DNA from: an uncultured Paracoccaceae bacterium
GTDB lineage: Bacteria; Pseudomonadota; Alphaproteobacteria; Rhodobacterales; Rhodobacteraceae
Assembly: GCA_947487205.1 (NCBI GenBank)
Contig: CANKVU010000008.1
Location: 62,001 to 126,000 of the forward strand
Reading direction: 5' to 3'
Length of the DNA: 64,000 nt
The position numbers and the translations under genes are program-made. Of the stretch, positions 1-64,000 are shown in pieces (position 1 is the stretch's first letter; each line of letters opens with the position of its first letter). The notes under the pieces are model-generated. The model saw nothing but the letters and a program-made list of their open reading frames with translations, made no database searches and was not told the DNA's origin.

Positions 1-428
1 TCGTGGGCTTCGTCGAAGGCGGCGACATACCGTCCGATCGGGTGGACGTGATCGTCACGGACGGCTTCACCGGGAATATCGCGCTCAAGACCGGCGAAGG
101 CACCGCCGCGCTGATCCGGGATTTCCTGAAGGAGGCCTTCCGATACTCGGTCCTGTCGCGGGTGGCGGCGGTCCTGGCGCTCACGTCCATGAAGAGGCTG
201 CAGAAACGTATCGACCCACGGCGTGTGAACGGGGGCGTCTTCCTCGGGCTGAACGGGACGGTGGTCAAGAGCCACGGGTCCGCAGACGCCACCGGCGTGT
301 CGGCGGCGCTCAAGCTGGCGTTCAAGCTGGCGAAGAGCGACTTCAATGCCCGGCTGGCCGCCAGGGTCGCATCGACATCCGATCTCTATACGGACCGGCC
401 TCGCGCGGATGGAGAGATCACGGCATGA
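1..428 (+). CDS. plsX: Phosphate acyltransferase PlsX, C-terminal part (5' end outside window)
   Basis: PlsX makes acyl-phosphate from acyl-ACP and phosphate, the first step of the PlsX/PlsY route to phospholipids; it is a cytosolic, membrane-associated enzyme. Only the last 141 residues are present and the frame is open through the left edge, so the gene starts outside. The visible part carries the family's conserved stretch FVEGGDI followed by VDVIVTDGFTGNIALKTGEG, and ends with the typical Gly-rich segment (GGVFLGLNGTVVKSHGSAD). The stop codon overlaps the start of fabH in an ATGA junction, which indicates one operon. plsX-fabH is a widely conserved pair. Identification is secure; the N-terminal half cannot be judged. 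Confidence 0.95.
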   Translation, partial: VGFVEGGDIPSDRVDVIVTDGFTGNIALKTGEGTAALIRDFLKEAFRYSVLSRVAAVLALTSMKRLQKRIDPRRVNGGVFLGLNGTVVKSHGSADATGVSAALKLAFKLAKSDFNARLAARVASTSDLYTDRPRADGEITA

Positions 429-1399
429 ACGTCACCCGCGCCCGTGTTGCCGGGGTCGGCCATTACCTGCCCCAACGGGTCGTCGAAAACGCGGAATTCG
501 AGCGCACGCTCGACACGTCCGACGAATGGATTCGCTCGCGTTCGGGGATCGAACGCCGCCATTTCGCCGCCGAGGGCGAATCCACCTCGGACCTGGCCGT
601 TGCCGCCGCTTCCGCCGCTCTTGCGGATGCCGGTTTCGAGGCGGGCGACATCGACGCGATCATCGTCGCCACCTCGACGCCCGACCTGACCTTTCCCTCT
701 GCCGCCACGATGGTGCAGGCCAAACTGGGGATGACGGGGGGGTTCGCCTTCGATGTCCAGGCGGTCTGCGCCGGTTTCGTCTTCGCCCTGACGACGGCGA
801 ACGCGCTTATCCTCTCGGGCCAGGCCAAACGCATCCTCGTGATCGGCGCCGAGACGTTCAGCCGGATCATGGATTGGTCGGACCGGTCGACCTGCGTCCT
901 GTTCGGCGACGGCGCCGGGGCGCTGGTGCTCGAGGCCGCGGACGGGACCGGCAGCACCGAGGATCGGGGCATCCTGTCGTCCGACCTCAACTCCGACGGC
1001 CGCCATCGCGAAATCCTCTATGTCGACGGGGGTGTGTCCACCCAGTCGACCGGGCATCTCCGGATGGAGGGCAAGGAGGTATTCCGGCATGCGGTCGACA
1101 AGCTGGCGAGCACCGCTCATCGCGCACTGGACATGGCCGGCCTGGCGAGCGACGATGTTGACTGGATCGTTCCCCACCAGGCGAACCTGCGGATCATCCG
1201 AGCCACGGCCTTGAAGATGGGGATGGGCCTCGATCGCGTGGTGGTGACGGTCCAAGATCACGGCAACACCTCCGCCGCGTCCATTCCGCTCGCCCTGTCG
1301 GTGGGCAAGGCGCGCGGACAGATCAAGACCGGGGACCTCCTCGTCACCGAGGCGATCGGCGGCGGCCTAGCCTGGGGCGCGGTCGTCCTGCGCTGGTGA
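425..1399 (+). CDS. fabH: 3-oxoacyl-ACP synthase III (FabH)
   Basis: FabH starts fatty acid synthesis by condensing acetyl-CoA with malonyl-ACP. The product has 324 residues, the usual family length. The catalytic triad is visible: Cys115 in AVCAGF, His251 in VPHQAN and Asn281 in HGNTSAAS, as is the C-terminal glycine-rich EAIGGGLAWGA. The ATG start overlaps the plsX stop by four bases, so the two are translationally coupled. The remaining elongation genes (fabD, fabG, acpP, fabF) are not adjacent; they lie at about 47-51 kb on the other strand. Confidence 0.97.
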   Translation: MNVTRARVAGVGHYLPQRVVENAEFERTLDTSDEWIRSRSGIERRHFAAEGESTSDLAVAAASAALADAGFEAGDIDAIIVATSTPDLTFPSAATMVQAKLGMTGGFAFDVQAVCAGFVFALTTANALILSGQAKRILVIGAETFSRIMDWSDRSTCVLFGDGAGALVLEAADGTGSTEDRGILSSDLNSDGRHREILYVDGGVSTQSTGHLRMEGKEVFRHAVDKLASTAHRALDMAGLASDDVDWIVPHQANLRIIRATALKMGMGLDRVVVTVQDHGNTSAASIPLALSVGKARGQIKTGDLLVTEAIGGGLAWGAVVLRW

Positions 1400-1469
1400 G
1401 CGACTTCACCTCACATCTCGGTTGATCGATTTAAGGCGTTGAGATTGACTTTCTTTCCGCGCATGCCCA

Positions 1470-1483
1470 TCGTGTTAACACGA
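1470..1483. promoter_or_regulatory. 14-bp perfect palindrome upstream of ihfA
   Basis: TCGTGTTAACACGA reads identically on both strands and sits 20 bases before the ihfA start codon, in a 104-base non-coding gap that follows fabH. Its position between a possible -35 (TTGACT at 1445-1450) and the ribosome binding site fits an operator, but no regulator is identified. A function is inferred only from symmetry and location. Confidence 0.4.
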
Positions 1484-1503
1484 CGCATCCGGGGGGATCG
1501 GCG

Positions 1504-1803
1504 ATGGCAAAGACGCTCACGCGCATGGACCTCAGCGAGTCCGTTCATCGGGAAGTGGGGCTGAGCCGCAACGAGTCGGCGCAGCTAGTGGAATCCGTGC
1601 TGCAATACATGTCCGATACCTTGGCCCGGGGCGAGAGCGTGAAGATCTCGTCCTTCGGAACCTTCTCGGTCCGCTCGAAGGCCGCACGGGTGGGTCGGAA
1701 CCCGAAGACCGGCGAAGAAGTGCCCATCCATCCGCGACGGGTCCTGAGCTTTCGCCCCTCGCACCTGATGCGCGACCGCGTGGCCGAGGGAAACAAGGGT
1801 TGA
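1504..1803 (+). CDS. ihfA: Integration host factor subunit alpha
   Basis: IHF-alpha pairs with IHF-beta to bend DNA sharply at specific sites, affecting transcription, replication and recombination. The 99-residue length is exactly that of the family. The N-terminal helices contain the expected [11 protein letters not shown], and the DNA-binding beta arm has [11 protein letters not shown] followed by RRVLSFRPS, with the intercalating-proline motif NPKTG. A G-rich ribosome binding site (GGGGGGATC) precedes the ATG. A MerR-type regulator follows after one base, a pairing common in Alphaproteobacteria. The alpha rather than beta or HU assignment rests on this neighbourhood and the sequence pattern. 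Confidence 0.93.
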
Positions 1804-1804
1804 A

Positions 1805-2476
1805 ATGGCCAAATCCCCGGACGCGTTCCGTACCATCCGAGAGGTGGCCGAGTGGCTGGATACGCCGGCGCATGTGCTGCGGTTCTGGGAATCCCGGTTT
1901 GCCCAGCTCAAGCCGGTCAAGCGCGCCGGCGGGCGGCGCTATTATCGCCCCACGGACATGGAATTGCTGGGCGGGATCAAGCAGCTTCTGCACGAGGACG
2001 GTCTGACCATACGCGGCGTGCAGAAGCTTCTGCGTGAACAGGGCGTGCGGCACGTCGCCGCCAAGTCGCAGCCGCTCGACCTCGCCCCGTGGCCGAAGCC
2101 CGTGCGGGACGAGGGCGAAACGGATGCGCCTCGGGAAATCGCGAAGCCTGCCGCGGACCGCCCGCACCTGACCCTTGTCGAGGAGGTCGGATCATTCGGG
2201 GACGACGATCCGCAAGATGCCGGCATCGCCCCGAGCGATGAGCCGTCATCCGGCGAGGATCCGCGTCTTCCCGCCCGCCCCGAACGGACGGCACCGATAG
2301 AAACGGATGGCCTGGAAACGGACGCGGATCTGCCATGGGCGATCCCTTTGGCCTGTGCCGCCCCGATTCCGATCCTGGCTCCGCTCTGGGAACGCCGCGG
2401 CATCCCGGCGAACAACTCGGAAGTCGCGCTCGTCCGGGCCCGATCCCTTCTGCAGGCGATGGACGCGCGTGACTGA
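1805..2476 (+). CDS. MerR family transcriptional regulator
   Basis: A predicted DNA-binding protein of 223 residues. Residues about 8-75 form a MerR winged helix domain: [20 protein letters not shown] is the helix-turn-helix, followed by [12 protein letters not shown] and a second helix pair ending [10 protein letters not shown]. The remaining 140 residues are low-complexity and acidic, rich in Asp, Glu, Pro and Ala, and show no recognised effector domain or metal-binding cysteines. It begins one base after the ihfA stop and is surely co-transcribed with it. Its target and signal are unknown. The long disordered tail is typical of this ihfA-linked subfamily in Rhodobacteraceae. Confidence 0.85.
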
Positions 2477-2545
2477 CCCCCGGACGCCCGATTCGTCGAA
2501 ACGGGCCTTGCCCTCGCTGCGTGGTGCGATAGAAGGCGCGTCAGT

Positions 2546-2622
2546 CGGGCTATGGCGCAGCCTGGTAGCGCGTCCGTCTGGGGGACGGAAGGTCGCAGGT
2601 TCGAGTCCTGCTAGCCCGACCA
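2546..2622 (+). tRNA. tRNA-Pro (anticodon GGG)
   Basis: A 77-base cloverleaf with genome-encoded CCA. The acceptor arms CGGGCTA (2546-2552) and TAGCCCG (2612-2618) pair perfectly, followed by ACCA. The anticodon arm TCCGT/ACGGA encloses the loop CTGGGGG, giving anticodon GGG at 2580-2582, and the T arm GCAGG-TTCGAGT-CCTGC is standard. It lies on the same strand as dcd, whose start codon is only 10 bases beyond the CCA. Confidence 0.97.
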
Positions 2623-2632
2623 ATTCACGCCG

Positions 2633-3709
2633 ATGACAATCGGCGTCCTGCCTTTCCAGGAAATCGAGGCGTTGATCTCGGCCGGCGGAATATCCGCCGC
2701 AAGCCCGGTGGAGACGGCGCAGGTTCAGCCCGCCTCGCTCGACCTACGGCTGGGGGTGGAGGCGTACCGAATTCGTGCCTCGTTCCTTACCGGTCGCGAT
2801 TGCAGCGTGGCCGACCGGCTCCATGATCTTTCGATGCACCGGATCGACCTGCAACCCGGGGCGGTTCTGGAAAAGGGATGCGTCTATCTTGTTCCCCTGA
2901 TGGAGCGATTGAACCTCCCCCGCGGTCTGAGGGCCGTCGCGAACGCCAAGAGTTCCACCGGGAGGCTCGACCTGCTGACCCGCGTCGTGACCGACGGCGG
3001 AACGGAGTTCGACCGTGTCCCGGAAGGGTATGACGGGCCGCTCTATGCCGAGATCTGCCCGCGCTCCTTCTCTGTCCTGGTGCGACCCGGAATGCGGCTG
3101 AACCAGATGCGATTCCGCAACGGGCCCGCGACGCTGGACGACGCCGAACTCTCGCGGCTTCACGCGGCGGAGGGGCTGGTGGACGGCACGCCGGTCATCG
3201 ATGGCGGCCTCGGCTTCTCGGTCGATCTGCGTCCTGCCGAGGGCGATCTCGTCGGGTATCGGGCAAAGCCCCATACCGGCGTGATCGACCTGGATCGGAT
3301 CGGCGCGTATCCGAGCGGCGAGTTCTGGGAGGAGCTCCGAGCCCGAGACGGGCGGCTGATCCTGGACCCGGGGGCGTTCTACATCCTCGTCAGCCGCGAG
3401 GCGGTGACGATCCCGCCGGCCTATGCGGCGGAAATGGCGCCGTATCTGGCCATGGTCGGAGAGTTCCGCGTCCATTACGCGGGCTTCTTCGATCCGGGGT
3501 TCGGCCATGACATCGCAGCCGGACGGGGCGCGCGCGGTGTGCTCGAGGTTCGGTGCCACGAGGCGCCCTTCGTTCTGGAGCACGGACAGATCGTCGGGCG
3601 GCTGATCTATGAACGCATGACGGACGTACCCGAACGCCTCTATGGGCGGGGGATCTCCTCGAATTATCAGGGTCAGGGCTTGAAGCTCGCCAAGCATTTC
3701 CGCAGCTAG
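2633..3709 (+). CDS. dcd: 2'-deoxycytidine 5'-triphosphate deaminase, two-domain type
   Basis: Predicted to deaminate dCTP to dUTP for thymidylate synthesis. The 358-residue protein is about twice the length of E. coli Dcd and belongs to the long proteobacterial DCD_N family. The first half has GVLPFQEIEALI, QPASLDLRLG and the active-site-like AKSSTGRLDLLTRVV with LYAEICPRSF. The second half repeats the fold with IPPAYAAEMAPY and GEFRVHYAGFFDPGFG. The start is set by the conserved N-terminal GVLP. The ATG is 10 bases after the tRNA-Pro and no Shine-Dalgarno sequence fits in the gap, so initiation is unusual. Catalytic equivalence to the short Dcd is inferred from family annotation. Confidence 0.85.
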   Translation: MTIGVLPFQEIEALISAGGISAASPVETAQVQPASLDLRLGVEAYRIRASFLTGRDCSVADRLHDLSMHRIDLQPGAVLEKGCVYLVPLMERLNLPRGLRAVANAKSSTGRLDLLTRVVTDGGTEFDRVPEGYDGPLYAEICPRSFSVLVRPGMRLNQMRFRNGPATLDDAELSRLHAAEGLVDGTPVIDGGLGFSVDLRPAEGDLVGYRAKPHTGVIDLDRIGAYPSGEFWEELRARDGRLILDPGAFYILVSREAVTIPPAYAAEMAPYLAMVGEFRVHYAGFFDPGFGHDIAAGRGARGVLEVRCHEAPFVLEHGQIVGRLIYERMTDVPERLYGRGISSNYQGQGLKLAKHFRS

Positions 3710-3812
3710 GCGGGGATTCGCGCGCAGGGGCCATCGGGCTGTATGATGTCGCGGGGCTGTTATATCGGGGTGATCGACCGCCCCCATGCAAGGACCGGAA
3801 AGGACGTTGCCC

Positions 3813-5030
3813 ATGAAGATCGCCATTCTCGGAGGAGACGGCTTCGTCGGCTGGCCCACGACGCTGCATCTGAGCGCCCAAGGTCACGAGGTTCACGTCG
3901 TGGACAACCTGTCTCGCCGCTGGATCGACACGGAGCTGGGCGTCCAGTCGCTCACGCCGATGGATTCCATCCAGGAACGCTGCCGGATCTGGCGCGAGAC
4001 CACCGGCCGCGCGATCCGCTTTCACCTACTGGACATTGCGCAGGATTACGAACGCCTGAAGGGCTGGCTGGCGGAGAACAGGCCGGACGCGATCGTCCAC
4101 CTGGCGGAACAGCGAGCCGCCCCCTATTCGATGAAAAGCGACCGCCACAAGGTCTATACCGTTCAGAACAACACGAACGGCACGCACAATCTGCTTGCCG
4201 CTTTGGTCGAAACGGGGATCGACGCGCATCTCGTGCATCTCGGCACGATGGGGGTCTATGGCTATTCGAGCGTCGGGGCCCCCATTCCGGAAGGCTACCT
4301 CGATATCGAGATCGAGACGCCGAATGGAAAGAAGGGGCAGGAAATCCTGTACCCGACGCGGCCGGGCTCGGTCTATCACATGACCAAGAGCCTCGATCAG
4401 ATCCTGTTCCAGTTCTATGCCCAGAACGACGGCCTGCGGATCACCGACCTGCATCAGGGAATCGTCTGGGGCACCCATACGACCGAGACGCGCCTGCACG
4501 ATCAGCTGGTCAATCGGTTCGACTACGACGGCGATTATGGCACGGTTCTGAACCGCTTCCTGATCCAGGCCGCGATCGACCATCCCCTCACGGTTCACGG
4601 TACGGGCGGACAGACCCGAGCGTTCATCCATATCCAGGATTCGGTGCGCTGCATCGACTTGGCGCTCGGCGACGCGCCGAAGACCGGCGATCGGGTGCGG
4701 ATCTTCAACCAGATGACCGAGACGCACCGCGTGCGGGACCTAGCCGAACTGGTGGCGAAGCTGACCGGGGCAAAAGTCGCCTATCTGCCCAATCCGCGCA
4801 AGGAGGCGGCGGAGAACGACCTGGTAGTGCGGAACGACCAGTTCCTGTCCCTCGGGCTCGACCCCACAACGCTGGCCGAAGGGCTACTGGAAGAGGTGGT
4901 CGACGTGGCCAGGCGCTACGCCCATCGCATCGATCGCTCGCGGGTGCCCGCCGTTTCAGCCTGGACGAAGGAGTTGGGCGCCAAGATAGATCGCGACCCC
5001 GAGGGCAAAGCGCTGAAGTCGGCGTCCTGA
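3813..5030 (+). CDS. sqdB: UDP-sulfoquinovose synthase SqdB
   Basis: SqdB converts UDP-glucose and sulfite to UDP-sulfoquinovose, the head-group donor of the sulfolipid SQDG. It is a 405-residue short-chain dehydrogenase/epimerase with the NAD-binding motif GGDGFVG (residues 7-13), Thr145 in HLGTMGVYGY and the YxxxK pair Tyr188/Lys192 in VYHMTKS. The stretches HLAEQRAAPYSM and NRFDYDGDYGTVLNRF are characteristic of SqdB. An in-frame ATG nine codons upstream is less likely, because the chosen start gives the expected MKIAILGGDG terminus and has AAGGA a suitable distance before it. It is the first gene of an operon with the next two. Confidence 0.95.
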   Translation: MKIAILGGDGFVGWPTTLHLSAQGHEVHVVDNLSRRWIDTELGVQSLTPMDSIQERCRIWRETTGRAIRFHLLDIAQDYERLKGWLAENRPDAIVHLAEQRAAPYSMKSDRHKVYTVQNNTNGTHNLLAALVETGIDAHLVHLGTMGVYGYSSVGAPIPEGYLDIEIETPNGKKGQEILYPTRPGSVYHMTKSLDQILFQFYAQNDGLRITDLHQGIVWGTHTTETRLHDQLVNRFDYDGDYGTVLNRFLIQAAIDHPLTVHGTGGQTRAFIHIQDSVRCIDLALGDAPKTGDRVRIFNQMTETHRVRDLAELVAKLTGAKVAYLPNPRKEAAENDLVVRNDQFLSLGLDPTTLAEGLLEEVVDVARRYAHRIDRSRVPAVSAWTKELGAKIDRDPEGKALKSAS

Positions 5031-5043
5031 GGCCATCCCGAAG

Positions 5044-5853
5044 ATGCCGGGAAAGGCCTACGTCACCCTTGTCACCAACGCGGATTTCGCCCGCGGGGCC
5101 GAAGCGCTGCTACGCTCGCTCGCCGTGTCGGGGACGGATGCCGCATGCGTGGTGATGCATACAGGCGGTGTCGCGGACGAGACCCTGGCGCCGCTCGCAT
5201 CGCTTGGCGCGCGGCTGGTGGAGGTCGCGCTTTTGCCCACGTCGGCGGCCTTCGACGCCGCGCATGCGAAACGGGAATTGCACGGTGTGGCGCCCTTCAC
5301 GAAGGGAACGAAGCCGGACTTTCACACCCCGCTCGACAACTTCGCCAAGCTGCGCCTTTGGCAGCTCGATTACGACAAGGTGGTGTTCCTCGACGCCGAT
5401 ACCCTCGTCCTCAGGAACATTGATCGCCTATTCGAGTATCCGGAGTTCTGCGCGGCACCCAACGTCTACGAAGGGCTGGAAGACTTCCACAGAATGAATT
5501 CCGGCGTCTTCACCGCGCGCCCCCACCCGGCCACGTTCGACGCGATGCTCGCCCGCCTCGACCGTCCGGGCGCTTTCTGGAGGCGGACCGACCAGACCTT
5601 CTTGCAGGAATACTTCCCCGAATGGCACGGCTTGCCGGTCACGATGAACATGCTGCAATATGCGTGGTTCAACCTGCCGCGGCTATGGAATTGGGACGCG
5701 ATCCACGTCCTTCATTTCCAGTACGAGAAGCCTTGGGCCGACCCGCACCCGAAGCGGGACCGCCTGGCCCCCCTGATCGACCTCTGGCACGACTTCGCGG
5801 ACGGCCGGACGCCCGACCTCTCCTCCCTTCCGGGCCCGTGCGCGTCGGGCTGA
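5044..5853 (+). CDS. sqdD: Glycosyltransferase family 8 protein, SqdD-type
   Basis: A 269-residue nucleotide-sugar glycosyltransferase. Residues 6-30 begin a GT-A fold (AYVTLVTNADFARGAEALLRSL is the typical opening), and the metal-binding DxD is Asp117-Ala-Asp119 in VVFLDADTLVLRN. In Rhodobacter sphaeroides sqdD lies between sqdB and sqdC and is required for sulfolipid synthesis; it has been proposed to move sulfoquinovose from UDP-sulfoquinovose. The same gene order here supports the assignment. It begins 13 bases after sqdB and its end overlaps sqdC by 16 bases. The acceptor specificity is not visible in sequence. Confidence 0.87.
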   Translation: MPGKAYVTLVTNADFARGAEALLRSLAVSGTDAACVVMHTGGVADETLAPLASLGARLVEVALLPTSAAFDAAHAKRELHGVAPFTKGTKPDFHTPLDNFAKLRLWQLDYDKVVFLDADTLVLRNIDRLFEYPEFCAAPNVYEGLEDFHRMNSGVFTARPHPATFDAMLARLDRPGAFWRRTDQTFLQEYFPEWHGLPVTMNMLQYAWFNLPRLWNWDAIHVLHFQYEKPWADPHPKRDRLAPLIDLWHDFADGRTPDLSSLPGPCASG

Positions 5854-6698
5854 CCGGGGCCACGGGGCTTGCGGGGCACCCGATTGCCCGCGGCCTCGTG
5901 CGCGGCGGGCACGGCGTGGTGACGTTCGGCAGGCGCCCCTCTTCCATCGGGCTGGAGCATCGGGACTGGTCGCTCGGGCAGGCACCGAACCTGGCGGGGA
6001 TCGACGCGATCATTCATGCCGCCTTCTCCCACCTGGCCGGGAAATACCGCGGCGGCGAAGGCGACGATGCGACCGGCTTCCTGCAGCTGAACCGGGACGG
6101 GTCGCTTCGCCTGGTGGAGGCCGCCGAGGGCCGGGCGGTCATCTTCCTGTCGAGCCGCGCGGTTTACGGCGATTACCCGAAAGGCACGCCTCTGTCCGAG
6201 GAAATGACCCCGCGCCCGGACACGCTCTACGGTCGGATGAAAGCCGAAGTCGAAGCGGCCGTCACGGCAACGGGCGGCATCAGCCTCCGGGCGACCGGGA
6301 TCTATGGTCCACCCCCTCCGGGGCGCGATCACAAGTGGCGGGACCTCTTCGCCGCGTTCGAGGCGGGTCAGCACGTCGCGCCGCGCGTCGGGACCGAGCT
6401 GCACGGGGCCGACCTCGCCTCGGCGGTTCGCCTGATCCTGGACCGTCTGCCCACCGGGCATCACGCCTACAACCTGTCCGACCTCGTCCTCGATCGGCGT
6501 GACCTTCTTGCAGCCTACGCTCGGATCACGGGGATCGACGCGCCGCTTCCCGATCGCGCCGACGGATCGGCAGTCAGCGAGATGAATACCGACAGAATTC
6601 GCGCTTTGGGTTGGCGTCCGCGCGGATGGAGTGGAATTGAGGACACGCTGCAACGGATCGCCGCGGCTCAGGCCTCGTCCTCGAACATTTCGCCCTGA
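5838..6698 (+). CDS. sqdC: NAD-dependent epimerase/reductase, SqdC-type
   Basis: A 286-residue extended short-chain dehydrogenase. It opens with the Rossmann motif GLTGATGLAG and carries SSRAVYGDYPKG and the YxxxK signature in LYGRMKAE. It is the third gene of the sqdBDC operon known from R. sphaeroides, where its loss alters the sulfolipid product pattern; its exact reaction is unsettled. The start is taken as the GTG at 5838, which lies inside sqdD and immediately precedes the Rossmann motif; starts further upstream would add unrelated residues. Its last 31 bases overlap the end of scpB on the other strand. Confidence 0.82.
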   Translation: MRVGLTGATGLAGHPIARGLVRGGHGVVTFGRRPSSIGLEHRDWSLGQAPNLAGIDAIIHAAFSHLAGKYRGGEGDDATGFLQLNRDGSLRLVEAAEGRAVIFLSSRAVYGDYPKGTPLSEEMTPRPDTLYGRMKAEVEAAVTATGGISLRATGIYGPPPPGRDHKWRDLFAAFEAGQHVAPRVGTELHGADLASAVRLILDRLPTGHHAYNLSDLVLDRRDLLAAYARITGIDAPLPDRADGSAVSEMNTDRIRALGWRPRGWSGIEDTLQRIAAAQASSSNISP

Positions 6699-7300
6699 TC
6701 CTCCGCGGCCGCCTCTTCCGGTTCCCGACCGGGCGCGGGGCGATTTTCCAGAAGCCCCGCGGCGCGCAGATCCTTCAGACCGGGGAGATCGCGGGCATTC
6801 TCCAGCCCGAAATGGTCGAGGAACTCTTGCGTGACCACGAAGGTGACCGGTCGGCCGGGGGTCTCGCGCCGGCGGCCAAACCGGATCCACTCCAGTTCAA
6901 GAAGCTGGTCCAGGGTTCCGCGGCTGACGGCGACGCCGCGGATTTCCTCGATCTCGGCGCGGGTGCAGGGCTGATGATACGCGACGATGGCCAGCGTCTC
7001 GATCGCGGCCCGGGACAGCTTCCGCGTTTCCACCGTCTCACGGCTCATCAGGAAACCCAGATCCGCGGCGGTCCGGATGGCCCAGGCATCGCCGACCCGG
7101 ACAACCCGCACCCCCCGCCCTTCGTACCGGCGCCGAAGCGAATCCAGAGCCTCGGCCGCATCACAACCATGGGGCATGCGCGCCTGCAGGTCCGCGACGG
7201 TGACGGGTGCGGCCGAGGCGAACAGGATGGCCTCGACCATGCGCTCCTGCTGGTAAGGGTCCGGGGCGTCGAACAATGGCCGGTCGAGGGGATCAGCCAT
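6668..7300 (-). CDS. scpB: Segregation and condensation protein B
   Basis: ScpB is the winged-helix (kite) subunit of the SMC-ScpAB condensin, which compacts and segregates the chromosome. The product has 210 residues. Residues about 16-170 contain two winged helices with the family signatures MVEAILFASAAPVTVADL, SRAAIETLAIVAYHQP and GVAVSRGTLDQLLE, then GRPVTFVVTQEFLDHFGL. The C-terminus is acidic and disordered. The start overlaps the scpA stop by eight bases, indicating coupled translation of the two partners. The 3' end runs 31 bases into the convergent sqdC. Confidence 0.93.
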   Translation of the reverse strand: MADPLDRPLFDAPDPYQQERMVEAILFASAAPVTVADLQARMPHGCDAAEALDSLRRRYEGRGVRVVRVGDAWAIRTAADLGFLMSRETVETRKLSRAAIETLAIVAYHQPCTRAEIEEIRGVAVSRGTLDQLLELEWIRFGRRRETPGRPVTFVVTQEFLDHFGLENARDLPGLKDLRAAGLLENRPAPGREPEEAAAEDQGEMFEDEA

Positions 7301-8075
7301 TGCGGCGCCGCACCTCGATCGGGGCGAAGCTCTCGCCCTGCCGGATCTCGATCCATCCGGCTTTCACCAGTTCCAGCGAGGCGGCGAAGTGGCTCGCCGT
7401 GGCCGAGCGGCGCAGGACCGGATCACCGGTCCACCCGTCGGGCATCCACGTGGACAGATCGGTCCAACTGCCGGCGTACCCGATGAGTTCGCGCATCCGC
7501 TCGAGCGCTTCTTCCATCGTCATGACGCGATCACGGTCCATCGCATAGGGGCGGAACTCGTCCCGGGTGCGGATCCGCGCATAGGCTTGCATCAGGTCCA
7601 TCAAGCCGGCGGTGTGGCGGACCCGGCGCCTCCGCTCGACCTGCTCCGGCAGCCCCCGAGCGAAAAAGTCGCGCCCCTTTCGATCCCGGGCCATGAGCTG
7701 CGCGGCGGCATTGCGCATCGCCTCCAGCCGTTCGAGCTGGAAGGCGAGATGCGCCGCCATTTCCTCGCCCGAAGGTCCGTCCTCCTCGGGGTCCGGAGGA
7801 AGCAGGAGGCGCGATTTCAGGAAGGCGAGCCAAGCCGCCATGACGAGGTAATCGGCCGCCAGTTCGATGCGGAGGACCTTCGCCCGGTCCACGAAGTCGA
7901 GATATTGGCGGGCGAGCGCCAGAACGGAGATCTGCCGCAGATCGACCTTCTGCGTCCGGGACAGGGTCAGAAGAAGATCGAGGGGGCCCTCGAACCCGTC
8001 GACATCGACAATGAGCGCTTCGGCGGCCATGCGCTCCGCGACATCCGGCTCCGCGGGGGACACGGCATCAGCCAT
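7293..8075 (-). CDS. scpA: Segregation and condensation protein A (kleisin)
   Basis: ScpA is the kleisin that bridges the SMC heads and binds the ScpB dimer. The 260-residue product has the N-terminal signature VDGFEGPLDLLLTLSRTQKV and the following DLRQISVLALARQYLDF. An acidic central linker (PDPEEDGPSGEEMAAHLAFQ) comes next, and a C-terminal winged helix ends EIRQGESFAPIEVRRR. It overlaps nagZ by eight bases upstream and scpB by eight bases downstream. The order SPOR protein-nagZ-scpA-scpB is a compact cell-envelope and chromosome operon. Confidence 0.94.
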   Translation of the reverse strand: MADAVSPAEPDVAERMAAEALIVDVDGFEGPLDLLLTLSRTQKVDLRQISVLALARQYLDFVDRAKVLRIELAADYLVMAAWLAFLKSRLLLPPDPEEDGPSGEEMAAHLAFQLERLEAMRNAAAQLMARDRKGRDFFARGLPEQVERRRRVRHTAGLMDLMQAYARIRTRDEFRPYAMDRDRVMTMEEALERMRELIGYAGSWTDLSTWMPDGWTGDPVLRRSATASHFAASLELVKAGWIEIRQGESFAPIEVRRRNG

Positions 8076-9060
8076 GCTCGACCCGGGTCAAATGCGCGAG
8101 CTCGGCATCCAATGCCGACATGTCGGCCGGCTCGGGCGCCCGGCGCCGGTCGAGCGCCGCGGTCGCACGCAAGCGCGCCGCCTGCGTCAACGCCCCGACG
8201 GCGGAGGCACATTCCTCCATCTCGTCGCGCTTTCCGTTGCAATGCAGGACCACGTCGCAGCCCGCGGCGATCGCAAGGCCTGCCCGCCCTCCGATGGTTC
8301 CGCCCAGCGCCTCCATCGAGATATCGTCGGTCAGAAGCAAGCCGTCGAAGCCGATCTCCTCACGGAGCAATCCGATCAAGGCCGGGTCCTGTGTCGCGGG
8401 CCGCCCACCGAGCGCGGCGAACTGGATATGCGCCGTCATGCCCAGGGGCAGGTCGGCCAGTGCCCTGAATGGTGCAAAATCGTCCTCCAGTTCGTCCCGC
8501 GATGCGGTGACGACCGGCAGATCCGCGTGGCTGTCGACGCGCGCACGTCCGTGTCCCGGCATGTGCTTGACCACCGGCAGGATCCCGCCGGCGAGAAACC
8601 CCTCGGCCGTGGCACGGGCGTGGCGCGTCACCGCCTCGGGATCGGTGCCGAGGCACCGATCCCGCAGGAAAGCATGGGTCTCGGGGCGGGCCACATCCGC
8701 GGTCGGGGCGCAATTCACGTCGATCCCCACCGACCGCAATTCGTCGGCCTGAATCCGGGCTCTGAGCCACATCGCCCGGACCGGATCACGCGCCGACCGG
8801 ACGTGATCGAGAGGCGGTGGCCAAGCGCGCCAGGTCGGCGGGCGCAGCCGCTGGACACGTCCGCCCTCCTGATCGACGAGGATCGGCGCGTCCCACCCGA
8901 CGGCGGCGCGCAGATCGTCGGTCAACCGGCGAAGCTGATCGGCACCCTCGACGTTCCGGCCGAAGAGAATGAAGCCCCAAGGATCGACCTCGGAGAAGAA
9001 CCGGGCTTCGTCCGGCGCGAGATGCAGGCGCGCGCAGCCGAATACGAGAGCGCGGCTCAC
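8068..9060 (-). CDS. nagZ: Beta-N-acetylhexosaminidase NagZ
   Basis: NagZ (glycoside hydrolase family 3) removes N-acetylglucosamine from anhydro-muropeptides during peptidoglycan recycling in the cytosol. The 330-residue protein shows ILVDQEGGRVQRL, the family motif KHMPGHGRARVDSHADLP containing the catalytic-loop histidine, and the nucleophile region LLLTDDISMEAL. The start is the GTG at 9060: it forms a GTGA overlap with the stop of the upstream gene and gives the usual N-terminus. No signal peptide is seen, in agreement with a cytosolic enzyme. anmK, another recycling gene, lies at 51-52 kb. Confidence 0.92.
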   Translation of the reverse strand: MSRALVFGCARLHLAPDEARFFSEVDPWGFILFGRNVEGADQLRRLTDDLRAAVGWDAPILVDQEGGRVQRLRPPTWRAWPPPLDHVRSARDPVRAMWLRARIQADELRSVGIDVNCAPTADVARPETHAFLRDRCLGTDPEAVTRHARATAEGFLAGGILPVVKHMPGHGRARVDSHADLPVVTASRDELEDDFAPFRALADLPLGMTAHIQFAALGGRPATQDPALIGLLREEIGFDGLLLTDDISMEALGGTIGGRAGLAIAAGCDVVLHCNGKRDEMEECASAVGALTQAARLRATAALDRRRAPEPADMSALDAELAHLTRVEHG

Positions 9061-9965
9061 CGGACCGCGACGGGGATGCAATCCGCCTGACCGGAGAGAA
9101 GCCGGGCGCAGAAGCTTTCCGCCGCCGCCAAGTTCTCGAAACCCTCCGCCCTCAGGCGATAGAACGGCTGCCCGCCGGACATGGCTTCCTGGAGCACCAT
9201 GCGCTTGCCCGCGAACGCGTCGGCAAAGCGGGCACCGACATCTTGCCAATGGGCGCGCGCGACCTCGGGGCTTTCGAATGCCCCCAGCTGAACGAGACGG
9301 GTTCCCTCGGCCAAGGCTGCGATCTCGACCTCTCCCGCGCCAACGGACGGAGTCCCTGCGGCCGGAGCGGTCGGAGCCTCGTCAGGGCGTGGTGCGGGTC
9401 GGGATGCCAGCGCAGCCGGATCGCCGACTTCGCCCGCGGGTCCGGCGCCGAGCGCGGCCATGGCCTCGGCCACGGCCAGATCCGTGCCGCGCGCCGGGGC
9501 GGGATCTTCGCCCTCCTCCGCATCGGTCGCCGCGATCTCTGGTACGTCGGGATCGTTTCCGGGCGCGGGGACGGATGCAAGCTCGTCCTCGGCAGGGAGC
9601 GGGGCGGCCGGGGTCAATTCTCCCATCGGCTCATCTTCGGAGGCCAGGTCCTGCGGATCGGGCGCAAGGCGGACCTCTTCTGCGGTTTCGCCGGCGGTAC
9701 CACCAGCCGCGATCTCGTTCACCTGAAGGCCCTGATGCGGGGCCTGCAGACCGCCGGGCTCCTCGGGCTGCGTCCGGAACGCACCGTCGATGGCCTCGAT
9801 CACCGGAATGCCGCTGACATCGCGCACCATGAGCTTGTAGCCCCAGACCCCCATCCCCAGAACAAGGGCCGTCGAGACCGCCGCCCCGGCAAGGTTGACG
9901 ATCCGTCGTGTCGCGGACCCCCGGGAATCGTCCGCCGGTCCGTCGTCGTGTACGAAGTCTGCCAT
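9057..9965 (-). CDS. SPOR domain-containing inner membrane protein
   Basis: A 302-residue bitopic protein. Residues about 22-47 form one membrane helix (VNLAGAAVSTALVLGMGVWG). A long Glu/Pro/Ala-rich periplasmic linker follows, and the last 80 residues form a SPOR domain (VQLGAFESPEVARAHWQDVG, then FYRLRAEGF). SPOR domains bind denuded septal peptidoglycan, so a role at the division site is likely. GAGAGG lies a suitable distance before the ATG. It heads the nagZ-scpA-scpB operon and is separated from argS by 82 bases. The specific partner is unknown. Confidence 0.88.
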   Translation of the reverse strand: MADFVHDDGPADDSRGSATRRIVNLAGAAVSTALVLGMGVWGYKLMVRDVSGIPVIEAIDGAFRTQPEEPGGLQAPHQGLQVNEIAAGGTAGETAEEVRLAPDPQDLASEDEPMGELTPAAPLPAEDELASVPAPGNDPDVPEIAATDAEEGEDPAPARGTDLAVAEAMAALGAGPAGEVGDPAALASRPAPRPDEAPTAPAAGTPSVGAGEVEIAALAEGTRLVQLGAFESPEVARAHWQDVGARFADAFAGKRMVLQEAMSGGQPFYRLRAEGFENLAAAESFCARLLSGQADCIPVAVR

Positions 9966-10047
9966 CGCTGCCTCTCGTCAACGGACGTATGCCGCCCGCA
10001 TCCTGTCGCTGATCCGCCTCTCTCCCCCGTCCGGGCGCGGTCTTCCT

Positions 10048-11766
10048 TCAGCGCATCTCTTCGGCGGGGGTTACGCCGAGGATACCCAATCCCGCCGAAA
10101 TAACAACGGCTACGGCGAGGGGCAGGGAAATCTTGGCCGCGGTCGCGTCCGGTGCGCCCTCCTGCAAGAAGCGCAGGGAGGGGTCGTCGTTCCCGCGGTT
10201 CCACAGAGCATGGAAGGATTGCGCCAAGTCATAGAGGTAGAACGCGATGCGGTGCGGCTCGTGCGTGCGGGCGGCGATCTCCACGACGCGCGGCCATTCG
10301 GCAAGCCTTCGGGCGACATCGACCTCCGAGGGTTCGGAAATAGCGGCGGGCGCCGGCGCGATCCCCCGGTCCGCCACCTTGCGAAGGACCGAACGAATGC
10401 GCGCATGGGCATACTGGACGTAGAAGACCGGGTTGTCCTTGGACTGCTCCACGGCCCTGTCGAAGTCGAAATCGAGCGGGGCGTCGTTCTTGCGGGTCAA
10501 CATGACGAAGCGCGTCACGTCGGCGCCCACCTCGTCCACCACGTCGCGGAGCGTGATGAATGTGCCGGACCGCTTGGACATCTTGAACGGTTCGCCATCC
10601 TTGGTCAGCTTCACCAGCTGGCACAGCTTGATGTCGAGCGGCACCTCCCCGTTCGACAGCGCGCTGACGGCGGCCTTCATCCGCTTGACGTAGCCGCCGT
10701 GATCGGCGCCGAAGACATCGATCAACTGGTCGAACCCGCGATCGATCTTGTCCCAGTGATAGGCGATGTCGGGCGCGAAATAGGTCCAGGCGCCGTCCGA
10801 CTTCATGATCGGGCGGTCGACATCGTCCCCGTGCGCGGTGGAGCGGAAGAGGGTCTGCTCGCGCGGCTCCCAATCCTCGGGCAGCTTGCCCTTCGGCGGC
10901 TCGAGCGTGCCCTTGTAGATGAGCTCCCGCTCCCGCAGGCGCGCGATCGCCTGCTCGATCCGGCCGGTGCCGTACAGGGAGCGTTCCGAGAAGAACACGT
11001 CCATCTCGACACCGAGCGCCGCGAGGTCCTGCCGGATCAGCACCATCATCGCATCGGTCGAGAAGGTTCGGACATCCTGCAACCATGCCTCCTCCGGCAT
11101 GTCGAGATACGCGTCCCCGACCTTTGCCTTCAGGGCTTCTCCGACGGCGATGAGGTAGTCGCCCGGATAGGTGCCTTCGGCGAATTCGACCTCCCGGCCG
11201 TGCGCCTGCAGGTAGCGAAGGTAGACGGACCGCGCCAGCACGTCGACCTGGGCGCCACCGTCGTTGATGTAATATTCCCGCGTCACCGTATGGCCGGTAT
11301 AGTCGAGCAGGCTCGCAAGGGCGTCGCCGAAGACCGCGCCTCGGACATGCCCCACATGGAGCGGCCCCGTGGGATTGGCGGAGACGTACTCGACGTTGAC
11401 CTTCTGGCCTCCGCCAAATCCGGAGCGTCCGTAGCCGTCCGCGTTGCGGACATGCGCCACGAGGTCGGACCAGACGGCCGCGGAAAGGCGCAGGTTCAGA
11501 AAGCCGGGCCCGGCCACGGTCGCGCTCTCGACTTCCGGCGCGTCGCCGAGGCGGAGGGCCAGCGCCTCGGCGATCTCGCGCGGCTTCCGGCCGGCAGGCT
11601 TGGCCAGGACCATCGCGGCGTTGGTCGCCATGTCGCCGTGAGCGGGATCGCGGGGCGGCTCCACCGAGACGTTGCCGGTGTCGAGACCGGCGGGAAGGTC
11701 GCCCGCCGCCTCGAGGTCCGCCAAAGCCGCGAGGACGCGGCCCCGCATGTCGGTGAAGATGTTCAT
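10048..11766 (-). CDS. argS: Arginyl-tRNA synthetase
   Basis: Charges tRNA-Arg. The 572-residue class I synthetase has the HIGH-type motif as HVGH at residues 137-140 ([18 protein letters not shown]) and KMSKR at 395-399. The N-terminal additional domain opens the protein, and the DALR anticodon-binding domain forms the C-terminus ([14 protein letters not shown]). Length and motif order are normal. It is transcribed in the same direction as the SPOR-nagZ-scp genes and follows the antiporter gene after 67 bases. Confidence 0.96.
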
Positions 11767-11833
11767 GACATACCGCCCTGTGACAAGATCCCGGGGGGTC
11801 TAGTCGCCTCCCGAGGGGCCGTCAACGCGCGGC

Positions 11834-13657
11834 TCAGGCCGCCTTCTCGTCCTCCTCCGGCGGCAGCATGGAGAGAAGGCGCATGCCCGGCGTCGCCGAC
11901 ACCTCCCCGTCGCCGGAGACGAAATGGATCTCTCCGCCCGTGTCGATATAGGCAAGGAGCTTTGCCTCGGGGCGGCGATCGCGCCAGTTCCGCATCGTGT
12001 ATTCCTCGGTCAAGCGGGTCACGCGAAAGACCCATCCCTGCCACATCAGGCGATTGAGCTCGTTATAGGTCGCCTCGTCCGCGAACCTGCGCCCGCCGAG
12101 CGTGGAGGGCAGCGTATGGCGCTTCGTCGCCGCCTGCTCCCGCGCGAGTTGGTAGACGTTCTCGCGCCCGAATTCCGGGCCGAGATCCGTGGCGACGAGG
12201 GTATTGTAGGCGTCGTTGTCCGTCGCCGCGACGACGATCTTGTAGCCGTTCAGCTCGATCCGCACCTCTGCACCCTCGGACAGGATGTCGCCGAAGAAGG
12301 TGTCGATGCCGAGTTCGCGGGCATGCCGCAGGTGCCCGCGGTTCGGGTCGGTGATGAGAACCGGGATCTTCGCCTGTTTCAGGGTCTCGGCCAGTCCCGT
12401 GGTCCAGTAGCTGCCGCCCACCAGGATCACACCGGGAGTATCGGCCGCCACGACGCTCAGGAAGCGCGCGACCGGGGCCAGGGTGAAGCCGTGGACCACG
12501 ACCGACGCGGCCACGAGGACAAAGGCCAGCGGACCGATGAGCGCGCCGTCCTCGATCCCGATCGCGACCAGACGCTCGCCGAACAGACCGGCCACCGCGA
12601 CTAGGACGACACCGCGGGGACCGGTGGTCGCGACGAGGATCTTCTCCCTCGTGGGCAGCTTGGTGAAGAGGAGCGCCGCGAAGACGGTCAGGGGGCGCAC
12701 GACCGAGAGAACGACCAGCACGAAAACCCAGGCGCGCCAGGTCAGCTGCGACAGCGCGGAGAAATCGAGCGACGCCGCGAGGAGGATGAAGACCCCCGAG
12801 ACGAGGAGGATCGTCGCGTGTTCCTTGAAGCGACGCAATTCCTCGAAGGAGGCGAGGTTGGCGTTGGCGATGACGACGCCCATCACGGTGACGGCCAGCA
12901 GACCCGATTCGTGCAGGTTCGCGTCGGCCACCGCGAATACTGCGAGCACCATGGTGAACAGGACCGGCACCTTCATGTATTCCGGCACCTTGGCGCGGCT
13001 AAACGCCCAGGACAGCAGGTACCCCCCCACGGCCCCCAGCGCGGTCGCCACCGCGATGCCAAAGATCAGCGACAGGAAAGCGGAGCCGATCTGCTCCGCG
13101 GTATGCAGGACCAGCACCACTTCGAGCGCGAGCACCGCGGCTAGCGCCCCGACGGGGTCGTTCAGGATCGCCTCCCATTGGAGGAGCGCCGCCGGACGGC
13201 GGGCCAGGCGGGCGGAACGCAGGAGCGGCGCGATCACTGTCGGGCCCGTCACGATCATGATGCCGCCGAAGACAGCCGAACTCTCCCAGCTCAGCCCTGC
13301 GCCGTACCGCAACGCCACGGCCGACAGGAACCAGCCCAGCGGCGCGCCGATGAAGACCAGCCGCTTCACCCCCTCGGCCGCGTCTCGGAGCGTATGGAAG
13401 TTGAGCGTGAGCCCGCCTTCAAACAGGATGATCGCGACCGCGATGGAGATGAGCGGCAGGTAGAATTGCCCGATATCGCGTCCGGGCTCGAAGATCCCCG
13501 CGACGGGGCCGACGACGAGGCCCGCCGCCAGCATCAGGACGATGGCGGGCATCCTGAACTTCCAGGCGAGCCATTGGGAGCCGACGCCCAGTGCACCCAC
13601 CATTGCCACCGCCGCTACCGGGTCCATCGCCATTCCCGCAACCGTTTCCGTCGCCAT
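11834..13657 (-). CDS. CPA1-type cation/proton antiporter with C-terminal RCK-like domain
   Basis: A predicted inner-membrane Na+ or K+/H+ antiporter of 607 residues. Residues about 15-400 hold some twelve membrane helices of the Na_H_Exchanger fold, with the ion-site regions IVTGPTVIAPLLRS and EAILNDPVGALAAV. Residues about 415-540 look like a Rossmann RCK/TrkA_N domain (PGVILVGGSYWTTGLAETLK, then ITDPNRGHLRHARELGIDTF) that could gate transport by nucleotide binding. The start is the ATG at 13657 because AAGGAGA sits correctly before it; an in-frame ATG 20 codons upstream lacks this. The ion preference is not deducible. Confidence 0.85.
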   Translation of the reverse strand: MATETVAGMAMDPVAAVAMVGALGVGSQWLAWKFRMPAIVLMLAAGLVVGPVAGIFEPGRDIGQFYLPLISIAVAIILFEGGLTLNFHTLRDAAEGVKRLVFIGAPLGWFLSAVALRYGAGLSWESSAVFGGIMIVTGPTVIAPLLRSARLARRPAALLQWEAILNDPVGALAAVLALEVVLVLHTAEQIGSAFLSLIFGIAVATALGAVGGYLLSWAFSRAKVPEYMKVPVLFTMVLAVFAVADANLHESGLLAVTVMGVVIANANLASFEELRRFKEHATILLVSGVFILLAASLDFSALSQLTWRAWVFVLVVLSVVRPLTVFAALLFTKLPTREKILVATTGPRGVVLVAVAGLFGERLVAIGIEDGALIGPLAFVLVAASVVVHGFTLAPVARFLSVVAADTPGVILVGGSYWTTGLAETLKQAKIPVLITDPNRGHLRHARELGIDTFFGDILSEGAEVRIELNGYKIVVAATDNDAYNTLVATDLGPEFGRENVYQLAREQAATKRHTLPSTLGGRRFADEATYNELNRLMWQGWVFRVTRLTEEYTMRNWRDRRPEAKLLAYIDTGGEIHFVSGDGEVSATPGMRLLSMLPPEEDEKAA

Positions 13658-13787
13658 CAAGGCGTCTCCTTGTCGCCGAATATCGGCAGGATCTATGCCC
13701 GTGCACCGGAAAGCCAAAACTTAAGCCGATTGCCGGCCTGCCATGGCTTTGCTAGCGCACGAAGCGACCGGACATACAGGGGTTTTC

Positions 13788-15356
13788 ATGAGCGACGCCG
13801 AAACCGCGCCTTGGTGGCAAGGCGCCATCATCTACCAGGTCTATCCCCGCTCCTTCCAGGATAGCACGGGTACGGGAATGGGGGATCTGAACGGCATTCG
13901 CAGTCGGTTGCCGTATGTGGCGCGGTTGGGAGTGGATGCGATCTGGATCTCGCCCATCTACCCCTCGCCAATGAAGGATGGGGGCTATGATATCACCGAT
14001 TTCACGGTCGTGGAGCCGCTCTTCGGCACGCTCGAGGATTTCGCCGCGCTGATCGCCGAGGCGCACGATCTCGGGCTGAAAGTGCTTCTCGACTTTGTAC
14101 CATCCCATACTTCGGATGCGCACGCCTGGTTCCGTGACAGCCGCAGCTCGCGAAGCGCGGCGCATCGCGACTGGTATGTCTGGCGCGACGCCCTCCCCGA
14201 AGGCGGCCCGCCCAACAACTGGATCAGCGAGTTCGGCGGTCCTGCCTGGACGTGGGACGAGGCCACGCGGCAATATTACCTGCACATCTATGCCCGGGAG
14301 CAGCCGGCGCTGAACTGGCGCAACCCCGATGTCCAGAACGCGATGCTCGACGCGATGCGGGTCTGGTACGCACGGGGCGTCGACGGGTTCCGCGTCGATG
14401 CGGTCGAGCACCTGGCGCCGGATCACCTCTTGCGCGACAACCCCGCGAATCCGGACTGGTCGGAAGAGGAAGGACCGGCGCGTTCCCTCTTTCGCACCTA
14501 TTCCTCGCATCAGCCCGACGTATTCCCGCTCGTGCGGCGGATGCGGGATCTGGCGGACGATCACGGCGGACGTCTGCTGGTGGGCGAAGCCTACGGCACG
14601 CTCGACGAGGTGATGCTCTATTACGGTGACGCCCTGGACGGTTTTCAGCTTCCGTTCAATTTCGAGCTGATCTCCGCCCCCTGGGACCCGCTGCACATCG
14701 CGGCCTATATCGACCGCTACGAGCGGATGATCCCGCCGGGCGGCTGGCCCAGCTGGGTGCTCGGCAACCACGACCGGGACCGGATCGCGACGCGGGTCGG
14801 CCCGGATCAGGCGCGGGTGGCGCAGATGCTCCTGCTTACCCTGCGCGGAACGCCGACCATGTGGCAGGGCGACGAGCTGGGCATGGTCAACGAGGCGGTC
14901 CCCGAACATCTGCTGCAGGACCCTTGGGCGATCAACAATCCCGGCACCGGGCTGGGGCGCGATCCGGTGCGCATCCCGATCCCGTGGGAAGACGATGCCG
15001 CCGGCCGCGGCTTCACCGCTGGCGAGCCGTTCCTGCCGCTATCATCCGTCGCGTCGGCGACGGCGCAGGAGGCCGATCCCGCATCGATGTTGTCCCTAGT
15101 GCGGGCCCTGATCGCATTGCGGCGGGACGAACCCGCCTTGTCGCTGGGCACCTACGAACGTCTTCACGCGGATGCGGGGACCCTTTCCTATGCGAGGAAA
15201 CATGCCGGGCGGCGCATCTGCGTGGTGCTGAACTTCACCGCGCGGGAGCAGGCGCTCGCGATCCCGGGTGCCGCGCGCCTCTCCACCATCCCTGGTCGCG
15301 ACCTCGGGCGGGTCGACAGCCTTCTGCCCAACGAAGGTGTCATCCTGACCCCCTGA
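13788..15356 (+). CDS. GH13 alpha-glucosidase / oligo-1,6-glucosidase family protein
   Basis: A 522-residue (beta/alpha)8-barrel amylase-family enzyme expected to hydrolyse alpha-glucosides in the cytosol; no signal peptide is seen. The GH13 signatures are present: VLLDFVPSHTS, the nucleophile Asp204 in GFRVDAVEHL, the acid/base Glu267 in LLVGEAYG and the stabiliser Asp329 in VLGNHDRDR. YQVYPRSFQDS near the start is typical of the alpha-glucosidase and trehalose synthase subfamilies. The ATG at 13788 is preceded by CAGGGG; an ATG 15 codons upstream has no such site. It is divergent from the antiporter, and no sugar transporter genes are adjacent. The exact linkage specificity is uncertain. 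Confidence 0.88.
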   Translation: MSDAETAPWWQGAIIYQVYPRSFQDSTGTGMGDLNGIRSRLPYVARLGVDAIWISPIYPSPMKDGGYDITDFTVVEPLFGTLEDFAALIAEAHDLGLKVLLDFVPSHTSDAHAWFRDSRSSRSAAHRDWYVWRDALPEGGPPNNWISEFGGPAWTWDEATRQYYLHIYAREQPALNWRNPDVQNAMLDAMRVWYARGVDGFRVDAVEHLAPDHLLRDNPANPDWSEEEGPARSLFRTYSSHQPDVFPLVRRMRDLADDHGGRLLVGEAYGTLDEVMLYYGDALDGFQLPFNFELISAPWDPLHIAAYIDRYERMIPPGGWPSWVLGNHDRDRIATRVGPDQARVAQMLLLTLRGTPTMWQGDELGMVNEAVPEHLLQDPWAINNPGTGLGRDPVRIPIPWEDDAAGRGFTAGEPFLPLSSVASATAQEADPASMLSLVRALIALRRDEPALSLGTYERLHADAGTLSYARKHAGRRICVVLNFTAREQALAIPGAARLSTIPGRDLGRVDSLLPNEGVILTP

Positions 15357-15359
15357 AGG

Positions 15360-16526
15360 TCAGATCGCGTCGGCAAGGTCACCACCGAAGAGGCGGCGAT
15401 GCTCCTCGATGGCGAAACGGTCGGTCATCCCCGCGATATAGTCGAGCACGATCCGGGCTAGGGTCGTCTCGTCCCTCGCCGCCCTCACGTCCTTGCGCCA
15501 TTGCTTCGGCAACAGATCGGGCCGGGACATGAAGAGCGGAAAGAGATCCCTGACGATCCGCGTCACCTTGGCCCGCATCTCGATCACGGCCGGGGCGCGG
15601 TACATGCGGTGGAACAGGAAATCGCGAATGACCTGAAGGTCCACCCGCACGGAATCCGAGAAACGGATGATGGGTCGCCCTGCATGGCGCACGTCATCGG
15701 CGCTCTTCGGGTCCATGTCGGCAAGCGTCTTCTGCGCCTCGGCGATCACGTCCTCCACCAGGAGGCCGAAGAAACGGCGCAGGGCCTCGTGGCGGCGACG
15801 GTAATAGTTGAGCCCCGGATACAGCGCGTCCACCCGGGCAAAGCACCCTTCGAGAAGCGGCAGCTTGGCCAGTTCATCGGTGGAGAAGAGTTCGGCCCGA
15901 AGCCCGTCGTGCAGGTCGTGACTGTTATACGCAACGTCATCGGCGAGGGCTGCGACCTGCGCCTCGGCACTTGCATGGGTGCCCAGTTCCAGATCGTGCC
16001 GCGCCACGTAATCCGCCAATGCGTAGGGGACCGGCGCGGAGACCGGGCCATTGTGCTTGGCGATCCCCTCCAGTGTTTCCCAGGTGAGGTTCAGTCCGTC
16101 GAATTCCGCATAATGGCGCTCAAGCGAAGTGACGATCCGGATCGCCTGGGCGTTGTGGTCGAAATCGCCGAACGGGGCCATGAGATCCTGCAACGCCTCT
16201 TCGCCGGTATGGCCGAAGGGCGGATGGCCCAGATCATGGGCCAGGGCCACGGCCTCCGTCAGATCCTCGTTCAGCCCCAGGACGCCGGCGATCGTGCGGG
16301 CGACCTGCGCGACCTCGATCGAATGGGTCAGACGGGTCCGGAAATAATCGCCTTCGTGTTCGACGAAGACCTGTGTCTTGTGCTTCAATCGACGGAAGGC
16401 CGAGGCATGGATGATCCTGTCGCGGTCGCGCTGAAAGCAGGACCGGAACGTGCTCAGATCCTCCGGATACAGACGGCCGCGGCTTTCGTCGGGGCGCGAC
16501 GCGAAGCGGGCGGCGGATAGCGGCAC
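15360..16526 (-). CDS. dgt: Deoxyguanosinetriphosphate triphosphohydrolase-like protein
   Basis: An HD-domain phosphohydrolase of 388 residues, predicted to release triphosphate from dNTPs. It has the family opening SRGRLYPE, FQRDRDRIIHASAFRRLKHK, TRLTHSIEVAQVAR and the metal-binding HD in ALAHDLGHPPFGHTGE. The start is taken as the GTG at 16526, which has a perfect GGAGGAGG site; earlier ATGs would run into the divergent Fe-S gene's leader. It belongs to the dGTPase type 2 group common in Alphaproteobacteria, in which substrate preference varies, so the gene symbol is provisional. Confidence 0.88.
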   Translation of the reverse strand: MPLSAARFASRPDESRGRLYPEDLSTFRSCFQRDRDRIIHASAFRRLKHKTQVFVEHEGDYFRTRLTHSIEVAQVARTIAGVLGLNEDLTEAVALAHDLGHPPFGHTGEEALQDLMAPFGDFDHNAQAIRIVTSLERHYAEFDGLNLTWETLEGIAKHNGPVSAPVPYALADYVARHDLELGTHASAEAQVAALADDVAYNSHDLHDGLRAELFSTDELAKLPLLEGCFARVDALYPGLNYYRRRHEALRRFFGLLVEDVIAEAQKTLADMDPKSADDVRHAGRPIIRFSDSVRVDLQVIRDFLFHRMYRAPAVIEMRAKVTRIVRDLFPLFMSRPDLLPKQWRKDVRAARDETTLARIVLDYIAGMTDRFAIEEHRRLFGGDLADAI

Positions 16527-16600
16527 GGAACCTCCTCCTTGCTGTCGTGGAGCGCCACCCATATATTCCGGACAATCCCAGGATACAGGCGGATCAAACC

Positions 16601-16924
16601 ATGAACCTGCCACCCAACGTGACTGATCGCGCCTTCGCAAGGCTGGCCGAGATCGGCGCCGCCGCCGAAGGGCACGCCCTGCGCGTCGCCGTAGAGGGCG
16701 GGGGCTGCTCGGGCTTCCAGTACGACATCCGCCTCGATACGGCGGAACAGGACGACCTCGTGATAGAGCGGAACGGGGAACGGGTGCTGGTCGATCAGAT
16801 GTCCCTCCCCTTTCTGGCGGGCGCGACGATCGACTTCACCGAAGAACTGATCGGCGCGCGGTTCACGATCGAGAATCCCAACGCCGCGTCGAGCTGCGGA
16901 TGCGGCACGAGTTTTGCCATGTAG
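16601..16924 (+). CDS. erpA: A-type iron-sulfur carrier, HesB/ErpA family
   Basis: A 107-residue A-type carrier that receives an Fe-S cluster from the assembly scaffold and delivers it to target enzymes. The three cluster cysteines are visible: Cys36 in GGGCSGFQY and Cys99/Cys101 in the C-terminal SCGCG. The start at 16601 gives the usual short N-terminus. It is divergent from the dGTPase gene with 74 bases between. It could be called IscA/SufA-like; the ErpA name reflects the group found alone next to dgt and xthA in Rhodobacteraceae, away from any suf or isc operon. Confidence 0.85.
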   Translation: MNLPPNVTDRAFARLAEIGAAAEGHALRVAVEGGGCSGFQYDIRLDTAEQDDLVIERNGERVLVDQMSLPFLAGATIDFTEELIGARFTIENPNAASSCGCGTSFAM

Positions 16925-17172
16925 TGGACGCGGGGCGGCAAGGGAGAAGGATCATGCCTCTCCCGGTCGCGACTGGCTTCGTGACCTAACATTGGGTTTT
17001 CTACCTTGATTCGCACGATTCCTGAGGCGCCGATTTCCCCTCGAAGTCGTCGCGACCGTGGACGGGATCTGCGGCCGAGCGGGCAACGCATTCTGTCGAT
17101 CCGGCCGAACCAGAGGTGGCACGGCCACCACCGGCCGGGTAGCCTGGCGCGCAACCAGTCGAGGGACCATCA

Positions 17173-17952
17173 ATGCGCATCGCGACATTCAACATCAACG
17201 GGATCAAGGCCCGGCTGCCCGTATTGCTGGAATGGTTGCGGGATACCGCGCCCGATGTGGCCTGCCTGCAGGAAATCAAGTCGGTCGATGCCGGCTTCCC
17301 GTCGCGTGAAATCTCGGACCTCGGATACGAGGTGGCGGTGCATGGCCAGAAGGGCTTCAACGGAGTCGCCATCTTGTCCCGCACGCCGCTCGTCGACATC
17401 AGCCGAGGGCTCCCCGGCGACGAGGACGACGCGCAGGCAAGATGGATAGAGGCCACCATCCCGACCACGCGCCCGATCCGCATCTGCTGCCTCTACCTTC
17501 CGAACGGCAATCCGACGCCGGGCCCGAAATACGATTACAAGCTCGCCTGGATGGAACGGCTGCAGGCTCGGGTCGAAGCGCTCCTGCGGAGCGAAAGCGC
17601 CGCGATCTTCTGCGGGGATTATAACGTGATTCCCGAGGACCGGGACGCCGCCCGGCCCGACGCCTGGCGACGGGACGCCCTTGCCCTTGCCCCGACCCGG
17701 TCCGCGTTTCGCAGACTGGTCCATCTGGGACTGACCGACGCATTCCGTGTCCGCACGCCGGGTTCGGGGCATTATTCCTTCTGGGATTATCAGGCCGGGG
17801 CGTGGGAGCGGGACGACGGCATCCGGATCGATCACCACCTTCTTGTTCCCCGCGCGGCCGATCGCCTTGAGGGATGCTGGATCGAGACGACGATGCGCGG
17901 CGGGGAAAAACCCTCGGATCACGTTCCTGTGTGGCTCGAAGTGGCGGAGTGA
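17173..17952 (+). CDS. xthA: Exodeoxyribonuclease III
   Basis: A base-excision repair nuclease that cleaves at abasic sites and removes blocked 3' ends. The 259-residue protein contains all exonuclease-endonuclease-phosphatase motifs: FNINGIKAR, CLQEIKSVD, GFNGVAIL, CGDYNVIP, RIDHHLLVPR and SDHVPVWLE, the last supplying the catalytic histidine. Its start is preceded by GAGGGACC. The 248-base gap between the Fe-S carrier gene and xthA contains only a weak inverted repeat (GGGAGA at 16942 with TCTCCC at 16959) and no gene that I can support. Confidence 0.95.
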   Translation: MRIATFNINGIKARLPVLLEWLRDTAPDVACLQEIKSVDAGFPSREISDLGYEVAVHGQKGFNGVAILSRTPLVDISRGLPGDEDDAQARWIEATIPTTRPIRICCLYLPNGNPTPGPKYDYKLAWMERLQARVEALLRSESAAIFCGDYNVIPEDRDAARPDAWRRDALALAPTRSAFRRLVHLGLTDAFRVRTPGSGHYSFWDYQAGAWERDDGIRIDHHLLVPRAADRLEGCWIETTMRGGEKPSDHVPVWLEVAE

Positions 17953-17986
17953 CGGAACTGGATACGCCGGGTCCTGTTGCGCGGCC

Positions 17987-18391
17987 ATGGGCCGTGACAG
18001 ACCGATACATCCCGTGTGGAACGCGATCCTTGCCGGAGCGGGATGCACCTGCCTGCTCGTCGCGACGCAGGCCGGGGCAGCGGTGCGCGTCGAACGCCCC
18101 GGCGGCGAGGCTCGATCTCACGCCTTATCCGACAACCGCGCCGTCGCGCAGGCAGAGGACGATGCGGCGGGGATACGCTTTCCCGTCCAACGCAAGCAAA
18201 TCCCCCAGTTTCATGTGGGCGAGATAATGCCGGAAGCGCGTGAGACGCAGGATTCCTATCCAGGCATCGACCTCCCCCGCCTCCGCGAGGCCGAACTTTA
18301 CGTGCGGACCGATGAATTCGTTTACCGGATCAACCGAAAAAGCCGGGTGATCCAGGAGGTGATTCCCATCGCGACCGTAATTTTGCGTTAG
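17987..18391 (+). CDS. Small putative secreted protein, RcnB-like C-terminus
   Basis: A 134-residue hypothetical protein. Residues about 11-34 are hydrophobic and end in an Ala-rich stretch (CLLVATQAGAAV) compatible with a signal peptide. The last 45 residues, with YPGIDLPRLREAELYVR and the pattern YRINRKSRVIQEV, resemble the small periplasmic proteins of Rhodobacteraceae related to RcnB. No good ribosome binding site precedes the ATG; a GTG at 18014 is an alternative start. It stands alone between xthA and uvrA. Existence of the gene is likely from codon pattern and C-terminal similarity; function is unknown. Confidence 0.5.
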   Translation: MGRDRPIHPVWNAILAGAGCTCLLVATQAGAAVRVERPGGEARSHALSDNRAVAQAEDDAAGIRFPVQRKQIPQFHVGEIMPEARETQDSYPGIDLPRLREAELYVRTDEFVYRINRKSRVIQEVIPIATVILR

Positions 18392-18481
18392 GTCCCGCTC
18401 TACGCGCGATCACGGCCCCTCCTCGCGGCATGAGATCACCCCGTCATCCGAAGCGCGGGGCGGGCATCCGGGTCCGCCGCA

Positions 18482-21346
18482 TCACTCGGCCGCGACCTTC
18501 CCTGGGGACAGCATCGATCGCAGATATCGCCCCGTATGCGAGGCTTCGACTTGAGAGACGTCTTCCGGCGTTCCCGTGGCGACCAGCGTTCCGCCGCCAT
18601 CGCCACCCTCCGGGCCGATGTCGATGATCCAGTCTGCCGTCTTGATCACGTCGAGATTGTGCTCGATCACGACCACACTGTTCCCCTGCTCGACCAGTTC
18701 GTGGAGGACTTCGAGAAGCTTCTTCACGTCCTCGAAGTGCAAACCCGTCGTCGGTTCGTCGAGGATGTAGAGGGTCCGGCCGGTGGACCGGCGGGCCAGC
18801 TCCTTGGACAGTTTCACGCGCTGCGCCTCGCCGCCCGACAGAGTCGTGGCCTGCTGGCCCACCTTGACGTAGCCGAGCCCGACCCGCATCAGCGCGTCCA
18901 TCTTCTCGCGGATGGAAGGCACCGCCTGGAAGAAGGCCTGCGCGTCTTCGACGGTCATGTCGAGCACGTCCGCGATCGACTTCCCCTTCCACTGGACTTC
19001 CAGCGTCTCCCGGTTGTAACGCGCGCCGCCACAGGTCTCGCAGGTAACATAGACGTCCGGTAGGAAGTGCATTTCGATCTTGATGAGCCCGTCGCCCTGG
19101 CACGCCTCGCAGCGCCCGCCCTTGACGTTGAAGCTGAAGCGCCCCGGCTTGTATCCACGTGCCTTTGCCTCGGGGAGGCCCGCGAACCAGTCGCGGATCG
19201 GCGTGAACGCACCGGTATAGGTCGCCGGGTTCGACCGGGGCGTCCGGCCGATCGGCCTTTGATCGATATCGATGACCTTGTCGAGATGCTGCAACCCCTT
19301 GATCGTTTCGCAGGGCGCGGGAGTATGGCGCGCGCCGTTCAAGCGCATCGCCGCGGACTTGAACAGCGTTTCGATGGTGAGCGTGGATTTCCCCCCGCCC
19401 GACACCCCCGTGACGCAGACGAACCTTCCCAGCGGAAAATCGACGGTCAGGTCATGCAGGTTGTTGCCATGGGCGTTCACCACCGTCACGGCCTTCTTGT
19501 TTCCCTTGCGGCGCTGAGCGGGAACGGAGATCTCGCGCCGGCCGGCCAGGTAATCGCCGGTCACGCTGTCGGGCGTCTCCATCACCTCGTGCGGGGTTCC
19601 GGATGCGATGACATGGCCGCCATGAACGCCGGCCCCAGGGCCAATGTCGAGAACGTAATCCGCTTCACGGATCGCCTCTTCGTCATGCTCGACGACGATC
19701 ACCGTATTGCCCTGATCGCGCAGGTTCTTGAGCGTGGTCAGGAGCCTGTCGTTATCGCGCTGGTGCAGACCGATCGACGGCTCGTCAAGCACATAGAGAA
19801 CACCAGTCAGACCCGATCCGATTTGGCTGGCCAGACGGATCCGCTGACTTTCTCCTCCGGACAGCGTGCCGGCATTACGGCTGAGGGTCAGGTATTCGAG
19901 CCCGACATTGTTGAGAAATCCCAGCCGCTCGCGGATCTCCTTGAGAATGGCCCGGGCTATCTCGTTCTTTTGCTGCGAAAGGCTGTCCGGAACCCGCTCG
20001 CACCAGGCGAGCGCTTCGCGGATCGACTTCTCGACCACCTCACCGACGTGGAGATCGCCGATCTTTACCGCGAGGGCCTCGGGGCGAAGGCGGTACCCGT
20101 CGCAGACCCGGCACGGGCGGTTGTTCTGATAGCGCTCGAACTCTTCCCGAACCCAGGAGGAATCCGTTTCACGGTACCGGCGCTCCATGTTGGGGATCAC
20201 ACCCTCGAACGGTCGCGACACCTCGTAGACCCGACCGCCCTCGTCGTAGCGGAACTTGATCTCGTCCTTGCCGGACCCGAACAGGAAGACCGCCTTTACC
20301 TCGTCCGGCAAATCCACCCATTTCGTCGCGGAGGAGAAGCCGTAATGCTTCGCCATCGACTGGATGGTCTGGGTGAAATAGGGGCTCTTGCCCTTTCGCC
20401 ACGGGGCGATCGCCCCGTCGCCGACCTTCAGGTTCTGGTCCGGCACGACCAGGCGTTCGTCGAAGAACAGTTCAACACCCAGTCCGTCGCAGGCGGGACA
20501 GGCCCCGAAGGGGGCGTTGAACGAAAAGAGACGGGGCTCGATCTCGGGGATCGTGAAACCCGATACGGGGCAGGCGAAATTCTCGGAGAAGGTGATCCGC
20601 TCCACCTCCCCTTCCCCGTCCCGAGGCGCGGTCTCGAGCACCGCGATGCCGTTGGCGAGATCGAGGGCGGTCCGGAACGAGTCGGCGAGCCGCGTTTCCA
20701 GTCCTTCGCGCACCACGATCCGGTCGACGACGACGTCGATGTCGTGCCGGTACTTCTTGTCGAGCGTCGGGGGATCGTCGAGCTCGTGAAAAGCGCCGTC
20801 GACCTTCACGCGCTGGAACCCCTGCTTGCGGAGGTCGAGGAATTCCTTGCGGTACTCTCCCTTGCGGTCGCGGATCATCGGGGCCAGCAAGTATCCGCGC
20901 GTCCCCTCCTCCATGGCCATCACCGCATCGACCATGTCCTGGACCTGCTGGGCCTCGATCGGCTTGCCGGTAGCGGGGCTGTAGGGGGTGCCTGCCCGGG
21001 CGAACAGCAGGCGCAGATAGTCGTAGATCTCCGTCACCGTTCCGACGGTCGAGCGGGGATTCTTCGACGTGGTCTTCTGCTCTATGGAGATCGCAGGGGA
21101 GAGGCCGGTGATCTGGTCGACATCGGGTTTCTCCATCATGTCGAGGAACTGCCTGGCATAGGCGGACAGGCTCTCGACGTATCGCCGCTGGCCTTCCGCA
21201 TAGATCGTGTCGAAGGCGAGCGACGACTTTCCCGATCCCGACAGGCCGGTGATCACCACAAGCTGATCGCGGGGAATATCCACGTCGATATTCTTGAGGT
21301 TGTGCTCGCGCGCGCCGCGCACCTCGATCTTCTTCAGCTCGGCCAT
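18482..21346 (-). CDS. uvrA: Excinuclease ABC subunit UvrA
   Basis: The damage-sensing ATPase of nucleotide excision repair, working with UvrB. The 954-residue product is full length. It has two ABC ATPase halves with Walker A motifs GLSGSGKSS and [12 protein letters not shown] signatures [12 protein letters not shown] and [12 protein letters not shown], and two Cys4 zinc modules (CPVSGF...CPAC, and CEACQGDG...CETCGG). The start at 21346 gives the family N-terminus [14 protein letters not shown]; an upstream ATG 33 codons earlier would add an unrelated extension. It is divergent from the VPLPA-CTERM gene. A near-match to the SOS box (GAAC-N7-TAAC) lies at 21452-21466. Confidence 0.97.
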
Positions 21347-21451
21347 GGCATTCCCGGGATTGGATCGCGGCTCCGTTCGGCGCACCGACGTTGCACGGCG
21401 CAGTAGGTAGACCCTGCCGGCACTCCGTTCAAGGCGGCTGCCCAACGGTCA

Positions 21452-21466
21452 GAACAATCGATTAAC
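21452..21466. promoter_or_regulatory. Possible degenerate SOS box upstream of uvrA
   Basis: GAAC, seven bases, then TAAC: one mismatch to the alphaproteobacterial LexA box GAAC-N7-GAAC. It lies 106 bases upstream of the uvrA start. uvrA is a usual LexA target, but the mismatch and distance make this weak. Confidence 0.3.
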
Positions 21467-21514
21467 CACGTTCGGTCGGGGGAGAAAGTTGCACCCCAAG
21501 GCACAAATATTCTT

Positions 21515-21528
21515 ATTTGATTTCAAAT
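21515..21528. promoter_or_regulatory. AT-rich inverted repeat in the uvrA / DUF4394 divergent promoter region
   Basis: ATTTGA-TT-TCAAAT is a perfect inverted repeat in the most AT-rich patch of the window (about 21503-21546). A TAGAAT hexamer at 21538-21543 could be the -10 for the plus-strand gene starting at 21604, which would place this repeat over the -35. An operator role is inferred from symmetry and location only. Confidence 0.4.
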
Positions 21529-21603
21529 TATTAGACATAGAATTACCCCCACGCGGCGTGGCCGCGGGCGATTGTTACGGATCCCTTTGAAGGATGAGAC
21601 AGG

Positions 21604-22557
21604 ATGAGATTTGCGTTTATCACCACTGCGATACTGGGGGCCTCCACGCTCGGCGCGTCGGCCGCAAACCTGGCCGGAAGCACGGGTTACGCCCTGCGGA
21701 ATGACGGCACCGGCCTTACGATCTTCGACGATCTGGGCATGGCATCTCGGGGAACGACCGTCGGCCTGTCGGGGCGGCTCGACGCGATCGCGTATCGCCC
21801 CGTGACCGGCCAGCTCTATGGCTACCGGGTGGGAAGTGCCGAGGCTCCGGACGCGGTCTTCACCATCGATCCGATGACGGGGCTTCTGACGAATACCGGC
21901 GCGACGCCAGGCGATGGCGTCGGCTTGACCCGGGGCTCAAGCGTCGGTTTCGACTTCAACAACCAGATCGATGCGGCCCGCGCCGTCTCGACCCGCGACG
22001 AGAATGTCGTGTTCTTTCCCGGAGACTTCCCCGACGACCGCGCGAACACGCTCCTTCAGTTCACCGACCTCATGTATGGCGCGGGTGACGTGAACGAAGG
22101 CGCCAACCCGGCCATCTTCGCCAATGCCTACACCAACGCGGTGGACGGCATGACATCCGGCGAAACGCTGCAATTCGCGCTCGACGCGGACACCAACTCG
22201 CTGGTGACGCTGGCCAACAATGCCGGCACCCTAAGCACGGTCGCACCGATCACCGTCGATGGCGAAGTGTTCGACTTCAATCGGAACGGCGGCTTCGACA
22301 TCCTGTCCGAGTTCGAAGGCGACAATCTCGCCGTCGCGTTGCTGTCGGGGGGCGGCTCCGCGGGCCTCTATACCATCGATCTCGCCACCGGGGCCGCGTC
22401 CCTGTTCGGCGACCCGCTGCGCGGCCAGTATCGGAGCTTCGCGGCCGAGACGAATATGGGGCCGTCGCCGGTTCCGCTGCCGGCGGGCATCCCCCTTCTC
22501 CTGACCGGGCTGGCGGCGCTCGGTCTGGCACGGGGCGTTCGCCGCAAGACCGCTTGA
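21604..22557 (+). CDS. DUF4394 secreted protein with VPLPA-CTERM sorting signal
   Basis: A 317-residue exported protein. Residues 1-20 form a signal peptide ending ASA. The body consists of beta-rich repeats of the DUF4394 type (TGYALRNDGTGLTIFDDLG, LDAIAYRPVTGQLYGYRVG, VFTIDPMTGLL, YTIDLATGAASL), which predict a beta-propeller. The last 28 residues, starting at 290, are VPLPA, a hydrophobic helix and a basic tail (RGVRRK). This is the tripartite VPLPA-CTERM sorting signal processed by an exosortase. The protein is therefore likely delivered to the cell surface or matrix. No exosortase gene is in this window. A strong terminator follows. Confidence 0.82.
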   Translation: MRFAFITTAILGASTLGASAANLAGSTGYALRNDGTGLTIFDDLGMASRGTTVGLSGRLDAIAYRPVTGQLYGYRVGSAEAPDAVFTIDPMTGLLTNTGATPGDGVGLTRGSSVGFDFNNQIDAARAVSTRDENVVFFPGDFPDDRANTLLQFTDLMYGAGDVNEGANPAIFANAYTNAVDGMTSGETLQFALDADTNSLVTLANNAGTLSTVAPITVDGEVFDFNRNGGFDILSEFEGDNLAVALLSGGGSAGLYTIDLATGAASLFGDPLRGQYRSFAAETNMGPSPVPLPAGIPLLLTGLAALGLARGVRRKTA

Positions 22558-22562
22558 AGAGC

Positions 22563-22588
22563 TGCCGCGGCGACGATCCGCCGCGGCA
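22563..22588. terminator. Strong GC hairpin between convergent genes
   Basis: TGCCGCGGCG, six-base loop, CGCCGCGGCA: a perfect 10-bp stem followed by CTTT on the plus strand. It lies six bases after the DUF4394 stop and before the end of the convergent small membrane gene, so it may act in both directions. Confidence 0.65.
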
Positions 22589-22626
22589 CTTTCACGTCCC
22601 AGATACCACGGTCTGCGGTTGTCGGT

Positions 22627-22836
22627 TCAGGACCGGTTGTTGCGGCGCGAGCGGAACAGGCTGAGCGCGGTCATGACGCCGCCGACCACCAGAAGCAGCC
22701 AGCCGATCCATGTCAGGATTCCAGTTCCGTCGGAATACACGCCCACACCGTCACCATCGGCCAGAAAGAGCGGGCGCAGGACGATGATCGCCAACCCCGC
22801 CACGAATATCGCGGCTGCGAACCAGATGCTTCTCAT
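22627..22836 (-). CDS. Small two-helix membrane protein
   Basis: A 69-residue hypothetical protein with two predicted membrane helices: residues about 4-22 (IWFAAAIFVAGLAIIVLRP) and 40-62 (LTWIGWLLLVVGGVMTALSL). A short polar loop with Asp/Gly separates them and the tail is basic (FRSRRNN). GGGAGA precedes the ATG at a good distance. The hydrophobic pattern and ribosome binding site support a real gene. I do not recognise the family. It lies between the VPLPA-CTERM gene and the DUF924 gene, on the same strand as the latter. Confidence 0.65.
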   Translation of the reverse strand: MRSIWFAAAIFVAGLAIIVLRPLFLADGDGVGVYSDGTGILTWIGWLLLVVGGVMTALSLFRSRRNNRS

Positions 22837-22887
22837 ACGGCGTCTCCCTCGTTTAAAGTCGAACGGAGGATGACGGACGAGGTTCCG

Positions 22888-23463
22888 TCAGGCCGCGTCG
22901 CGCACCTCTGCCACCGTGCGGCCATATCCCCCATCGGCCAGGAACGCGGCTTCCTCCGAGGGGGTCTCTCGGTCAAGCGCCGCATTGCGATGCGGAAAGC
23001 GGCCGAAGCGTCGGATCACCTCACGGTGCGCGCGGGCATGGAGGAGGTTGTCGGTGGCATCGGGCATCCGGGAATGGAATAGGCGCACGCAGCGATCCTG
23101 ATCGCACAGGTTCTCCGAATGCATCAGGGGCAGATAGAAGAATTGCCGCGCCGGAGGATCGACGCGGAGATCCCATCCGCGCGAAATCGCCGTCTTTGCC
23201 GCGGCGAGCGCGGCGGCATCCAACGCGAAACTGCGCGCCTCGCCCCGCCACATGTTGCGCGAGAATTGATCAAGCAACACGATATAGGCCAGGGTTCCGG
23301 TCGGATAGGTCAACCACAGGGACAGCCCCCCCTCGGCTGCGCGTTCCCAGAGGGCGACGAACCGGTCACGGATCTCTTCGTCCAGCGCGTCCTCCGCCTT
23401 GTACCACCCGGCCGGTCCGACCTCGTCCAGCCAGAACGCCAGCACCTCCTCCGGTGTCGACAT
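22888..23463 (-). CDS. DUF924 family protein
   Basis: A 191-residue cytosolic protein of the DUF924 family, a TPR-like helical fold of unknown function. Family signatures are VLAFWLDEVGPAGWYK, IVLLDQFSRNMWRG, FFYLPLMHSE and RRFGRFPHRNAAL. The ATG at 23463 gives the usual start directly before the FW motif; a longer in-frame extension is basic and unlike the family. It is widespread as a single gene in Proteobacteria, and the neighbours give no clue to its role. Confidence 0.85.
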   Translation of the reverse strand: MSTPEEVLAFWLDEVGPAGWYKAEDALDEEIRDRFVALWERAAEGGLSLWLTYPTGTLAYIVLLDQFSRNMWRGEARSFALDAAALAAAKTAISRGWDLRVDPPARQFFYLPLMHSENLCDQDRCVRLFHSRMPDATDNLLHARAHREVIRRFGRFPHRNAALDRETPSEEAAFLADGGYGRTVAEVRDAA

Positions 23464-23543
23464 GTTCCGTATCCCTTCCTTCTCCCTGCGGAAATGGTCG
23501 CAGAATCGCCTGGGCGCAGCAAGAAAATTTGCGGTCTGGGTGC

Positions 23544-24788
23544 CTATTCCTCTTCGCCGTCGTCCTGTTCCGCGGCCCATTCCTGACCGGCGGACAGACC
23601 CACGCTCGACACGCTGGGAGTCACGGCGAGATAGGAGCCGACCTCGTCAGGGGATGCGCGCCGCGTCATCCGCCAGGCCGCGTAGGCCGTGAGCAGCGCA
23701 AGCAGGGTGGCGACGAAGACCCAGAATCCCCTGGGGCCGATCGCCGTCATGAGGGCGCCGATCAGGATCGGACCGGCGATCGCGCCGAGGCCGTTGATGA
23801 ACAGGAGCCCCCCGCTCGCCGCGGACATGTCCTCGTATTCGAGATAATCGTTCGTATAGGCGATGAGCAGCGCGTAGAGCGGATTGATCATCCCCCCCAT
23901 GAGAAAGCCGACCACCATCACCGTCAGCGGATCCGGCGGCAGAAGGGCCCCCGCCGCGCAGGTGATCGCGCCGATGGAGCAGCAACCGAGGATCAGGCGG
24001 CGCCGGTCGATCCGGTCGGACAACCACCCGACGGGATATTGCAGCAGGAGACCGCCGAGGAAGATCGCCCCCACGAACGAGCCCACCTGAGGGACGGACA
24101 GTCCTGCCTGCGTCGCATAGACCGACGCCATCCCGAACTGCGCCGCGTACATGCCGCCGCTCAACAGCATCCCGACGCATCCCAGCGGCGAGGAGCGGTA
24201 AAGCCGGGCGAGGCTCATCGGCTTCGTCGTCGCGAATGGCGGCGTCGGCGAGATCGACAGCAGGATCGGCGCGAAGGACATCGACACCAGGACCGACGGG
24301 ACGATGAAGAGGATGAAACCGGACGGATCCCCGGTCACGACGAGGGCCTGCGCGGCCACGATCCCGCCCATCTGCACGATCATGTAGATCGAGAGGGCCT
24401 GCCCCCGATTGGTCGAGGTGGTCGCGTTGTTCAGCCAGCTTTCCGCGGTGACGTAGACGCCCGAGAAGCAGAACCCGATCAGGACCCGGAGCAGCATCCA
24501 GGCCGTGGGATCGGTGATCGTCGGGAAAAGGATCAGGATTGCCGAGATGAACGATGCCAGCGCCGCGAAGACCCGCACATGGCCGACCCGGCGGATCATT
24601 TCGGGCGCCAGGCGCGATCCGCCCAGGAAGCCGACGAAATAGGCCGACATCACGAGCGACATCTCGAATGTCGAGAACCCCTCGATCTCGCCCCGGACAC
24701 CGAGCAGCGTCCCCTGCATGCCGTTTCCGACCATGAGGAGCCCCATTCCGAGGAACAGCGCCCAAGCGCTGCCGAGAACCGAAATCAT
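23544..24788 (-). CDS. MFS transporter
   Basis: A 414-residue major facilitator with about twelve membrane helices. The opening MISVLGSAWALFLGMGLLMVGNGMQG and the loop motif GSRLAPEMIRRVGHVRVFA (an MFS motif A variant) are visible, as is the mid-protein repeat VGWLSDRIDRRR. The C-terminus is acidic (EEWAAEQDDGEEE-like). The start is fixed by AGGAGG eight bases before the ATG. It resembles the YcaD/MFS_1 group of unknown substrate. It is divergent from selO, with 203 bases between that hold nothing I can name. Confidence 0.85.
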   Translation of the reverse strand: MISVLGSAWALFLGMGLLMVGNGMQGTLLGVRGEIEGFSTFEMSLVMSAYFVGFLGGSRLAPEMIRRVGHVRVFAALASFISAILILFPTITDPTAWMLLRVLIGFCFSGVYVTAESWLNNATTSTNRGQALSIYMIVQMGGIVAAQALVVTGDPSGFILFIVPSVLVSMSFAPILLSISPTPPFATTKPMSLARLYRSSPLGCVGMLLSGGMYAAQFGMASVYATQAGLSVPQVGSFVGAIFLGGLLLQYPVGWLSDRIDRRRLILGCCSIGAITCAAGALLPPDPLTVMVVGFLMGGMINPLYALLIAYTNDYLEYEDMSAASGGLLFINGLGAIAGPILIGALMTAIGPRGFWVFVATLLALLTAYAAWRMTRRASPDEVGSYLAVTPSVSSVGLSAGQEWAAEQDDGEEE

Positions 24789-24991
24789 GTGCCTGCCTCC
24801 TGTAGCGAATGACCGCGCGCGCCCGCTTGAGCGCACCACCCAATTCGAACGACACCCAAACTGCCCGCTCCGGCACCGTCGCGAGCGGCGCCACGGCCAT
24901 GGCAGCATTGGCTGCGCGGGTCGAGAGGCAAGATGGCCCGGGCTGAAATCGGCGCCGTCGCTCCCTATTTGTTCCTGCACAAGGAGGACCC

Positions 24992-26419
24992 ATGCCCCTG
25001 ACACTGCCTCTCGAGAACACGTATGCCAGCCTGCCGGCACGCCTCTTTTCGGCCCAGGCTCCGACCCCGGTCGGGGCGCCCGAACTGCTCGCGCTGAACG
25101 AGGATCTGGCCCGCGATCTGGCGCTCGATCCCGCGATGCTGAAATCCGATGACGGGCTCGCCGCGCTGGCCGGGAATTCCGTGCCCGCGGGTGCGACCCC
25201 AATTGCCCAAGCCTATGCCGGACACCAGTTCGGCGGCTGGGTTCCGCAACTGGGCGACGGACGGGCGGTGCTCCTGGGGGAACTGGTCGCCCCGGACGGC
25301 CGGCGGGTCGACATCCAGTTGAAGGGCGCGGGGCGCACCCCCTACAGCCGCTCGGGCGATGGTCGGGCATGGCTCGGTCCGGTGCTGCGGGAATACATCG
25401 TGAGCGAGGCGATGCATGCGATGGCTGTGCCCACCACCCGCGCCCTGGCCGCGGTGGCTACGGGCGAAACCGTCCTGCGCGAGGCCCCCCTGCCCGGCGC
25501 CGTCCTGACGCGGGTCGCCTCCAGCCATGTGCGCGTCGGAACGTTCCAGTACCTATATGCGCGTCAGGATATCGAGGGCCTGGCCGCCTTGGCCGCGCAT
25601 GTCATGGCACGGCATTACCCCGGTGCCACGGATGCATTCGACCTGCTCGACCGCGTGGTGACGGCCCAGGCCAGACTGATCGCAAGGTGGATGGGGCTCG
25701 GCTTCATCCACGGGGTCATGAACACCGACAATATGTCGATCGCGGGGGAAACGATAGATTACGGTCCCTGCGCCTTCATGGATGGCTATCATCCCGACAC
25801 GGTCTATTCCTCCATCGACCGGTTCGGGCGCTATGCCTATGGGCGTCAGCCCGAGATCGCGGTCTGGAACCTCGCCCAGTTCGCGACGTCGATCCTGCCC
25901 TTGATGGGTGAAGAGGCGCCGGCGGTCGAACGGGCGACAAGGCTGGTCAACGAATTCGCACCCCGGTTCCAGGATGCCTGGCGGGACGTGTTCCGGGCAA
26001 AGCTGGGCCTTCTCGAACCCGGCCCGGGGGACGGGGATCTGGTAGAGGCCCTGCTCACCATCATGGCCCGTGACCGGGCGGATTTCACCAGGGTGTTCCG
26101 GGGCCTTGTCGACGGCACGGCCGGCGACTGGATCACGGGTCGCCCGGCATTCGACGCCTGGATGTCGTCGTGGATGGAGCGGCGGCGGCGGGAATCGGTT
26201 TCAGAAGCGGATCAGCGTGCGGCGATGGCACGGTCCAACCCCGCGGTCATTCCCCGCAACCATCATGTCGAGGCCGTCATTAGCGCGGCGCTCGATGGCG
26301 ACTTGGCCCCGTTCCGTGCCCTGCAGCGGGCCACGACGCATCCGTTCGACGACGATCCGGTCTTTTCCTTGCCCCCCGCGCCCGGGGAAGAGATCACGGC
26401 GACGTTCTGCGGAACCTGA
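24992..26419 (+). CDS. selO: Protein adenylyltransferase SelO (YdiU/UPF0061)
   Basis: SelO is a pseudokinase that transfers AMP, not phosphate, to Ser, Thr or Tyr of proteins, linked to redox stress. The 475-residue protein has [23 protein letters not shown], the nucleotide-site region [12 protein letters not shown] and the metal/catalytic segment [11 protein letters not shown] with Asp246. I count only two cysteines, Cys260 in DYGPCAF and Cys473 three residues from the end; this matches the redox pair described for the E. coli enzyme. AAGGAGGA precedes the ATG. It is a single gene, divergent from the MFS gene. Confidence 0.93.
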
Positions 26420-26452
26420 GCCCGCCCGGGTACGTCCGGGCGGGCCCTGCCG

Positions 26453-26998
26453 TCACTCGGTCACGGTCACCGATCGCATGACATCTGGCTCGCCCTCGAC
26501 TTCGCCGGAGGGGGCGACGCCACGCTTGATCCGATCGACGACGTCCATGCCTTCGGTCACTTCGCCCACGACCGTGTAATCCCCGTCGAGATGCGGGGCG
26601 GCGTCGAACATGATGAAGAACTGCGAGTTGGCGCTGTCGGGATCCCCTGACCGGGCCATGCCGACGGTGCCCCGTTCGAACGGCCGGTCCGAGAACTCCG
26701 CCTCCACGTCCGGCAGGTCCGAGCCTCCGAATCCCGCGCGGGAAAGATCTCCGTCGGCGGCACCGTATTGCACGTCACCGGTCTGCGCCATGAACCCGTC
26801 GATGACCCGGTGGAACACCACGTCATCGTAGGCCCCCCGCTCCGCCAGGGTGGTAAGGCGCTCGACATGGGCCGGGGCCGTATCCTCGTAGAGGTCGATG
26901 TGAACCGTCCCTTCGACCTCACCTTCGACTTTGATATCGAGCCCGGTCGCGAGCGCCGGTGCGGCGACAAGGGACAGGAGGAGAGCGAGCCTAAGCAT
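26453..26998 (-). CDS. Periplasmic cyclophilin-type peptidyl-prolyl isomerase
   Basis: A 181-residue cyclophilin with an N-terminal signal peptide (residues 1-18, LALLLSLVAAPALATG), so it should fold proteins in the periplasm. The cyclophilin core is complete: VFHRVIDGFMAQTGD with the catalytic-site arginine, then GTVGMARSGDPDSANSQFF and DGDYTVVGEVTEGMDVVD. Its start overlaps the stop of the next upstream gene, a cytoplasmic cyclophilin, by eight bases. The two form one operon divergent from pgk. Confidence 0.92.
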   Translation of the reverse strand: MLRLALLLSLVAAPALATGLDIKVEGEVEGTVHIDLYEDTAPAHVERLTTLAERGAYDDVVFHRVIDGFMAQTGDVQYGAADGDLSRAGFGGSDLPDVEAEFSDRPFERGTVGMARSGDPDSANSQFFIMFDAAPHLDGDYTVVGEVTEGMDVVDRIKRGVAPSGEVEGEPDVMRSVTVTE

Positions 26999-27497
26999 CG
27001 GCGGCCACCTTCACGCTGAGCATCCGGTCGGGGCTTTCGGGCGGTTCGCCGCGCGTGATCGCGTCGACATGTTCCATTCCCTCGATCACGCGGCCATAGA
27101 CCGTGTACTGCCCATTGAGGAAATGATTGTCCGAAAAGTTGATGAAGAACTGGGAGTTGGCCGAATGGGGATTCTGGCTCCGGGCCGCGCCAATCGTGCC
27201 CCGGTCATGCGGGATCTTGGAGAATTCCGCCTTCAGGTCGGGATAGGACGACCCCCCCGTCCCGGCCCGCCGCAGGTCGATCCCCGCATCGGCATTGCCG
27301 TTCTCGACATCTCCGGTCTGGGCCATGAACCCGTCGATGACCCGATGGAAGACGACGTTGTCGTAGGCGCCTTCGCGCGCCAGGACCTTCATCCGCTCTG
27401 TGTGCTCGGGTGCGATCTTGGGCATGAGTTCGATGACGACGCGGCCATCCTTCAATGCCATGATGATCGTGTTCTCGGGATCCGTGATCTCGGCCAT
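26991..27497 (-). CDS. ppiB: Cytoplasmic cyclophilin-type peptidyl-prolyl isomerase
   Basis: A 168-residue PpiB-type prolyl isomerase without a signal peptide. Core motifs are VFHRVIDGFMAQTGD, GTIGAARSQNPHSANSQFF and NGQYTVYGRVIEGMEHVD. The catalytic Arg and the Phe/Met/Gln site residues are present. The sequence is clearly paralogous to the downstream periplasmic copy, sharing the identical block around FHRVIDGFMAQTGDV. It is divergent from pgk with 126 bases between. Confidence 0.93.
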   Translation of the reverse strand: MAEITDPENTIIMALKDGRVVIELMPKIAPEHTERMKVLAREGAYDNVVFHRVIDGFMAQTGDVENGNADAGIDLRRAGTGGSSYPDLKAEFSKIPHDRGTIGAARSQNPHSANSQFFINFSDNHFLNGQYTVYGRVIEGMEHVDAITRGEPPESPDRMLSVKVAADA

Positions 27498-27623
27498 GTA
27501 CTGCCTCCTCGACTACGCTGCGCGCGGACCCTAGGCGGGCATGCGCCCGAGGGAAAGGCCGCCTCGCTTGCGTGAGGATCGCGATCGCGCGATGAACGAA
27601 CCCGAACTGACGAGGAGCCGATC

Positions 27624-28805
27624 ATGGGCTGGAAATCGCTTGACGACATGTACCTGGACGGCAAGCGCGTCCTCACGAGGGTCGACCTGAACGTACCGGT
27701 CGAGAACGGCGCGGTGACCGATTCGACCCGGATCGACCGGATCGTCCCGACGGTTCGGGACATCTTGGAGAAGGGTGGCACGCCGATCCTCCTGGCCCAT
27801 TTCGGCCGGCCGAAGGGCGAGAGCGTGCCGGAGATGTCATTGCGCCAGGTGATCCCGGCCCTTGAGTCGGCCTTGGGCCGGTCCATCCGCTTCGGGTCCG
27901 ACTGCGTCGGCGACGAAGCGGCGGCCGCCATTCGCGAAGGCGAAGTCACCCTGCTCGAGAATACCCGCTTTCACCCCGGGGAGGAGAAGAACGACGGCAC
28001 GCTGGCCGATCAGATGGCCGAACTGGGCGATGTGTACTGCAACGACGCGTTCTCGGCGGCGCACCGGGCGCATGCCTCGACCGAGGGACTGGCACGCCGC
28101 CTGCCCGCCTGCGCGGGGCGCTTGATGGCCGAGGAGCTGAAGGCCCTCGAGACCGCACTCGGCAATCCCGAACGCCCGCTGATGGCGGTGGTGGGAGGCG
28201 CCAAGGTTTCCACGAAGCTCGAGCTGCTGTCGAACCTCGTTCGGAAGGTGAACCACCTGGTGATCGGCGGCGGCATGGCCAATACCTTCCTGGCCGCGAA
28301 GGGCATCGACGTGGGCAAGAGCCTCGCCGAGCACGACATGACCGGTACCGCACGCGAGATCCTGTCGAGCGCAGACGAGGCGGGGTGCGAGATCCTCCTC
28401 CCCGAGGATGTCGTCGTGGCCGCGGCGTTCGAGGCCGGGGCGGAAAATCGTGTTGTGCCCGTCGAAGACTGCCCGGAGGAGATGATGATCCTCGATACCG
28501 GGCCGGAGAGCGTGCAGCGGATCATCAAGGCGATTTCGTCCTGCCATACGCTGATCTGGAACGGTCCGCTCGGCGCCTTCGAGATCAAGCCGTTCGACGA
28601 AGCCACGAATGCCGCCGCCCAGGAGGCCGCGCGGCTCACCAGGGACGGTCAACTCGTGTCGGTCGCCGGCGGTGGCGATACCGTCTCGGCCCTGAACCGG
28701 GCGAGTGCCGCAAGGGATTTCACCTATGTCTCGTCCGCCGGGGGGGCCTTCCTGGAATGGATGGAGGGCAAGACGCTGCCGGGTGTCGCGGCGCTGGAGG
28801 CGTGA
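27624..28805 (+). CDS. pgk: Phosphoglycerate kinase
   Basis: Transfers phosphate from 1,3-bisphosphoglycerate to ADP in glycolysis and the reverse reaction in gluconeogenesis. The 393-residue protein has the substrate-site motif [49 protein letters not shown] and the C-terminal GGGDTVSAL. Its stop overlaps the GTG start of an SDR gene (GTGA). Together with the class I aldolase downstream it forms a small glycolytic group. Confidence 0.97.
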
Positions 28806-29569
28806 GCGTCACGCTGGTCACGGGGGCGTCGCGCGGGATCGGCGCGGCGCTTGCCCGTATCGCCGCCGCCAAGGGACATGACCTTGTCATCTCCGCGCGG
28901 GGCGCGGAGAACCTGGCGGCGCTGGCCGTGGAATTGCAGCGAAGCCATGGCGTCCGCGTCCACGCCATCCCGGCCGACCTCTCCTCAGACGGCGAGGCGG
29001 CGCGCGTTTGGGCGGAAGCGGGGACGGTCACCCGGCTCGTTAACAATGCCGGGCTGGGGTCGAACGGGCCGGTGACTTCGGACGGGACCTGGGCGCGCGA
29101 GGAACAGTCGATCCGCGTCAACCTGCTGGCCGCCACGACGCTGATGAAACTGGCGCTGACGGAGATGCCCCGGAAAGGCGGGGGCCGGATCCTCAACGTC
29201 TCATCCGTCTCGGCATTCATGCCGGGGCCCGGAATGGCCGTCTACCATGCCACCAAGGCGTACCTGCTGTCCCTCTCCGAGGCGGCGGCGCAGGAAGCGA
29301 AGGGCACCGGCGTCACGGTCACGGCCCTCTGCCCCGGCCCCACCGAAAGCGACTTCTCCGCGGCGGCCGGAATGGACGACATCCCCCTTCTGAAGCTTGC
29401 CTCCAAGCCCACGGCCGACGAGGTCGCGGCCATCGGGTGGCGGGCGATGGAAAGGGGGCGCCGCGTGGTCGTTCCCGGCTGGTCCAACAAGGCGCTTGCC
29501 GCGCTGTCGCACGTCGTGCCGCACGGGGTCCTTCTGCCCCTGACCCATACCTTGATGTCGCGGCGTTAG
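28802..29569 (+). CDS. Short-chain dehydrogenase/reductase
   Basis: A 255-residue NAD(P)-dependent classical SDR. The cofactor motif TGASRGIG (residues 7-14) is followed by NNAGLG, the catalytic serine in LNVSSVSAF and YHATK as the YxxxK pair. The C-terminal tail contains a hydrophobic stretch. The start is the GTG at 28802, coupled to the pgk stop. The substrate is unknown. The position between pgk and fbaB is probably an operon insertion rather than evidence of a glycolytic role. Confidence 0.87.
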
Positions 29570-29646
29570 CGCCAAAGAGATTGCCACCGGGCCGGGCGAT
29601 CCGTAACCAATGCCGCGAGACGTAAAAGACCAACAAGGAGCGAGTG

Positions 29647-30576
29647 ATGAAAGCATCGCGTAAGGTCCAGCAGATCCTTTCCAACTACGAAGGCGAAACC
29701 CCCGGCGTGAAGGGCAAGCTGTGCCAGATGCTGATGCACGGCCGCCTCAAGGGGACGGGCAAGATGATCATTTTGCCTGTGGACCAGGGGTTCGAACACG
29801 GCCCTGCGCGCTCGTTCGCGCCAAACCCGGCCGGGTACGATCCACACTACCACTATCAATTGGCGATCGACGCGGGCCTCAATGCCTACGCGGCGCCGCT
29901 CGGGATGCTCGAGGCCGGGGCCGATACCTTCGCCGGTCAGATCCCAACCATCCTCAAGGCGAATTCCGCGAATTCCCTGACCTCCTCGACGGCAGGCAAG
30001 GACCAGGCCGTGACGGCGACGATCGAGGACGCGCTGCGGCTGGGCTGTTCCGCGATCGGCTTCACGATCTATCCCGGCTCGGACGCGCAGATCGGGATGT
30101 ACGAGGAAATCGTCGAGATGCGCCGCGAGGCCGCGTCGGTCGGATTGCCCACGGTGATCTGGTCCTATCCGCGCGGCGAGGCCGTGTCCAAGGACGGTGA
30201 AACGGCAATCGACGTTGCGGGATATGCCGCGCAGATCGCGGCCCTCCTCGGAGCGCACGTGATCAAGATCAAGCTGTCGAGCGACCACCTGGAAGTGCCC
30301 GAGGCACGCAAGGTCTTCGAGGAGCAGGGGATCGACATCTCGACCCAGGCCGCCCGGGTGAAGGAATGCATGCGGTCCGCCTTCGACGGTCGCCGGATCG
30401 TGATCTTTTCCGGCGGCGCGAAGAAGGGCGAGGATTCGATCTACGAGGACGCGCGGGCGATCCGCGACGGCGGCGGCAACGGATCGATCATCGGCCGCAA
30501 TTCCTTCCAGCGCGAGCGGTCGGACGCGATGGCGATGTTCGACAAGCTGATCGCCATCTACAAGGGCAACGAATAG
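29647..30576 (+). CDS. fbaB: Class I fructose-bisphosphate aldolase, FbaB/DhnA type
   Basis: Predicted to split fructose 1,6-bisphosphate through a Schiff-base lysine. The 309-residue protein belongs to the archaeal-type (DhnA) class I family, not the metal-dependent class II family. Visible features are ILPVDQGFEHGPARSF, the lysine-containing HVIKIKLSSDHLEV, and the phosphate-binding FSGGAKK and GNGSIIGRNSFQR. AAGGAG ends six bases before the ATG; a GTG one codon upstream is the alternative start. A terminator hairpin follows at 30607-30636. Confidence 0.92.
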   Translation: MKASRKVQQILSNYEGETPGVKGKLCQMLMHGRLKGTGKMIILPVDQGFEHGPARSFAPNPAGYDPHYHYQLAIDAGLNAYAAPLGMLEAGADTFAGQIPTILKANSANSLTSSTAGKDQAVTATIEDALRLGCSAIGFTIYPGSDAQIGMYEEIVEMRREAASVGLPTVIWSYPRGEAVSKDGETAIDVAGYAAQIAALLGAHVIKIKLSSDHLEVPEARKVFEEQGIDISTQAARVKECMRSAFDGRRIVIFSGGAKKGEDSIYEDARAIRDGGGNGSIIGRNSFQRERSDAMAMFDKLIAIYKGNE

Positions 30577-30606
30577 GCCACACCCGGCGGAGGATCGCCG
30601 CCCGCA

Positions 30607-30636
30607 GGCGGGGCCGGATTTGCGTTCCGGCCCGCC
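30607..30636 (+). terminator. Hairpin after fbaB
   Basis: GGCGGGGCCGGA pairs with TCCGGCCCGCC around a TTGCG-type loop, with one bulged G. It lies 30 bases past the fbaB stop. The T-run after it is poor (ATCGTCATTCT), so termination efficiency is uncertain. Confidence 0.5.
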
Positions 30637-30682
30637 ATCGTCATTCTGTCACGGTGTGATCCCAGCGGACGGAAGAAACCTC

Positions 30683-30985
30683 ATGACCCAGTCGGGGACC
30701 CGCCTCGGATACGGCTTCGCGCTCTATATTGCGGTGACCTGCATGCTCGGTCTCTACTTTACCTTCGCGAGCATTCAGGGAAATTACGGCCTTCTGCACC
30801 GGATGGAAATCGATGCAGAAGCGGCCGACCTGGAGGCGGATCTCGCCGTGCTGCGCGCCGATGTCGCCGAATACACCAATAAGACCAGACGCCTGTCGGA
30901 CGCCTATCTCGACCTCGACCTTCTCGACGAGCAGGCGCGCGACGTGCTCGGGTTCGTTCGGGCCGACGAGGTCGTCTTTCGCTAG
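30683..30985 (+). CDS. ftsB: Septum formation initiator (FtsB/DivIC family)
   Basis: A 100-residue bitopic division protein. A membrane helix at residues about 12-32 (LYIAVTCMLGLYFTFASI) is followed by a coiled coil at about 38-75 (MEIDAEAADLEADLAVLRAD), then a family C-terminus with LDLLDEQARDVLGFVRADEVV. FtsB joins FtsL and FtsQ to activate septal cell-wall synthesis. The start is the ATG at 30683, preceded by GGAAG. The stop overlaps the stop of the convergent cysE by four bases. In many relatives this gene precedes the pyruvate dehydrogenase genes; here it does not. Confidence 0.88.
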   Translation: MTQSGTRLGYGFALYIAVTCMLGLYFTFASIQGNYGLLHRMEIDAEAADLEADLAVLRADVAEYTNKTRRLSDAYLDLDLLDEQARDVLGFVRADEVVFR

Positions 30986-31803
30986 AGGTCCGATACCTTT
31001 TGCCCGCCGAACAGGTGATCCATCGTCACCGAAGGTTGCGCGCATCCCGCCTCGCCCACGATCCTGGCCGGCACCCCGGCCACGGTCTTCATCGGGGGAA
31101 CCTCTTCCAGAACGACAGATCCGGCCGCGATGCGGGAGCAGTTTCCGACCCGGATCGCGCCGAGAACCTTCGCCCCGGCACCGATTAGGACACCGTCCCC
31201 GATCTTGGGGTGGCGATCGTCGTCCTCCTTTCCGGTTCCGCCAAGCGTCACCGAATGCAGCATGGAAACGTTGTCGCCGACGCGGGCCGTCTCGCCGATC
31301 ACGATCGAATGGGCGTGGTCGATCATGATCCCCTTGCCCACCCGCGCCGCTGGATGGATATCGACCCCGAAGACCTCGGAGGTGCGCATCTGGATGAAAT
31401 AGGCAAGGTCGTGCCTTCCCCGCTCCCACAACCAATGCGCAACGCGGTATGCCTGCACCGCCTGATAGCCTTTGAAGAACAGGAGCGGCTGAACGAAGCG
31501 GTGGCAGACCGGATCACGCTCGTAGGTCGCGACAAGATCGGCCCTGGCCGCCTCGCCCAACCGGCCGTCGTCGGCATAGGCCTCGTCCGCAATCTCGCGC
31601 AGGATCTGTTCGGGCATCTCGCCCGATGCGAGTTTCAGCGACAGCCGGTAACTCAACGCCTTCTCGATGGAATCGTGGTGCAGGACCGACACATGGAACA
31701 ACCCACCCATCAGCGGCTCGTTCCGGGTCGCCTGTTCGCTCTCCTCGCGGATCCGGGACCAGACCGGATCGACGCTGGAGACATGGCTTAAGGTGACGCT
31801 CAT
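30982..31803 (-). CDS. cysE: Serine O-acetyltransferase
   Basis: Acetylates L-serine to feed cysteine synthesis. The 273-residue protein has the all-helical SATase N-terminal domain (DPVWSRIREESEQATRNEPL) and the left-handed beta-helix of hexapeptide repeats at about 150-235 (GVDIHPAARVGKGIMIDHA, GDNVSMLHSVTLGG, GDGVLIGAGAKVLGAIRVG). It lies 74 bases downstream of the last gene transfer agent gene on the same strand; the same neighbour flanks the GTA cluster in Rhodobacter capsulatus. CTATATGATC at about 31841-31850 (minus strand) could be its own -10 region. Confidence 0.95.
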   Translation of the reverse strand: MSVTLSHVSSVDPVWSRIREESEQATRNEPLMGGLFHVSVLHHDSIEKALSYRLSLKLASGEMPEQILREIADEAYADDGRLGEAARADLVATYERDPVCHRFVQPLLFFKGYQAVQAYRVAHWLWERGRHDLAYFIQMRTSEVFGVDIHPAARVGKGIMIDHAHSIVIGETARVGDNVSMLHSVTLGGTGKEDDDRHPKIGDGVLIGAGAKVLGAIRVGNCSRIAAGSVVLEEVPPMKTVAGVPARIVGEAGCAQPSVTMDHLFGGQKVSDL

Positions 31804-31877
31804 GAGAGGGGACTCCGCCTGCAGCTCGCGTTGGGCTGATCATATAGGGCGGAGCCGTCGGAGACAAAAGCGCACTC

Positions 31878-34800
31878 TCATGCCACCATCAGGTCGAGCC
31901 GCCGCGTCGGCCCCGGTCCGAAGGTAAGCGAGACCTGCGCCACGTCCAAGGTGGCGGGGCCGGTCCCGTCCTCCGCCCGCGCCGCCGCGGCATACCGCCA
32001 ACGGGGCTCCGAGGTCATTTCCTCCCGCACAACCTGACCGGCCCGCAGGATCCGCACACGATAGAGCTCCCGCTCCTCCCCCAACGGCACATCGAGACCT
32101 TCCCACGCATCGCCCATCGTCCGGGTCCGTCTGATCCAGGAAACAAGAAGGTCGTCACCCTCCATCCTTTGGTTGAGATGGACCGGGGCATAGGGACGCA
32201 AGCCCACGCCCTGAAAGGTGCGCGTCTCGTCCGCATAGGACGGCGCCGTGTAGGGATCGCCCGCCGGGCCGTGGCGGAAATGCCGTGCAACCCCGCGCAG
32301 GCTCGCCTGCTGATCGAGCCGCCGCAGGGATCGGTCGAGGATGACCACGCGGCTTCCAACGGGCCAGCGCGGCGGCATGACGCCGTCCGTGCCCAGCTGG
32401 CCCCGCAATCGCATGGTCAGATCCCAGGTGCGATTGCCGACAAGCGTCGCGTTGCGAAACTGGATGATCTCCCATTGATCGTCCGTCCCGGACCCGATCG
32501 CCAAGGCATTCGCACCGGCAAGAATCGCCTCGTCAGCGACCGAAGCGCAGGCGCCCGACATCAAGCGCACCCGCAGCGCGGCGCCCCGATCCCATATCCC
32601 GACAGGTCCTGCCTCCAGCTCCGTTTCGGTCGTCCCGAGGCGGGAGGCGGTCGGAAGAAGGGTATTCAGCCGGTACCCGTCCCCCGTTACCGAAGAATAG
32701 ACCGCCACGCCCGAAGCCGGCCAAGGCCGGGCGGATGCGGCGACCCACGGCGTAGCATCGCCCTCTTCGCCAGTCAGGGACGGAAGGTCCAGGAACACGG
32801 TCAGAGGCGGACCGGCAGGCGAGGGATCCGTGAAGTCCCCCGTGACACCGGACGCTTCGGGATCGATCACCACGTCGCTCTGGCCATAGATGCCCGGCTC
32901 GATCCGCACCGCCTCTATCTGCTGGAACTCGGCCTGCTCGGAACGATCGACGCGATAGAAGCCGCCATGCGCCTCGACCACGTCCCCCGCCCCGATGCCA
33001 AGGCGCGACGGCGGCAGGCCGAAACGGATTCGGTCTTGCGCCACCCGGCTTTCGGCCAGCCACCGCTCCGCAATTCGCCGTCCCTCCTCCTCTAGCAGGA
33101 CAAGGGGAAGCTCGGTCCGCGCGATCACGTCGCTTCGCCCCTGGGGAAAGACGGCCTCGCTCGTCGCGGCCTCGAAATTCTCGTCGAGCCCGAAATATCC
33201 GACGGATACGCGGTCGCGACAATCGGCCTCCGGCGCACGGATCGTGAGTACGTCCCCCGATTGCTCGGGATTCTGAACGACCTCCTCGCTGCGCACGGCC
33301 CCGTCGACCTGACCTTTCCGCATGCGGAAGACCAGCGTCCCGTTCCGCTCCACGACGTCGAACCCATGCGCGAGGATCAGCGGTTGAAGGGCCGAGCGCG
33401 CATCCGTCACCTCCGCGACCGCATAGCCGCGCACGACACCTTCTAGGCCTTCCACATCGATCTCCGTCACACCGGAGCGGTGGCATATTTCCTGCACCAC
33501 GGAGGCCAGCGTGCGGCTCCCCGTGCGGCCGCTCAGCCAATGGCCCCGGTAATGGTTCGGACCGTCGCTCCAGACCGACGACAATCCGGGGAATTGGGGA
33601 TAGGGGCGCGCGTCCCACGTCCAGACGTAAGCGTGCGCCATATCGAGCATGGGCCCCCCGTAAACGGAAGAGGCGGGATTGTTTTCGGCCTCGGACCAGA
33701 ACTCGGAATGCGCGCGCAGATACTGGACCTGGATATGGTCGTCTCGCTGCCCCGTCGAATAGAAGGGCCGGGCGGATTCGGAGGATTTGGGGTCGAGAAA
33801 CTTGTTGGGCTGATTGGTCCCCTTGTCGATCGCCGCGCAGCCGAGCTCCGTGAAACGGATCGGCTTGGATTGTGGAACCCATTCTGTCGGCTGCCCCTCA
33901 GGAACGCCGCTCCGCCGCTCCACATGATGTTCCGACCACCAGGACCGAATGTCCTTGTAGCGGTAAACCCAGGGCGATCCGTGTCCGTCCGTGATGGCTA
34001 CCCGGTTCTGCCGATCCCGGGCTTCACGATCGGGATAGAACCAGTCGTAGCCCTCGCCGCCCAGGATGTTGGCCTTGAGGTAATCGAGGTTGTGCACCGA
34101 CTTCCACGCGGCGTCCGCTTCGTCCGCGCGCTCGCGCCAATCGGATAGCGGCATGTAATTGTCGATGCCGACGAAATCGATGTCCCGATCAGCCCATAAC
34201 CGGTCGAGATGGAAGTAGACATCGCCTGACCCGTCCGCGGGATGGTACCCGAAATATTCGGACCAGTCCGCCGCATAGCTCACCTTGACGTTCGGGCCCA
34301 GAATTCCCCGGACATCACGGGCCAGGTCGCGCAGTGCCTCCACCACGGGAAAACCACGGGCACCCCGGATCCAGGTAAGCCCACGCAGTTCCGAGCCCAC
34401 GCAGAAACTTTCGAGCCCGCCCGCCGCCGCGCAGAGATGCGCGTAATGCAGGATGAAGCGTCGGTAGGACCATTCGGCAGGGCCGGTATAGTCGATCACG
34501 ACCTGTTCGGATCGCAAGTGTCGGCCGTCCGGCCCCCGGTCGCTCCAGCGGACGGTAAAATCCTGCGGCCGCGCGGCCCCCATGAAAGCCGCGACCTCGT
34601 CGTCGGCGGTCCCCGTCCCGTCGGGGGATCCCGGTACTCCGGGGGCGCGCGACGTGGTGATCCGACCTCGCCATGGCAGCGGCAGTTGGGAGGCCCCTCC
34701 ATAAGGGTCCGGCAGGTCGGAATCGGCCAACTGGTCCATCAAGATGAAGGGATAGAACATCACGTCCTGTCCCGCCCCCGACAGGGCGCGGATCGCCTCG

Positions 34801-35873
34801 ACCACGCTCTGGTCGGCGGGCGTCCCGCCATAAACCGGATGCCCGTCGATCCTCGGCACCTCGCGAGCCGAACCTCGGTCGATGCCGCCCGATCGCCAGG
34901 GCATTTCGACACCGTCCGACCGACTGTCTTCGATCTTCGGCTCGACACGACATTCCGCGCAACGCAGATCGCCCCCGAACCATGACACGACCAGCGATGT
35001 CGCGCCGCATCTGCGGAGTTCCCCCGTCTGGATCGCCAGCGCCGCGCTGAAGTCCGTGCTCGCGATGCGGGAATGCGCATTGGCGTACCGCGATACCCCC
35101 GGTTCGTCCTCGTAGCGCACCGGCGTCGTGGCCAGGGCGTATTCCCCCGTTCCCGGTATCAGCGCGACACCCGGGACATGCTGTGCCAAGTCGCGCCGGT
35201 CACCCGGCCAGTGGTTGCGGATCACCTCGAAGCTGAATTGCGGTACCCTATTTCCGTAAGGCGTCAGATCGAGATTCTCGATGACCACATACGCCAGGCC
35301 GCGAAACGCCGGAACGCGGCCCGTGCCTTGCTCGGCCTCGATCAGCGGATCGGGCAGTTGATCCCCGGTTCCGCGATAGGTTCTGAGGTCCAGCTTGTGG
35401 CGATCGATCTCCTGTCCGTCCGCCCATACCCGGCCCACGCGCGCGATGGGTCCCTCGCACAGGCCAAGGGCGAGCGAGATCGTATACGTGTATTCGCGCG
35501 TGGTGACAGCCGCGGCCGAGGGGGCGGTTCCCTTCCCGGCACCGCCTCCGCCGCCGATCTCCTGCTCCGTCTCCGTCGCGTGTTCCTGGAACGGCGACGA
35601 CCAGATCACGTGAGCCGGCAGGCGCATCTGCCCGTAGAGCTGCGCGATCGCCGTGCCCTCGCCGGCCGATGTGAGCCGCAGGCGGTCCATCCGTCCGTGC
35701 TCTACGGGCTGTGAGCCGCCGCCCAGAACGTTGCCGAGTACCGCACTGTCGACCATGCGGCCCACCGTTGCACCGACTGCCCGGCCGACCACCGCGGTGC
35801 TGAGGCCGAGTACTCCGCCGGTGGCGGATGCGCCCAACGCGCCGCCGGCCGCGGCGAGAACGATCGTCGCCAT
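31878..35873 (-). CDS. GTA baseplate multidomain protein (megatron, g15)
   Basis: The largest structural protein of the gene transfer agent, 1331 residues. The N-terminal 50 residues are small and Gly/Ala-rich (LAAAGGALGASATGG). A TIM-barrel-like domain (GTA_TIM) lies at roughly 440-740, including VKVSYAADWSEYF and DIDFVGIDNYMPLSDW. Phage-tail-3-like domains follow, with LASVVQEICHRSGVTEIDVE. In the RcGTA particle the homologue forms the baseplate that contacts the host envelope. The start overlaps the g14 stop by one base (TAATG). It ends 74 bases before cysE. The length is normal for the family and no frameshift is seen. Confidence 0.93.
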   Translation of the reverse strand: MATIVLAAAGGALGASATGGVLGLSTAVVGRAVGATVGRMVDSAVLGNVLGGGSQPVEHGRMDRLRLTSAGEGTAIAQLYGQMRLPAHVIWSSPFQEHATETEQEIGGGGGAGKGTAPSAAAVTTREYTYTISLALGLCEGPIARVGRVWADGQEIDRHKLDLRTYRGTGDQLPDPLIEAEQGTGRVPAFRGLAYVVIENLDLTPYGNRVPQFSFEVIRNHWPGDRRDLAQHVPGVALIPGTGEYALATTPVRYEDEPGVSRYANAHSRIASTDFSAALAIQTGELRRCGATSLVVSWFGGDLRCAECRVEPKIEDSRSDGVEMPWRSGGIDRGSAREVPRIDGHPVYGGTPADQSVVEAIRALSGAGQDVMFYPFILMDQLADSDLPDPYGGASQLPLPWRGRITTSRAPGVPGSPDGTGTADDEVAAFMGAARPQDFTVRWSDRGPDGRHLRSEQVVIDYTGPAEWSYRRFILHYAHLCAAAGGLESFCVGSELRGLTWIRGARGFPVVEALRDLARDVRGILGPNVKVSYAADWSEYFGYHPADGSGDVYFHLDRLWADRDIDFVGIDNYMPLSDWRERADEADAAWKSVHNLDYLKANILGGEGYDWFYPDREARDRQNRVAITDGHGSPWVYRYKDIRSWWSEHHVERRSGVPEGQPTEWVPQSKPIRFTELGCAAIDKGTNQPNKFLDPKSSESARPFYSTGQRDDHIQVQYLRAHSEFWSEAENNPASSVYGGPMLDMAHAYVWTWDARPYPQFPGLSSVWSDGPNHYRGHWLSGRTGSRTLASVVQEICHRSGVTEIDVEGLEGVVRGYAVAEVTDARSALQPLILAHGFDVVERNGTLVFRMRKGQVDGAVRSEEVVQNPEQSGDVLTIRAPEADCRDRVSVGYFGLDENFEAATSEAVFPQGRSDVIARTELPLVLLEEEGRRIAERWLAESRVAQDRIRFGLPPSRLGIGAGDVVEAHGGFYRVDRSEQAEFQQIEAVRIEPGIYGQSDVVIDPEASGVTGDFTDPSPAGPPLTVFLDLPSLTGEEGDATPWVAASARPWPASGVAVYSSVTGDGYRLNTLLPTASRLGTTETELEAGPVGIWDRGAALRVRLMSGACASVADEAILAGANALAIGSGTDDQWEIIQFRNATLVGNRTWDLTMRLRGQLGTDGVMPPRWPVGSRVVILDRSLRRLDQQASLRGVARHFRHGPAGDPYTAPSYADETRTFQGVGLRPYAPVHLNQRMEGDDLLVSWIRRTRTMGDAWEGLDVPLGEERELYRVRILRAGQVVREEMTSEPRWRYAAAARAEDGTGPATLDVAQVSLTFGPGPTRRLDLMVA

Positions 35874-36307
35874 TACGTTATCTCCTCGGGAAAGTCGAAG
35901 GCCGCGACCACGCGGCGATGCCAGGGCCGGCTGAGCGACGTTTCGCAAACCGCCCGGCCGCTATAGGCGTGAACGAACCGCGGCGCCGGCCCGGGAACGG
36001 TGACGATGCCCAGGTGCTTGGCAACACCGCCCTCGCGCATCCGGAACAGAAGAACCCGGCCCGGCACGGCATCCTGCGCATCCCGTTCGACCAGGAACGT
36101 CCGCGCCGCCTCCAGCAGCGTTTCACGCCCGCCCGATTCCGCCCAGTCCCGCGTGTAGGGCGGCGGAACCACCGGCTCCCGTCCGAACAGGTCGCGCCAC
36201 ACGCCCCGGATCAGACCGAGGCAATCGCATCCCGCGCCCCGGCGGCTCGCCTGGTGGACATAGGGCGTGCCGATCCAGTCGCGGGCGATGTCCGCCGCCC
36301 GGCTCAC
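35873..36307 (-). CDS. GTA NlpC/P60 cell-wall peptidase (g14)
   Basis: A 144-residue NlpC/P60 hydrolase expected to sit at the tail tip and cut peptide cross-links during DNA entry. The catalytic cysteine lies in GCDCLGLIRGV (Cys29), the histidine in VAKHLGIV. The opening IARDWIGTPYVHQASRRG is the family substrate-site pattern. It overlaps g13 upstream by four bases and g15 downstream by one. It matches RcGTA g14 in position, size and motif. Confidence 0.93.
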   Translation of the reverse strand: MSRAADIARDWIGTPYVHQASRRGAGCDCLGLIRGVWRDLFGREPVVPPPYTRDWAESGGRETLLEAARTFLVERDAQDAVPGRVLLFRMREGGVAKHLGIVTVPGPAPRFVHAYSGRAVCETSLSRPWHRRVVAAFDFPEEIT

Positions 36308-37170
36308 GCGCCGTTCCCCCGCCGGGGATAGGCGGTCAACCAGTCCTCACCGGGAAGGAACGGGAAACCCCGGAAATTCACGACGTTGTCGAACTTGCGG
36401 CGGCAGGTGCCCACGGTCTTGTCGCAGCCCGCTTGCAGAACGAGGCGCGTGCCTGCCGTCACCCCGCCCGGCATCGAATCCCATAGTTCGATCCGCCGCG
36501 ACCCGTTTGCCGGGCGGTCCGCCTTGATCACCCTGTTCAACCCTTTCGCCGGGCCATCCATCACGGTCAACGTGCCACGGTCGAACCATCCCGCCCCGTG
36601 ATCGAGAGCGGGGCCGTAAAGGATCGTGCCCTCGGGCGCGGCGCTCAGCGCGAATTCCGCCCGGTAGGCCGGCAGGGTCAGGTCCACGCTGCATTCGGCG
36701 TCACCCAGGATCGCCCGACACGGCTTCTGGTACAACCGACCCTGCGGCAGGTTCAGGGCTTCGGTCAGTCCCCGCAACTCCGCCCTGAACGCCCCGCCCG
36801 CACGTTCGATCTCGCCGATCCGCCCGCGGAACTGCAACACGCGTTGGGCGGGATCGGCCCAGTTCACCCGCCAGATGACCACCCTCGCGCCGTCGAACCG
36901 GCCGGCAAGGATCTCCGCCTCGCTCAGCCCGGCATCCGAGATCGCGCCCATCGCTTCGCTGTTGTCGACGGCAAGGCCGGTCGTCTGTTCCAACGCACGC
37001 GCTGACAAGGCATCCGTCGGAACGAAGGCGGTACCGTCGAACGTCATCGGCTGGTCATGATCCGTGAACGCGAAGATGCGTCCATCGGTGCGGGTGATCC
37101 TCCAGCAACGGCAGAGGGTGGTCGTGCCGGTGGCCAGATGATCTTGCAGCGTCTGGGGAACCGGGGTCAC
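36304..37170 (-). CDS. GTA tail hub protein, DUF2163 (g13)
   Basis: A 288-residue tail-tip hub protein of the DUF2163 family, similar in design to the lambda gpL hub. Four cysteines in the second half (Cys151, Cys160, Cys249, Cys256) are spaced as expected for a bound iron-sulfur cluster; two more are at 20 and 22. Family signatures are DHDQPMTFDG and FRGFPFLPGEDW near the C-terminus. It overlaps g12 by four bases and g14 by four bases. Assignment as g13 rests on order and family. Confidence 0.92.
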   Translation of the reverse strand: MTPVPQTLQDHLATGTTTLCRCWRITRTDGRIFAFTDHDQPMTFDGTAFVPTDALSARALEQTTGLAVDNSEAMGAISDAGLSEAEILAGRFDGARVVIWRVNWADPAQRVLQFRGRIGEIERAGGAFRAELRGLTEALNLPQGRLYQKPCRAILGDAECSVDLTLPAYRAEFALSAAPEGTILYGPALDHGAGWFDRGTLTVMDGPAKGLNRVIKADRPANGSRRIELWDSMPGGVTAGTRLVLQAGCDKTVGTCRRKFDNVVNFRGFPFLPGEDWLTAYPRRGNGA

Positions 37171-37799
37171 AGCCGCACCTCGATAACGGGGATGTTCGGA
37201 GCCTGGCCGGCGTTGAACGTGTCGATCGACACGTCGATGCGGTCCATGTCGAACCTGGCGGGAACATCGAATTCGAAACCCGCGGTGACGAGTGCCCCGA
37301 CCGCCGGAGCGGCGTCGAACACGATTTCGCCCGTGGCGGGATCAACCTCCACACCGGCGCCCGGCGCGATTTCCTCACCGGCACGTCCGACGACGATGCT
37401 GTCGACGACGGGTTTCGTGATCGGGCGCCGATACGCGGTCGGGCCGGTTCCGTACGTCTTTGCCAGTTGGAACGTCCGGGTTTCCCCGTCACCCGTTCCG
37501 ATCACCTGGTCGAGGCACCCGACTGGGTGTCCGAAGAGCCCGGACCTGAAATCGGCCCAATCCTTCCACCGGAAGGCGTGAAGCTGCCCTCGCCGCTCCT
37601 CGAAGAACGCGATCAGCGTCTCCAGGTCGGACAGGGATCGCAATCCGACACCCGCGTCATAGCGGCGCCGGGAATGCTGCCATGGCGTGTTCCGCTCCTC
37701 GAACCCGTTCGAGAGCGTGACGATCTCCGTGCGTCGTTCAGGCCCACCGGTGGCTCCGAAGCTGAGCTTGGCGGGAAACCTCACGTCGTGAAAATCCAT
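37167..37799 (-). CDS. GTA distal tail protein, DUF2460 (g12)
   Basis: A 210-residue DUF2460 protein that joins the tail tube to the baseplate. It opens with FHDVRFPAKLSFGATGGPER, then the family stretch TLIAFFEERRGQLHAFRWKD, and ends with VSIDTFNAGQAPNIPVIEVR. The start is the ATG at 37799 because GAGGAGG lies seven bases before it; an ATG two codons earlier is too close to that site. It ends in a four-base overlap with g13 and begins 12 bases after the tape measure gene. Confidence 0.92.
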   Translation of the reverse strand: MDFHDVRFPAKLSFGATGGPERRTEIVTLSNGFEERNTPWQHSRRRYDAGVGLRSLSDLETLIAFFEERRGQLHAFRWKDWADFRSGLFGHPVGCLDQVIGTGDGETRTFQLAKTYGTGPTAYRRPITKPVVDSIVVGRAGEEIAPGAGVEVDPATGEIVFDAAPAVGALVTAGFEFDVPARFDMDRIDVSIDTFNAGQAPNIPVIEVRL

Positions 37800-37811
37800 G
37801 ACCATGCCTCC

Positions 37812-38483
37812 TCAGCGGTTTCTAGATCCACGCGAGAGCGCGCGCCCGAGCCGCGCCGCGATCTGCGTCTCGGACCGGCGGAAGCTTTCGGCATCCGGGG
37901 AGGAGATGTTCATCACCACCTGCACCGGTGCCGGTCCGCCGCCCGAGCGCACGCCGAGCCGGCCGTCCGCCCCACGAGAGAGCGGCAGGATAGCCTCGGG
38001 CCCGGCTTCCCCCATCAAGCCGGTGCCACCGCGCATCGGAAACGTGGTGGCCCTGTCCACGACCCCCCCGCTGGCGAAAGGCGTGACGCGCGCCGCCGAT
38101 ATCGGTCGTCCGCCGGCAAATGCGCCCCCCCCGGCGAAGGGCAGCAATCCCTGCACCACGCTCTGGATACCGCCGGAAAATGCCGCCCCCGCCTGCTTGG
38201 TCACTGGGGCAACCGCCGCCCGGTAGGCGGACCCGATCGTGGATTGAGCCGCCCCCTTCAGCGCGTCGGAAAGGCGCTTGCCCCCGAAGACCACGCCTTC
38301 CAGTCCGGAGCGGAAGCTCTTCGACAGGCTCGACGACAGGTCGGAGACATGACCTTTGGTCTCGCTCACGGTCGACTGCATCGATCGCATCTCCGACGTG
38401 AACTCGGACAGGATTGCCTTGGCGCCGCCGACCCCCTGTTCAAAGGCGGCGACATACTCCTCGAATGTGTCCATCTCAGACAT
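37812..38483 (-). CDS. GTA tail tape measure protein (g11)
   Basis: A 223-residue tape measure protein that sets tail length and is probably released into the recipient envelope. It has a helical N-terminus with TSEMRSMQSTVSETKGHVSD, a small-residue and Gly-rich centre (GLLPFAGGGAFAGGRPI) and the phage tape-measure signature GLMGEAGPEAILPLSRG. It is very short next to phage tape measures (often over 700 residues), as expected for the short GTA tail. The ATG overlaps g10.1 by eight bases. Confidence 0.9.
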   Translation of the reverse strand: MSEMDTFEEYVAAFEQGVGGAKAILSEFTSEMRSMQSTVSETKGHVSDLSSSLSKSFRSGLEGVVFGGKRLSDALKGAAQSTIGSAYRAAVAPVTKQAGAAFSGGIQSVVQGLLPFAGGGAFAGGRPISAARVTPFASGGVVDRATTFPMRGGTGLMGEAGPEAILPLSRGADGRLGVRSGGGPAPVQVVMNISSPDAESFRRSETQIAARLGRALSRGSRNR

Positions 38484-38685
38484 TCCGGTTCCTCTTCTCG
38501 TCATCATCGTCCGGGAAGGCCGCGCGGAGCGCCTCGAATCCGGCGCGATCCAGCTGACCGGCGCCTCCGCCACGCCCGAGCATCACCATCAGTTCGGCCG
38601 GTGTCAGCGCCCAGAATTCCGCCGGGCGCAGCCCCAATTCGCGCAGCCCTGCGCGCATCAGGGCTGGCCAGGCGATCCGGCTCAT
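38476..38685 (-). CDS. GTA tail assembly chaperone-like protein (g10.1, DUF2376)
   Basis: A 69-residue protein of the small family found between g10 and g11 in RcGTA-type clusters. It has WPALMRAGLRELGLRPAEFW followed by LTPAELMVMLG and an acidic-basic tail. Its position before the tape measure matches that of phage tail assembly chaperones. Start and stop overlap the neighbours by four and eight bases, so translation is tightly coupled. Confidence 0.85.
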   Translation of the reverse strand: MSRIAWPALMRAGLRELGLRPAEFWALTPAELMVMLGRGGGAGQLDRAGFEALRAAFPDDDDEKRNRNV

Positions 38686-38996
38686 CCCGGCAGTTCGAAG
38701 GCCCGGGAGAGCAAGGCCCCCGCCACGCGGGTCGCCTCCATGGGCCCTCCCGCGATCTCCGAGGCGAGCAGATCCCTGCTCGTGCCCGACCAGCCCGCTG
38801 CCCGCAGGCCCGCCGCGAGAAGAGCGACCACGTCCCGGGCCGAAAAATGTCCGGTTTCGAACCGCTCCACGAGCTCGACAAGCGATTTTTCCTCCAGCTC
38901 GGCTTCCACCTCGACGAGGGCGCCAAGCGTCAGTTTCGCATCATACGCGGTGCCATTCACCGTCAGCGCCACTTCTCCGCTCCAGGGATTTGTCAT
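38682..38996 (-). CDS. GTA tail chaperone-like protein (g10)
   Basis: A 104-residue gene transfer agent family protein, equivalent to RcGTA g10. It opens with NPWSGEVALTVNGTAYDAKL and has the conserved LGALVEVEAELEEKSLVELV. With g10.1 it occupies the place of the G/GT chaperone pair in lambda-like phages, but as two separate overlapping genes instead of a frameshift product. It overlaps g9 by four bases (ATGA). Confidence 0.87.
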   Translation of the reverse strand: MTNPWSGEVALTVNGTAYDAKLTLGALVEVEAELEEKSLVELVERFETGHFSARDVVALLAAGLRAAGWSGTSRDLLASEIAGGPMEATRVAGALLSRAFELPG

Positions 38997-39406
38997 GACA
39001 GGGCCGCGAAGGTGAGGGCGCCCGCCGATGCAAGGCTCAGCTCGTATGTCGCCTCGCCGTCATGGGCCCCGGCATATTCGATGGCGGTGATCTGGAATGG
39101 GCCTTCGACGACGCCGAAATCGGGGATGATCACGCGGAAATCCGGGGTTTCCCCGTCGAAGAAGATCTGGCGCGCGCGCTCGTCCGTGGCGGCGTCCTTG
39201 AAGACGCCCGACCCAGATACCGAAGCGCTGCGGACACCCGCTCCGCCAAGCAGCTCCCGCCAGCCCGCACTGTCGAGATTGGTCGCATCGACCGTCTCGG
39301 CGTTAAACGAAATGCGCGAGGCACGAAGTCCGGCCACGGTCTCGAAGAGGCCCGCGCCGTCCAGATCGACCTTGATCAAGAGATCCTTGCCGTATTGGGC
39401 AGCCAT
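38993..39406 (-). CDS. GTA major tail tube protein (g9)
   Basis: A 137-residue tail tube subunit (phage major tail protein, TP901-1 family). Visible signatures are AAQYGKDLLIKVDLDGAG, RASRISFNAETVDATN and RVIIPDFGVVEGPFQITA. The ATG is preceded by AAGGGAGA. The short 17-base gap before it and four-base overlap after it place it firmly in the operon. It should be the most abundant tail protein. Confidence 0.92.
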   Translation of the reverse strand: MAAQYGKDLLIKVDLDGAGLFETVAGLRASRISFNAETVDATNLDSAGWRELLGGAGVRSASVSGSGVFKDAATDERARQIFFDGETPDFRVIIPDFGVVEGPFQITAIEYAGAHDGEATYELSLASAGALTFAALS

Positions 39407-39423
39407 ATCGCTGTCTCCCTTCC

Positions 39424-39837
39424 TCAGGTTTCGTCGAAGACACGCGCGCGGAAGCGCAGGTCGATCCGTCTCGTGCCGGTGCGGCGCATCCTCCGCGCCT
39501 GGGCCTGCCGGAACCACAGTCCGTCGCAGCGACCTCGTCCAAGCACGAGGGGCGCTGACAACAGCGCGTCGGAAACGGCGCCCGCCGCCTCCTTCGCGTC
39601 GGCGAACCCCGCATCGTCGCTGACCACGGCGATCTCGAAGTCGTGGATCGCCCCCCGTTCGCCGTAATCGGATCGGTCCAGGACACGTTCTTCCCCGATG
39701 GAAACGTACAGGGCGGGCATTTCACCCGGCGGCACCCCATCGAAGATCGCCGACCCCGCGATCGCGGCCAGAGCCGCATCGTCCGCAAGGCGCCGATAGA
39801 CCGCCTTCTGCAGCGCGGCGGAAACGGAATAGGTCAT
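39424..39837 (-). CDS. GTA tail terminator protein, DUF3168 (g8)
   Basis: A 137-residue DUF3168 protein, the tail-completion or tail-terminator role at the head-tail joint. It begins SVSAALQKAVYRRLADDAAL and contains the family VPPGEMPALYVSIGEE and the C-terminal RRIDLRFRARVF. It is coupled to g7 by an ATGA overlap. The start at 39837 gives the family length. Confidence 0.88.
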   Translation of the reverse strand: MTYSVSAALQKAVYRRLADDAALAAIAGSAIFDGVPPGEMPALYVSIGEERVLDRSDYGERGAIHDFEIAVVSDDAGFADAKEAAGAVSDALLSAPLVLGRGRCDGLWFRQAQARRMRRTGTRRIDLRFRARVFDET

Positions 39838-40172
39838 GTGGCACGCTCCTCCTCGATGCGGCACGAAAGCCAGCGGGCCGTCGGATCGGTTTCCTGAACG
39901 GCCAGGATCGCGAAACGGCGCTCGCCCTCGCTGAAGCGGTTGCCTTCCACGGGGCGGGACGGGGCGCCGAAGGGGGCCGCCCGAACCGTCGCGGTCCACA
40001 ACGAGCGGCTGAGCGTCGCGGCCTCTCCTTCCGTCAGTCCCGAAGACCGTGGCCTGAGATCCGCCCAGACGGTACCGCGGGTGACCCACGTCTCGTCGAG
40101 GCCGCCAGCCCCGTCCGGGACCAGGACCCGTTCCTCCAGCACAAGCGGCCGGGTAAGGTTCAACCGTCCCAT
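39834..40172 (-). CDS. GTA head-tail adaptor / stopper (g7)
   Basis: A 112-residue phage head-closure-type protein (SPP1 gp16-like). It has LTRPLVLEERVLVPDGAGG, GTVWADLRPRSSGLTEGEA and the terminal RWLSCRIEEE. The start overlaps the g6 stop by one base (TGATG) and the stop overlaps g8. Function is inferred from family and position; it closes the connector after DNA packaging. Confidence 0.88.
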   Translation of the reverse strand: MGRLNLTRPLVLEERVLVPDGAGGLDETWVTRGTVWADLRPRSSGLTEGEAATLSRSLWTATVRAAPFGAPSRPVEGNRFSEGERRFAILAVQETDPTARWLSCRIEEERAT

Positions 40173-40753
40173 CAGACCGACCTCGCCAGCCGGATCGGAC
40201 GATAGGGCGACAGGAGCGCGCGGACCCCGTCCGGCAGGCCGCGATCGCCCTGCCGGTCCTCGTAGCGGGCACTGGCAAGCGACACGACGGCAAGGGCTAG
40301 ATCCTGCGGCACCTCCGACCATGCCTGGCCGAAGCCCGCGGTGAAGACCACTTCCGCTTCGCCGCCCGTCGGAATGGAAGGCATCAGATAGCCGCTCGAC
40401 ACCAGGGCCGGGCGAACCGGATCGCGACGCATACGGTAGCGGTCCCGCGAGACCAATTCCCGCGTGCCGTCCCGGTATGCGATCGACACACCGCCGATGC
40501 CCGTCACCGGCGCCCTAGGAAGAAGATGGTGGGCGGTTCCGGTCCAGGCATCGAGGCGCAAGACGAATTCGCGGTGCAGCAAGGCCTTGGCCGTCAGGGT
40601 CTCGACCTCGGTCAGGGCGCCCCGCAGGATGCGCTCGAGCAGATCGTCCTGAACCGTGTCGTCGGAGAATCCGGTACCCAGGCGCAAATGACCGCGCAGG
40701 TCGGCCAGGGGCAGCCTGTCCTTTCCGATGGGTGTTGTCTCGACCAGATACAT
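40172..40753 (-). CDS. GTA head-tail connector protein (g6)
   Basis: A 193-residue connector protein (HK97 gp6-like, phage_connect family) that forms a ring under the portal. Residues 12-60 hold the helical core (KDRLPLADLRGHLRLG, then LLERILRGALTEVETLTAKA); the C-terminal part has VPQDLALAVVSLASARYEDR. AGAGGAG precedes the ATG. It is separated from the capsid gene by 84 bases containing two strong hairpins, the largest gap inside the cluster. Confidence 0.88.
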   Translation of the reverse strand: MYLVETTPIGKDRLPLADLRGHLRLGTGFSDDTVQDDLLERILRGALTEVETLTAKALLHREFVLRLDAWTGTAHHLLPRAPVTGIGGVSIAYRDGTRELVSRDRYRMRRDPVRPALVSSGYLMPSIPTGGEAEVVFTAGFGQAWSEVPQDLALAVVSLASARYEDRQGDRGLPDGVRALLSPYRPIRLARSV

Positions 40754-40774
40754 ACGCGCGCTCCTCTGCCGGGC

Positions 40775-40830
40775 TGCGGGCCGGATCCTCCGGCCCGCAT
40801 CGTTCGCTTCGGTCCGGCCAGCGGCCGGAC
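40775..40830 (-). terminator. Tandem hairpins between capsid gene g5 and connector gene g6
   Basis: Two perfect hairpins lie back to back. The first has an 11-bp stem (40775-40785 with 40789-40799, arm TGCGGGCCGGA, loop of three). The second has an 8-bp stem (40812-40819 with 40823-40830, arm GTCCGGCC, loop of three). On the coding (minus) strand they follow the capsid stop by seven bases. No T-run follows, so they may stabilise the capsid mRNA end or attenuate rather than fully terminate. Confidence 0.6.
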
Positions 40831-40837
40831 GACGGAA

Positions 40838-42025
40838 TCAGGCGGCGGCGAAACGCAGCAGCTTGATCGCGGCAAAGTCGCTTACGTCGCCGCCGACCCG
40901 CTTCGTGGCGTAGAAGAGGACATGCGGCTTGGCGCTGAAGGGATCGCGGAGAATTCGCAGGTCCGGACGCTCGGCAATCGTGTAACCTGCCCCGAAATCG
41001 CCGAACGCGATCGCGTCCGCGCCGTCCGAGATGTCGGGCATGTCCTCGGCCACCAGGACCGGATACCCCAGAAGCCTTGCCGGCTCGCCCGCCGCGAGTC
41101 CGTCGGACCATAGGAAGCGTCCGTCGGCATCCTTCATCCGGCGGACCATCCCGGTCGTGCGCGAGTTCATCACGAAGCTCGCATTGGCCCGGTACTGGGC
41201 GCCCAGCGCATAGACCACGTCGATGATCGCATCGGCGGTCCCGATTTCCCCGTCGACGCCCGTCGCGACGTAGCCGAGCGTTCCCCAGGTCCAGTCCGCG
41301 TCCGGTACCGCCGTGTGATCGAGGAAGCCCCGGGGTTTCTGACTGCCATCGCCGAGGATGAAGGCCGCCGCTTCCGCCCGCGCGAAGCTCTCGGCAATGC
41401 GCTGTGCAAGCCAGCCTTCGATGTCGAAAGCCGCGTCATCGAGAAGCCGCTGTGACGCTTTCGGCAGGGCCGACAATTCATGAAGCGGGATCGTGATCCG
41501 GTCGATCTGGGACGTGGCCGTTTCGGTGACGGCGCCGTTCTCGCTGGCCCAGCCCGCGCCCATCTCGGTCGTGTCGATCAGCACGTCGTACGATGTCGCC
41601 TCGACGTTGACGACGTTCGCGACCCGGCGCAGGGACGCGGTGGAACGCAGGACCGACTGCACGCTCTCGGATGTCTTGGGATCGACCAAGTAGCCGCCGT
41701 CCCCGGCCACCGTGGTGGAGAGCGCCTTGCCCTCGAGCACCAGCCCCCGCAGCCCATCATCGTCGCCCGAGCGAACGTAGTCACCGAAGGCCTTGCGGTG
41801 GGGAACCTCGGTTTCCGAGGCGGTCGCAAGGGCGGGGCGGGGCGCGGCGCGCGATTTACGATCCAGCATTGTCACTCGCTCTTCCTGTTTCTGCAGCTTG
41901 CGGGCCATGTCCTGCTTGAAGGAGCCGAGCTCCCTCATGAAATCGCTCATCGCGGATTTCACCTCGTCGGCGGCGGTGGGCATGGCATCCCCGTCCGCCC
42001 GAGCCTTGGTCTCGGTCGTGGTCAT
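40838..42025 (-). CDS. GTA major capsid protein, HK97 fold (g5)
   Basis: A 395-residue HK97-type capsid protein. Residues about 20-60 are a coiled-coil scaffolding segment (SAMSDFMRELGSFKQDMARK), which the g4 protease should remove. The mature domain has GDGGYLVDPKTSESVQSVLR, ALPKASQRLLDDAAFDIEGW, FVMNSRTTGMVRRMKDADGR and GDFGAGYTIAERPDLRILRD, all typical. GAGGACAG precedes the ATG. It lies 36 bases after g4 and is followed by tandem hairpins. Confidence 0.95.
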   Translation of the reverse strand: MTTTETKARADGDAMPTAADEVKSAMSDFMRELGSFKQDMARKLQKQEERVTMLDRKSRAAPRPALATASETEVPHRKAFGDYVRSGDDDGLRGLVLEGKALSTTVAGDGGYLVDPKTSESVQSVLRSTASLRRVANVVNVEATSYDVLIDTTEMGAGWASENGAVTETATSQIDRITIPLHELSALPKASQRLLDDAAFDIEGWLAQRIAESFARAEAAAFILGDGSQKPRGFLDHTAVPDADWTWGTLGYVATGVDGEIGTADAIIDVVYALGAQYRANASFVMNSRTTGMVRRMKDADGRFLWSDGLAAGEPARLLGYPVLVAEDMPDISDGADAIAFGDFGAGYTIAERPDLRILRDPFSAKPHVLFYATKRVGGDVSDFAAIKLLRFAAA

Positions 42026-42061
42026 TTCGCTGTCCTCGATGGTGGTTCCTGTTATCCGGCC

Positions 42062-42595
42062 TCAGCCGTCAGCCAGCTCGCGGCTCGCGCTCCGCAGCGC
42101 CTCGGCCAGCGCGCGCCAGGGCGCATCCCCGCCCTTGGCACCGACCCGCGCCTCTGGAAGCATCGGAAAAGTCACAAGCGACACCTCCCAGAGTTCCACG
42201 TCCTGCAAGAGGCGTCGTCCCTGCCCGTCGCGGCCAGCCTTGCGGGTGCGATACCCGATCGAGAGTCCGTCGATGGCGCCGGCCGATACCAACGCCGCGG
42301 CCTCGGCCCCCCGCGCGGTTTCCAGGATCAGGCGGCCCCGCACATAAAGGCCGCGGTCGTCCTCCCGGACCTCGTCCCAGACCCCGATCGGGGTGTTCGG
42401 GTCATGCTGCCACAGCATCGCCACCCGTCCGCCCCGGCGTGTGAGATCGCCCAGCCAGCGCAAATAGGCACCCTTCTCGACGACATCGCCGCCCTGGTCC
42501 GTCGACCCGAAAAGCGAGGCATAGCCCTCGATCACATGGCCCGCCGTCAGCGTGACGTCGCCGTCCCCGGCGCAGTACTTGGTTTCGAGTTCCAT
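42062..42595 (-). CDS. GTA prohead protease, HK97 type (g4)
   Basis: A 177-residue prohead serine protease that trims the capsid scaffold. It shows the family opening VIEGYASLFGSTDQGGDVVE, the catalytic histidine in AMLWQHDPNTPIGVW and the catalytic serine in IDGLSIGYRTR, then WEVSLVTFPMLPEARV. AAAGGG precedes the ATG. It begins 12 bases after the portal gene, leaving no room for the g3.5 gene that occurs in R. capsulatus. Confidence 0.93.
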   Translation of the reverse strand: MELETKYCAGDGDVTLTAGHVIEGYASLFGSTDQGGDVVEKGAYLRWLGDLTRRGGRVAMLWQHDPNTPIGVWDEVREDDRGLYVRGRLILETARGAEAAALVSAGAIDGLSIGYRTRKAGRDGQGRRLLQDVELWEVSLVTFPMLPEARVGAKGGDAPWRALAEALRSASRELADG

Positions 42596-42607
42596 CGCTG
42601 TACCCTT

Positions 42608-43771
42608 TCAATCCTCGGCGACGGGAAGCCCCAGAAGCGACCGCTTCTCGGCATCCGTCAGGAAATCGGCATCGGCCACGCGGGCCCACTGGGCGTCCCG
42701 TTCCGCGACGAGCGCCGGGACCTGATCGAGGTCGATCCGCATCGACAGGGGCGCGGAGTCGAATGCGCCCAGCCAGTGGGCGAGCGCGGCGGCGACACGG
42801 TTGGCCAGGGGCAGCACCGTCAGGCGATAGAATGCCCTGTTGGCCTCGGCGTAATTCGCATAGGTCGCATCGCCAGGAATCCCGAGCAGCATGGGCGGCA
42901 CGCCGAAGGCCAGGGCGATCTCCCGTGCGGCGGCCTCCTTGGTCTTCTGGAACTCCATGTCCGACGGGGAGAAGCCCATCGGCTTCCAGTCCAGCCCCCC
43001 CTCCAACAACATGGGACGCCCGGCGTTCCGCGCCCCCTGGTGATGGGTTTCGAGTTCCACGACCAGACGATCGTACTGTTCGGGGCTCAACATCCCATCG
43101 CCACCGTGAAACACGATCGCTCCGGACGGCCGCGCCGCGTTGTCCAGAAGCGCCTTGGACCAACGCGAGGCTGAATTGTGCACGTCCATCGCCGAAGCGG
43201 CGGCATGGATCGGTGACAGGCCGTAATGGTCATCCTGGGGGTGAAAGCTTTTGACGTGACAGATCGGCGAGAGCCCCTCCGAAAGCGAGAACCGGTGCTC
43301 GCGCCCGCCGACGGTGTACACGTAGGCCACGGGCCAGCCATCCGCCCCGGGAACCACCGCCATCCGTTCCGACCGGAGCACGTGCAGTTCGAAGGGCAAC
43401 CCGCCTGCACCCACGGCCTCAACATACCCGTTACCCGTCAGGAGGATCTGGCCGTAGAGAGATTCGAGCAGTTCGGCCTGTCCCTGCCCGCCGTTCGGCC
43501 GTGCCATCAGGTCGAGGACGGGATGTGTGTCCATCCGACCGCCCTCTGCCTCCAGGATCAGGGGCAGGGTAGCGGCCGCCTCCGCGATCATCTTGACCGA
43601 ACGGAAGACGACCGGGTTCCCGAGAAAGCCGTTGCGCGTCAGCGATGTCGTGTCACGCCCACTCCACGCTACGCGGCCGGAGCCGCTATAGGCGATGGCG
43701 GGGGCCGACAGGCCGCCGACGGCGCTCGCTTTCGTCTCCTCGGAATTCGCTCGTTTCAGGAACTGAAACAT
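42608..43771 (-). CDS. GTA portal protein (g3)
   Basis: A 387-residue HK97-family portal protein, the twelve-fold ring through which DNA enters and leaves the head. Signatures are FLGNPVVFRSVKMIAEAAAT, MARPNGGQGQAELLESLYGQ, SRWSKALLDNAARPSGAIV and IALAFGVPPMLLGIPGDATY. The start at 43771 has GAAGAGGAG before it; an in-frame ATG 12 codons earlier lies inside the terminase gene. It begins 19 bases after the terminase stop. Confidence 0.94.
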   Translation of the reverse strand: MFQFLKRANSEETKASAVGGLSAPAIAYSGSGRVAWSGRDTTSLTRNGFLGNPVVFRSVKMIAEAAATLPLILEAEGGRMDTHPVLDLMARPNGGQGQAELLESLYGQILLTGNGYVEAVGAGGLPFELHVLRSERMAVVPGADGWPVAYVYTVGGREHRFSLSEGLSPICHVKSFHPQDDHYGLSPIHAAASAMDVHNSASRWSKALLDNAARPSGAIVFHGGDGMLSPEQYDRLVVELETHHQGARNAGRPMLLEGGLDWKPMGFSPSDMEFQKTKEAAAREIALAFGVPPMLLGIPGDATYANYAEANRAFYRLTVLPLANRVAAALAHWLGAFDSAPLSMRIDLDQVPALVAERDAQWARVADADFLTDAEKRSLLGLPVAED

Positions 43772-43790
43772 TCGCCGCTCCTCTTCCGCC

Positions 43791-45137
43791 TCACAGGCTT
43801 CGCACACCCGGTCTGCGGGGCGTGTTCATCAATTCGCTCAGCGCCCAGACCAGGGCGTCGACCCGATCGGGCGACCCCTCGCCTTGGAAGCCCCGGACAG
43901 ACATCAGCGCCATCTGATCCTCCAGCGCGGACAACCCGTCCAAGTGCAAAACCCGCCCCTGCTCGTAGAGAGCCGCCACCGGTTCCGCTCTGGAGACCTT
44001 GCCCCGGGAGGCGTGAACGCCTCTGTAAGGTACCGAACGGTCGATTTGCCTCAGCAACGCCTCGACCAGATCACCGCCCTGATTGACTTCGGCGACGATC
44101 CTGTCGGCTGCATGACGCTCGAAGGCGGAGATCGCGGCGTGGGCCCACCCGACGGGCGTCGCACCCGCCACGCTCGCATCCTCCAAGACGACGTACCGAG
44201 AGCGACCGGGATCGGCACCGGCGACCACGATCCCGCACATGTCGGACCGCGGCCCGCCCGAGACGGGCGGGTCCACGGCGACCACCACGCGGCCCAATTC
44301 CGGCACTTCCCCCATCCGGCATCGGGCCAGCAGGTCCGCGCTCCACAGCGCGCCCTCCACGTCCTCCAGCAGACGGCCATCGATCTCCTGAGCGCCGAGC
44401 CGGGTATTGGCATAGCGCTCCGTCACTTCCGCCAGGAAGGACGGGGCTAGGTTCGCACGGTTCGCGGATGTCGGAGCGGTGGTCAGGACGGTCGATGAAC
44501 TTGCCAGAATCCGCTTCAAAACGGGCACGTTGCGCGGAGTCGTGGTGACGCAGGATCGGGGTGCCGTTCCCAGCCGCAGGCAAAACTGCAACATGTCCCA
44601 GGCCTCTTCGCCACGGCGCCATTTGCCGAGTTCGTCGGCCCATGCCGCGTCGAATTGCGGCCCGCGCAATGCTTCCGGATCCTGCGCGGAGAACACCTGC
44701 GCGACCGCTCCGTTCTGCCAGCGCAGCCGACGACGTCCCGCTTCCCAGGTCGGAACACGATCAGGCGGCGAACAGGCGAGGATTCCCGAATCCCCGAAAA
44801 CCATCACGTCGCGCGCCTGATCATAGGTCTCGCCGACCAAGGCAAGACGACGCGCGCGCCCCGGATCCAGGGGGCATGGGCCCTCCACCATGGTCCGGAC
44901 CCATTCGCTTCCCGCGCGTGTCTTGCCCGCTCCCCTGCCGCCCATGATCACCCATGTCCGCCAATCCCCCGCGGGTGGCACCTGGTGGTCCAACGCCCAG
45001 AAGCGGAACAGGTACGGGAGCGCCGCCAGGGCAGACCCGCTCAGCGTTTCAAGGAACTTCGTCTCCGTGGAACGCGGTGCGGAGGCGATCCAGGCGGCCG
45101 CGGACTTCCTCTTCGGCTTGCCGGAGGTCAACGGCAT
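43791..45137 (-). CDS. GTA terminase large subunit (g2)
   Basis: The DNA packaging motor, 448 residues as called. Walker A is MGGRGAGKTRAG and the nuclease domain begins VVVAVDPPVSGGPRSDMCG with acidic metal ligands. RcGTA homologues are reported to package host DNA by headful with little sequence preference; nothing here predicts a cos or pac specificity. The start is doubtful: the ATG at 45137 makes an unusual 89-base overlap with the small terminase gene, while homologues usually begin nearer the segment LSGSALAALPYLFRFWALDH. No standard start codon exists between that segment and the overlap. Confidence 0.92.
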   Translation of the reverse strand: MPLTSGKPKRKSAAAWIASAPRSTETKFLETLSGSALAALPYLFRFWALDHQVPPAGDWRTWVIMGGRGAGKTRAGSEWVRTMVEGPCPLDPGRARRLALVGETYDQARDVMVFGDSGILACSPPDRVPTWEAGRRRLRWQNGAVAQVFSAQDPEALRGPQFDAAWADELGKWRRGEEAWDMLQFCLRLGTAPRSCVTTTPRNVPVLKRILASSSTVLTTAPTSANRANLAPSFLAEVTERYANTRLGAQEIDGRLLEDVEGALWSADLLARCRMGEVPELGRVVVAVDPPVSGGPRSDMCGIVVAGADPGRSRYVVLEDASVAGATPVGWAHAAISAFERHAADRIVAEVNQGGDLVEALLRQIDRSVPYRGVHASRGKVSRAEPVAALYEQGRVLHLDGLSALEDQMALMSVRGFQGEGSPDRVDALVWALSELMNTPRRPGVRSL

Positions 45138-45393
45138 GGGTGCAGGCCGTTCCGGAATGCGACCGCCTGATCTCATCCAGCTTCTTCCTCTCGTCGAATA
45201 CCACCTGAACTGCCCTGTGAACTCCAACCAGGGCCCGTCGAACCTCGGACTCCGGCATCCCGGTATCTCCCGCTTCGAGTTGCCGGCGAATATCGACGAG
45301 GGCTCTCATCACCCCGCGGAAATGCTGCTCCGCGGCAGCCACCATCTCCCGGGCAAGATCTTCCTCGTCCTCGTTTGCGGGATCGTCGCCCAT
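45049..45393 (-). CDS. GTA terminase small subunit-like protein (g1)
   Basis: A 114-residue acidic helical protein at the head of the cluster, matching RcGTA g1 in size and place. It has an acidic N-terminus (DDPANEDEEDLAREMV), long helices with HFRGVMRALVDIRRQLEAG and a C-terminal helix AEEEVRGRLDRLRTAFHG. GGGG lies five bases before the ATG. In R. capsulatus this protein is a small terminase that lacks specific DNA binding. Similarity is judged from general pattern and position, since the family is poorly conserved. Confidence 0.8.
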   Translation of the reverse strand: MGDDPANEDEEDLAREMVAAAEQHFRGVMRALVDIRRQLEAGDTGMPESEVRRALVGVHRAVQVVFDERKKLDEIRRSHSGTACTHAVDLRQAEEEVRGRLDRLRTAFHGDEVP

Positions 45394-45415
45394 ACATCCC
45401 CGTCCTCGTCGCTGC

Positions 45416-45613
45416 TCACATCGCAGTGCCGGTAAACGGGAATTCCCGTATCCAGCCCTTCTCACAGGCTGCGGGCGTCGCGTTACATCTACCCTTGCCC
45501 ACCGAACGCTTGCCAAATGAGCACCCGCCACCGAGATGCATTGCGCGCCACCGAGGCGCCCCGGCGTAAGAGATTTCGCGCCGGCAGATGATGCAGCTTA
45601 GTTTGCTTCCCAT
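45416..45613 (-). CDS. Possible cysteine-rich mini-protein upstream of g1
   Basis: An open frame of 65 residues ends 22 bases before g1. It has a Cys-x-x-Cys pair (KLSCIICRREISY) followed by isolated cysteines in GGGCSFGK, KGRCNAT and AACEKGW, and a composition (Lys, Ile, Phe, Cys) unlike the Arg/Ala/Pro-rich false frames of this GC-rich genome. No convincing ribosome binding site precedes the ATG, and an in-frame longer version exists. It could be a zinc-binding leader peptide of the GTA operon or chance. I recognise no family. Confidence 0.3.
   Translation of the reverse strand: MGSKLSCIICRREISYAGAPRWRAMHLGGGCSFGKRSVGKGRCNATPAACEKGWIREFPFTGTAM
45436..45449. promoter_or_regulatory. 14-bp perfect palindrome before the GTA operon
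   Basis: ACGGGAATTCCCGT is a perfect palindrome 43 bases upstream of the g1 start codon. It is a candidate operator or RNA hairpin for the gene transfer agent genes. It also lies within the tail of the possible mini-protein, so only location and symmetry support a role. Confidence 0.4.
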
Positions 45614-46077
45614 GGGCGGCACGGCCGAACCAAATATCCGCGTGCGTGGCGGAGAGAACGGCAATCGCATCTTCTTGGACCCCTGCAAGCCCTAGCAGGG
45701 GCACCCGCTGGACCTCTTGCATGGCTTGCTGCCCCGCCTAACTGGGCGGGATTGCCCAAGTGATACGTCGCGCGCTCGTGAGATCCTGTCGGAGGATAGT
45801 TTCACGCCGGGATCCGCGAATGGTCCAGTGCAAAGACCGAACTGAGGCCCAGCGTGGCAGGGCGCGAACGCCTCGATGGGTGCCTTCTGCAGCCGCGCAA
45901 TCGTTCGGCACGGCGTTCGCGCGGGCCCCAATCTCTACAGTGCAAACGTACTGCGATTACAATGCCGCGTCTTGACCGCGCCTTCGACACTCCCCGGCAC
46001 AAAGGTATACAGGCATGATCGCTGGCCGGATCATGAAGTAAAATCCGAATCCGAACCGCGCTGGAGGCCTACCGGCA
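45614..46077. other. Gene-free leader region between mltG and the GTA cluster
   Basis: I see no gene with codon structure here. The region is less GC-rich than the flanks and holds several inverted repeats: CCCCTGC/GCAGGGG with an eight-base loop (45680-45701), CCCGCC/GGCGGG (45733-45750), and an 11-bp pair GCGCGAACGCC (45862-45872) and GGCGTTCGCGC (45912-45922). As the only sizeable gap upstream of g1, it must contain the GTA promoter if one lies adjacent. I could not pick a convincing -35/-10 pair. Confidence 0.5.
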
Positions 46078-47232
46078 TCACTGCCCCGCGTTGTTCGCCT
46101 CGATTTCCCGCCAACGCGCCACGTTCTCGTTGTGCTCGGCGAGGGTCTCAGCGAAGGCGTGCCCGCCGCTTCCATCCGCGACGAAGTAAAGATAATCCGT
46201 CGCCGCAGGTGACATGGCGGCCGTAATCGCATCGACACCCGGGTTGGCAATCGGCGTCGGGGGCAATCCGTCGATGACATAGGTATTGTAAGGCGTCTCG
46301 GCATCGAGCTCGCTCCGCCTAAGGCCGCGCCCCAGGACGCCCTCACCCCCGGTGATGCCATAGATCACCGTCGGATCGGTCTGAAGGCGCATGCCCTGCT
46401 TCAGCCGGTTGACGAAGACGCTCGCTACAACCTCCCGCTCCTCGGGGACCCCCGTCTCCTTCTCGACGATGGAGGCCATCACGAGCGCCTCCTCTGGCGT
46501 ATCGTAGGGGAGGTCGTCATCTCGCTCCTCCCAGGCGGCGGCTAGACGTTCCTCCTGCCGCGTCTCCATCCGGGAAAGGATGTCCGAGCGGCTCGCACCC
46601 GATGACAGCTCGTAGCTGTCGGGAGCAAGGCGGCCTTCGGGCGGAACCTCCGAAACCTCGCCTTCGAGAAAATCGGCGGCCCGTAGTGCGTCGACGATCT
46701 GCCAACTCGTCACACCCTCGGCCACCGCGATGCGGTAGCGGGTATCGGACAGGTCGCGCGCATCGCGGTAGAGATCCGGCACCTCGGCGACGGCGGGGTC
46801 GAACTCGACGCCGACGGCGAACTGCCCGGTCGACGGGTCCAGTTCGCGAATCTCGATCTCCTTCGCGTTCACCCCGATCCTGTAGACGATTTCGGTGCCA
46901 CAGGTGCTTTGCCCTCCGCGCGTGACGATATCGACGATCTCCTCCATCGAGGCGTTCTCGGGGATGAGAAAGCTACCGGCCTTCAGCGCCTCCGACCTGT
47001 CGGTATAGTCCGCGCCGATACGAAAGATCTGGGCCGACGAGACGGCCTCCTGGGCGGCAAGGTTCTCGGAAACACCGCGGATGGACGATCCGGGTTCGAC
47101 CCGCAGGCACATGGCCTGCGCGAGCGGCCCCGTGGAAGTATAGGCGTGAATTCCCCAGCCGATCACGCTCGCCAACATCACCAGTCCGACGATCAGCAAC
47201 GTCAAACCGTTGGAGGCGACATGCCGCCACAT
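46078..47232 (-). CDS. mltG: Endolytic murein transglycosylase MltG
   Basis: An inner-membrane lytic transglycosylase that cuts nascent glycan strands and so limits their length. The 384-residue protein has a membrane helix at residues about 10-30 (LTLLIVGLVMLASVIGWGIH), a LysM-like region and the YceG catalytic domain with ASIVEKETGVPEEREVVASV, containing the catalytic glutamate, and LQTDPTVIYGI, then YNTYVIDGLPPTPIANPG. Its start overlaps the fabF stop by one base (TGATG), so it ends the fab operon. The GTA leader region follows. Confidence 0.94.
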   Translation of the reverse strand: MWRHVASNGLTLLIVGLVMLASVIGWGIHAYTSTGPLAQAMCLRVEPGSSIRGVSENLAAQEAVSSAQIFRIGADYTDRSEALKAGSFLIPENASMEEIVDIVTRGGQSTCGTEIVYRIGVNAKEIEIRELDPSTGQFAVGVEFDPAVAEVPDLYRDARDLSDTRYRIAVAEGVTSWQIVDALRAADFLEGEVSEVPPEGRLAPDSYELSSGASRSDILSRMETRQEERLAAAWEERDDDLPYDTPEEALVMASIVEKETGVPEEREVVASVFVNRLKQGMRLQTDPTVIYGITGGEGVLGRGLRRSELDAETPYNTYVIDGLPPTPIANPGVDAITAAMSPAATDYLYFVADGSGGHAFAETLAEHNENVARWREIEANNAGQ

Positions 47233-48494
47233 CAGCCGTCGACCCGGCGGAGGATGAGAGCCGCGTTGGTCCCGCCGAAGCCGAATGAGTTCGACAACGC
47301 CACGTCGATCCGGCGATCGACCTTCTTCATCGGCGCCAGATCGATGATCGCATCCTCCGGGGGGTTCTTCAGGTTCAACGTCGGCGGTGCGACCTGATCG
47401 CGGATCGCCAATGCCGAGAAGATCGCCTCGACCGCGCCCGCCGCGCCGAGCAGATGCCCGATCGCCGACTTCGTGGATGACATCGTGGCCGCGCCTGCCC
47501 GATCGCCCAGAAGGCGCTGTACTGCACCCATCTCGATCGTATCGGCCATCGTGGACGTTCCGTGCGCGTTCACATAGTCGATCTCGCCCGCATCAATTCC
47601 GGCGCGGGACACCGCGGCTCGCATCGCGCGCTCCGCGCCCTCGTGGTTCGGTGCCGGGGCGGTGATGTGATGGGCGTCACCCGACAACCCGTAGCCGATG
47701 ATCTCGGCATAGATCGTGGCGCCTCGCGCCTTGGCGCGTTCGTATTCCTCGAGAACGACGACGCCGGCCCCCTCGCCCATGACGAATCCGTCGCGTTCGG
47801 AATCCCAGGGGCGACTTGCTTTCTGGGGATCGTCCTTGAACTTGGTCGAAAGGGCCTTGCAGGCATTGAAACCGGCGATCCCGACCTCGCAGATCGCACT
47901 TTCCGACCCGCCCGCGACCATCACATCCGCATCCCCCAACTGGATCAGGCGCGACGCGTCGCCGATTGCGTGCGCCCCGGTCGAACAAGCCGTCACGACC
48001 GCATGGTTCGGACCCTTGTAGCCGTACTTGATGGAGACCTGCCCGCTTATGAGATTGATCAGCGACCCCGGAATGAAGAACGGCGAAACGCGACGGGGCC
48101 CCTTCTCGTGGATCATCACCGCGGTCTCGGCGATCGATTGAAGCCCGCCTATCCCGGACCCGATCATCACCCCGATCCGCTCCGCATCCGCGCTTCCCCG
48201 AGCGTCGAGGCCGGCATCCGCAATGGCCTGGTCGGCCGCTGCCATGCCGAGCTGGATGAATCTGTCGACCTTGCGCTGTTCCTTCGGTTCCAGCCAGTCA
48301 TCGGCGTTGAACGTCCCGTCCGAGCCATCGCCCTCGGGAACCTCGCAGGCATAGGTCGTCGCGAGTTTCGATGCATCGAAACTCCGAATGGTTCCCGCGC
48401 CCGAACGTCCCTCAAGCAAGCGGTTCCACGTCTCGTCGACACCGCAGGCCAGCGGAGTGACCATGCCCATCCCGGAAATGACTACGCGCCGCAT
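47232..48494 (-). CDS. fabF: 3-oxoacyl-ACP synthase II (FabF)
   Basis: The condensing enzyme of fatty acid elongation. The 420-residue protein has the catalytic cysteine Cys170 in HAVVTACSTGAHAIG and the two histidines in NAHGTST and GHLLGAAGAVE, plus the terminal SFGFGGTNA. Length is normal. It lies 293 bases downstream of acpP, separated from it by a strong terminator, so it probably has its own promoter. It is coupled to mltG at its 3' end. Confidence 0.96.
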   Translation of the reverse strand: MRRVVISGMGMVTPLACGVDETWNRLLEGRSGAGTIRSFDASKLATTYACEVPEGDGSDGTFNADDWLEPKEQRKVDRFIQLGMAAADQAIADAGLDARGSADAERIGVMIGSGIGGLQSIAETAVMIHEKGPRRVSPFFIPGSLINLISGQVSIKYGYKGPNHAVVTACSTGAHAIGDASRLIQLGDADVMVAGGSESAICEVGIAGFNACKALSTKFKDDPQKASRPWDSERDGFVMGEGAGVVVLEEYERAKARGATIYAEIIGYGLSGDAHHITAPAPNHEGAERAMRAAVSRAGIDAGEIDYVNAHGTSTMADTIEMGAVQRLLGDRAGAATMSSTKSAIGHLLGAAGAVEAIFSALAIRDQVAPPTLNLKNPPEDAIIDLAPMKKVDRRIDVALSNSFGFGGTNAALILRRVDG

Positions 48495-48721
48495 ACCGTA
48501 CCGCCCTGCTATCTATCGTGCCCAAGCCTGATACACGCCGTGTCCCAAGGTTGAAAGACCCGGCGATCCGCCCGCCCCGCATGTCCGTCAACCGTATCCC
48601 TGCCGGGAATCGTCTGAGGACGGAAATCCGAGGGCATCGCTTGCTGATCAGGCCTGCCGATGCCGCCCCTCCGGGAAACCCAGCGACGAACCGAGCTGCG
48701 TCTGGACGTTCACGCGAACCG

Positions 48722-48761
48722 CAAAACAAGTCGGGCGCGATCCGCAAGGATCGCGCCCGAC
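48722..48761 (-). terminator. Intrinsic terminator of acpP
   Basis: A perfect 14-bp stem (48730-48743 with 48748-48761, core GGGCGCGATCC) closes a GCAA tetraloop. On the minus strand it is followed by TTGTTTTG. It lies 26 bases after the acpP stop, as expected for the highly expressed acyl carrier gene. The remaining fabF-acpP gap holds no gene that I can support. Confidence 0.85.
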
Positions 48762-48787
48762 AGAAAGAGGTTGGATCGCAAGACCGT

Positions 48788-49027
48788 TCAGGTCGCTTCC
48801 TTGATGTAATCCACGGCATCGCCGAACGTCTGGATCTTTTCGGCGGCATCATCCGGGATCTCGATCCCGAATTCCTCTTCGAATGCCATGACCAGTTCGA
48901 CCGTATCGAGGCTGTCCGCGCCGAGATCGTCAATGAAGGAGGCGTTCCGGGTCACCTTCTCCTCCTCGACGCCGAGATGCTCGACTACCTTCTTCCTGAC
49001 GCGCTCTTCGATATCGCCGTCGCTCAT
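48788..49027 (-). CDS. acpP: Acyl carrier protein
   Basis: Carries growing acyl chains on a 4'-phosphopantetheine attached to Ser39 in [13 protein letters not shown]. The product has 79 residues, acidic and helical, with the family ending [20 protein letters not shown] lies eight bases before the ATG. It is flanked by fabG upstream (147 bases) and its own terminator downstream. It is the standard housekeeping ACP. Confidence 0.98.
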
Positions 49028-49174
49028 GTCTCATCCTTCTCTTTCGGGATATCCCGCTCACTGTCCGCCCACGGGGGCAAGTCTCGTCCCGGCCAATCCT
49101 GTGCGAATGGCTCCGAAATGGTGGGCCGCCTATAGCATACCGTCAAACCATGGCAAACGGTTTCGCCCGCCGGT

Positions 49175-49912
49175 TCAGATCATGGCCATGCCGCCGTTCA
49201 CGTGCAAGGTTGCACCGGTGACATAGGCCGCCTCTGGGCTGGCAAGATAGAGCACCGCCGCCGCGATCTCGTCGGGTTTGCCCATGCGGCCCAGGGGAAC
49301 CTGGCTCAGGATCCCCGCCTTCTGATCCTCGGTAAGTTTCTCGGTCATCGCCGTTTCGATGAAGCCGGGTGCCACGGTGTTGACGGTCACGCCTCGCGAC
49401 GCGACCTCGTGGGCAAGCGACTTGCCGAAGCCTGCCAGTCCGGCCTTCGCGGCGGCATAGTTCGCCTGCCCGGGATTGCCGGTCGTGCCCACGATGGAGG
49501 AGATATTGACGATGCGGCCCCAGCGGCGCTTCATCATGGCGCGGAGGCTCGCCTGGCTGAGCTTCATCGCCGCGGTCAGGTTCACGTCGAGGACGCTCTG
49601 CCAGTCCTCGTCCGACATTCGCATCAGCAACTGATCACGGGTAAGACCCGCGTTGTTTACCAGAATATCGAGCGATCCCATCGCCTCGCTCGCGCGCCGG
49701 GGCAGGTCCTTGACCTCCGAACGGTCCGACAGGTCGCACATCACGACATGAGCGCCCTCGCCGAGTTCCCGGGCCAGATCCGCAAGGGGCGCCTCCCGCG
49801 TTCCCGAAAGCGCCACCTGAGCGCCGGCACCGTGCAGCAAGCGGGCGACCGCGCCACCGATCCCGCCCGATGCCCCCGTGACAAGCGCGCATTTCCCGTC
49901 CAGATCGAACAT
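49175..49912 (-). CDS. fabG: 3-oxoacyl-ACP reductase FabG
   Basis: NADPH-dependent reduction of 3-oxoacyl-ACP. The 245-residue SDR has the cofactor motif TGASGGIGG, NNAG, the catalytic serine in NISSIVGTTGNPGQ and YAAAK as the YxxxK pair, followed by VNTVAPGFIETAMT and the C-terminal VTGATLHVNGGMAMI typical of FabG. It starts two bases after the fabD stop, with GGGAGA overlapping that stop. Confidence 0.97.
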   Translation of the reverse strand: MFDLDGKCALVTGASGGIGGAVARLLHGAGAQVALSGTREAPLADLARELGEGAHVVMCDLSDRSEVKDLPRRASEAMGSLDILVNNAGLTRDQLLMRMSDEDWQSVLDVNLTAAMKLSQASLRAMMKRRWGRIVNISSIVGTTGNPGQANYAAAKAGLAGFGKSLAHEVASRGVTVNTVAPGFIETAMTEKLTEDQKAGILSQVPLGRMGKPDEIAAAVLYLASPEAAYVTGATLHVNGGMAMI

Positions 49913-49914
49913 CT

Positions 49915-50853
49915 TCAGTCTCCCTTTCCTGCGGCCGTGCGGACCTGTTCGGCGTCGCCGATCGCCAATGTCGTGATCGAGCGGTCGATGCGACGGATCA
50001 TGCCGGACAGCGCCTTTCCGGCGCCGACCTCCCAGATCTCGTCGACCCCGTCCTGCGCCATGCGCAAGACGCTCTCCCGCCAGCGCACCGACCCCGTGAC
50101 CTGCGCGACCAGAAGGTCGCGGATCCGGTCCGGATCACAGACCGGTTCGGCCGTGACGTTTGCGACGACGGGAACGGATGGCGCCGCGATAGGAACATCG
50201 GACAGCGCTTCGGACATGCGGTCCGCCGCGGGTTTCATCAATTCACAGTGGAACGGGGCCGAGACGGGCAGCATGACGGCCCGCTTCGCTCCGGCGTCCT
50301 TGGCCAACTCCACCGCTCTCTCCACCGCCGCCTTGTGGCCGGAGATCACCACCTGTGCCGGATCGTTGTCGTTCGCCGCCTGGCAGACCTCGCCCTGTGC
50401 TGCCTCGGTCGCGATGGCAGCTGCCCGCTCGAAATCGAGCCCCAGGAGCGCCGCCATCGCACCCTCCCCGAGGGGAACGGCATCCTGCATGGCCCGCCCG
50501 CGCAGTCGCAGGAGCCGTGCCGCATCGCTGATCGACAAGGCCCCCGCCGCAGCCAGCGCCGAATATTCTCCGAGTGAATGCCCGGCAAGAAAATCGGCCC
50601 GCGTGATATCCACTCCCTCCGCCTCGAGGGCACGGATCGCGGCGAGCGAGGTCGCCATGAGGGCCGGCTGGGCGTTCGCCGTCAGCATCAGGGTCTCGGC
50701 TTCTCCCGACCAGATCGTCTGCGACAGGGGCTCCCCGAGCGCGTCGTCAACCTCGTCGAAGACGGCCTTGGCCGCCGGGTAGACCTCCGCCAGATCGTGC
50801 CCCATTCCGATCGACTGGGCACCCTGCCCCGGAAAGACCAATGCCAGCGTCAT
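49915..50853 (-). CDS. fabD: Malonyl-CoA:ACP transacylase FabD
   Basis: Loads malonyl groups onto acyl carrier protein. The 312-residue protein has the nucleophile Ser93 in GHSLGEYSAL, FPGQGAQSIGMG at the N-terminus and the catalytic histidine in LPVSAPFHCELM. The ATG at 50853 is set by GGAGGG seven bases before it. It is followed closely by fabG in one operon. The 226 bases between fabD and anmK contain no recognisable gene. Confidence 0.96.
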   Translation of the reverse strand: MTLALVFPGQGAQSIGMGHDLAEVYPAAKAVFDEVDDALGEPLSQTIWSGEAETLMLTANAQPALMATSLAAIRALEAEGVDITRADFLAGHSLGEYSALAAAGALSISDAARLLRLRGRAMQDAVPLGEGAMAALLGLDFERAAAIATEAAQGEVCQAANDNDPAQVVISGHKAAVERAVELAKDAGAKRAVMLPVSAPFHCELMKPAADRMSEALSDVPIAAPSVPVVANVTAEPVCDPDRIRDLLVAQVTGSVRWRESVLRMAQDGVDEIWEVGAGKALSGMIRRIDRSITTLAIGDAEQVRTAAGKGD

Positions 50854-51079
50854 GCGCCGCCCTCCATACCGCATTCCGCCTTCGCTTAAACGCCGCGCCC
50901 TCGAGGCGCAACGCGACCGTCTCCCCGCCTCTCAGGATCGCCACCCCGGGGCCGTACAGCGGCCCGCCTGGCGGGACGGGTCCAACCCTGACCTGAATGG
51001 CCGCAGATCCTGCCATCGCCGAGACGGGCAAGACGCGATGATCGCTCCGGCACAATGCGTCCGGACGGGAATCAGGGGA

Positions 51080-52216
51080 TCACCCCTTTGACCCCGACGC
51101 GGCCCGGGTTTCCGGTCGCCGCGGATCGGCCAGCTTCCCGCCAGTGAGCGGGCCCTTCGCGCCCGTGGTCCCGGGCGCGGTGATGGGCCATCCCCGCACC
51201 ACCCGCACGGCGAGATAGGCAAAGGCCTGAGCCTCCAGCATGTCCCCGTCCAGGCCTACCGTCTCGACGGCGCGGACCGGAAGTCGGGCGGCGTCCGACA
51301 ACATTCGCATCATCGTCGCGTTGTGCCGTCCGCCCCCCGTCACCAGCAGTTCGGCGGGCGGTGACGGACAATGTGTCAGGCCCGCCGCGACGGTTTCGGC
51401 GACGGCACGGGTCAGGGTCGCCGCGGCATCGGCATCGCCAAGGTCCGCGACCACCCCCTGAAGCCAGGCGAAAGCATCCCGATCGAGCGACTTCGGCGGG
51501 GCGGTCCGGAAATACTCCTGCGCCAGAAGATGGTCGATCACGGTCCGGTCGGCTGTGCCGGCTGCGCCCAACGCTCCGCAATCGTCACGTTCCGCGGCAA
51601 ACCGTGTCCGCATCAGGTCGTTGAGAGGCGCGTTCGCGGGTCCGGTATCGAATGCAAGGCATGCTCCCGGCCCCGCCGGGTCGGGAATGCGCGGATCGAC
51701 CCAGGTCAGGTTCCCGACCCCCCCGAGATTGAGGATCGCCACCGGCCTCGCTCCCCCCAGTCGCCGCATGACCGCATGATGGTAGAACGGGACCAGCGGC
51801 GCCCCCTGTCCGCCTTCCGCGACATCCGCGGAACGAAAGTCCCAGACGACGGGGCAGCCCAGGGCATGCGCCAGCTTGCGCCCGTCGCCGATCTGGCAGG
51901 TGCGCCGTGCGGCCGGATCGTGCGCGGTGGTCTGGCCGTGAAACCCCACCACCGCCGCCTCGGGCATCCCGGTCAGCAGTTCCAGATGAGCGGCGTCGAT
52001 CACGGCCGCGGCCTCGGCGTGCCCGGTCCATCGGCCCAGCGCTGCGCGGAGCACGTCGCGTTCATCCTCGCCATAGGGTCTGTACGCGGACCGCCCGAAC
52101 TCGAAGATCTCGGCTCCGTCCGTCCGGATCATTGCCGCGTCGATACCGTCGAGCGACGTGCCGGACATCGTTCCCAGAGCCCAGATCGGTCCTGTTTCCA
52201 CCGCCTCCCGCAACAT
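51080..52216 (-). CDS. anmK: Anhydro-N-acetylmuramic acid kinase
   Basis: Phosphorylates and opens 1,6-anhydro-MurNAc, a peptidoglycan recycling step. The 378-residue protein has [14 protein letters not shown] as the ATP phosphate loop, [36 protein letters not shown] and the C-terminal GGGRHN and QAFAYLAVR motifs. GAGAGGA precedes the ATG at 52216. It is divergent from tyrS with 63 bases between. With nagZ at 8-9 kb it suggests an active recycling route. Confidence 0.94.
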
Positions 52217-52279
52217 GGCTTTCCTCTCGCCGGTCCCGCCGTTATAGCGGGCTCGGGCCGAGAATGGACGCATTTGCCG

Positions 52280-53527
52280 ATGAGCTACCAGCCGAAATCG
52301 CAGTTTCTCCACGTGATGATCGAACGCGGCTTCGTCGCCGGCTGCACGGATCTGGAGGGGCTGGACGCCGCCCTCCTTGCCGGAACGGTTCCCGCCTATA
52401 TCGGCTATGACGCCACGGCGCAGTCCCTGCACGTGGGTCATCTACTGAACATCATGATGCTGCGCTGGTTGCAGAAGACGGGTCACAAGCCCCTGACCCT
52501 GATGGGCGGCGGAACCACCAAGGTGGGCGATCCCTCGTTCCGCTCGGATGAGCGGCCGCTTCTGGGTCCCGACCAGATCGCTGCCAATATCGCCGGGATG
52601 AAGGGCGTCTTCGCGAAGTACCTGACTTACGGATCGGGCACCTCGGACGCGCTGATGCTTGACAACGCGGAATGGCTCGACGGTCTGAATTATCTGGAAT
52701 TCCTGCGCGACATCGGGCGCCACTTCTCCGTCAACCGCATGCTCTCGTTCGAAAGCGTCAAGTCCCGCATCGACCGCGAACAATCGCTCTCCTTCCTCGA
52801 ATTCAACTACATGATCCTTCAGGCCTACGATTTCCTGGAGCTGAACCGCCGGTATGGGTGCCTGTTGCAGATGGGCGGGTCCGATCAATGGGGCAACATC
52901 GTCAACGGCATCGACCTCACCCGGCGCGTGGCCGAGAACGAGATCTACGGCCTCACCACGCCCCTGCTGACCACCTCCGACGGTCGGAAGATGGGCAAAT
53001 CCTCGGGCGGGGCGATCTGGCTCAATTCCGAAATGTTGAGCCCTTACGAATTCTGGCAGTTCTGGCGCAATACGACCGATGCCGACGTGGAGCGTTTCGC
53101 CAAGCTCTATACGGAATTGCCGGTTGAGGAATGCGCGCGACTGGGGGCGCTCGAAGGGTCGGAAATCAACGAGGCCAAGATCATTCTGGCCAACGAGGTG
53201 ACCGGGCTCTGCCACGGACGCAAGGCCGCCGAGGCAGCGCATGCCACCGCCCGCGAGGTTTTCGAGAAGGGGGGGGTCGGCGAGGACCTTCCCACCCTCA
53301 CCCTGCCCCGCTCCGAAGCGGCGGAAGGGGTATCCATCGTGCAGCTTATCGTTCGCTCGGGCCTCGCGAAATCCGGCAAGGACGCCAAGCGCCTGATCGC
53401 CGAGGGCGGCGCGCGCATGGACGATGCCACGATCACCGATCCGGGATTGGTCGTCGTGGCCGAAGCGCTGCCGCTGAAGCTTTCGGCCGGCAGGAAGCGA
53501 CATGCAATCATTGCGCTGGAGGGCTGA
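52280..53527 (+). CDS. tyrS: Tyrosyl-tRNA synthetase
   Basis: Charges tRNA-Tyr. The 415-residue class I enzyme has HVGH at residues 51-54, the tyrosine-binding [18 protein letters not shown] and [19 protein letters not shown], the KMSKS-type loop as KMGKS, and a C-terminal S4 RNA-binding domain ([20 protein letters not shown]). The start gives the family N-terminus. The stop overlaps the trpC start by one base, an uncommon but clear coupling. Confidence 0.96.
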
Positions 53528-54336
53528 TGGCCACCATTCTCGACCGTATCAAGGCCTACAAGCTGGAGGAAGTCGCCGAACGCAAGGCGCACCGCGCCCA
53601 GGCCGAAATCGAGAATGCGGCGCGCTCCGCTCCCAAGACGCGCGATTTCTCCGGCAGCCTTCAGGCGGCGGCGCGCGAGGGCTACGGGCTCATTGCTGAG
53701 ATAAAGAAGGCCAGCCCCTCAAAGGGCCTCATACGGCAGGATTTCGATCCTGCAATCCTGGCCGCCGCCTATGAGGAGGGCGGCGCCGCCTGCCTTTCGG
53801 TGCTGACCGACGCCCCCTCCTTCCAGGGCCACGAGCGTTTTCTAGAGACCGCCCGCGAGGCTTGCGACCTCCCGGTCCTCAGGAAGGATTTCCTGTACGA
53901 TCCGTGGCAAGTCGCCGAATCCCGCGCAATCGGGGCGGATTGCATCCTTCTGATCATGGCGACCCTGGAGGACGGACAGGCAGCAGAGCTGGAGGATGCC
54001 GCCCGGCATTGGAACATGGATGTCCTGATCGAGGTTCATGACGAGGAGGAGCTCGAGCGCGCGATGGCCTTGCGCTCGACCCTCATCGGAATCAACAATC
54101 GCGACCTCCACACCTTCGAGACGAACCTTGACGTGACCAAGCGCCTCGCCCGGATCGCCTCGGCCGACCGCACCATCGTCGCCGAGAGCGGCCTCTCCAC
54201 GCCCGACGATCTGGCCGAACTCGCCCGCTACGGCACCCGGAAATTCCTGATCGGCGAAAGCCTGATGCGGCAGCCGGACGTGGCCGAGGCGACGCGCCAC
54301 CTGCTCGCCGACCCATTGACCGCCTCGGGGTTCTGA
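53527..54336 (+). CDS. trpC: Indole-3-glycerol phosphate synthase
   Basis: Closes the indole ring in tryptophan synthesis. The 269-residue TIM barrel has [14 protein letters not shown] with the catalytic lysine, [36 protein letters not shown] and [14 protein letters not shown]. No TrpF or TrpD domain is fused. It lies in the order trpC-moaC-moeA-lexA seen across Rhodobacteraceae and follows tyrS with a one-base overlap. The other trp genes are outside the window. Confidence 0.96.
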
Positions 54337-54813
54337 ATGCCGCTGACCCATTTCGACGAATCCGGCAATGCCCACATGGTGGACGTTTCCGAAAAGGCCG
54401 CCACCGTGCGGGACGCACGGGCCACCGGGCATGTCCGCATGGCGCCGGAAACGCTCGCCATGATCGTCGAGAACCGAGCGAAAAAGGGCGACGTGCCCGG
54501 GGTGGCACGGCTCGCGGGTATCATGGGCGCCAAGCGCACCTCGGATCTGATCCCGCTCTGCCACCCCCTTCCCCTGACCCGCGTCGCCATCGACGTCGAT
54601 GCCGATCCCGACCTTCCCGGACTTCGCGTCACCGCGCATGTCCGGACGACCGGCCAGACTGGCGTAGAGATGGAGGCGCTCACCGCCGTCGCAACCGCAT
54701 GCCTGACGGTCTATGACATGGTGAAGTCCGCGCAGAAGGACATGGAGATCGGTGGCATCCGCCTCCTTTACAAGGATGGCGGCAAGTCCGGCCGGTACGA
54801 GGCCGCCCCGTGA
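54337..54813 (+). CDS. moaC: Cyclic pyranopterin monophosphate synthase MoaC
   Basis: Forms cyclic pyranopterin monophosphate in the first stage of molybdenum cofactor synthesis, after MoaA. The 158-residue protein has [49 protein letters not shown]-type and [20 protein letters not shown], all characteristic. It starts directly after the trpC stop and overlaps moeA by four bases. MoaA is not in the window. Confidence 0.96.
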
Positions 54814-55976
54814 TCTCCGTCGCGGAGGCGCTCGACAACGTTTTCGACCTCGTCTCGCCGCTCGGCGCTGAATCCGTGGCTCTCAGATCCGCGGTCGGTC
54901 GCGTGGCCTCGGGCCGCATCACGGCGCTTCGCGACCAGCCGCCGTTTCCGTCCTCCGCGATGGACGGCTACGCCGTGGCCGATCCCGCCCCGCGACCCGG
55001 GCGCCGCTACCGTGTGATCGGCGAGAGCGCCGCAGGGCACGGCTTCACGGGCACCATCGCGGAGGACCAAGCCGTCCGCATCTTCACCGGCGCACCCGTA
55101 CCCCAGGGCGGGACCCGCGTGCTTATCCAGGAAGACGTCACGCGCGACGGTGACACGATCACGGTCGGGACGGAGCCTGATGGACAAACGTACATTCGCC
55201 CCGCCGGCCTCGATTTCGCAGCGGGGGACGATTTCGCACCGTCCCGGCCGCTTCGCCCCTCGGACATCGCGCTGATCGCCGCAATGGGGCATGACCGCGT
55301 TTCCGTCCATCGCCGCCCCGAGATCGCGATAATTGCGACCGGGGACGAACTGGTCATGCCCGGCGAGGTCCCGAATGCGGACCAGATCGTCGCCTCGAAC
55401 CATATCGGGCTTGCCGCGATGATCGAACGCGCCGGCGGAGTTTCACGGCTCCTGCCGATCGCCGCCGATACCGATGCCTCGCTTTCCGCCGCCTTCGGCG
55501 CGGCCCGGGGAGCCGACATGATCGTCACGATTGGCGGTGCCTCCGTCGGGGACCATGATCTGGTGGCCCGCCACGAGGGCCTCGACCGGACCTTCTACAA
55601 AGTCGCCATGCGGCCCGGAAAGCCGCTGATGGCGGGGCGGATATCGGGAACTCCCCTGATCGGCCTGCCGGGCAATCCCGTTTCGGCCATGGTGTGCGGC
55701 CTCCTCTTCGTTCTGCCCGCGATGCGCGTCCAGGCGGGACTTGCCCCTGCCGCCGCCCCGCGCGAGCGACGCATTCTCGCCCATGCGCTTGCGGCCAATG
55801 GACCGCGGGAACATTACATGCGCGCGCGACTCGACGGCCAGCGGGCGCATGTCTTCGACAGCCAGGACAGTTCCCGTCTTGCGATCTTCGCCGATGCCGA
55901 CGCCCTGGTGGTCCGCCGCCCCGGGGATCCGGTGCGCCATGCCGGCGCGGATATCGACTGCATCCTTCTCGCCTGA
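54810..55976 (+). CDS. moeA: Molybdopterin molybdenumtransferase MoeA
   Basis: Inserts molybdate into adenylated molybdopterin. The 388-residue protein has [25 protein letters not shown], the domain motif [26 protein letters not shown] and [11 protein letters not shown]. The start is the GTG at 54810 in a GTGA overlap with moaC. The usual three MoeA domains are present and full length. It is followed by the lexA promoter region. Confidence 0.95.
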
Positions 55977-56027
55977 CGATTTCCTGCACAAGGGCTGGCA
56001 GGCCGGGGGTGCCGGACGGGCCAAATG

Positions 56028-56056
56028 TTGACACGTAGAGGGAACGCGACTAGAAC
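56028..56056 (+). promoter_or_regulatory. lexA promoter with SOS box
   Basis: TTGACA at 56028-56033 is a consensus -35; 17 bases later TAGAAC at 56051-56056 serves as -10. The alphaproteobacterial LexA box GAAC-N7-GAAC is perfect at 56042-56056 and overlaps the spacer and -10, so LexA binding would block polymerase. This is the expected autoregulation. Confidence 0.88.
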
Positions 56057-56088
56057 ATAACCGAAACATGGCATTCCGAGGCGCAAAC

Positions 56089-56781
56089 ATGCTTACCCGC
56101 AAACAACTGGAACTGCTGGCCTTCATCAGCCGGAGAATGCAGCGGGACGGGGTAACGCCATCTTTCGACGAAATGAAGGACGCGCTGGATCTCCGGTCGA
56201 AATCCGGGATTCATCGCTTGATTACCGCCCTCGAGGAGCGTGGCTTCATTCGTCGACTGGCACACAGGGCGCGCGCGATTGAGATCGTCAAGCTCCCGGA
56301 CTCCTTGAACCAATCCGGCCAGAAGTTCGAGCCGGACGTCATCGACGGTGATCGCTCCGACGCGCCGGCCGCCGATGCCGCTCCCCTCCGGGTCGACGCG
56401 ATGGAGTTGCCGGTTCGTGGTCGGATCGCGGCAGGCGTTCCGATCGAAGCCATCTCTCAGGTCTCGCACAACGTGGCCGTACCGGCTCAGATGCTGACCG
56501 GCCAGGGGGACCATTTCGCGCTGGAGGTCCGCGGCGATTCGATGGTCGAAGCCGGAATCAACGACGGCGACATCGTCGTGATCCGCGAGACATCGGTGGC
56601 GGAGAACGGCGACATCGTCGTTGCGGTGGTAGAAGGGTACGAGGCCACGCTAAAAAGGTTTCGACGGATGGGCCGCTCCATCGCGCTCGAGGCGGCAAAC
56701 CCTGCCTACGAATCGCGGGTGTTCCGCACCGATCAGGTCGAGGTTCAGGGCAAGCTGGCGGGACTGATCCGGACCTACTGA
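56089..56781 (+). CDS. lexA: SOS repressor LexA
   Basis: Represses DNA damage genes and cleaves itself when RecA filaments form. The 230-residue protein has a winged helix N-terminus ([11 protein letters not shown], then [19 protein letters not shown]) and a peptidase half with the Ala115-Gly116 cleavage site in [11 protein letters not shown], Ser151 in [10 protein letters not shown] and Lys189 in ATLKRF. The ATG at 56089 is preceded by GAGG; an ATG seven codons upstream is less likely. A perfect SOS box overlaps its promoter. It is convergent with comEC. Confidence 0.97.
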
Positions 56782-56794
56782 AGGCCGGTTTTTT
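56769..56794 (+). terminator. Intrinsic terminator of lexA overlapping the stop codon
   Basis: CCGGACC and GGCCGG pair with one bulged A around a seven-base loop, followed directly by six T residues (56789-56794). The lexA stop codon is inside the loop. Confidence 0.8.
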
Positions 56795-56884
56795 GACAGC
56801 GCCGCGGTCGGTACGCGCCAGCGTACGCTCGGGGGCGTTTCCGACAGTCGGTGTCGCATCTGGTTCCGGCACGGTCCGTATCGA

Positions 56885-58975
56885 TCACTCGTCGCGCGAC
56901 TGCGCGATCAGCGGATGGCGGGGCACAACGAGCGGGATTTCGGCCATCGCTCCCCGGGTCCAGGGACGGTCCCCTGCCGTTGCGGCAGAGGTGGTGACAC
57001 GCACGCCGTCTCCCGTGGCATGGAAGGCGACGGCGCCGGTTTTTCGCAGCGCGGTCTCGTCGAGCATCAGGCAGCCCCCGACGTTCTGGGCCTCTGCGGT
57101 CGTGACGACCACTGCGCCGGACGTGCACAGGGCCTCCGCTCTGGCCGTCCCGTCCCGGCCGAAGACATGCCAGATATCGACACCTCCCACCGCACCCCGG
57201 ATCGCCGCCCCGCTGCGATCGAGGCCGGGCCGTTCGGCGGCCGCGGCCTGATCGACTTCGTCGCCATCGTTCTCCAGCCAGACACGCGCTGCGAAGCCGG
57301 CTCCGCGCGGCTTCGACAATGCCCGCCCCTCGGGTCCCATAACCCCCACCAGCGTACCGGTCGCATCTACCAGTGCATCGGGCCGCGTCGTACCTACCCA
57401 AAGTCCGAAGGCGAGGGCCACGGGAACGGCACCGGCCGCGGCCCAACGGCCGCGCCACAGGATCACCCACAGGGCGCCGAGTGCAATGAGCGGGAGGGTG
57501 GCTGCGCCGGGGCTCGGCACAGGCGTGACCGCACCCGACAGGCCGGCAATCCAGTCTGCCACGGCCAGGATCCACCGGATCGCCGGGTCCATTGCCGCAA
57601 GTCCGACCCAGGACAGGCCAAGCGGCGCCAGCGCCGCGGCGAGCACCGCCGCGGGCATCAAGACCGTCCCCATGAACGGGACGGACAGGACGTTTGCTAG
57701 GAGTCCGTACTGAGAAATCTGGTTGAAATGTGCCGCGGCGAAGGGCGCCGTCGCCGCGCCCGCGATCGCCGAGGACAGGACTAGCGACAGGGCGAAGCGG
57801 ACCGGCCCGCTTCGCCCCGGCCCAACCCTGTCGCGAAGGAGGCGAAAAACCCATACGAGCGCCGTCGTCGCGGCGAAGGACATCTGGAAACCGGGGCCGT
57901 AGATAGCCTCGGGCATCAGCATCAGCACGATGAGGGCCGCGATCGCGACAGAACGCAGAGTCATGGCGCGGCGCCCGAGAATGACAGCCATGAGGACCAC
58001 GGCGGCCATGATGAAGGCCCGCTGCGTGGCGACATTCCCCCCCGACAGGGCTAGGTAGAATGCTCCTCCGGCGATGGCGCCCACGGCGGCGATCGACTTC
58101 GCCGGCCAATTGAGGGAAGCGGCCGGAACGGCCGCCAGAGCGATCCGAAGGGCGCCGAAAACGACGCCGGTCAGAATTCCCATGTGAAGTCCCGAGATCG
58201 CCAGCAAATGCGCGAGATTGGAATCGCGGAGGTCCTGCAGCGTATCGGGCGAGAGCCCCGATCTGTCCCCGGTGGTCAGGGCCACGGCGATCGCACCGGT
58301 TTCCCCCGGAAGATGCTCTCGGACATACCCGGCGATGTTGGCACGAAGCCGGTTCACGGGAAGCGCCCGGCCGGACGGCGCAAGGACGAGCGCCGGCGTG
58401 CGCGCATAGCCGACCGCGCCAAGCCGCTCGAACCAGGCCATGCGCTGGAAGTCGAATCCGCCGGGCTCCACCGGCCCCTCGGGCGGCGACAGGTGGGCGG
58501 TGACGAGGATGCGCTGTCCGGGCTGCGGGTCGAGCCATGCCTGCCGCCCGTGGAGGGAGAGCCGCACCCGCCCTGGCGTTTCGTCGGGATCCATGCGTTC
58601 CAGCACCACGTCATCGAGCGTAAGCCGGGGCATTTCGCTTGCTGATTTGTCGATCTCGACGATCCGGCCCTCGACGGCGCCGTAATAGCGGAAATCGAGC
58701 ACCGGTGCCGTCACCTGCCAGTTGCGAAGCCCGCCGAGCCCAAGGCCCAGTCCCACCAGAACGATCCCGACGGCCGGCGGCCATCGCCACAGCCCCGCCG
58801 AGAGTGCCGCCCCCCCCAGGATCAGCGCCACGACGAGCCCCGTCCAGGCAAGGCCTGTGGGTTCCGTCGGTAAGCCGAAGTAGATCCCGATCCCGATCCC
58901 GAGGCATACGGGCGTCCACGGGAACAGCGCACCGCGTTGCCCGTCTAGCATGAGCCGGGACCGCCAGTCCGCCAC
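56885..58975 (-). CDS. comEC: ComEC/Rec2 family DNA import channel protein
   Basis: Predicted inner-membrane channel for single-stranded DNA uptake. The 696-residue protein has N-terminal membrane helices, a DUF4131 OB-like domain at about 95-215, and a competence domain with the signature HLLAISGLHMGILTGVVFGA and multiple helices to about 530. The C-terminal 160 residues lack the HxHxDH metallo-beta-lactamase motif found in Bacillus ComEC. The GTG start has GGGAGA before it. In R. capsulatus the homologue is required for recipients of gene transfer agent DNA. It faces lexA tail to tail and is divergent from gltX. Confidence 0.92.
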   Translation of the reverse strand: MADWRSRLMLDGQRGALFPWTPVCLGIGIGIYFGLPTEPTGLAWTGLVVALILGGAALSAGLWRWPPAVGIVLVGLGLGLGGLRNWQVTAPVLDFRYYGAVEGRIVEIDKSASEMPRLTLDDVVLERMDPDETPGRVRLSLHGRQAWLDPQPGQRILVTAHLSPPEGPVEPGGFDFQRMAWFERLGAVGYARTPALVLAPSGRALPVNRLRANIAGYVREHLPGETGAIAVALTTGDRSGLSPDTLQDLRDSNLAHLLAISGLHMGILTGVVFGALRIALAAVPAASLNWPAKSIAAVGAIAGGAFYLALSGGNVATQRAFIMAAVVLMAVILGRRAMTLRSVAIAALIVLMLMPEAIYGPGFQMSFAATTALVWVFRLLRDRVGPGRSGPVRFALSLVLSSAIAGAATAPFAAAHFNQISQYGLLANVLSVPFMGTVLMPAAVLAAALAPLGLSWVGLAAMDPAIRWILAVADWIAGLSGAVTPVPSPGAATLPLIALGALWVILWRGRWAAAGAVPVALAFGLWVGTTRPDALVDATGTLVGVMGPEGRALSKPRGAGFAARVWLENDGDEVDQAAAAERPGLDRSGAAIRGAVGGVDIWHVFGRDGTARAEALCTSGAVVVTTAEAQNVGGCLMLDETALRKTGAVAFHATGDGVRVTTSAATAGDRPWTRGAMAEIPLVVPRHPLIAQSRDE

Positions 58976-59038
58976 CCTTGTTCTCCCGGAAACGATTGAT
59001 TAAACCCCGGGCGAAGATCCTCCGAGAATGGTTACTGC

Positions 59039-60463
59039 ATGGTAAACGCCGCCTCCGTCGTGACGCGATTCGCGCCGTCTCCCACGGGATTTCTTCACAT
59101 TGGCGGCGCGCGGACGGCGCTTTTCAACTGGCTCTTCGCGCGAAACCAGGGGGGGCGCTTTCTCCTTCGGATCGAGGATACGGATCGCGCCCGCTCGACC
59201 CAGCAGGCGACCGACGCGATCCTTTCCGGACTGTCCTGGCTCGGGCTGGACTGGGACGGCGACGCGGTCAGCCAGGCCGGCCGCGCCGATCGTCATGCCG
59301 AGGTCGCCCACCAGATGCTGGGGGCCGGAACGGCCTACAAGTGCTTCGCTACCCAGGAAGAGATCGAGGCGTTCCGGGAAACCGCGCGGGTCGAGGGGCG
59401 GTCGACGCTCTTCCGCTCGCCGTGGCGCGACGCGGACCCGGCGACCCATCCCGACGCGCCGCATGTCATCCGGGTCAAGGCTCCCCTCGACGGGGAGACG
59501 AGGATCGACGACGCGGTTCAGGGGCAGATCCGGTTCCGGAACGACCAACTGGACGACATGGTCGTCCTGCGATCCGACGGGTCGCCCACATACATGCTTG
59601 CCGTGGTGGTGGACGATCACGACATGGGCGTGACGCACGTGATCCGCGGCGACGACCACCTGAACAATGCCGCGCGTCAGAATCTCGTCTACGCGGCGAT
59701 GGGCTGGGAAGCACCGGCGATGGCGCATATCCCACTGATCCACGGCGAGGACGGCAAGAAGCTGTCGAAGCGTCACGGCGCGCTCGGGGTCGAGGATTAC
59801 GTCGCCATGGGGTATCCTGCCCCGGCAATGCGCAACTACCTCGCGCGCCTCGGCTGGAGCCATGGCAACGACGAGGTTTTCTCCACCGACGAGGCGATCG
59901 GTTGGTTCGGTCTCGACGGAATTGGCCGGTCCCCCGCTCGGCTGGATTTCAAGAAACTGGATCACGTCTCCGGCCAACATATCGCCCGGATGTCGGACGA
60001 GGACCTGTTGGGGGCGATCTCGTCATGGCGCGACGCGGCCGGTTTGCCGGCCCTCGCACCCGGTGATCGTGACGCCCTGGCCAAAGCTCTGCCCATCGTG
60101 AAGGACCGGGCAAAGAAGCTCCCCGATCTGGTGGAGAAGGCCCATTTCGCGTTGGCCAGCCGTCCGATCGCGGTGGAGCCGAAGGCGGCCAAGGCACTTG
60201 ACGAAGAGGGGCGCCGGATCCTTGCGGGTTTGACGCCGCACCTGCACAATGCTAACTGGACGCGGGACGCGCTGGAGGCTGCGGCCGCCCGGATTGCCGA
60301 GGATCGTGGCCTCGGGTTTGGCAAGGTTGCCGCTCCCCTCCGTGCCGCACTCGCCGGACGCGCAGCTACCCCCAGTGTCTTCGACATGATGATCGTTCTT
60401 GGCCGAGACGAGTCTCTCGCCCGGATCTCGGATGCGGTCGGGGACGCGAGAGAAGAAATTTGA
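59039..60463 (+). CDS. gltX: Glutamyl-tRNA synthetase
   Basis: Charges tRNA-Glu. The 474-residue class I synthetase has [20 protein letters not shown] with the HIGH-type motif at 20-23 (HIGG) and KLSKR at 241-245. The C-terminal anticodon-binding domain is complete. Alphaproteobacteria often carry two gltX paralogues, of which one may charge tRNA-Gln for the amidotransferase route; which this is cannot be told. It is divergent from comEC with 63 bases between and followed by gltA after 50 bases. Confidence 0.95.
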
Positions 60464-60513
60464 GATCGGGCCGGTTCGCTCCCGGTCAACCACTTAGGAA
60501 GGGATCATGCAGC

Positions 60514-61806
60514 ATGGCCGATGATAGGACCGCTAAACTCAGTTTCGATGGCAAGGACTTCGAACTGCCGATGCATTCCCCGACAGCCGGCCCGGATGTG
60601 ATCGACGTGCGGAAGCTTTACGCAGAAGCCGGGGTGTTCACCTACGACCCGGGCTTCACCTCGACCGCCGCGTGTGATTCCACGATCACCTTCATCGACG
60701 GCGACAAGGGCGAATTGCTGCATCGCGGCTATCCGATCGACCAGCTGGCGCAGAAATCGCATTTTCTCGAGGTGTGCTACCTGCTCCTCTACGGAGATCT
60801 GCCCACAGCCGACCAGCTCGAGGATTTCGAGCATCGCGTGACCAACCACACGATGCTGCACGAGCAGATGGTATATTTCTTCCGTGGTTTCCGCCGCGAT
60901 GCGCATCCGATGGCGGTCATGGTTGGCGTGGTTGGCGCCATGTCGGCCTTCTATCACGATTCGACGGATATCTCCGATCCGTGGCAGCGAGAAGTCGCCT
61001 CGATCCGCCTGATCGCCAAGATGCCGACGATCGCCGCCTGGGCGTTCAAGTATTCGGTCGGTCAACCCTTCGTGTATCCCCGGAACGATCTCGACTACGC
61101 CTCGAACTTCCTGCGGATGTGCTTCTCCGTTCCCGCCGAGGATTACGTCGTGAATCCGATCCTTTCGCGCGCGATGGACCGGATCTTCACGCTGCATGCC
61201 GACCACGAGCAGAACGCCTCCACCTCGACGGTGCGCCTGGCGTCGTCCTCGGGGGCCAATCCGTTCGCGTGTATCGCCGCGGGAATTGCGTGCCTCTGGG
61301 GGCCCGCTCATGGCGGCGCGAACCAGGCCTGCCTGGAAATGCTGCGGGAAATCGGGACCCCCGACCAGATCCCCGAATATATCGAGCGGGCCAAGGACAA
61401 GAACGATCCGTTCCGCCTGATGGGCTTCGGGCACCGCGTCTACAAGAATCACGATCCTCGCGCCAAGGTCATGAAGCAATCGGCGGACGAAGTGCTCGAT
61501 CTTCTCGGGATCGAAGACAATCCCACCCTGCAAACGGCAAAGGAGCTGGAGCGGATCGCGCTCGAAGACGACTATTTCGTCGAGAAGAAGCTCTTCCCCA
61601 ACGTCGACTTCTACTCCGGCATCATTCTCGATGCGATGGGTTTTCCGCAATCGATGTTCACGCCGATCTTCGCCCTCGCGCGGACGGTTGGCTGGATTAG
61701 CCAGTGGAAGGAACAGATCTCGGATCCCCAGCACCGGATCGGGCGCCCGCGCCAGCTGTATTTGGGCCAGACCGCCCGCGACTACGTGGACGTCGAGAAT
61801 CGCTGA
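60514..61806 (+). CDS. gltA: Citrate synthase, type II
   Basis: Condenses oxaloacetate and acetyl-CoA at the entry to the TCA cycle. The 430-residue protein has the hexameric type II N-terminal domain, the catalytic histidines in [14 protein letters not shown] and [15 protein letters not shown], and the conserved [15 protein letters not shown]. The ATG at 60514 yields the usual N-terminus; GGAAGGG lies about 12 bases before it. The gene is followed by an intrinsic terminator at 61812-61835. Confidence 0.97.
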
Positions 61807-61811
61807 ACTTC

Positions 61812-61835
61812 GCCCGTCGCGGGATCGCGGCGGGC
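61812..61835 (+). terminator. Terminator after gltA
   Basis: GCCCGTCGCG and CGCGGCGGGC form a 10-bp stem with one T-G pair and a GGAT loop, followed by TTCCCCTCT. It lies six bases beyond the gltA stop. Confidence 0.7.
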
Positions 61836-61996
61836 TTCCCCTCTCACGGAAGTTGCGTATAGGGTGAGTGCATTCACCGGAACGGAACGAGATGACCGAT
61901 GAACGGCAGGGGAAGGCTAGGAATCCCTTTCGGCTACAGACCGAGGATCTACTCCGCTACAATTCAAGGTTGCATTTGGCAGCACGCGGGCGGCTT

Positions 61997-62029
61997 GGCG
62001 CGTCATTCGAACGCTTCGAATCACGCGCC
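61997..62029. repeat. 33-bp near-perfect inverted repeat
   Basis: The arms GGCGCGT-C-ATTCGAA and TTCGAAT-C-ACGCGCC pair over 14 of 15 positions around a CGC loop, with a single C-C mismatch at 62004/62022. No T-run follows on either strand, so it does not look like an intrinsic terminator. Confidence 0.75.
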
Positions 62030-62113
62030 GATCGCTCGTCAGCCCGCCGCCTCGGACGACCGACGCTCCTGGAACCAATCGCCTGTTCAGTGGGCGGTCG
62101 CCCCGCAGGACCT

Positions 62114-62137
62114 GATACGTGCATCTTGCACCGTATC
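62114..62137. repeat. Hairpin GATACGTGCA / TGCACCGTATC
   Basis: GATACG-TGCA pairs with TGCA-CGTATC around a TCT loop with one bulged C. It lies 86 bases before the dacC start, within the same gene-free stretch as the larger inverted repeat. Confidence 0.55.
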
Positions 62138-62222
62138 GCCCTGATTGCTGCCCGGAACGCTCCCGTCTGTCTCGCGCCACCATCCACTCGGGCCACGCTG
62201 TAATTCACGAGGGATCACGACC

Positions 62223-63392
62223 ATGATGATCATCCGTCTCGCCGCGACTTTCCTCACCCTTTCATTGGCCCTACCCGGTCATGCTTTCGAGACGCAGGCC
62301 CGGGCGGCGTATGTCTACGACGTGACGACGGACACCGTGCTCATGGACAAGCAAGCCGATGTTCCCCTTCCGCCGGCGTCGATGTCCAAGCTCATGACCC
62401 TCAACATGCTGTTCGAGGCCCTGCGCGATGGGCGCGTCGAGATGGACACCCGCTTTGGCGTCAGCACCAATGCCCGCGAGATGGGCGGGTCCACGATGTT
62501 TCTCAACGAGCGCGACAGGCCCACGGTCGAGCAGCTGATCCAGGGCATCATCGTCATGTCGGGCAACGACGCCTGCGTCGTGGTCGCCGAAGGATTGGCG
62601 GGATCCGAATTGTCCTTTGCCCAATTGATGACCGAACGGGCACGTGATCTCGGGATGACGCAATCGACCTTCGCCAATGCGAGCGGTTGGCCGCATCCCG
62701 ACCATCGCATGTCTGCAAGGGACCTCGGCATTCTGGCCACCCGACTGATCACCGAATTCCCCGATTACTACGGTTACTTTGCCCAGAAGGAATTCGCGTT
62801 CGACAACCGCGCGCCTGACAACCGTTTCAATCGCAACCCCCTTCTCGGCATGGGAATTGGGGCCGACGGGCTGAAGACCGGCCATACACAAGAGGCCGGA
62901 TACGGCCTCGTCGGTTCGGCCAGTCAGGGGGACAGGCGTATCGTTTTCGTCATCAGCGGTCTAGACAGCCAACGCGCGCGCGCAGATGAGGCGGAACGCC
63001 TCGTATCCTGGGCCTTCCGTCAGTTCGTACAGAAGACCCTCTTGGAGGAAGGCGAGCGTGTAACGACAGCCGACATTTGGCTCGGCGACCGCGCACGCGT
63101 CGACTTGGTCGCCGGGCGCGACGTAAGCCTTCTCGTGCCGGCGATGGAGCAGGACGGGATCGCCGCCGAGGCGCGCTACGTCACACCGTTACAGGCCCCC
63201 ATCGCCAACGGCGAAGAGGTCGGTACGCTTGTTATCTCGATGGACGGACTGCCGGACCGCAAAATCCCCCTGGTGGCGGCCGAGGCAGTGGGCGAAGGGG
63301 GCATCGTTCCGCGCATGAAGCTTGCAGCGACAACCCTGATGGGCATGGCCGTCGACCGGGCCCGCGGCGGAGCCGAAGCGGCGATCGAGTGA
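62223..63392 (+). CDS. dacC: D-alanyl-D-alanine carboxypeptidase (penicillin-binding protein 5/6 family)
   Basis: A periplasmic serine carboxypeptidase that trims the terminal D-Ala of peptidoglycan stems. The 389-residue protein has a signal peptide (residues 1-21, LAATFLTLSLALPGHA), the SxxK motif Ser53-Met-Ser-Lys56, SGN in VMSGNDACV, KTG in GLKTGHT and the C-terminal PBP5-type beta domain with an amphipathic end. An ATG one codon later is an alternative start. The dacC name is by family; dacA is equally suitable. It is coupled to tmk by a GTGA overlap. Confidence 0.92.
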   Translation: MMIIRLAATFLTLSLALPGHAFETQARAAYVYDVTTDTVLMDKQADVPLPPASMSKLMTLNMLFEALRDGRVEMDTRFGVSTNAREMGGSTMFLNERDRPTVEQLIQGIIVMSGNDACVVVAEGLAGSELSFAQLMTERARDLGMTQSTFANASGWPHPDHRMSARDLGILATRLITEFPDYYGYFAQKEFAFDNRAPDNRFNRNPLLGMGIGADGLKTGHTQEAGYGLVGSASQGDRRIVFVISGLDSQRARADEAERLVSWAFRQFVQKTLLEEGERVTTADIWLGDRARVDLVAGRDVSLLVPAMEQDGIAAEARYVTPLQAPIANGEEVGTLVISMDGLPDRKIPLVAAEAVGEGGIVPRMKLAATTLMGMAVDRARGGAEAAIE

Positions 63393-64000
63393 CACGGGGG
63401 GTTTTTCTCACCTTCGAAGGGATCGACGGTTCCGGAAAGTCGACCCAGGCGCGGCGTCTTGCGGAGCATCTGCGCCAAGGCGGACGCGATGTGGTTCTGA
63501 CACGGGAACCGGGCGGCTCACCCGGCGCTGAGGAAATTCGCACCCTCCTTGTCGAGGGCGATCCTGATCGGTGGTCTGCCGAAACGGAACTCCTCCTCTT
63601 CACCGCCGCGCGCCGCGACCATGTGGAACGGTTGATACGCCCTGCCCTTGAGCGCGGGGCGATTGTGGTATGCGACCGGTTCGCCGATTCCACGCGCGTC
63701 TACCAGGGGATCACGCGGGGTGATTTGCGGCCCCTCGTCGACCTTCTTCACTCGACGACGATCGCGTTGGAACCCGACCGCACTTTCCTGATCGACATCC
63801 CTCCGCGCCTGAGCCTCCATCGTGTGCTGGCTCGCCATGATGCCGAGGATCGGTTCGAACGCTTTGGGCTGGAGATCGCCGAACGAATGCAGCTGGGTTT
63901 CCGTGACCTCGCGCGCGAAAATCCTCATCGTATCGTTATGATCGACGGCGACGCACCCGAAGACGCCGTGGCCGCCTCGGTCCTCCGGGCCCTCCCGTGA
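63389..64000 (+). CDS. tmk: Thymidylate kinase
   Basis: Phosphorylates dTMP to dTDP. The 203-residue protein has the P-loop GIDGSGKST at residues 11-19, the DR motif in CDRFADSTRVYQG and the lid region with arginines (RHDAEDRFE). The start is the GTG at 63389, overlapping the dacC stop. The stop codon is the last three bases of the window, so the gene is complete. Confidence 0.95.
   Translation: MTRGVFLTFEGIDGSGKSTQARRLAEHLRQGGRDVVLTREPGGSPGAEEIRTLLVEGDPDRWSAETELLLFTAARRDHVERLIRPALERGAIVVCDRFADSTRVYQGITRGDLRPLVDLLHSTTIALEPDRTFLIDIPPRLSLHRVLARHDAEDRFERFGLEIAERMQLGFRDLARENPHRIVMIDGDAPEDAVAASVLRALP

Follow-up and report, generated by a model that had tools for sequence, protein, structure and literature searches.

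The Structural Gene Cluster

Within the window (the whole stretch of DNA analysed, 64,000 nucleotides), the minus strand from 31878 to 45393 carries a structural cluster of the RcGTA type, intact and made up of 16 open reading frames (g1–g15 and g10.1), which occupies the interval between mltG and cysE. From the 5′ to the 3′ side, the features are:

46078..47232, minus strand: mltG, conserved 5′ neighbour (YceG 3e-79; matched in 58/80 loci, some loci stopping short of mltG)
45394..46077, minus strand: 684 bases from mltG to g1 with no convincing gene; the expected, candidate place of the cluster promoter
45049..45393, minus strand: g1, small-terminase position (114 aa; assigned by position)
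43791..45137, minus strand: g2, large terminase (448 aa; Terminase_6N 3e-22, Terminase_6C 4e-22)
42608..43807, minus strand: g3, portal (Phage_portal 9e-86; PDB 6tba_1A, RcGTA portal, 1.7e-173; start codon provisional, a shorter form being possible)
42062..42595, minus strand: g4, prohead protease (Peptidase_S78 6e-29; 64% to R. capsulatus)
40838..42025, minus strand: g5, major capsid protein (Phage_capsid 3e-89; PDB 6tb9_C5, Rcc01687, 2e-177)
40172..40753, minus strand: g6, head-tail adaptor (PDB 6tba_2A, Rcc01688, 1e-34; Pfam Phage_connect_1 slightly below the cut-off)
39834..40172, minus strand: g7, head completion/stopper (Phage_HCP 1e-16)
39424..39837, minus strand: g8, tail terminator (Tail_completion_gp17 3e-27)
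38993..39406, minus strand: g9, tail tube (Phage_tail_2 2e-47)
38682..38996, minus strand: g10, tail chaperone (Phage_TAC_11 (GTA-gp10) 8e-27)
38476..38685, minus strand: g10.1, second tail-chaperone-like frame (69 aa; 61% to R. capsulatus over residues 6-59)
37812..38483, minus strand: g11, very short tape measure (223 aa; 49% to R. capsulatus; assigned by position and homology)
37167..37805, minus strand: g12, distal tail (DUF2460 3e-85)
36304..37170, minus strand: g13, baseplate hub (Phage_phiJL001_Gp84_N 4e-60, Phage_BR0599 9e-27)
35873..36307, minus strand: g14, NlpC/P60-type peptidase (NLPC_P60 0.0012, below the Pfam cut-off; 58% to R. capsulatus)
31878..35873, minus strand: g15, megatron (GTA_TIM 2e-145, Rcc01698_C 3e-33; PDB 6tba_8A, 1407 bits)
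30982..31803, minus strand: cysE, conserved 3′ neighbour (SATase_N 3e-36; matched in 28/80 loci, many loci stopping short of cysE)

The neighbourhood continues as mltG-fabF-acpP-fabG-fabD on the 5′ side and as cysE, a DivIC-family gene, fba, an SDR gene and pgk on the 3′ side, where the names mltG, cysE and DivIC come from Pfam and all others from our reading of the sequence.

All the genes that the preliminary description had listed for a complete g1–g15 cluster are present, in canonical order and uninterrupted. Its count of fifteen has to be raised to 16, g10.1 being one of its "two chaperone-like proteins", and its statement that most junctions overlap by 1-8 bases is just true: this applies to 8 of the 15, while two overlap by more (g2/g3 by 17 and g1/g2 by 89 bases) and five are gaps of 6-84 bases. 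The gap between g3 and g4 is 12 bases and thus leaves no room for g3.5, which is a difference from RcGTA of Rhodobacter capsulatus. The Walker A motif of g2, GGRGAGKT, is present, and this protein is 66% identical to that of R. capsulatus. In g14, Cys28 and His98 were found, which we read as a candidate catalytic pair. The g10.1 protein is 81% identical to that of the sister genome over residues 1-63.

The cluster proteins share 40-78% identity with those of R. capsulatus. The exception is g1, for which neither BLAST against R. capsulatus (locus L060) nor Pfam and PDB gave a match; it is placed by its position and by homology to relatives in the genus (BLAST identities of 59% to the sister, L005, and 28% to P. 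pontilimi, L006), and is matched in 37 of the 80 loci. Pfam and PDB searches with g11 also returned no match. Chance can be excluded for the cluster as a whole, because the Pfam E-values reach 2e-145, the best PDB matches of four proteins (megatron, capsid, portal and g6) are RcGTA chains, and the set recurs, all 16 genes being found in 11 of the 13 compared clusters and the other two lacking only a BLAST-detectable g1.

Unlinked Genes and Identity of the Cluster

RcGTA consists of a structural cluster together with gafA, rcc01866, rcc00171, rcc00555/556 and ghsA/B, and its lysis genes sit away from the structural cluster. In the host, a gafA homologue with an open frame (80% identical to that of the sister and 46% to that of R. 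capsulatus) lies outside the window, with a divergent neighbour of the rcc01866 type (43%). An orphan DUF2793 tail-fibre gene on contig C15 is 46% identical over residues 16-316 to the sole DUF2793 gene found in R. capsulatus, which we take to be rcc00171. The unlinked GH108 endolysin and 3-TM holin of the rcc00555/556 type were found neither in the genome profile search nor at the lysis locus. This pair is a trait of RcGTA release and not of every GTA; the cited part of the work on CcGTA of Caulobacter crescentus describes RcGTA-family structural genes that are also without it (PMC13236601).

The gene order, the domains, the short tape measure, the fixed chromosomal place between mltG and cysE that is common to R. 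capsulatus and others, the RcGTA chains as top PDB matches, and the unlinked gafA, rcc01866-type and fibre genes support the identification of the cluster as an RcGTA-type gene transfer agent, a member of a well-known kind, as had been proposed. Judged from homology, its genes specify the head, the packaging motor and the tail of such a particle.

Integrase, repressor, replication and lysis genes were seen neither inside the cluster nor among its immediate neighbours, in agreement with the preliminary description. With the life-cycle genes absent and the neighbours conserved, we rejected a GTA-like prophage as the identity of the cluster. Such an identity is extremely improbable even though the host genome has two further GTA_TIM clusters and phages with related megatrons exist. 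The latter are phages of Rhodobacter whose tails are of the GTA type, RcKai and RcRhea among them, and the best of the 30 listed records (out of 144) shows ~41% megatron identity over 95%; they are free phages with their own genomes, unlike the host cluster. The retention of gafA and the GTA tree, which agrees with the housekeeping tree in most groupings, also speak against a prophage.

The Lysis Locus

The lysis locus has the order argC-ccmE-[lysis]-ccmF, and both the GTA holin (PF11351) and the GH108 endolysin are found there in all 12 other genomes of the genus. In the host, what is left of the endolysin is a remnant covering residues 78-202 of 203 (46% identity), which matches PG_binding_3 and gives no match to the GH108 catalytic domain. 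The sister has neither holin nor endolysin at this locus, the remnant being seen in the host only. Profile searches of the host and sister genomes returned no PF11351, which was found in 12 of the 14 genus genomes, and no PF05838, which was found in R. capsulatus and P. pontilimi.

It is very improbable that we are dealing with an ordinary RcGTA with normal lysis, whose genes were missed through an assembly gap or divergence. The host assembly is in 82 contigs and divergent holins can escape profiles, PF11351 having matched none of the 14 control genomes of one search. However, the same profile recovers the gene in the controls R. capsulatus and P. pontilimi and, by our count, in 50 of 60 family genomes, and the completeness of the assembly is 99.82%. 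Loss in an assembly gap was rejected, as the locus lies contiguous inside a 157-kb contig and holds the remnant, and the separate assembly of the sister agrees. An ancestral difference was likewise rejected in view of the 12 of 12 other genus genomes that have both genes. Three further family genomes keep GTA_TIM with PF11351 unmatched (G021, G025 and G036), all of them drafts that are either broken into many pieces or incomplete (97% over 1160 contigs, 82% and 91%, respectively).

The junctions at the lysis locus are common to host and sister. The leader aligns with a score of 60 against a shuffle maximum of 25, and the 3′ junction with a score of 31 against shuffle maxima of 25 (last 60 bases) and 28 (last 120); none of 500 shuffles reached 31. 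Because both junctions are shared, the loss probably predates the split of the pair and falls on their common stem.

Release by the RcGTA route looks unavailable to the host on this gene content. With the two known cell-bursting genes lost, release must run otherwise or not at all. The earlier statement that the agent "appears functional by sequence" thus holds for the structural part, but neither the GTA holin nor the GH108 endolysin family was found in the genome. The lack of lysis genes in the cluster had been read as a sign of domestication; in RcGTA such genes lie at another place, and in this host the unlinked copy is gone.

The cassette has a third gene, encoding a 64-aa protein that is kept in both host and sister (93.5% identity, omega 0.011) and is present in 12 of the 14 genus genomes. 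By inspection, the protein has a single N-terminal TM. We considered it as a replacement of the lost holin and dropped this idea, since it is a genus-wide third gene of the cassette. The Pfam family Holin_BhlA (PF10960) is matched by 12 of 14 aligned members, marginally (best E 0.0007, with a permissive limit of 10), and the host's own protein gave no Pfam match. PHROGs gave no confident match and PDB no match for the family; the phage collection gave four records at E 8, which were taken as chance, and a viral contig scan confirmed none. PADLOC returned nothing for the four proteins tried. The protein resembles the BhlA/UviB/TpeE single-TM holins in size, in its single N-terminal TM, in the weak profile match of 12 of 14 members of its family and in its place in a lysis cassette. 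It differs from them in adjoining GTA lysis genes in Rhodobacterales, the known members often occurring in Firmicutes according to the cited part of PMC9527704, and in its marginal E-values. No such gene was found at the R. capsulatus lysis locus. For the membrane step of release, the surviving BhlA-like protein is the leading candidate.

Selection on the GTA Genes

Between host and sister, all 16 GTA genes are under purifying selection, with omega of at most 0.154 and 2dlnL against omega = 1 of at least 55; the omega values are rough, because dS is largely saturated (it lies at 1.36-3.4 in 11 genes, and in the remaining five it is 7, 30 or unbounded). The timing of this selection, since the split, relative to the loss comes from the shared junctions only.

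The ratio of GTA to housekeeping branch lengths is 1.90 and 1.91 on the two tips, within the range of 1.27-4.12 of the lysis-proficient tips, and both therefore show an ordinary GTA rate. On the stem of the pair the ratio is 4.34 (bootstrap 3.5-6.2), the highest listed, in a near-tie with the G007/G016 stem (4.33). GTA rates are raised in both lineages, and for the pair this may reflect relaxed constraint at about the time when the lysis genes were lost. G005 was left out of the tree, GTA_TIM being matched there at 126 of 299 positions only.

Possible Routes of Release

Since the structural genes are kept under purifying selection in the pair, both production and release of particles probably continue. 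The reading towards which we lean is that of a maintained GTA with rewired release, most likely through the BhlA-like holin and a hydrolase from elsewhere. RcGTA particles are known to carry short fragments of host DNA. By analogy, GafA would switch the structural cluster on and the particles would do the same here. With the GH108 endolysin reduced to a remnant that lacks the catalytic domain, and with the 3-TM holin gone, the RcGTA exit looks broken, and the membrane step may instead proceed via the 64-aa protein. The wall would then be cut by another murein hydrolase or by the M15 peptidase of a resident prophage.

Alternatively, the particles could be made and released without the BhlA-like protein, by a host death pathway (e.g., a LypABC-like immunity-type system) or by the lysis genes of another phage, which we consider unlikely but deserving of weight. 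In Caulobacter crescentus, the canonical holin-endolysin is absent and, according to the cited part of PMC13236601, the GTA is released via LypABC, a CARD-NLR-like system. The endonuclease family of LypC, PF01223, was found in neither the host nor the sister, with a positive Caulobacter control; this test, which covered the LypC nuclease only, is weak, as the same source reports the domain to be dispensable in Caulobacter. Contig C26 carries a resident prophage whose tail is GTA-like and which encodes a Peptidase_M15_3 protein (9e-28, C26:37829-38503). However, P. pontilimi has the fibre gene of this prophage at 93% identity and still retains the GTA lysis genes, and the prophage is therefore no specific replacement.

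It is improbable, in our estimate, that particles are no longer released and that the structural genes are kept for another reason or are just starting to be lost. Such an outcome would fit the loss of both lysis genes and the high ratio on the very stem where the loss maps, but every one of the 16 genes has an open frame in both sisters, dS being at least 1.36 and omega well below 1; gafA and the fibre gene have also been retained, and the tips show ordinary ratios. About equally doubtful is a simpler version of the exit, in which the GTA would leave through the one BhlA-like holin without a dedicated endolysin, the three-gene cassette being cut to a single 64-aa membrane protein. If true, this exit would perhaps be gentler or slower than classical lysis, and so lower the lysis cost to GTA producers.

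Implications

The persistence of GTAs, whose producer cells have to burst, is an open question, and modelling indicates, in the cited part of the study, that the lysis cost overwhelms the benefits of exchange (PMC6209664). A species pair that lacks the standard lysis genes and keeps its GTA genes under selection, next to 12 genus-mates that kept the lysis genes, amounts to a natural experiment on this question. Among the matches listed from the open-licence literature, the titles and abstract openings report no loss of GTA lysis genes in Rhodobacterales. Besides Caulobacter, the species pair provides another lineage where release has to proceed without the GH108 and 3-TM genes. It differs from CcGTA in that the ancestral lysis locus of the host still contains an endolysin remnant together with a holin-like gene, which makes the loss directly visible there. 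The lysis cassette of the genus also gains a third gene.

Structural Cluster and Regulon Genes

The window spans positions 62001–126000 of contig C8 in the host assembly (82 contigs, 99.82% complete). The host belongs to a genus that includes Palleronia pontilimi, and its nearest relative found, here called the sister, is an uncultured Rhodobacteraceae isolate with a capsid identity of 93%. Between 31878 and 45393 the minus strand of the window holds 16 ORFs, all uninterrupted and in the order of RcGTA, the gene transfer agent (GTA) of Rhodobacter capsulatus; the preliminary description had counted 15 genes, intact and in this order. Pfam matches were obtained for terminase, portal, prohead protease, capsid, head completion, tail completion, and tail tube proteins, and also for the GTA-gp10 chaperone, the DUF2460 distal tail protein, the hub, and the GTA_TIM megatron (g15). 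The products of g1 and g11 have no match in Pfam or PDB and are assigned by position and homology to relatives, while g14 matches NlpC/P60, but under the Pfam cut-off, with Cys28 and His98 retained. The RcGTA-type family assignment likewise holds, since RcGTA chains are the best PDB matches for the megatron, capsid, portal, and adaptor, and the identity to the R. capsulatus cluster proteins is 40–78%, a comparison in which no g1 counterpart was detected. The 15 gene junctions comprise overlaps of 1–8 bases (8), longer overlaps (2), and gaps (5), and the cluster is flanked by mltG and cysE, the same as in R. capsulatus. Taken alone, the cluster is a typical representative of a known type. In a draft genome of the genus, G017, the g6 frame (locus L180) is interrupted by a stop at codon 70, and none occurs in g6 of the closely related G011.

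Two genes outside the cluster concern control and uptake:

C7:162375, gafA (DUF6456), open frame
Window 56885–58975, minus strand, comEC homologue (Pfam Competence, 5e-63)

GafA is 80, 57, and 46% identical to its counterparts in the sister, P. pontilimi, and R. capsulatus, respectively. RcGTA recipients need ComEC-type uptake; the comEC homologue lies ~11 kb away from the GTA cluster. The divergent neighbor of gafA has 43% identity to the gene at the same place in R. capsulatus, where rcc01866 is described as adjoining gafA in divergent orientation (PMC9638019). An orphan DUF2793 gene on contig C15 shows 60% identity to the sister (residues 1–285); R. capsulatus yielded a single DUF2793 gene, to which the identity is 46%. 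This fibre gene (L004/L096) adjoins what reads as a transposase gene, and the one DUF2793 gene found in P. pontilimi is of the prophage type.

Loss of the Lysis Pair

Release in R. capsulatus has been assigned to an endolysin and a holin, rcc00555/556 (PMC8601537, PMC3423380). The GTA holin profile PF11351 has no match in the present genome, and because it was also silent in all 14 control genomes, genomes expected to carry the gene were tested. Three of these four matched, two of them strains of R. capsulatus and the third P. pontilimi, whereas the sister did not. The P. pontilimi match (C12:201636–201956) recurs with identical coordinates in G008, a genome of the genus of the host, which is the basis for placing P. 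pontilimi in that genus. The endolysin profile PF05838 (GH108) was present in two of four, R. capsulatus and P. pontilimi, with no match in the present genome or the sister. In a survey of 100 relatives, PF11351 was found in 12 of the 14 genus genomes, the two exceptions being the present genome and the sister, and in 50 of 60 family genomes, the present one included. GTA_TIM matches 52 family genomes, which is not a GTA count because this domain matches prophage tails too; five of them are without PF11351: the two genomes studied here and three drafts that are fragmented or incomplete.

The lysis locus of P. pontilimi has the order argC-ccmE-endolysin-holin-small ORF-orfX-ccmF. Among 17 such loci compared (13 fetched together plus L098, L099, L144, and L145), 15 align with the endolysin over residues 1 to 202/203 of 203 and with the holin from residue 1 over 119–167 of 167 residues. 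The remaining two are L144, of the present genome, and L145, of the sister. L144 retains a 155-aa ORF that matches endolysin residues 78–202 with 46% identity, compared to 68–78% for the full-length endolysins of other genus members, and contains PG_binding_3 and no GH108 match. L144 has no holin match at E 1, and the two holin matches at L145 (E values of 0.016 and 0.79), which lie beyond the ccmE–ccmF interval, are taken as chance. Common to L144 and L145 are a leader of 60 bases that follows ccmE (score 60; at most 23 in the other 12 members) and a junction of 45 bases that precedes the small ORF (score 31, reached by 0 of 500 shuffles). On the basis of this shared leader and junction, the lysis pair is taken to have been lost once, probably on the common stem of the two species, the weak point of this reading being that part of the ccmE leader could be ancestral. 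The sister also has a match (37%) to orfX, which has none at L144:

L145:5358–5846, minus strand, orfX, ORF resembling a membrane protein, located between the lysis cassette and ccmF

The small ORF encodes 64 aa with, by inspection, a single transmembrane segment, and lies 3′ of the holin in the genus. Matches were obtained for 12 of 14 genus genomes as well as for two further genomes, G024 and G059; six other weak matches (E 0.0008–0.09), among the 20 of 100 reported, were treated as chance. The alignment of 14 sequences has 17 invariant columns, and Holin_BhlA is matched by 12 of these 14 members (lowest E 0.0007), the protein of the present genome itself giving no such match. A published account characterizes holins of the BhlA family by a very small size and a single transmembrane helix (PMC9527704). 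The small ORF has no match in G007 and G016, which both retain the endolysin and holin, and the losses seen are therefore complementary. Their lysis loci (L183, L191) also have no match to orfX.

Selection on the Remaining Genes

In pairwise codon models between the present genome and the sister, ω ranges from 0 to 0.154 among the 16 GTA genes and is 0.011 in the small gene; 2ΔlnL against ω = 1 is at least 55 in every case. Eleven GTA genes have a dS of 1.36–3.4 and the other five have higher or unbounded values, so that only the direction of ω is safe.

Branch rates were compared on a fixed tree that comprised R. capsulatus and 13 genomes of the genus (4218 GTA and 1589 housekeeping columns, 40 bootstraps), dropping branches whose housekeeping length did not exceed 0.005, including the G011 and G017 tips. 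The GTA/housekeeping ratios on the two tips of the pair are 1.90 and 1.91 (bootstrap 1.5–2.5), with 1.27–4.12 on the other tips listed, and the stem of the pair has the top ratio among the branches listed, 4.34 (3.5–6.2), practically tied with the G007/G016 stem (4.33). With ordinary tip ratios and a raised stem ratio, the GTA genes of the pair show no sign of relaxation since the split, and an episode of relaxation possibly occurred around the lysis loss, on the stem. The G007 tip is also high (4.12), the GTA genes of G007/G016 being fast relative to housekeeping genes.

The preliminary description had called the cluster apparently functional by sequence, which stands only in part: its ORFs are uninterrupted, but the GTA holin/endolysin pair has been lost. 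It is because this loss occurred while selection continues that the variant is worth testing.

Probable Route of Particle Release

The structural part and its control most likely work as in RcGTA. The particles would exit by a route other than the RcGTA lysis pair, most likely through the BhlA-like candidate holin together with a borrowed murein hydrolase. A candidate for the wall cutting is the M15 peptidase carried by the prophage on contig C26; however, the fibre gene of this prophage is matched at 93% identity in P. pontilimi, a species that retains the GTA lysis genes. Release of the LypABC type, as described for the GTA of Caulobacter (PMC13236601), is another candidate, but the LypC nuclease family, in contrast to Caulobacter, has no match in the present genome.

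The C26 prophage (L146, L094, L147) has a GTA-like tail with a megatron 43% identical to g15, a gpA-type terminase, and an 805-aa tape measure in addition to the peptidase, and its fibre gene is 86% identical to one in the sister. A partial GTA-like tail cluster (L095) lies at a contig end (C28, 35551–41733), and its megatron match contains an in-frame TAA.
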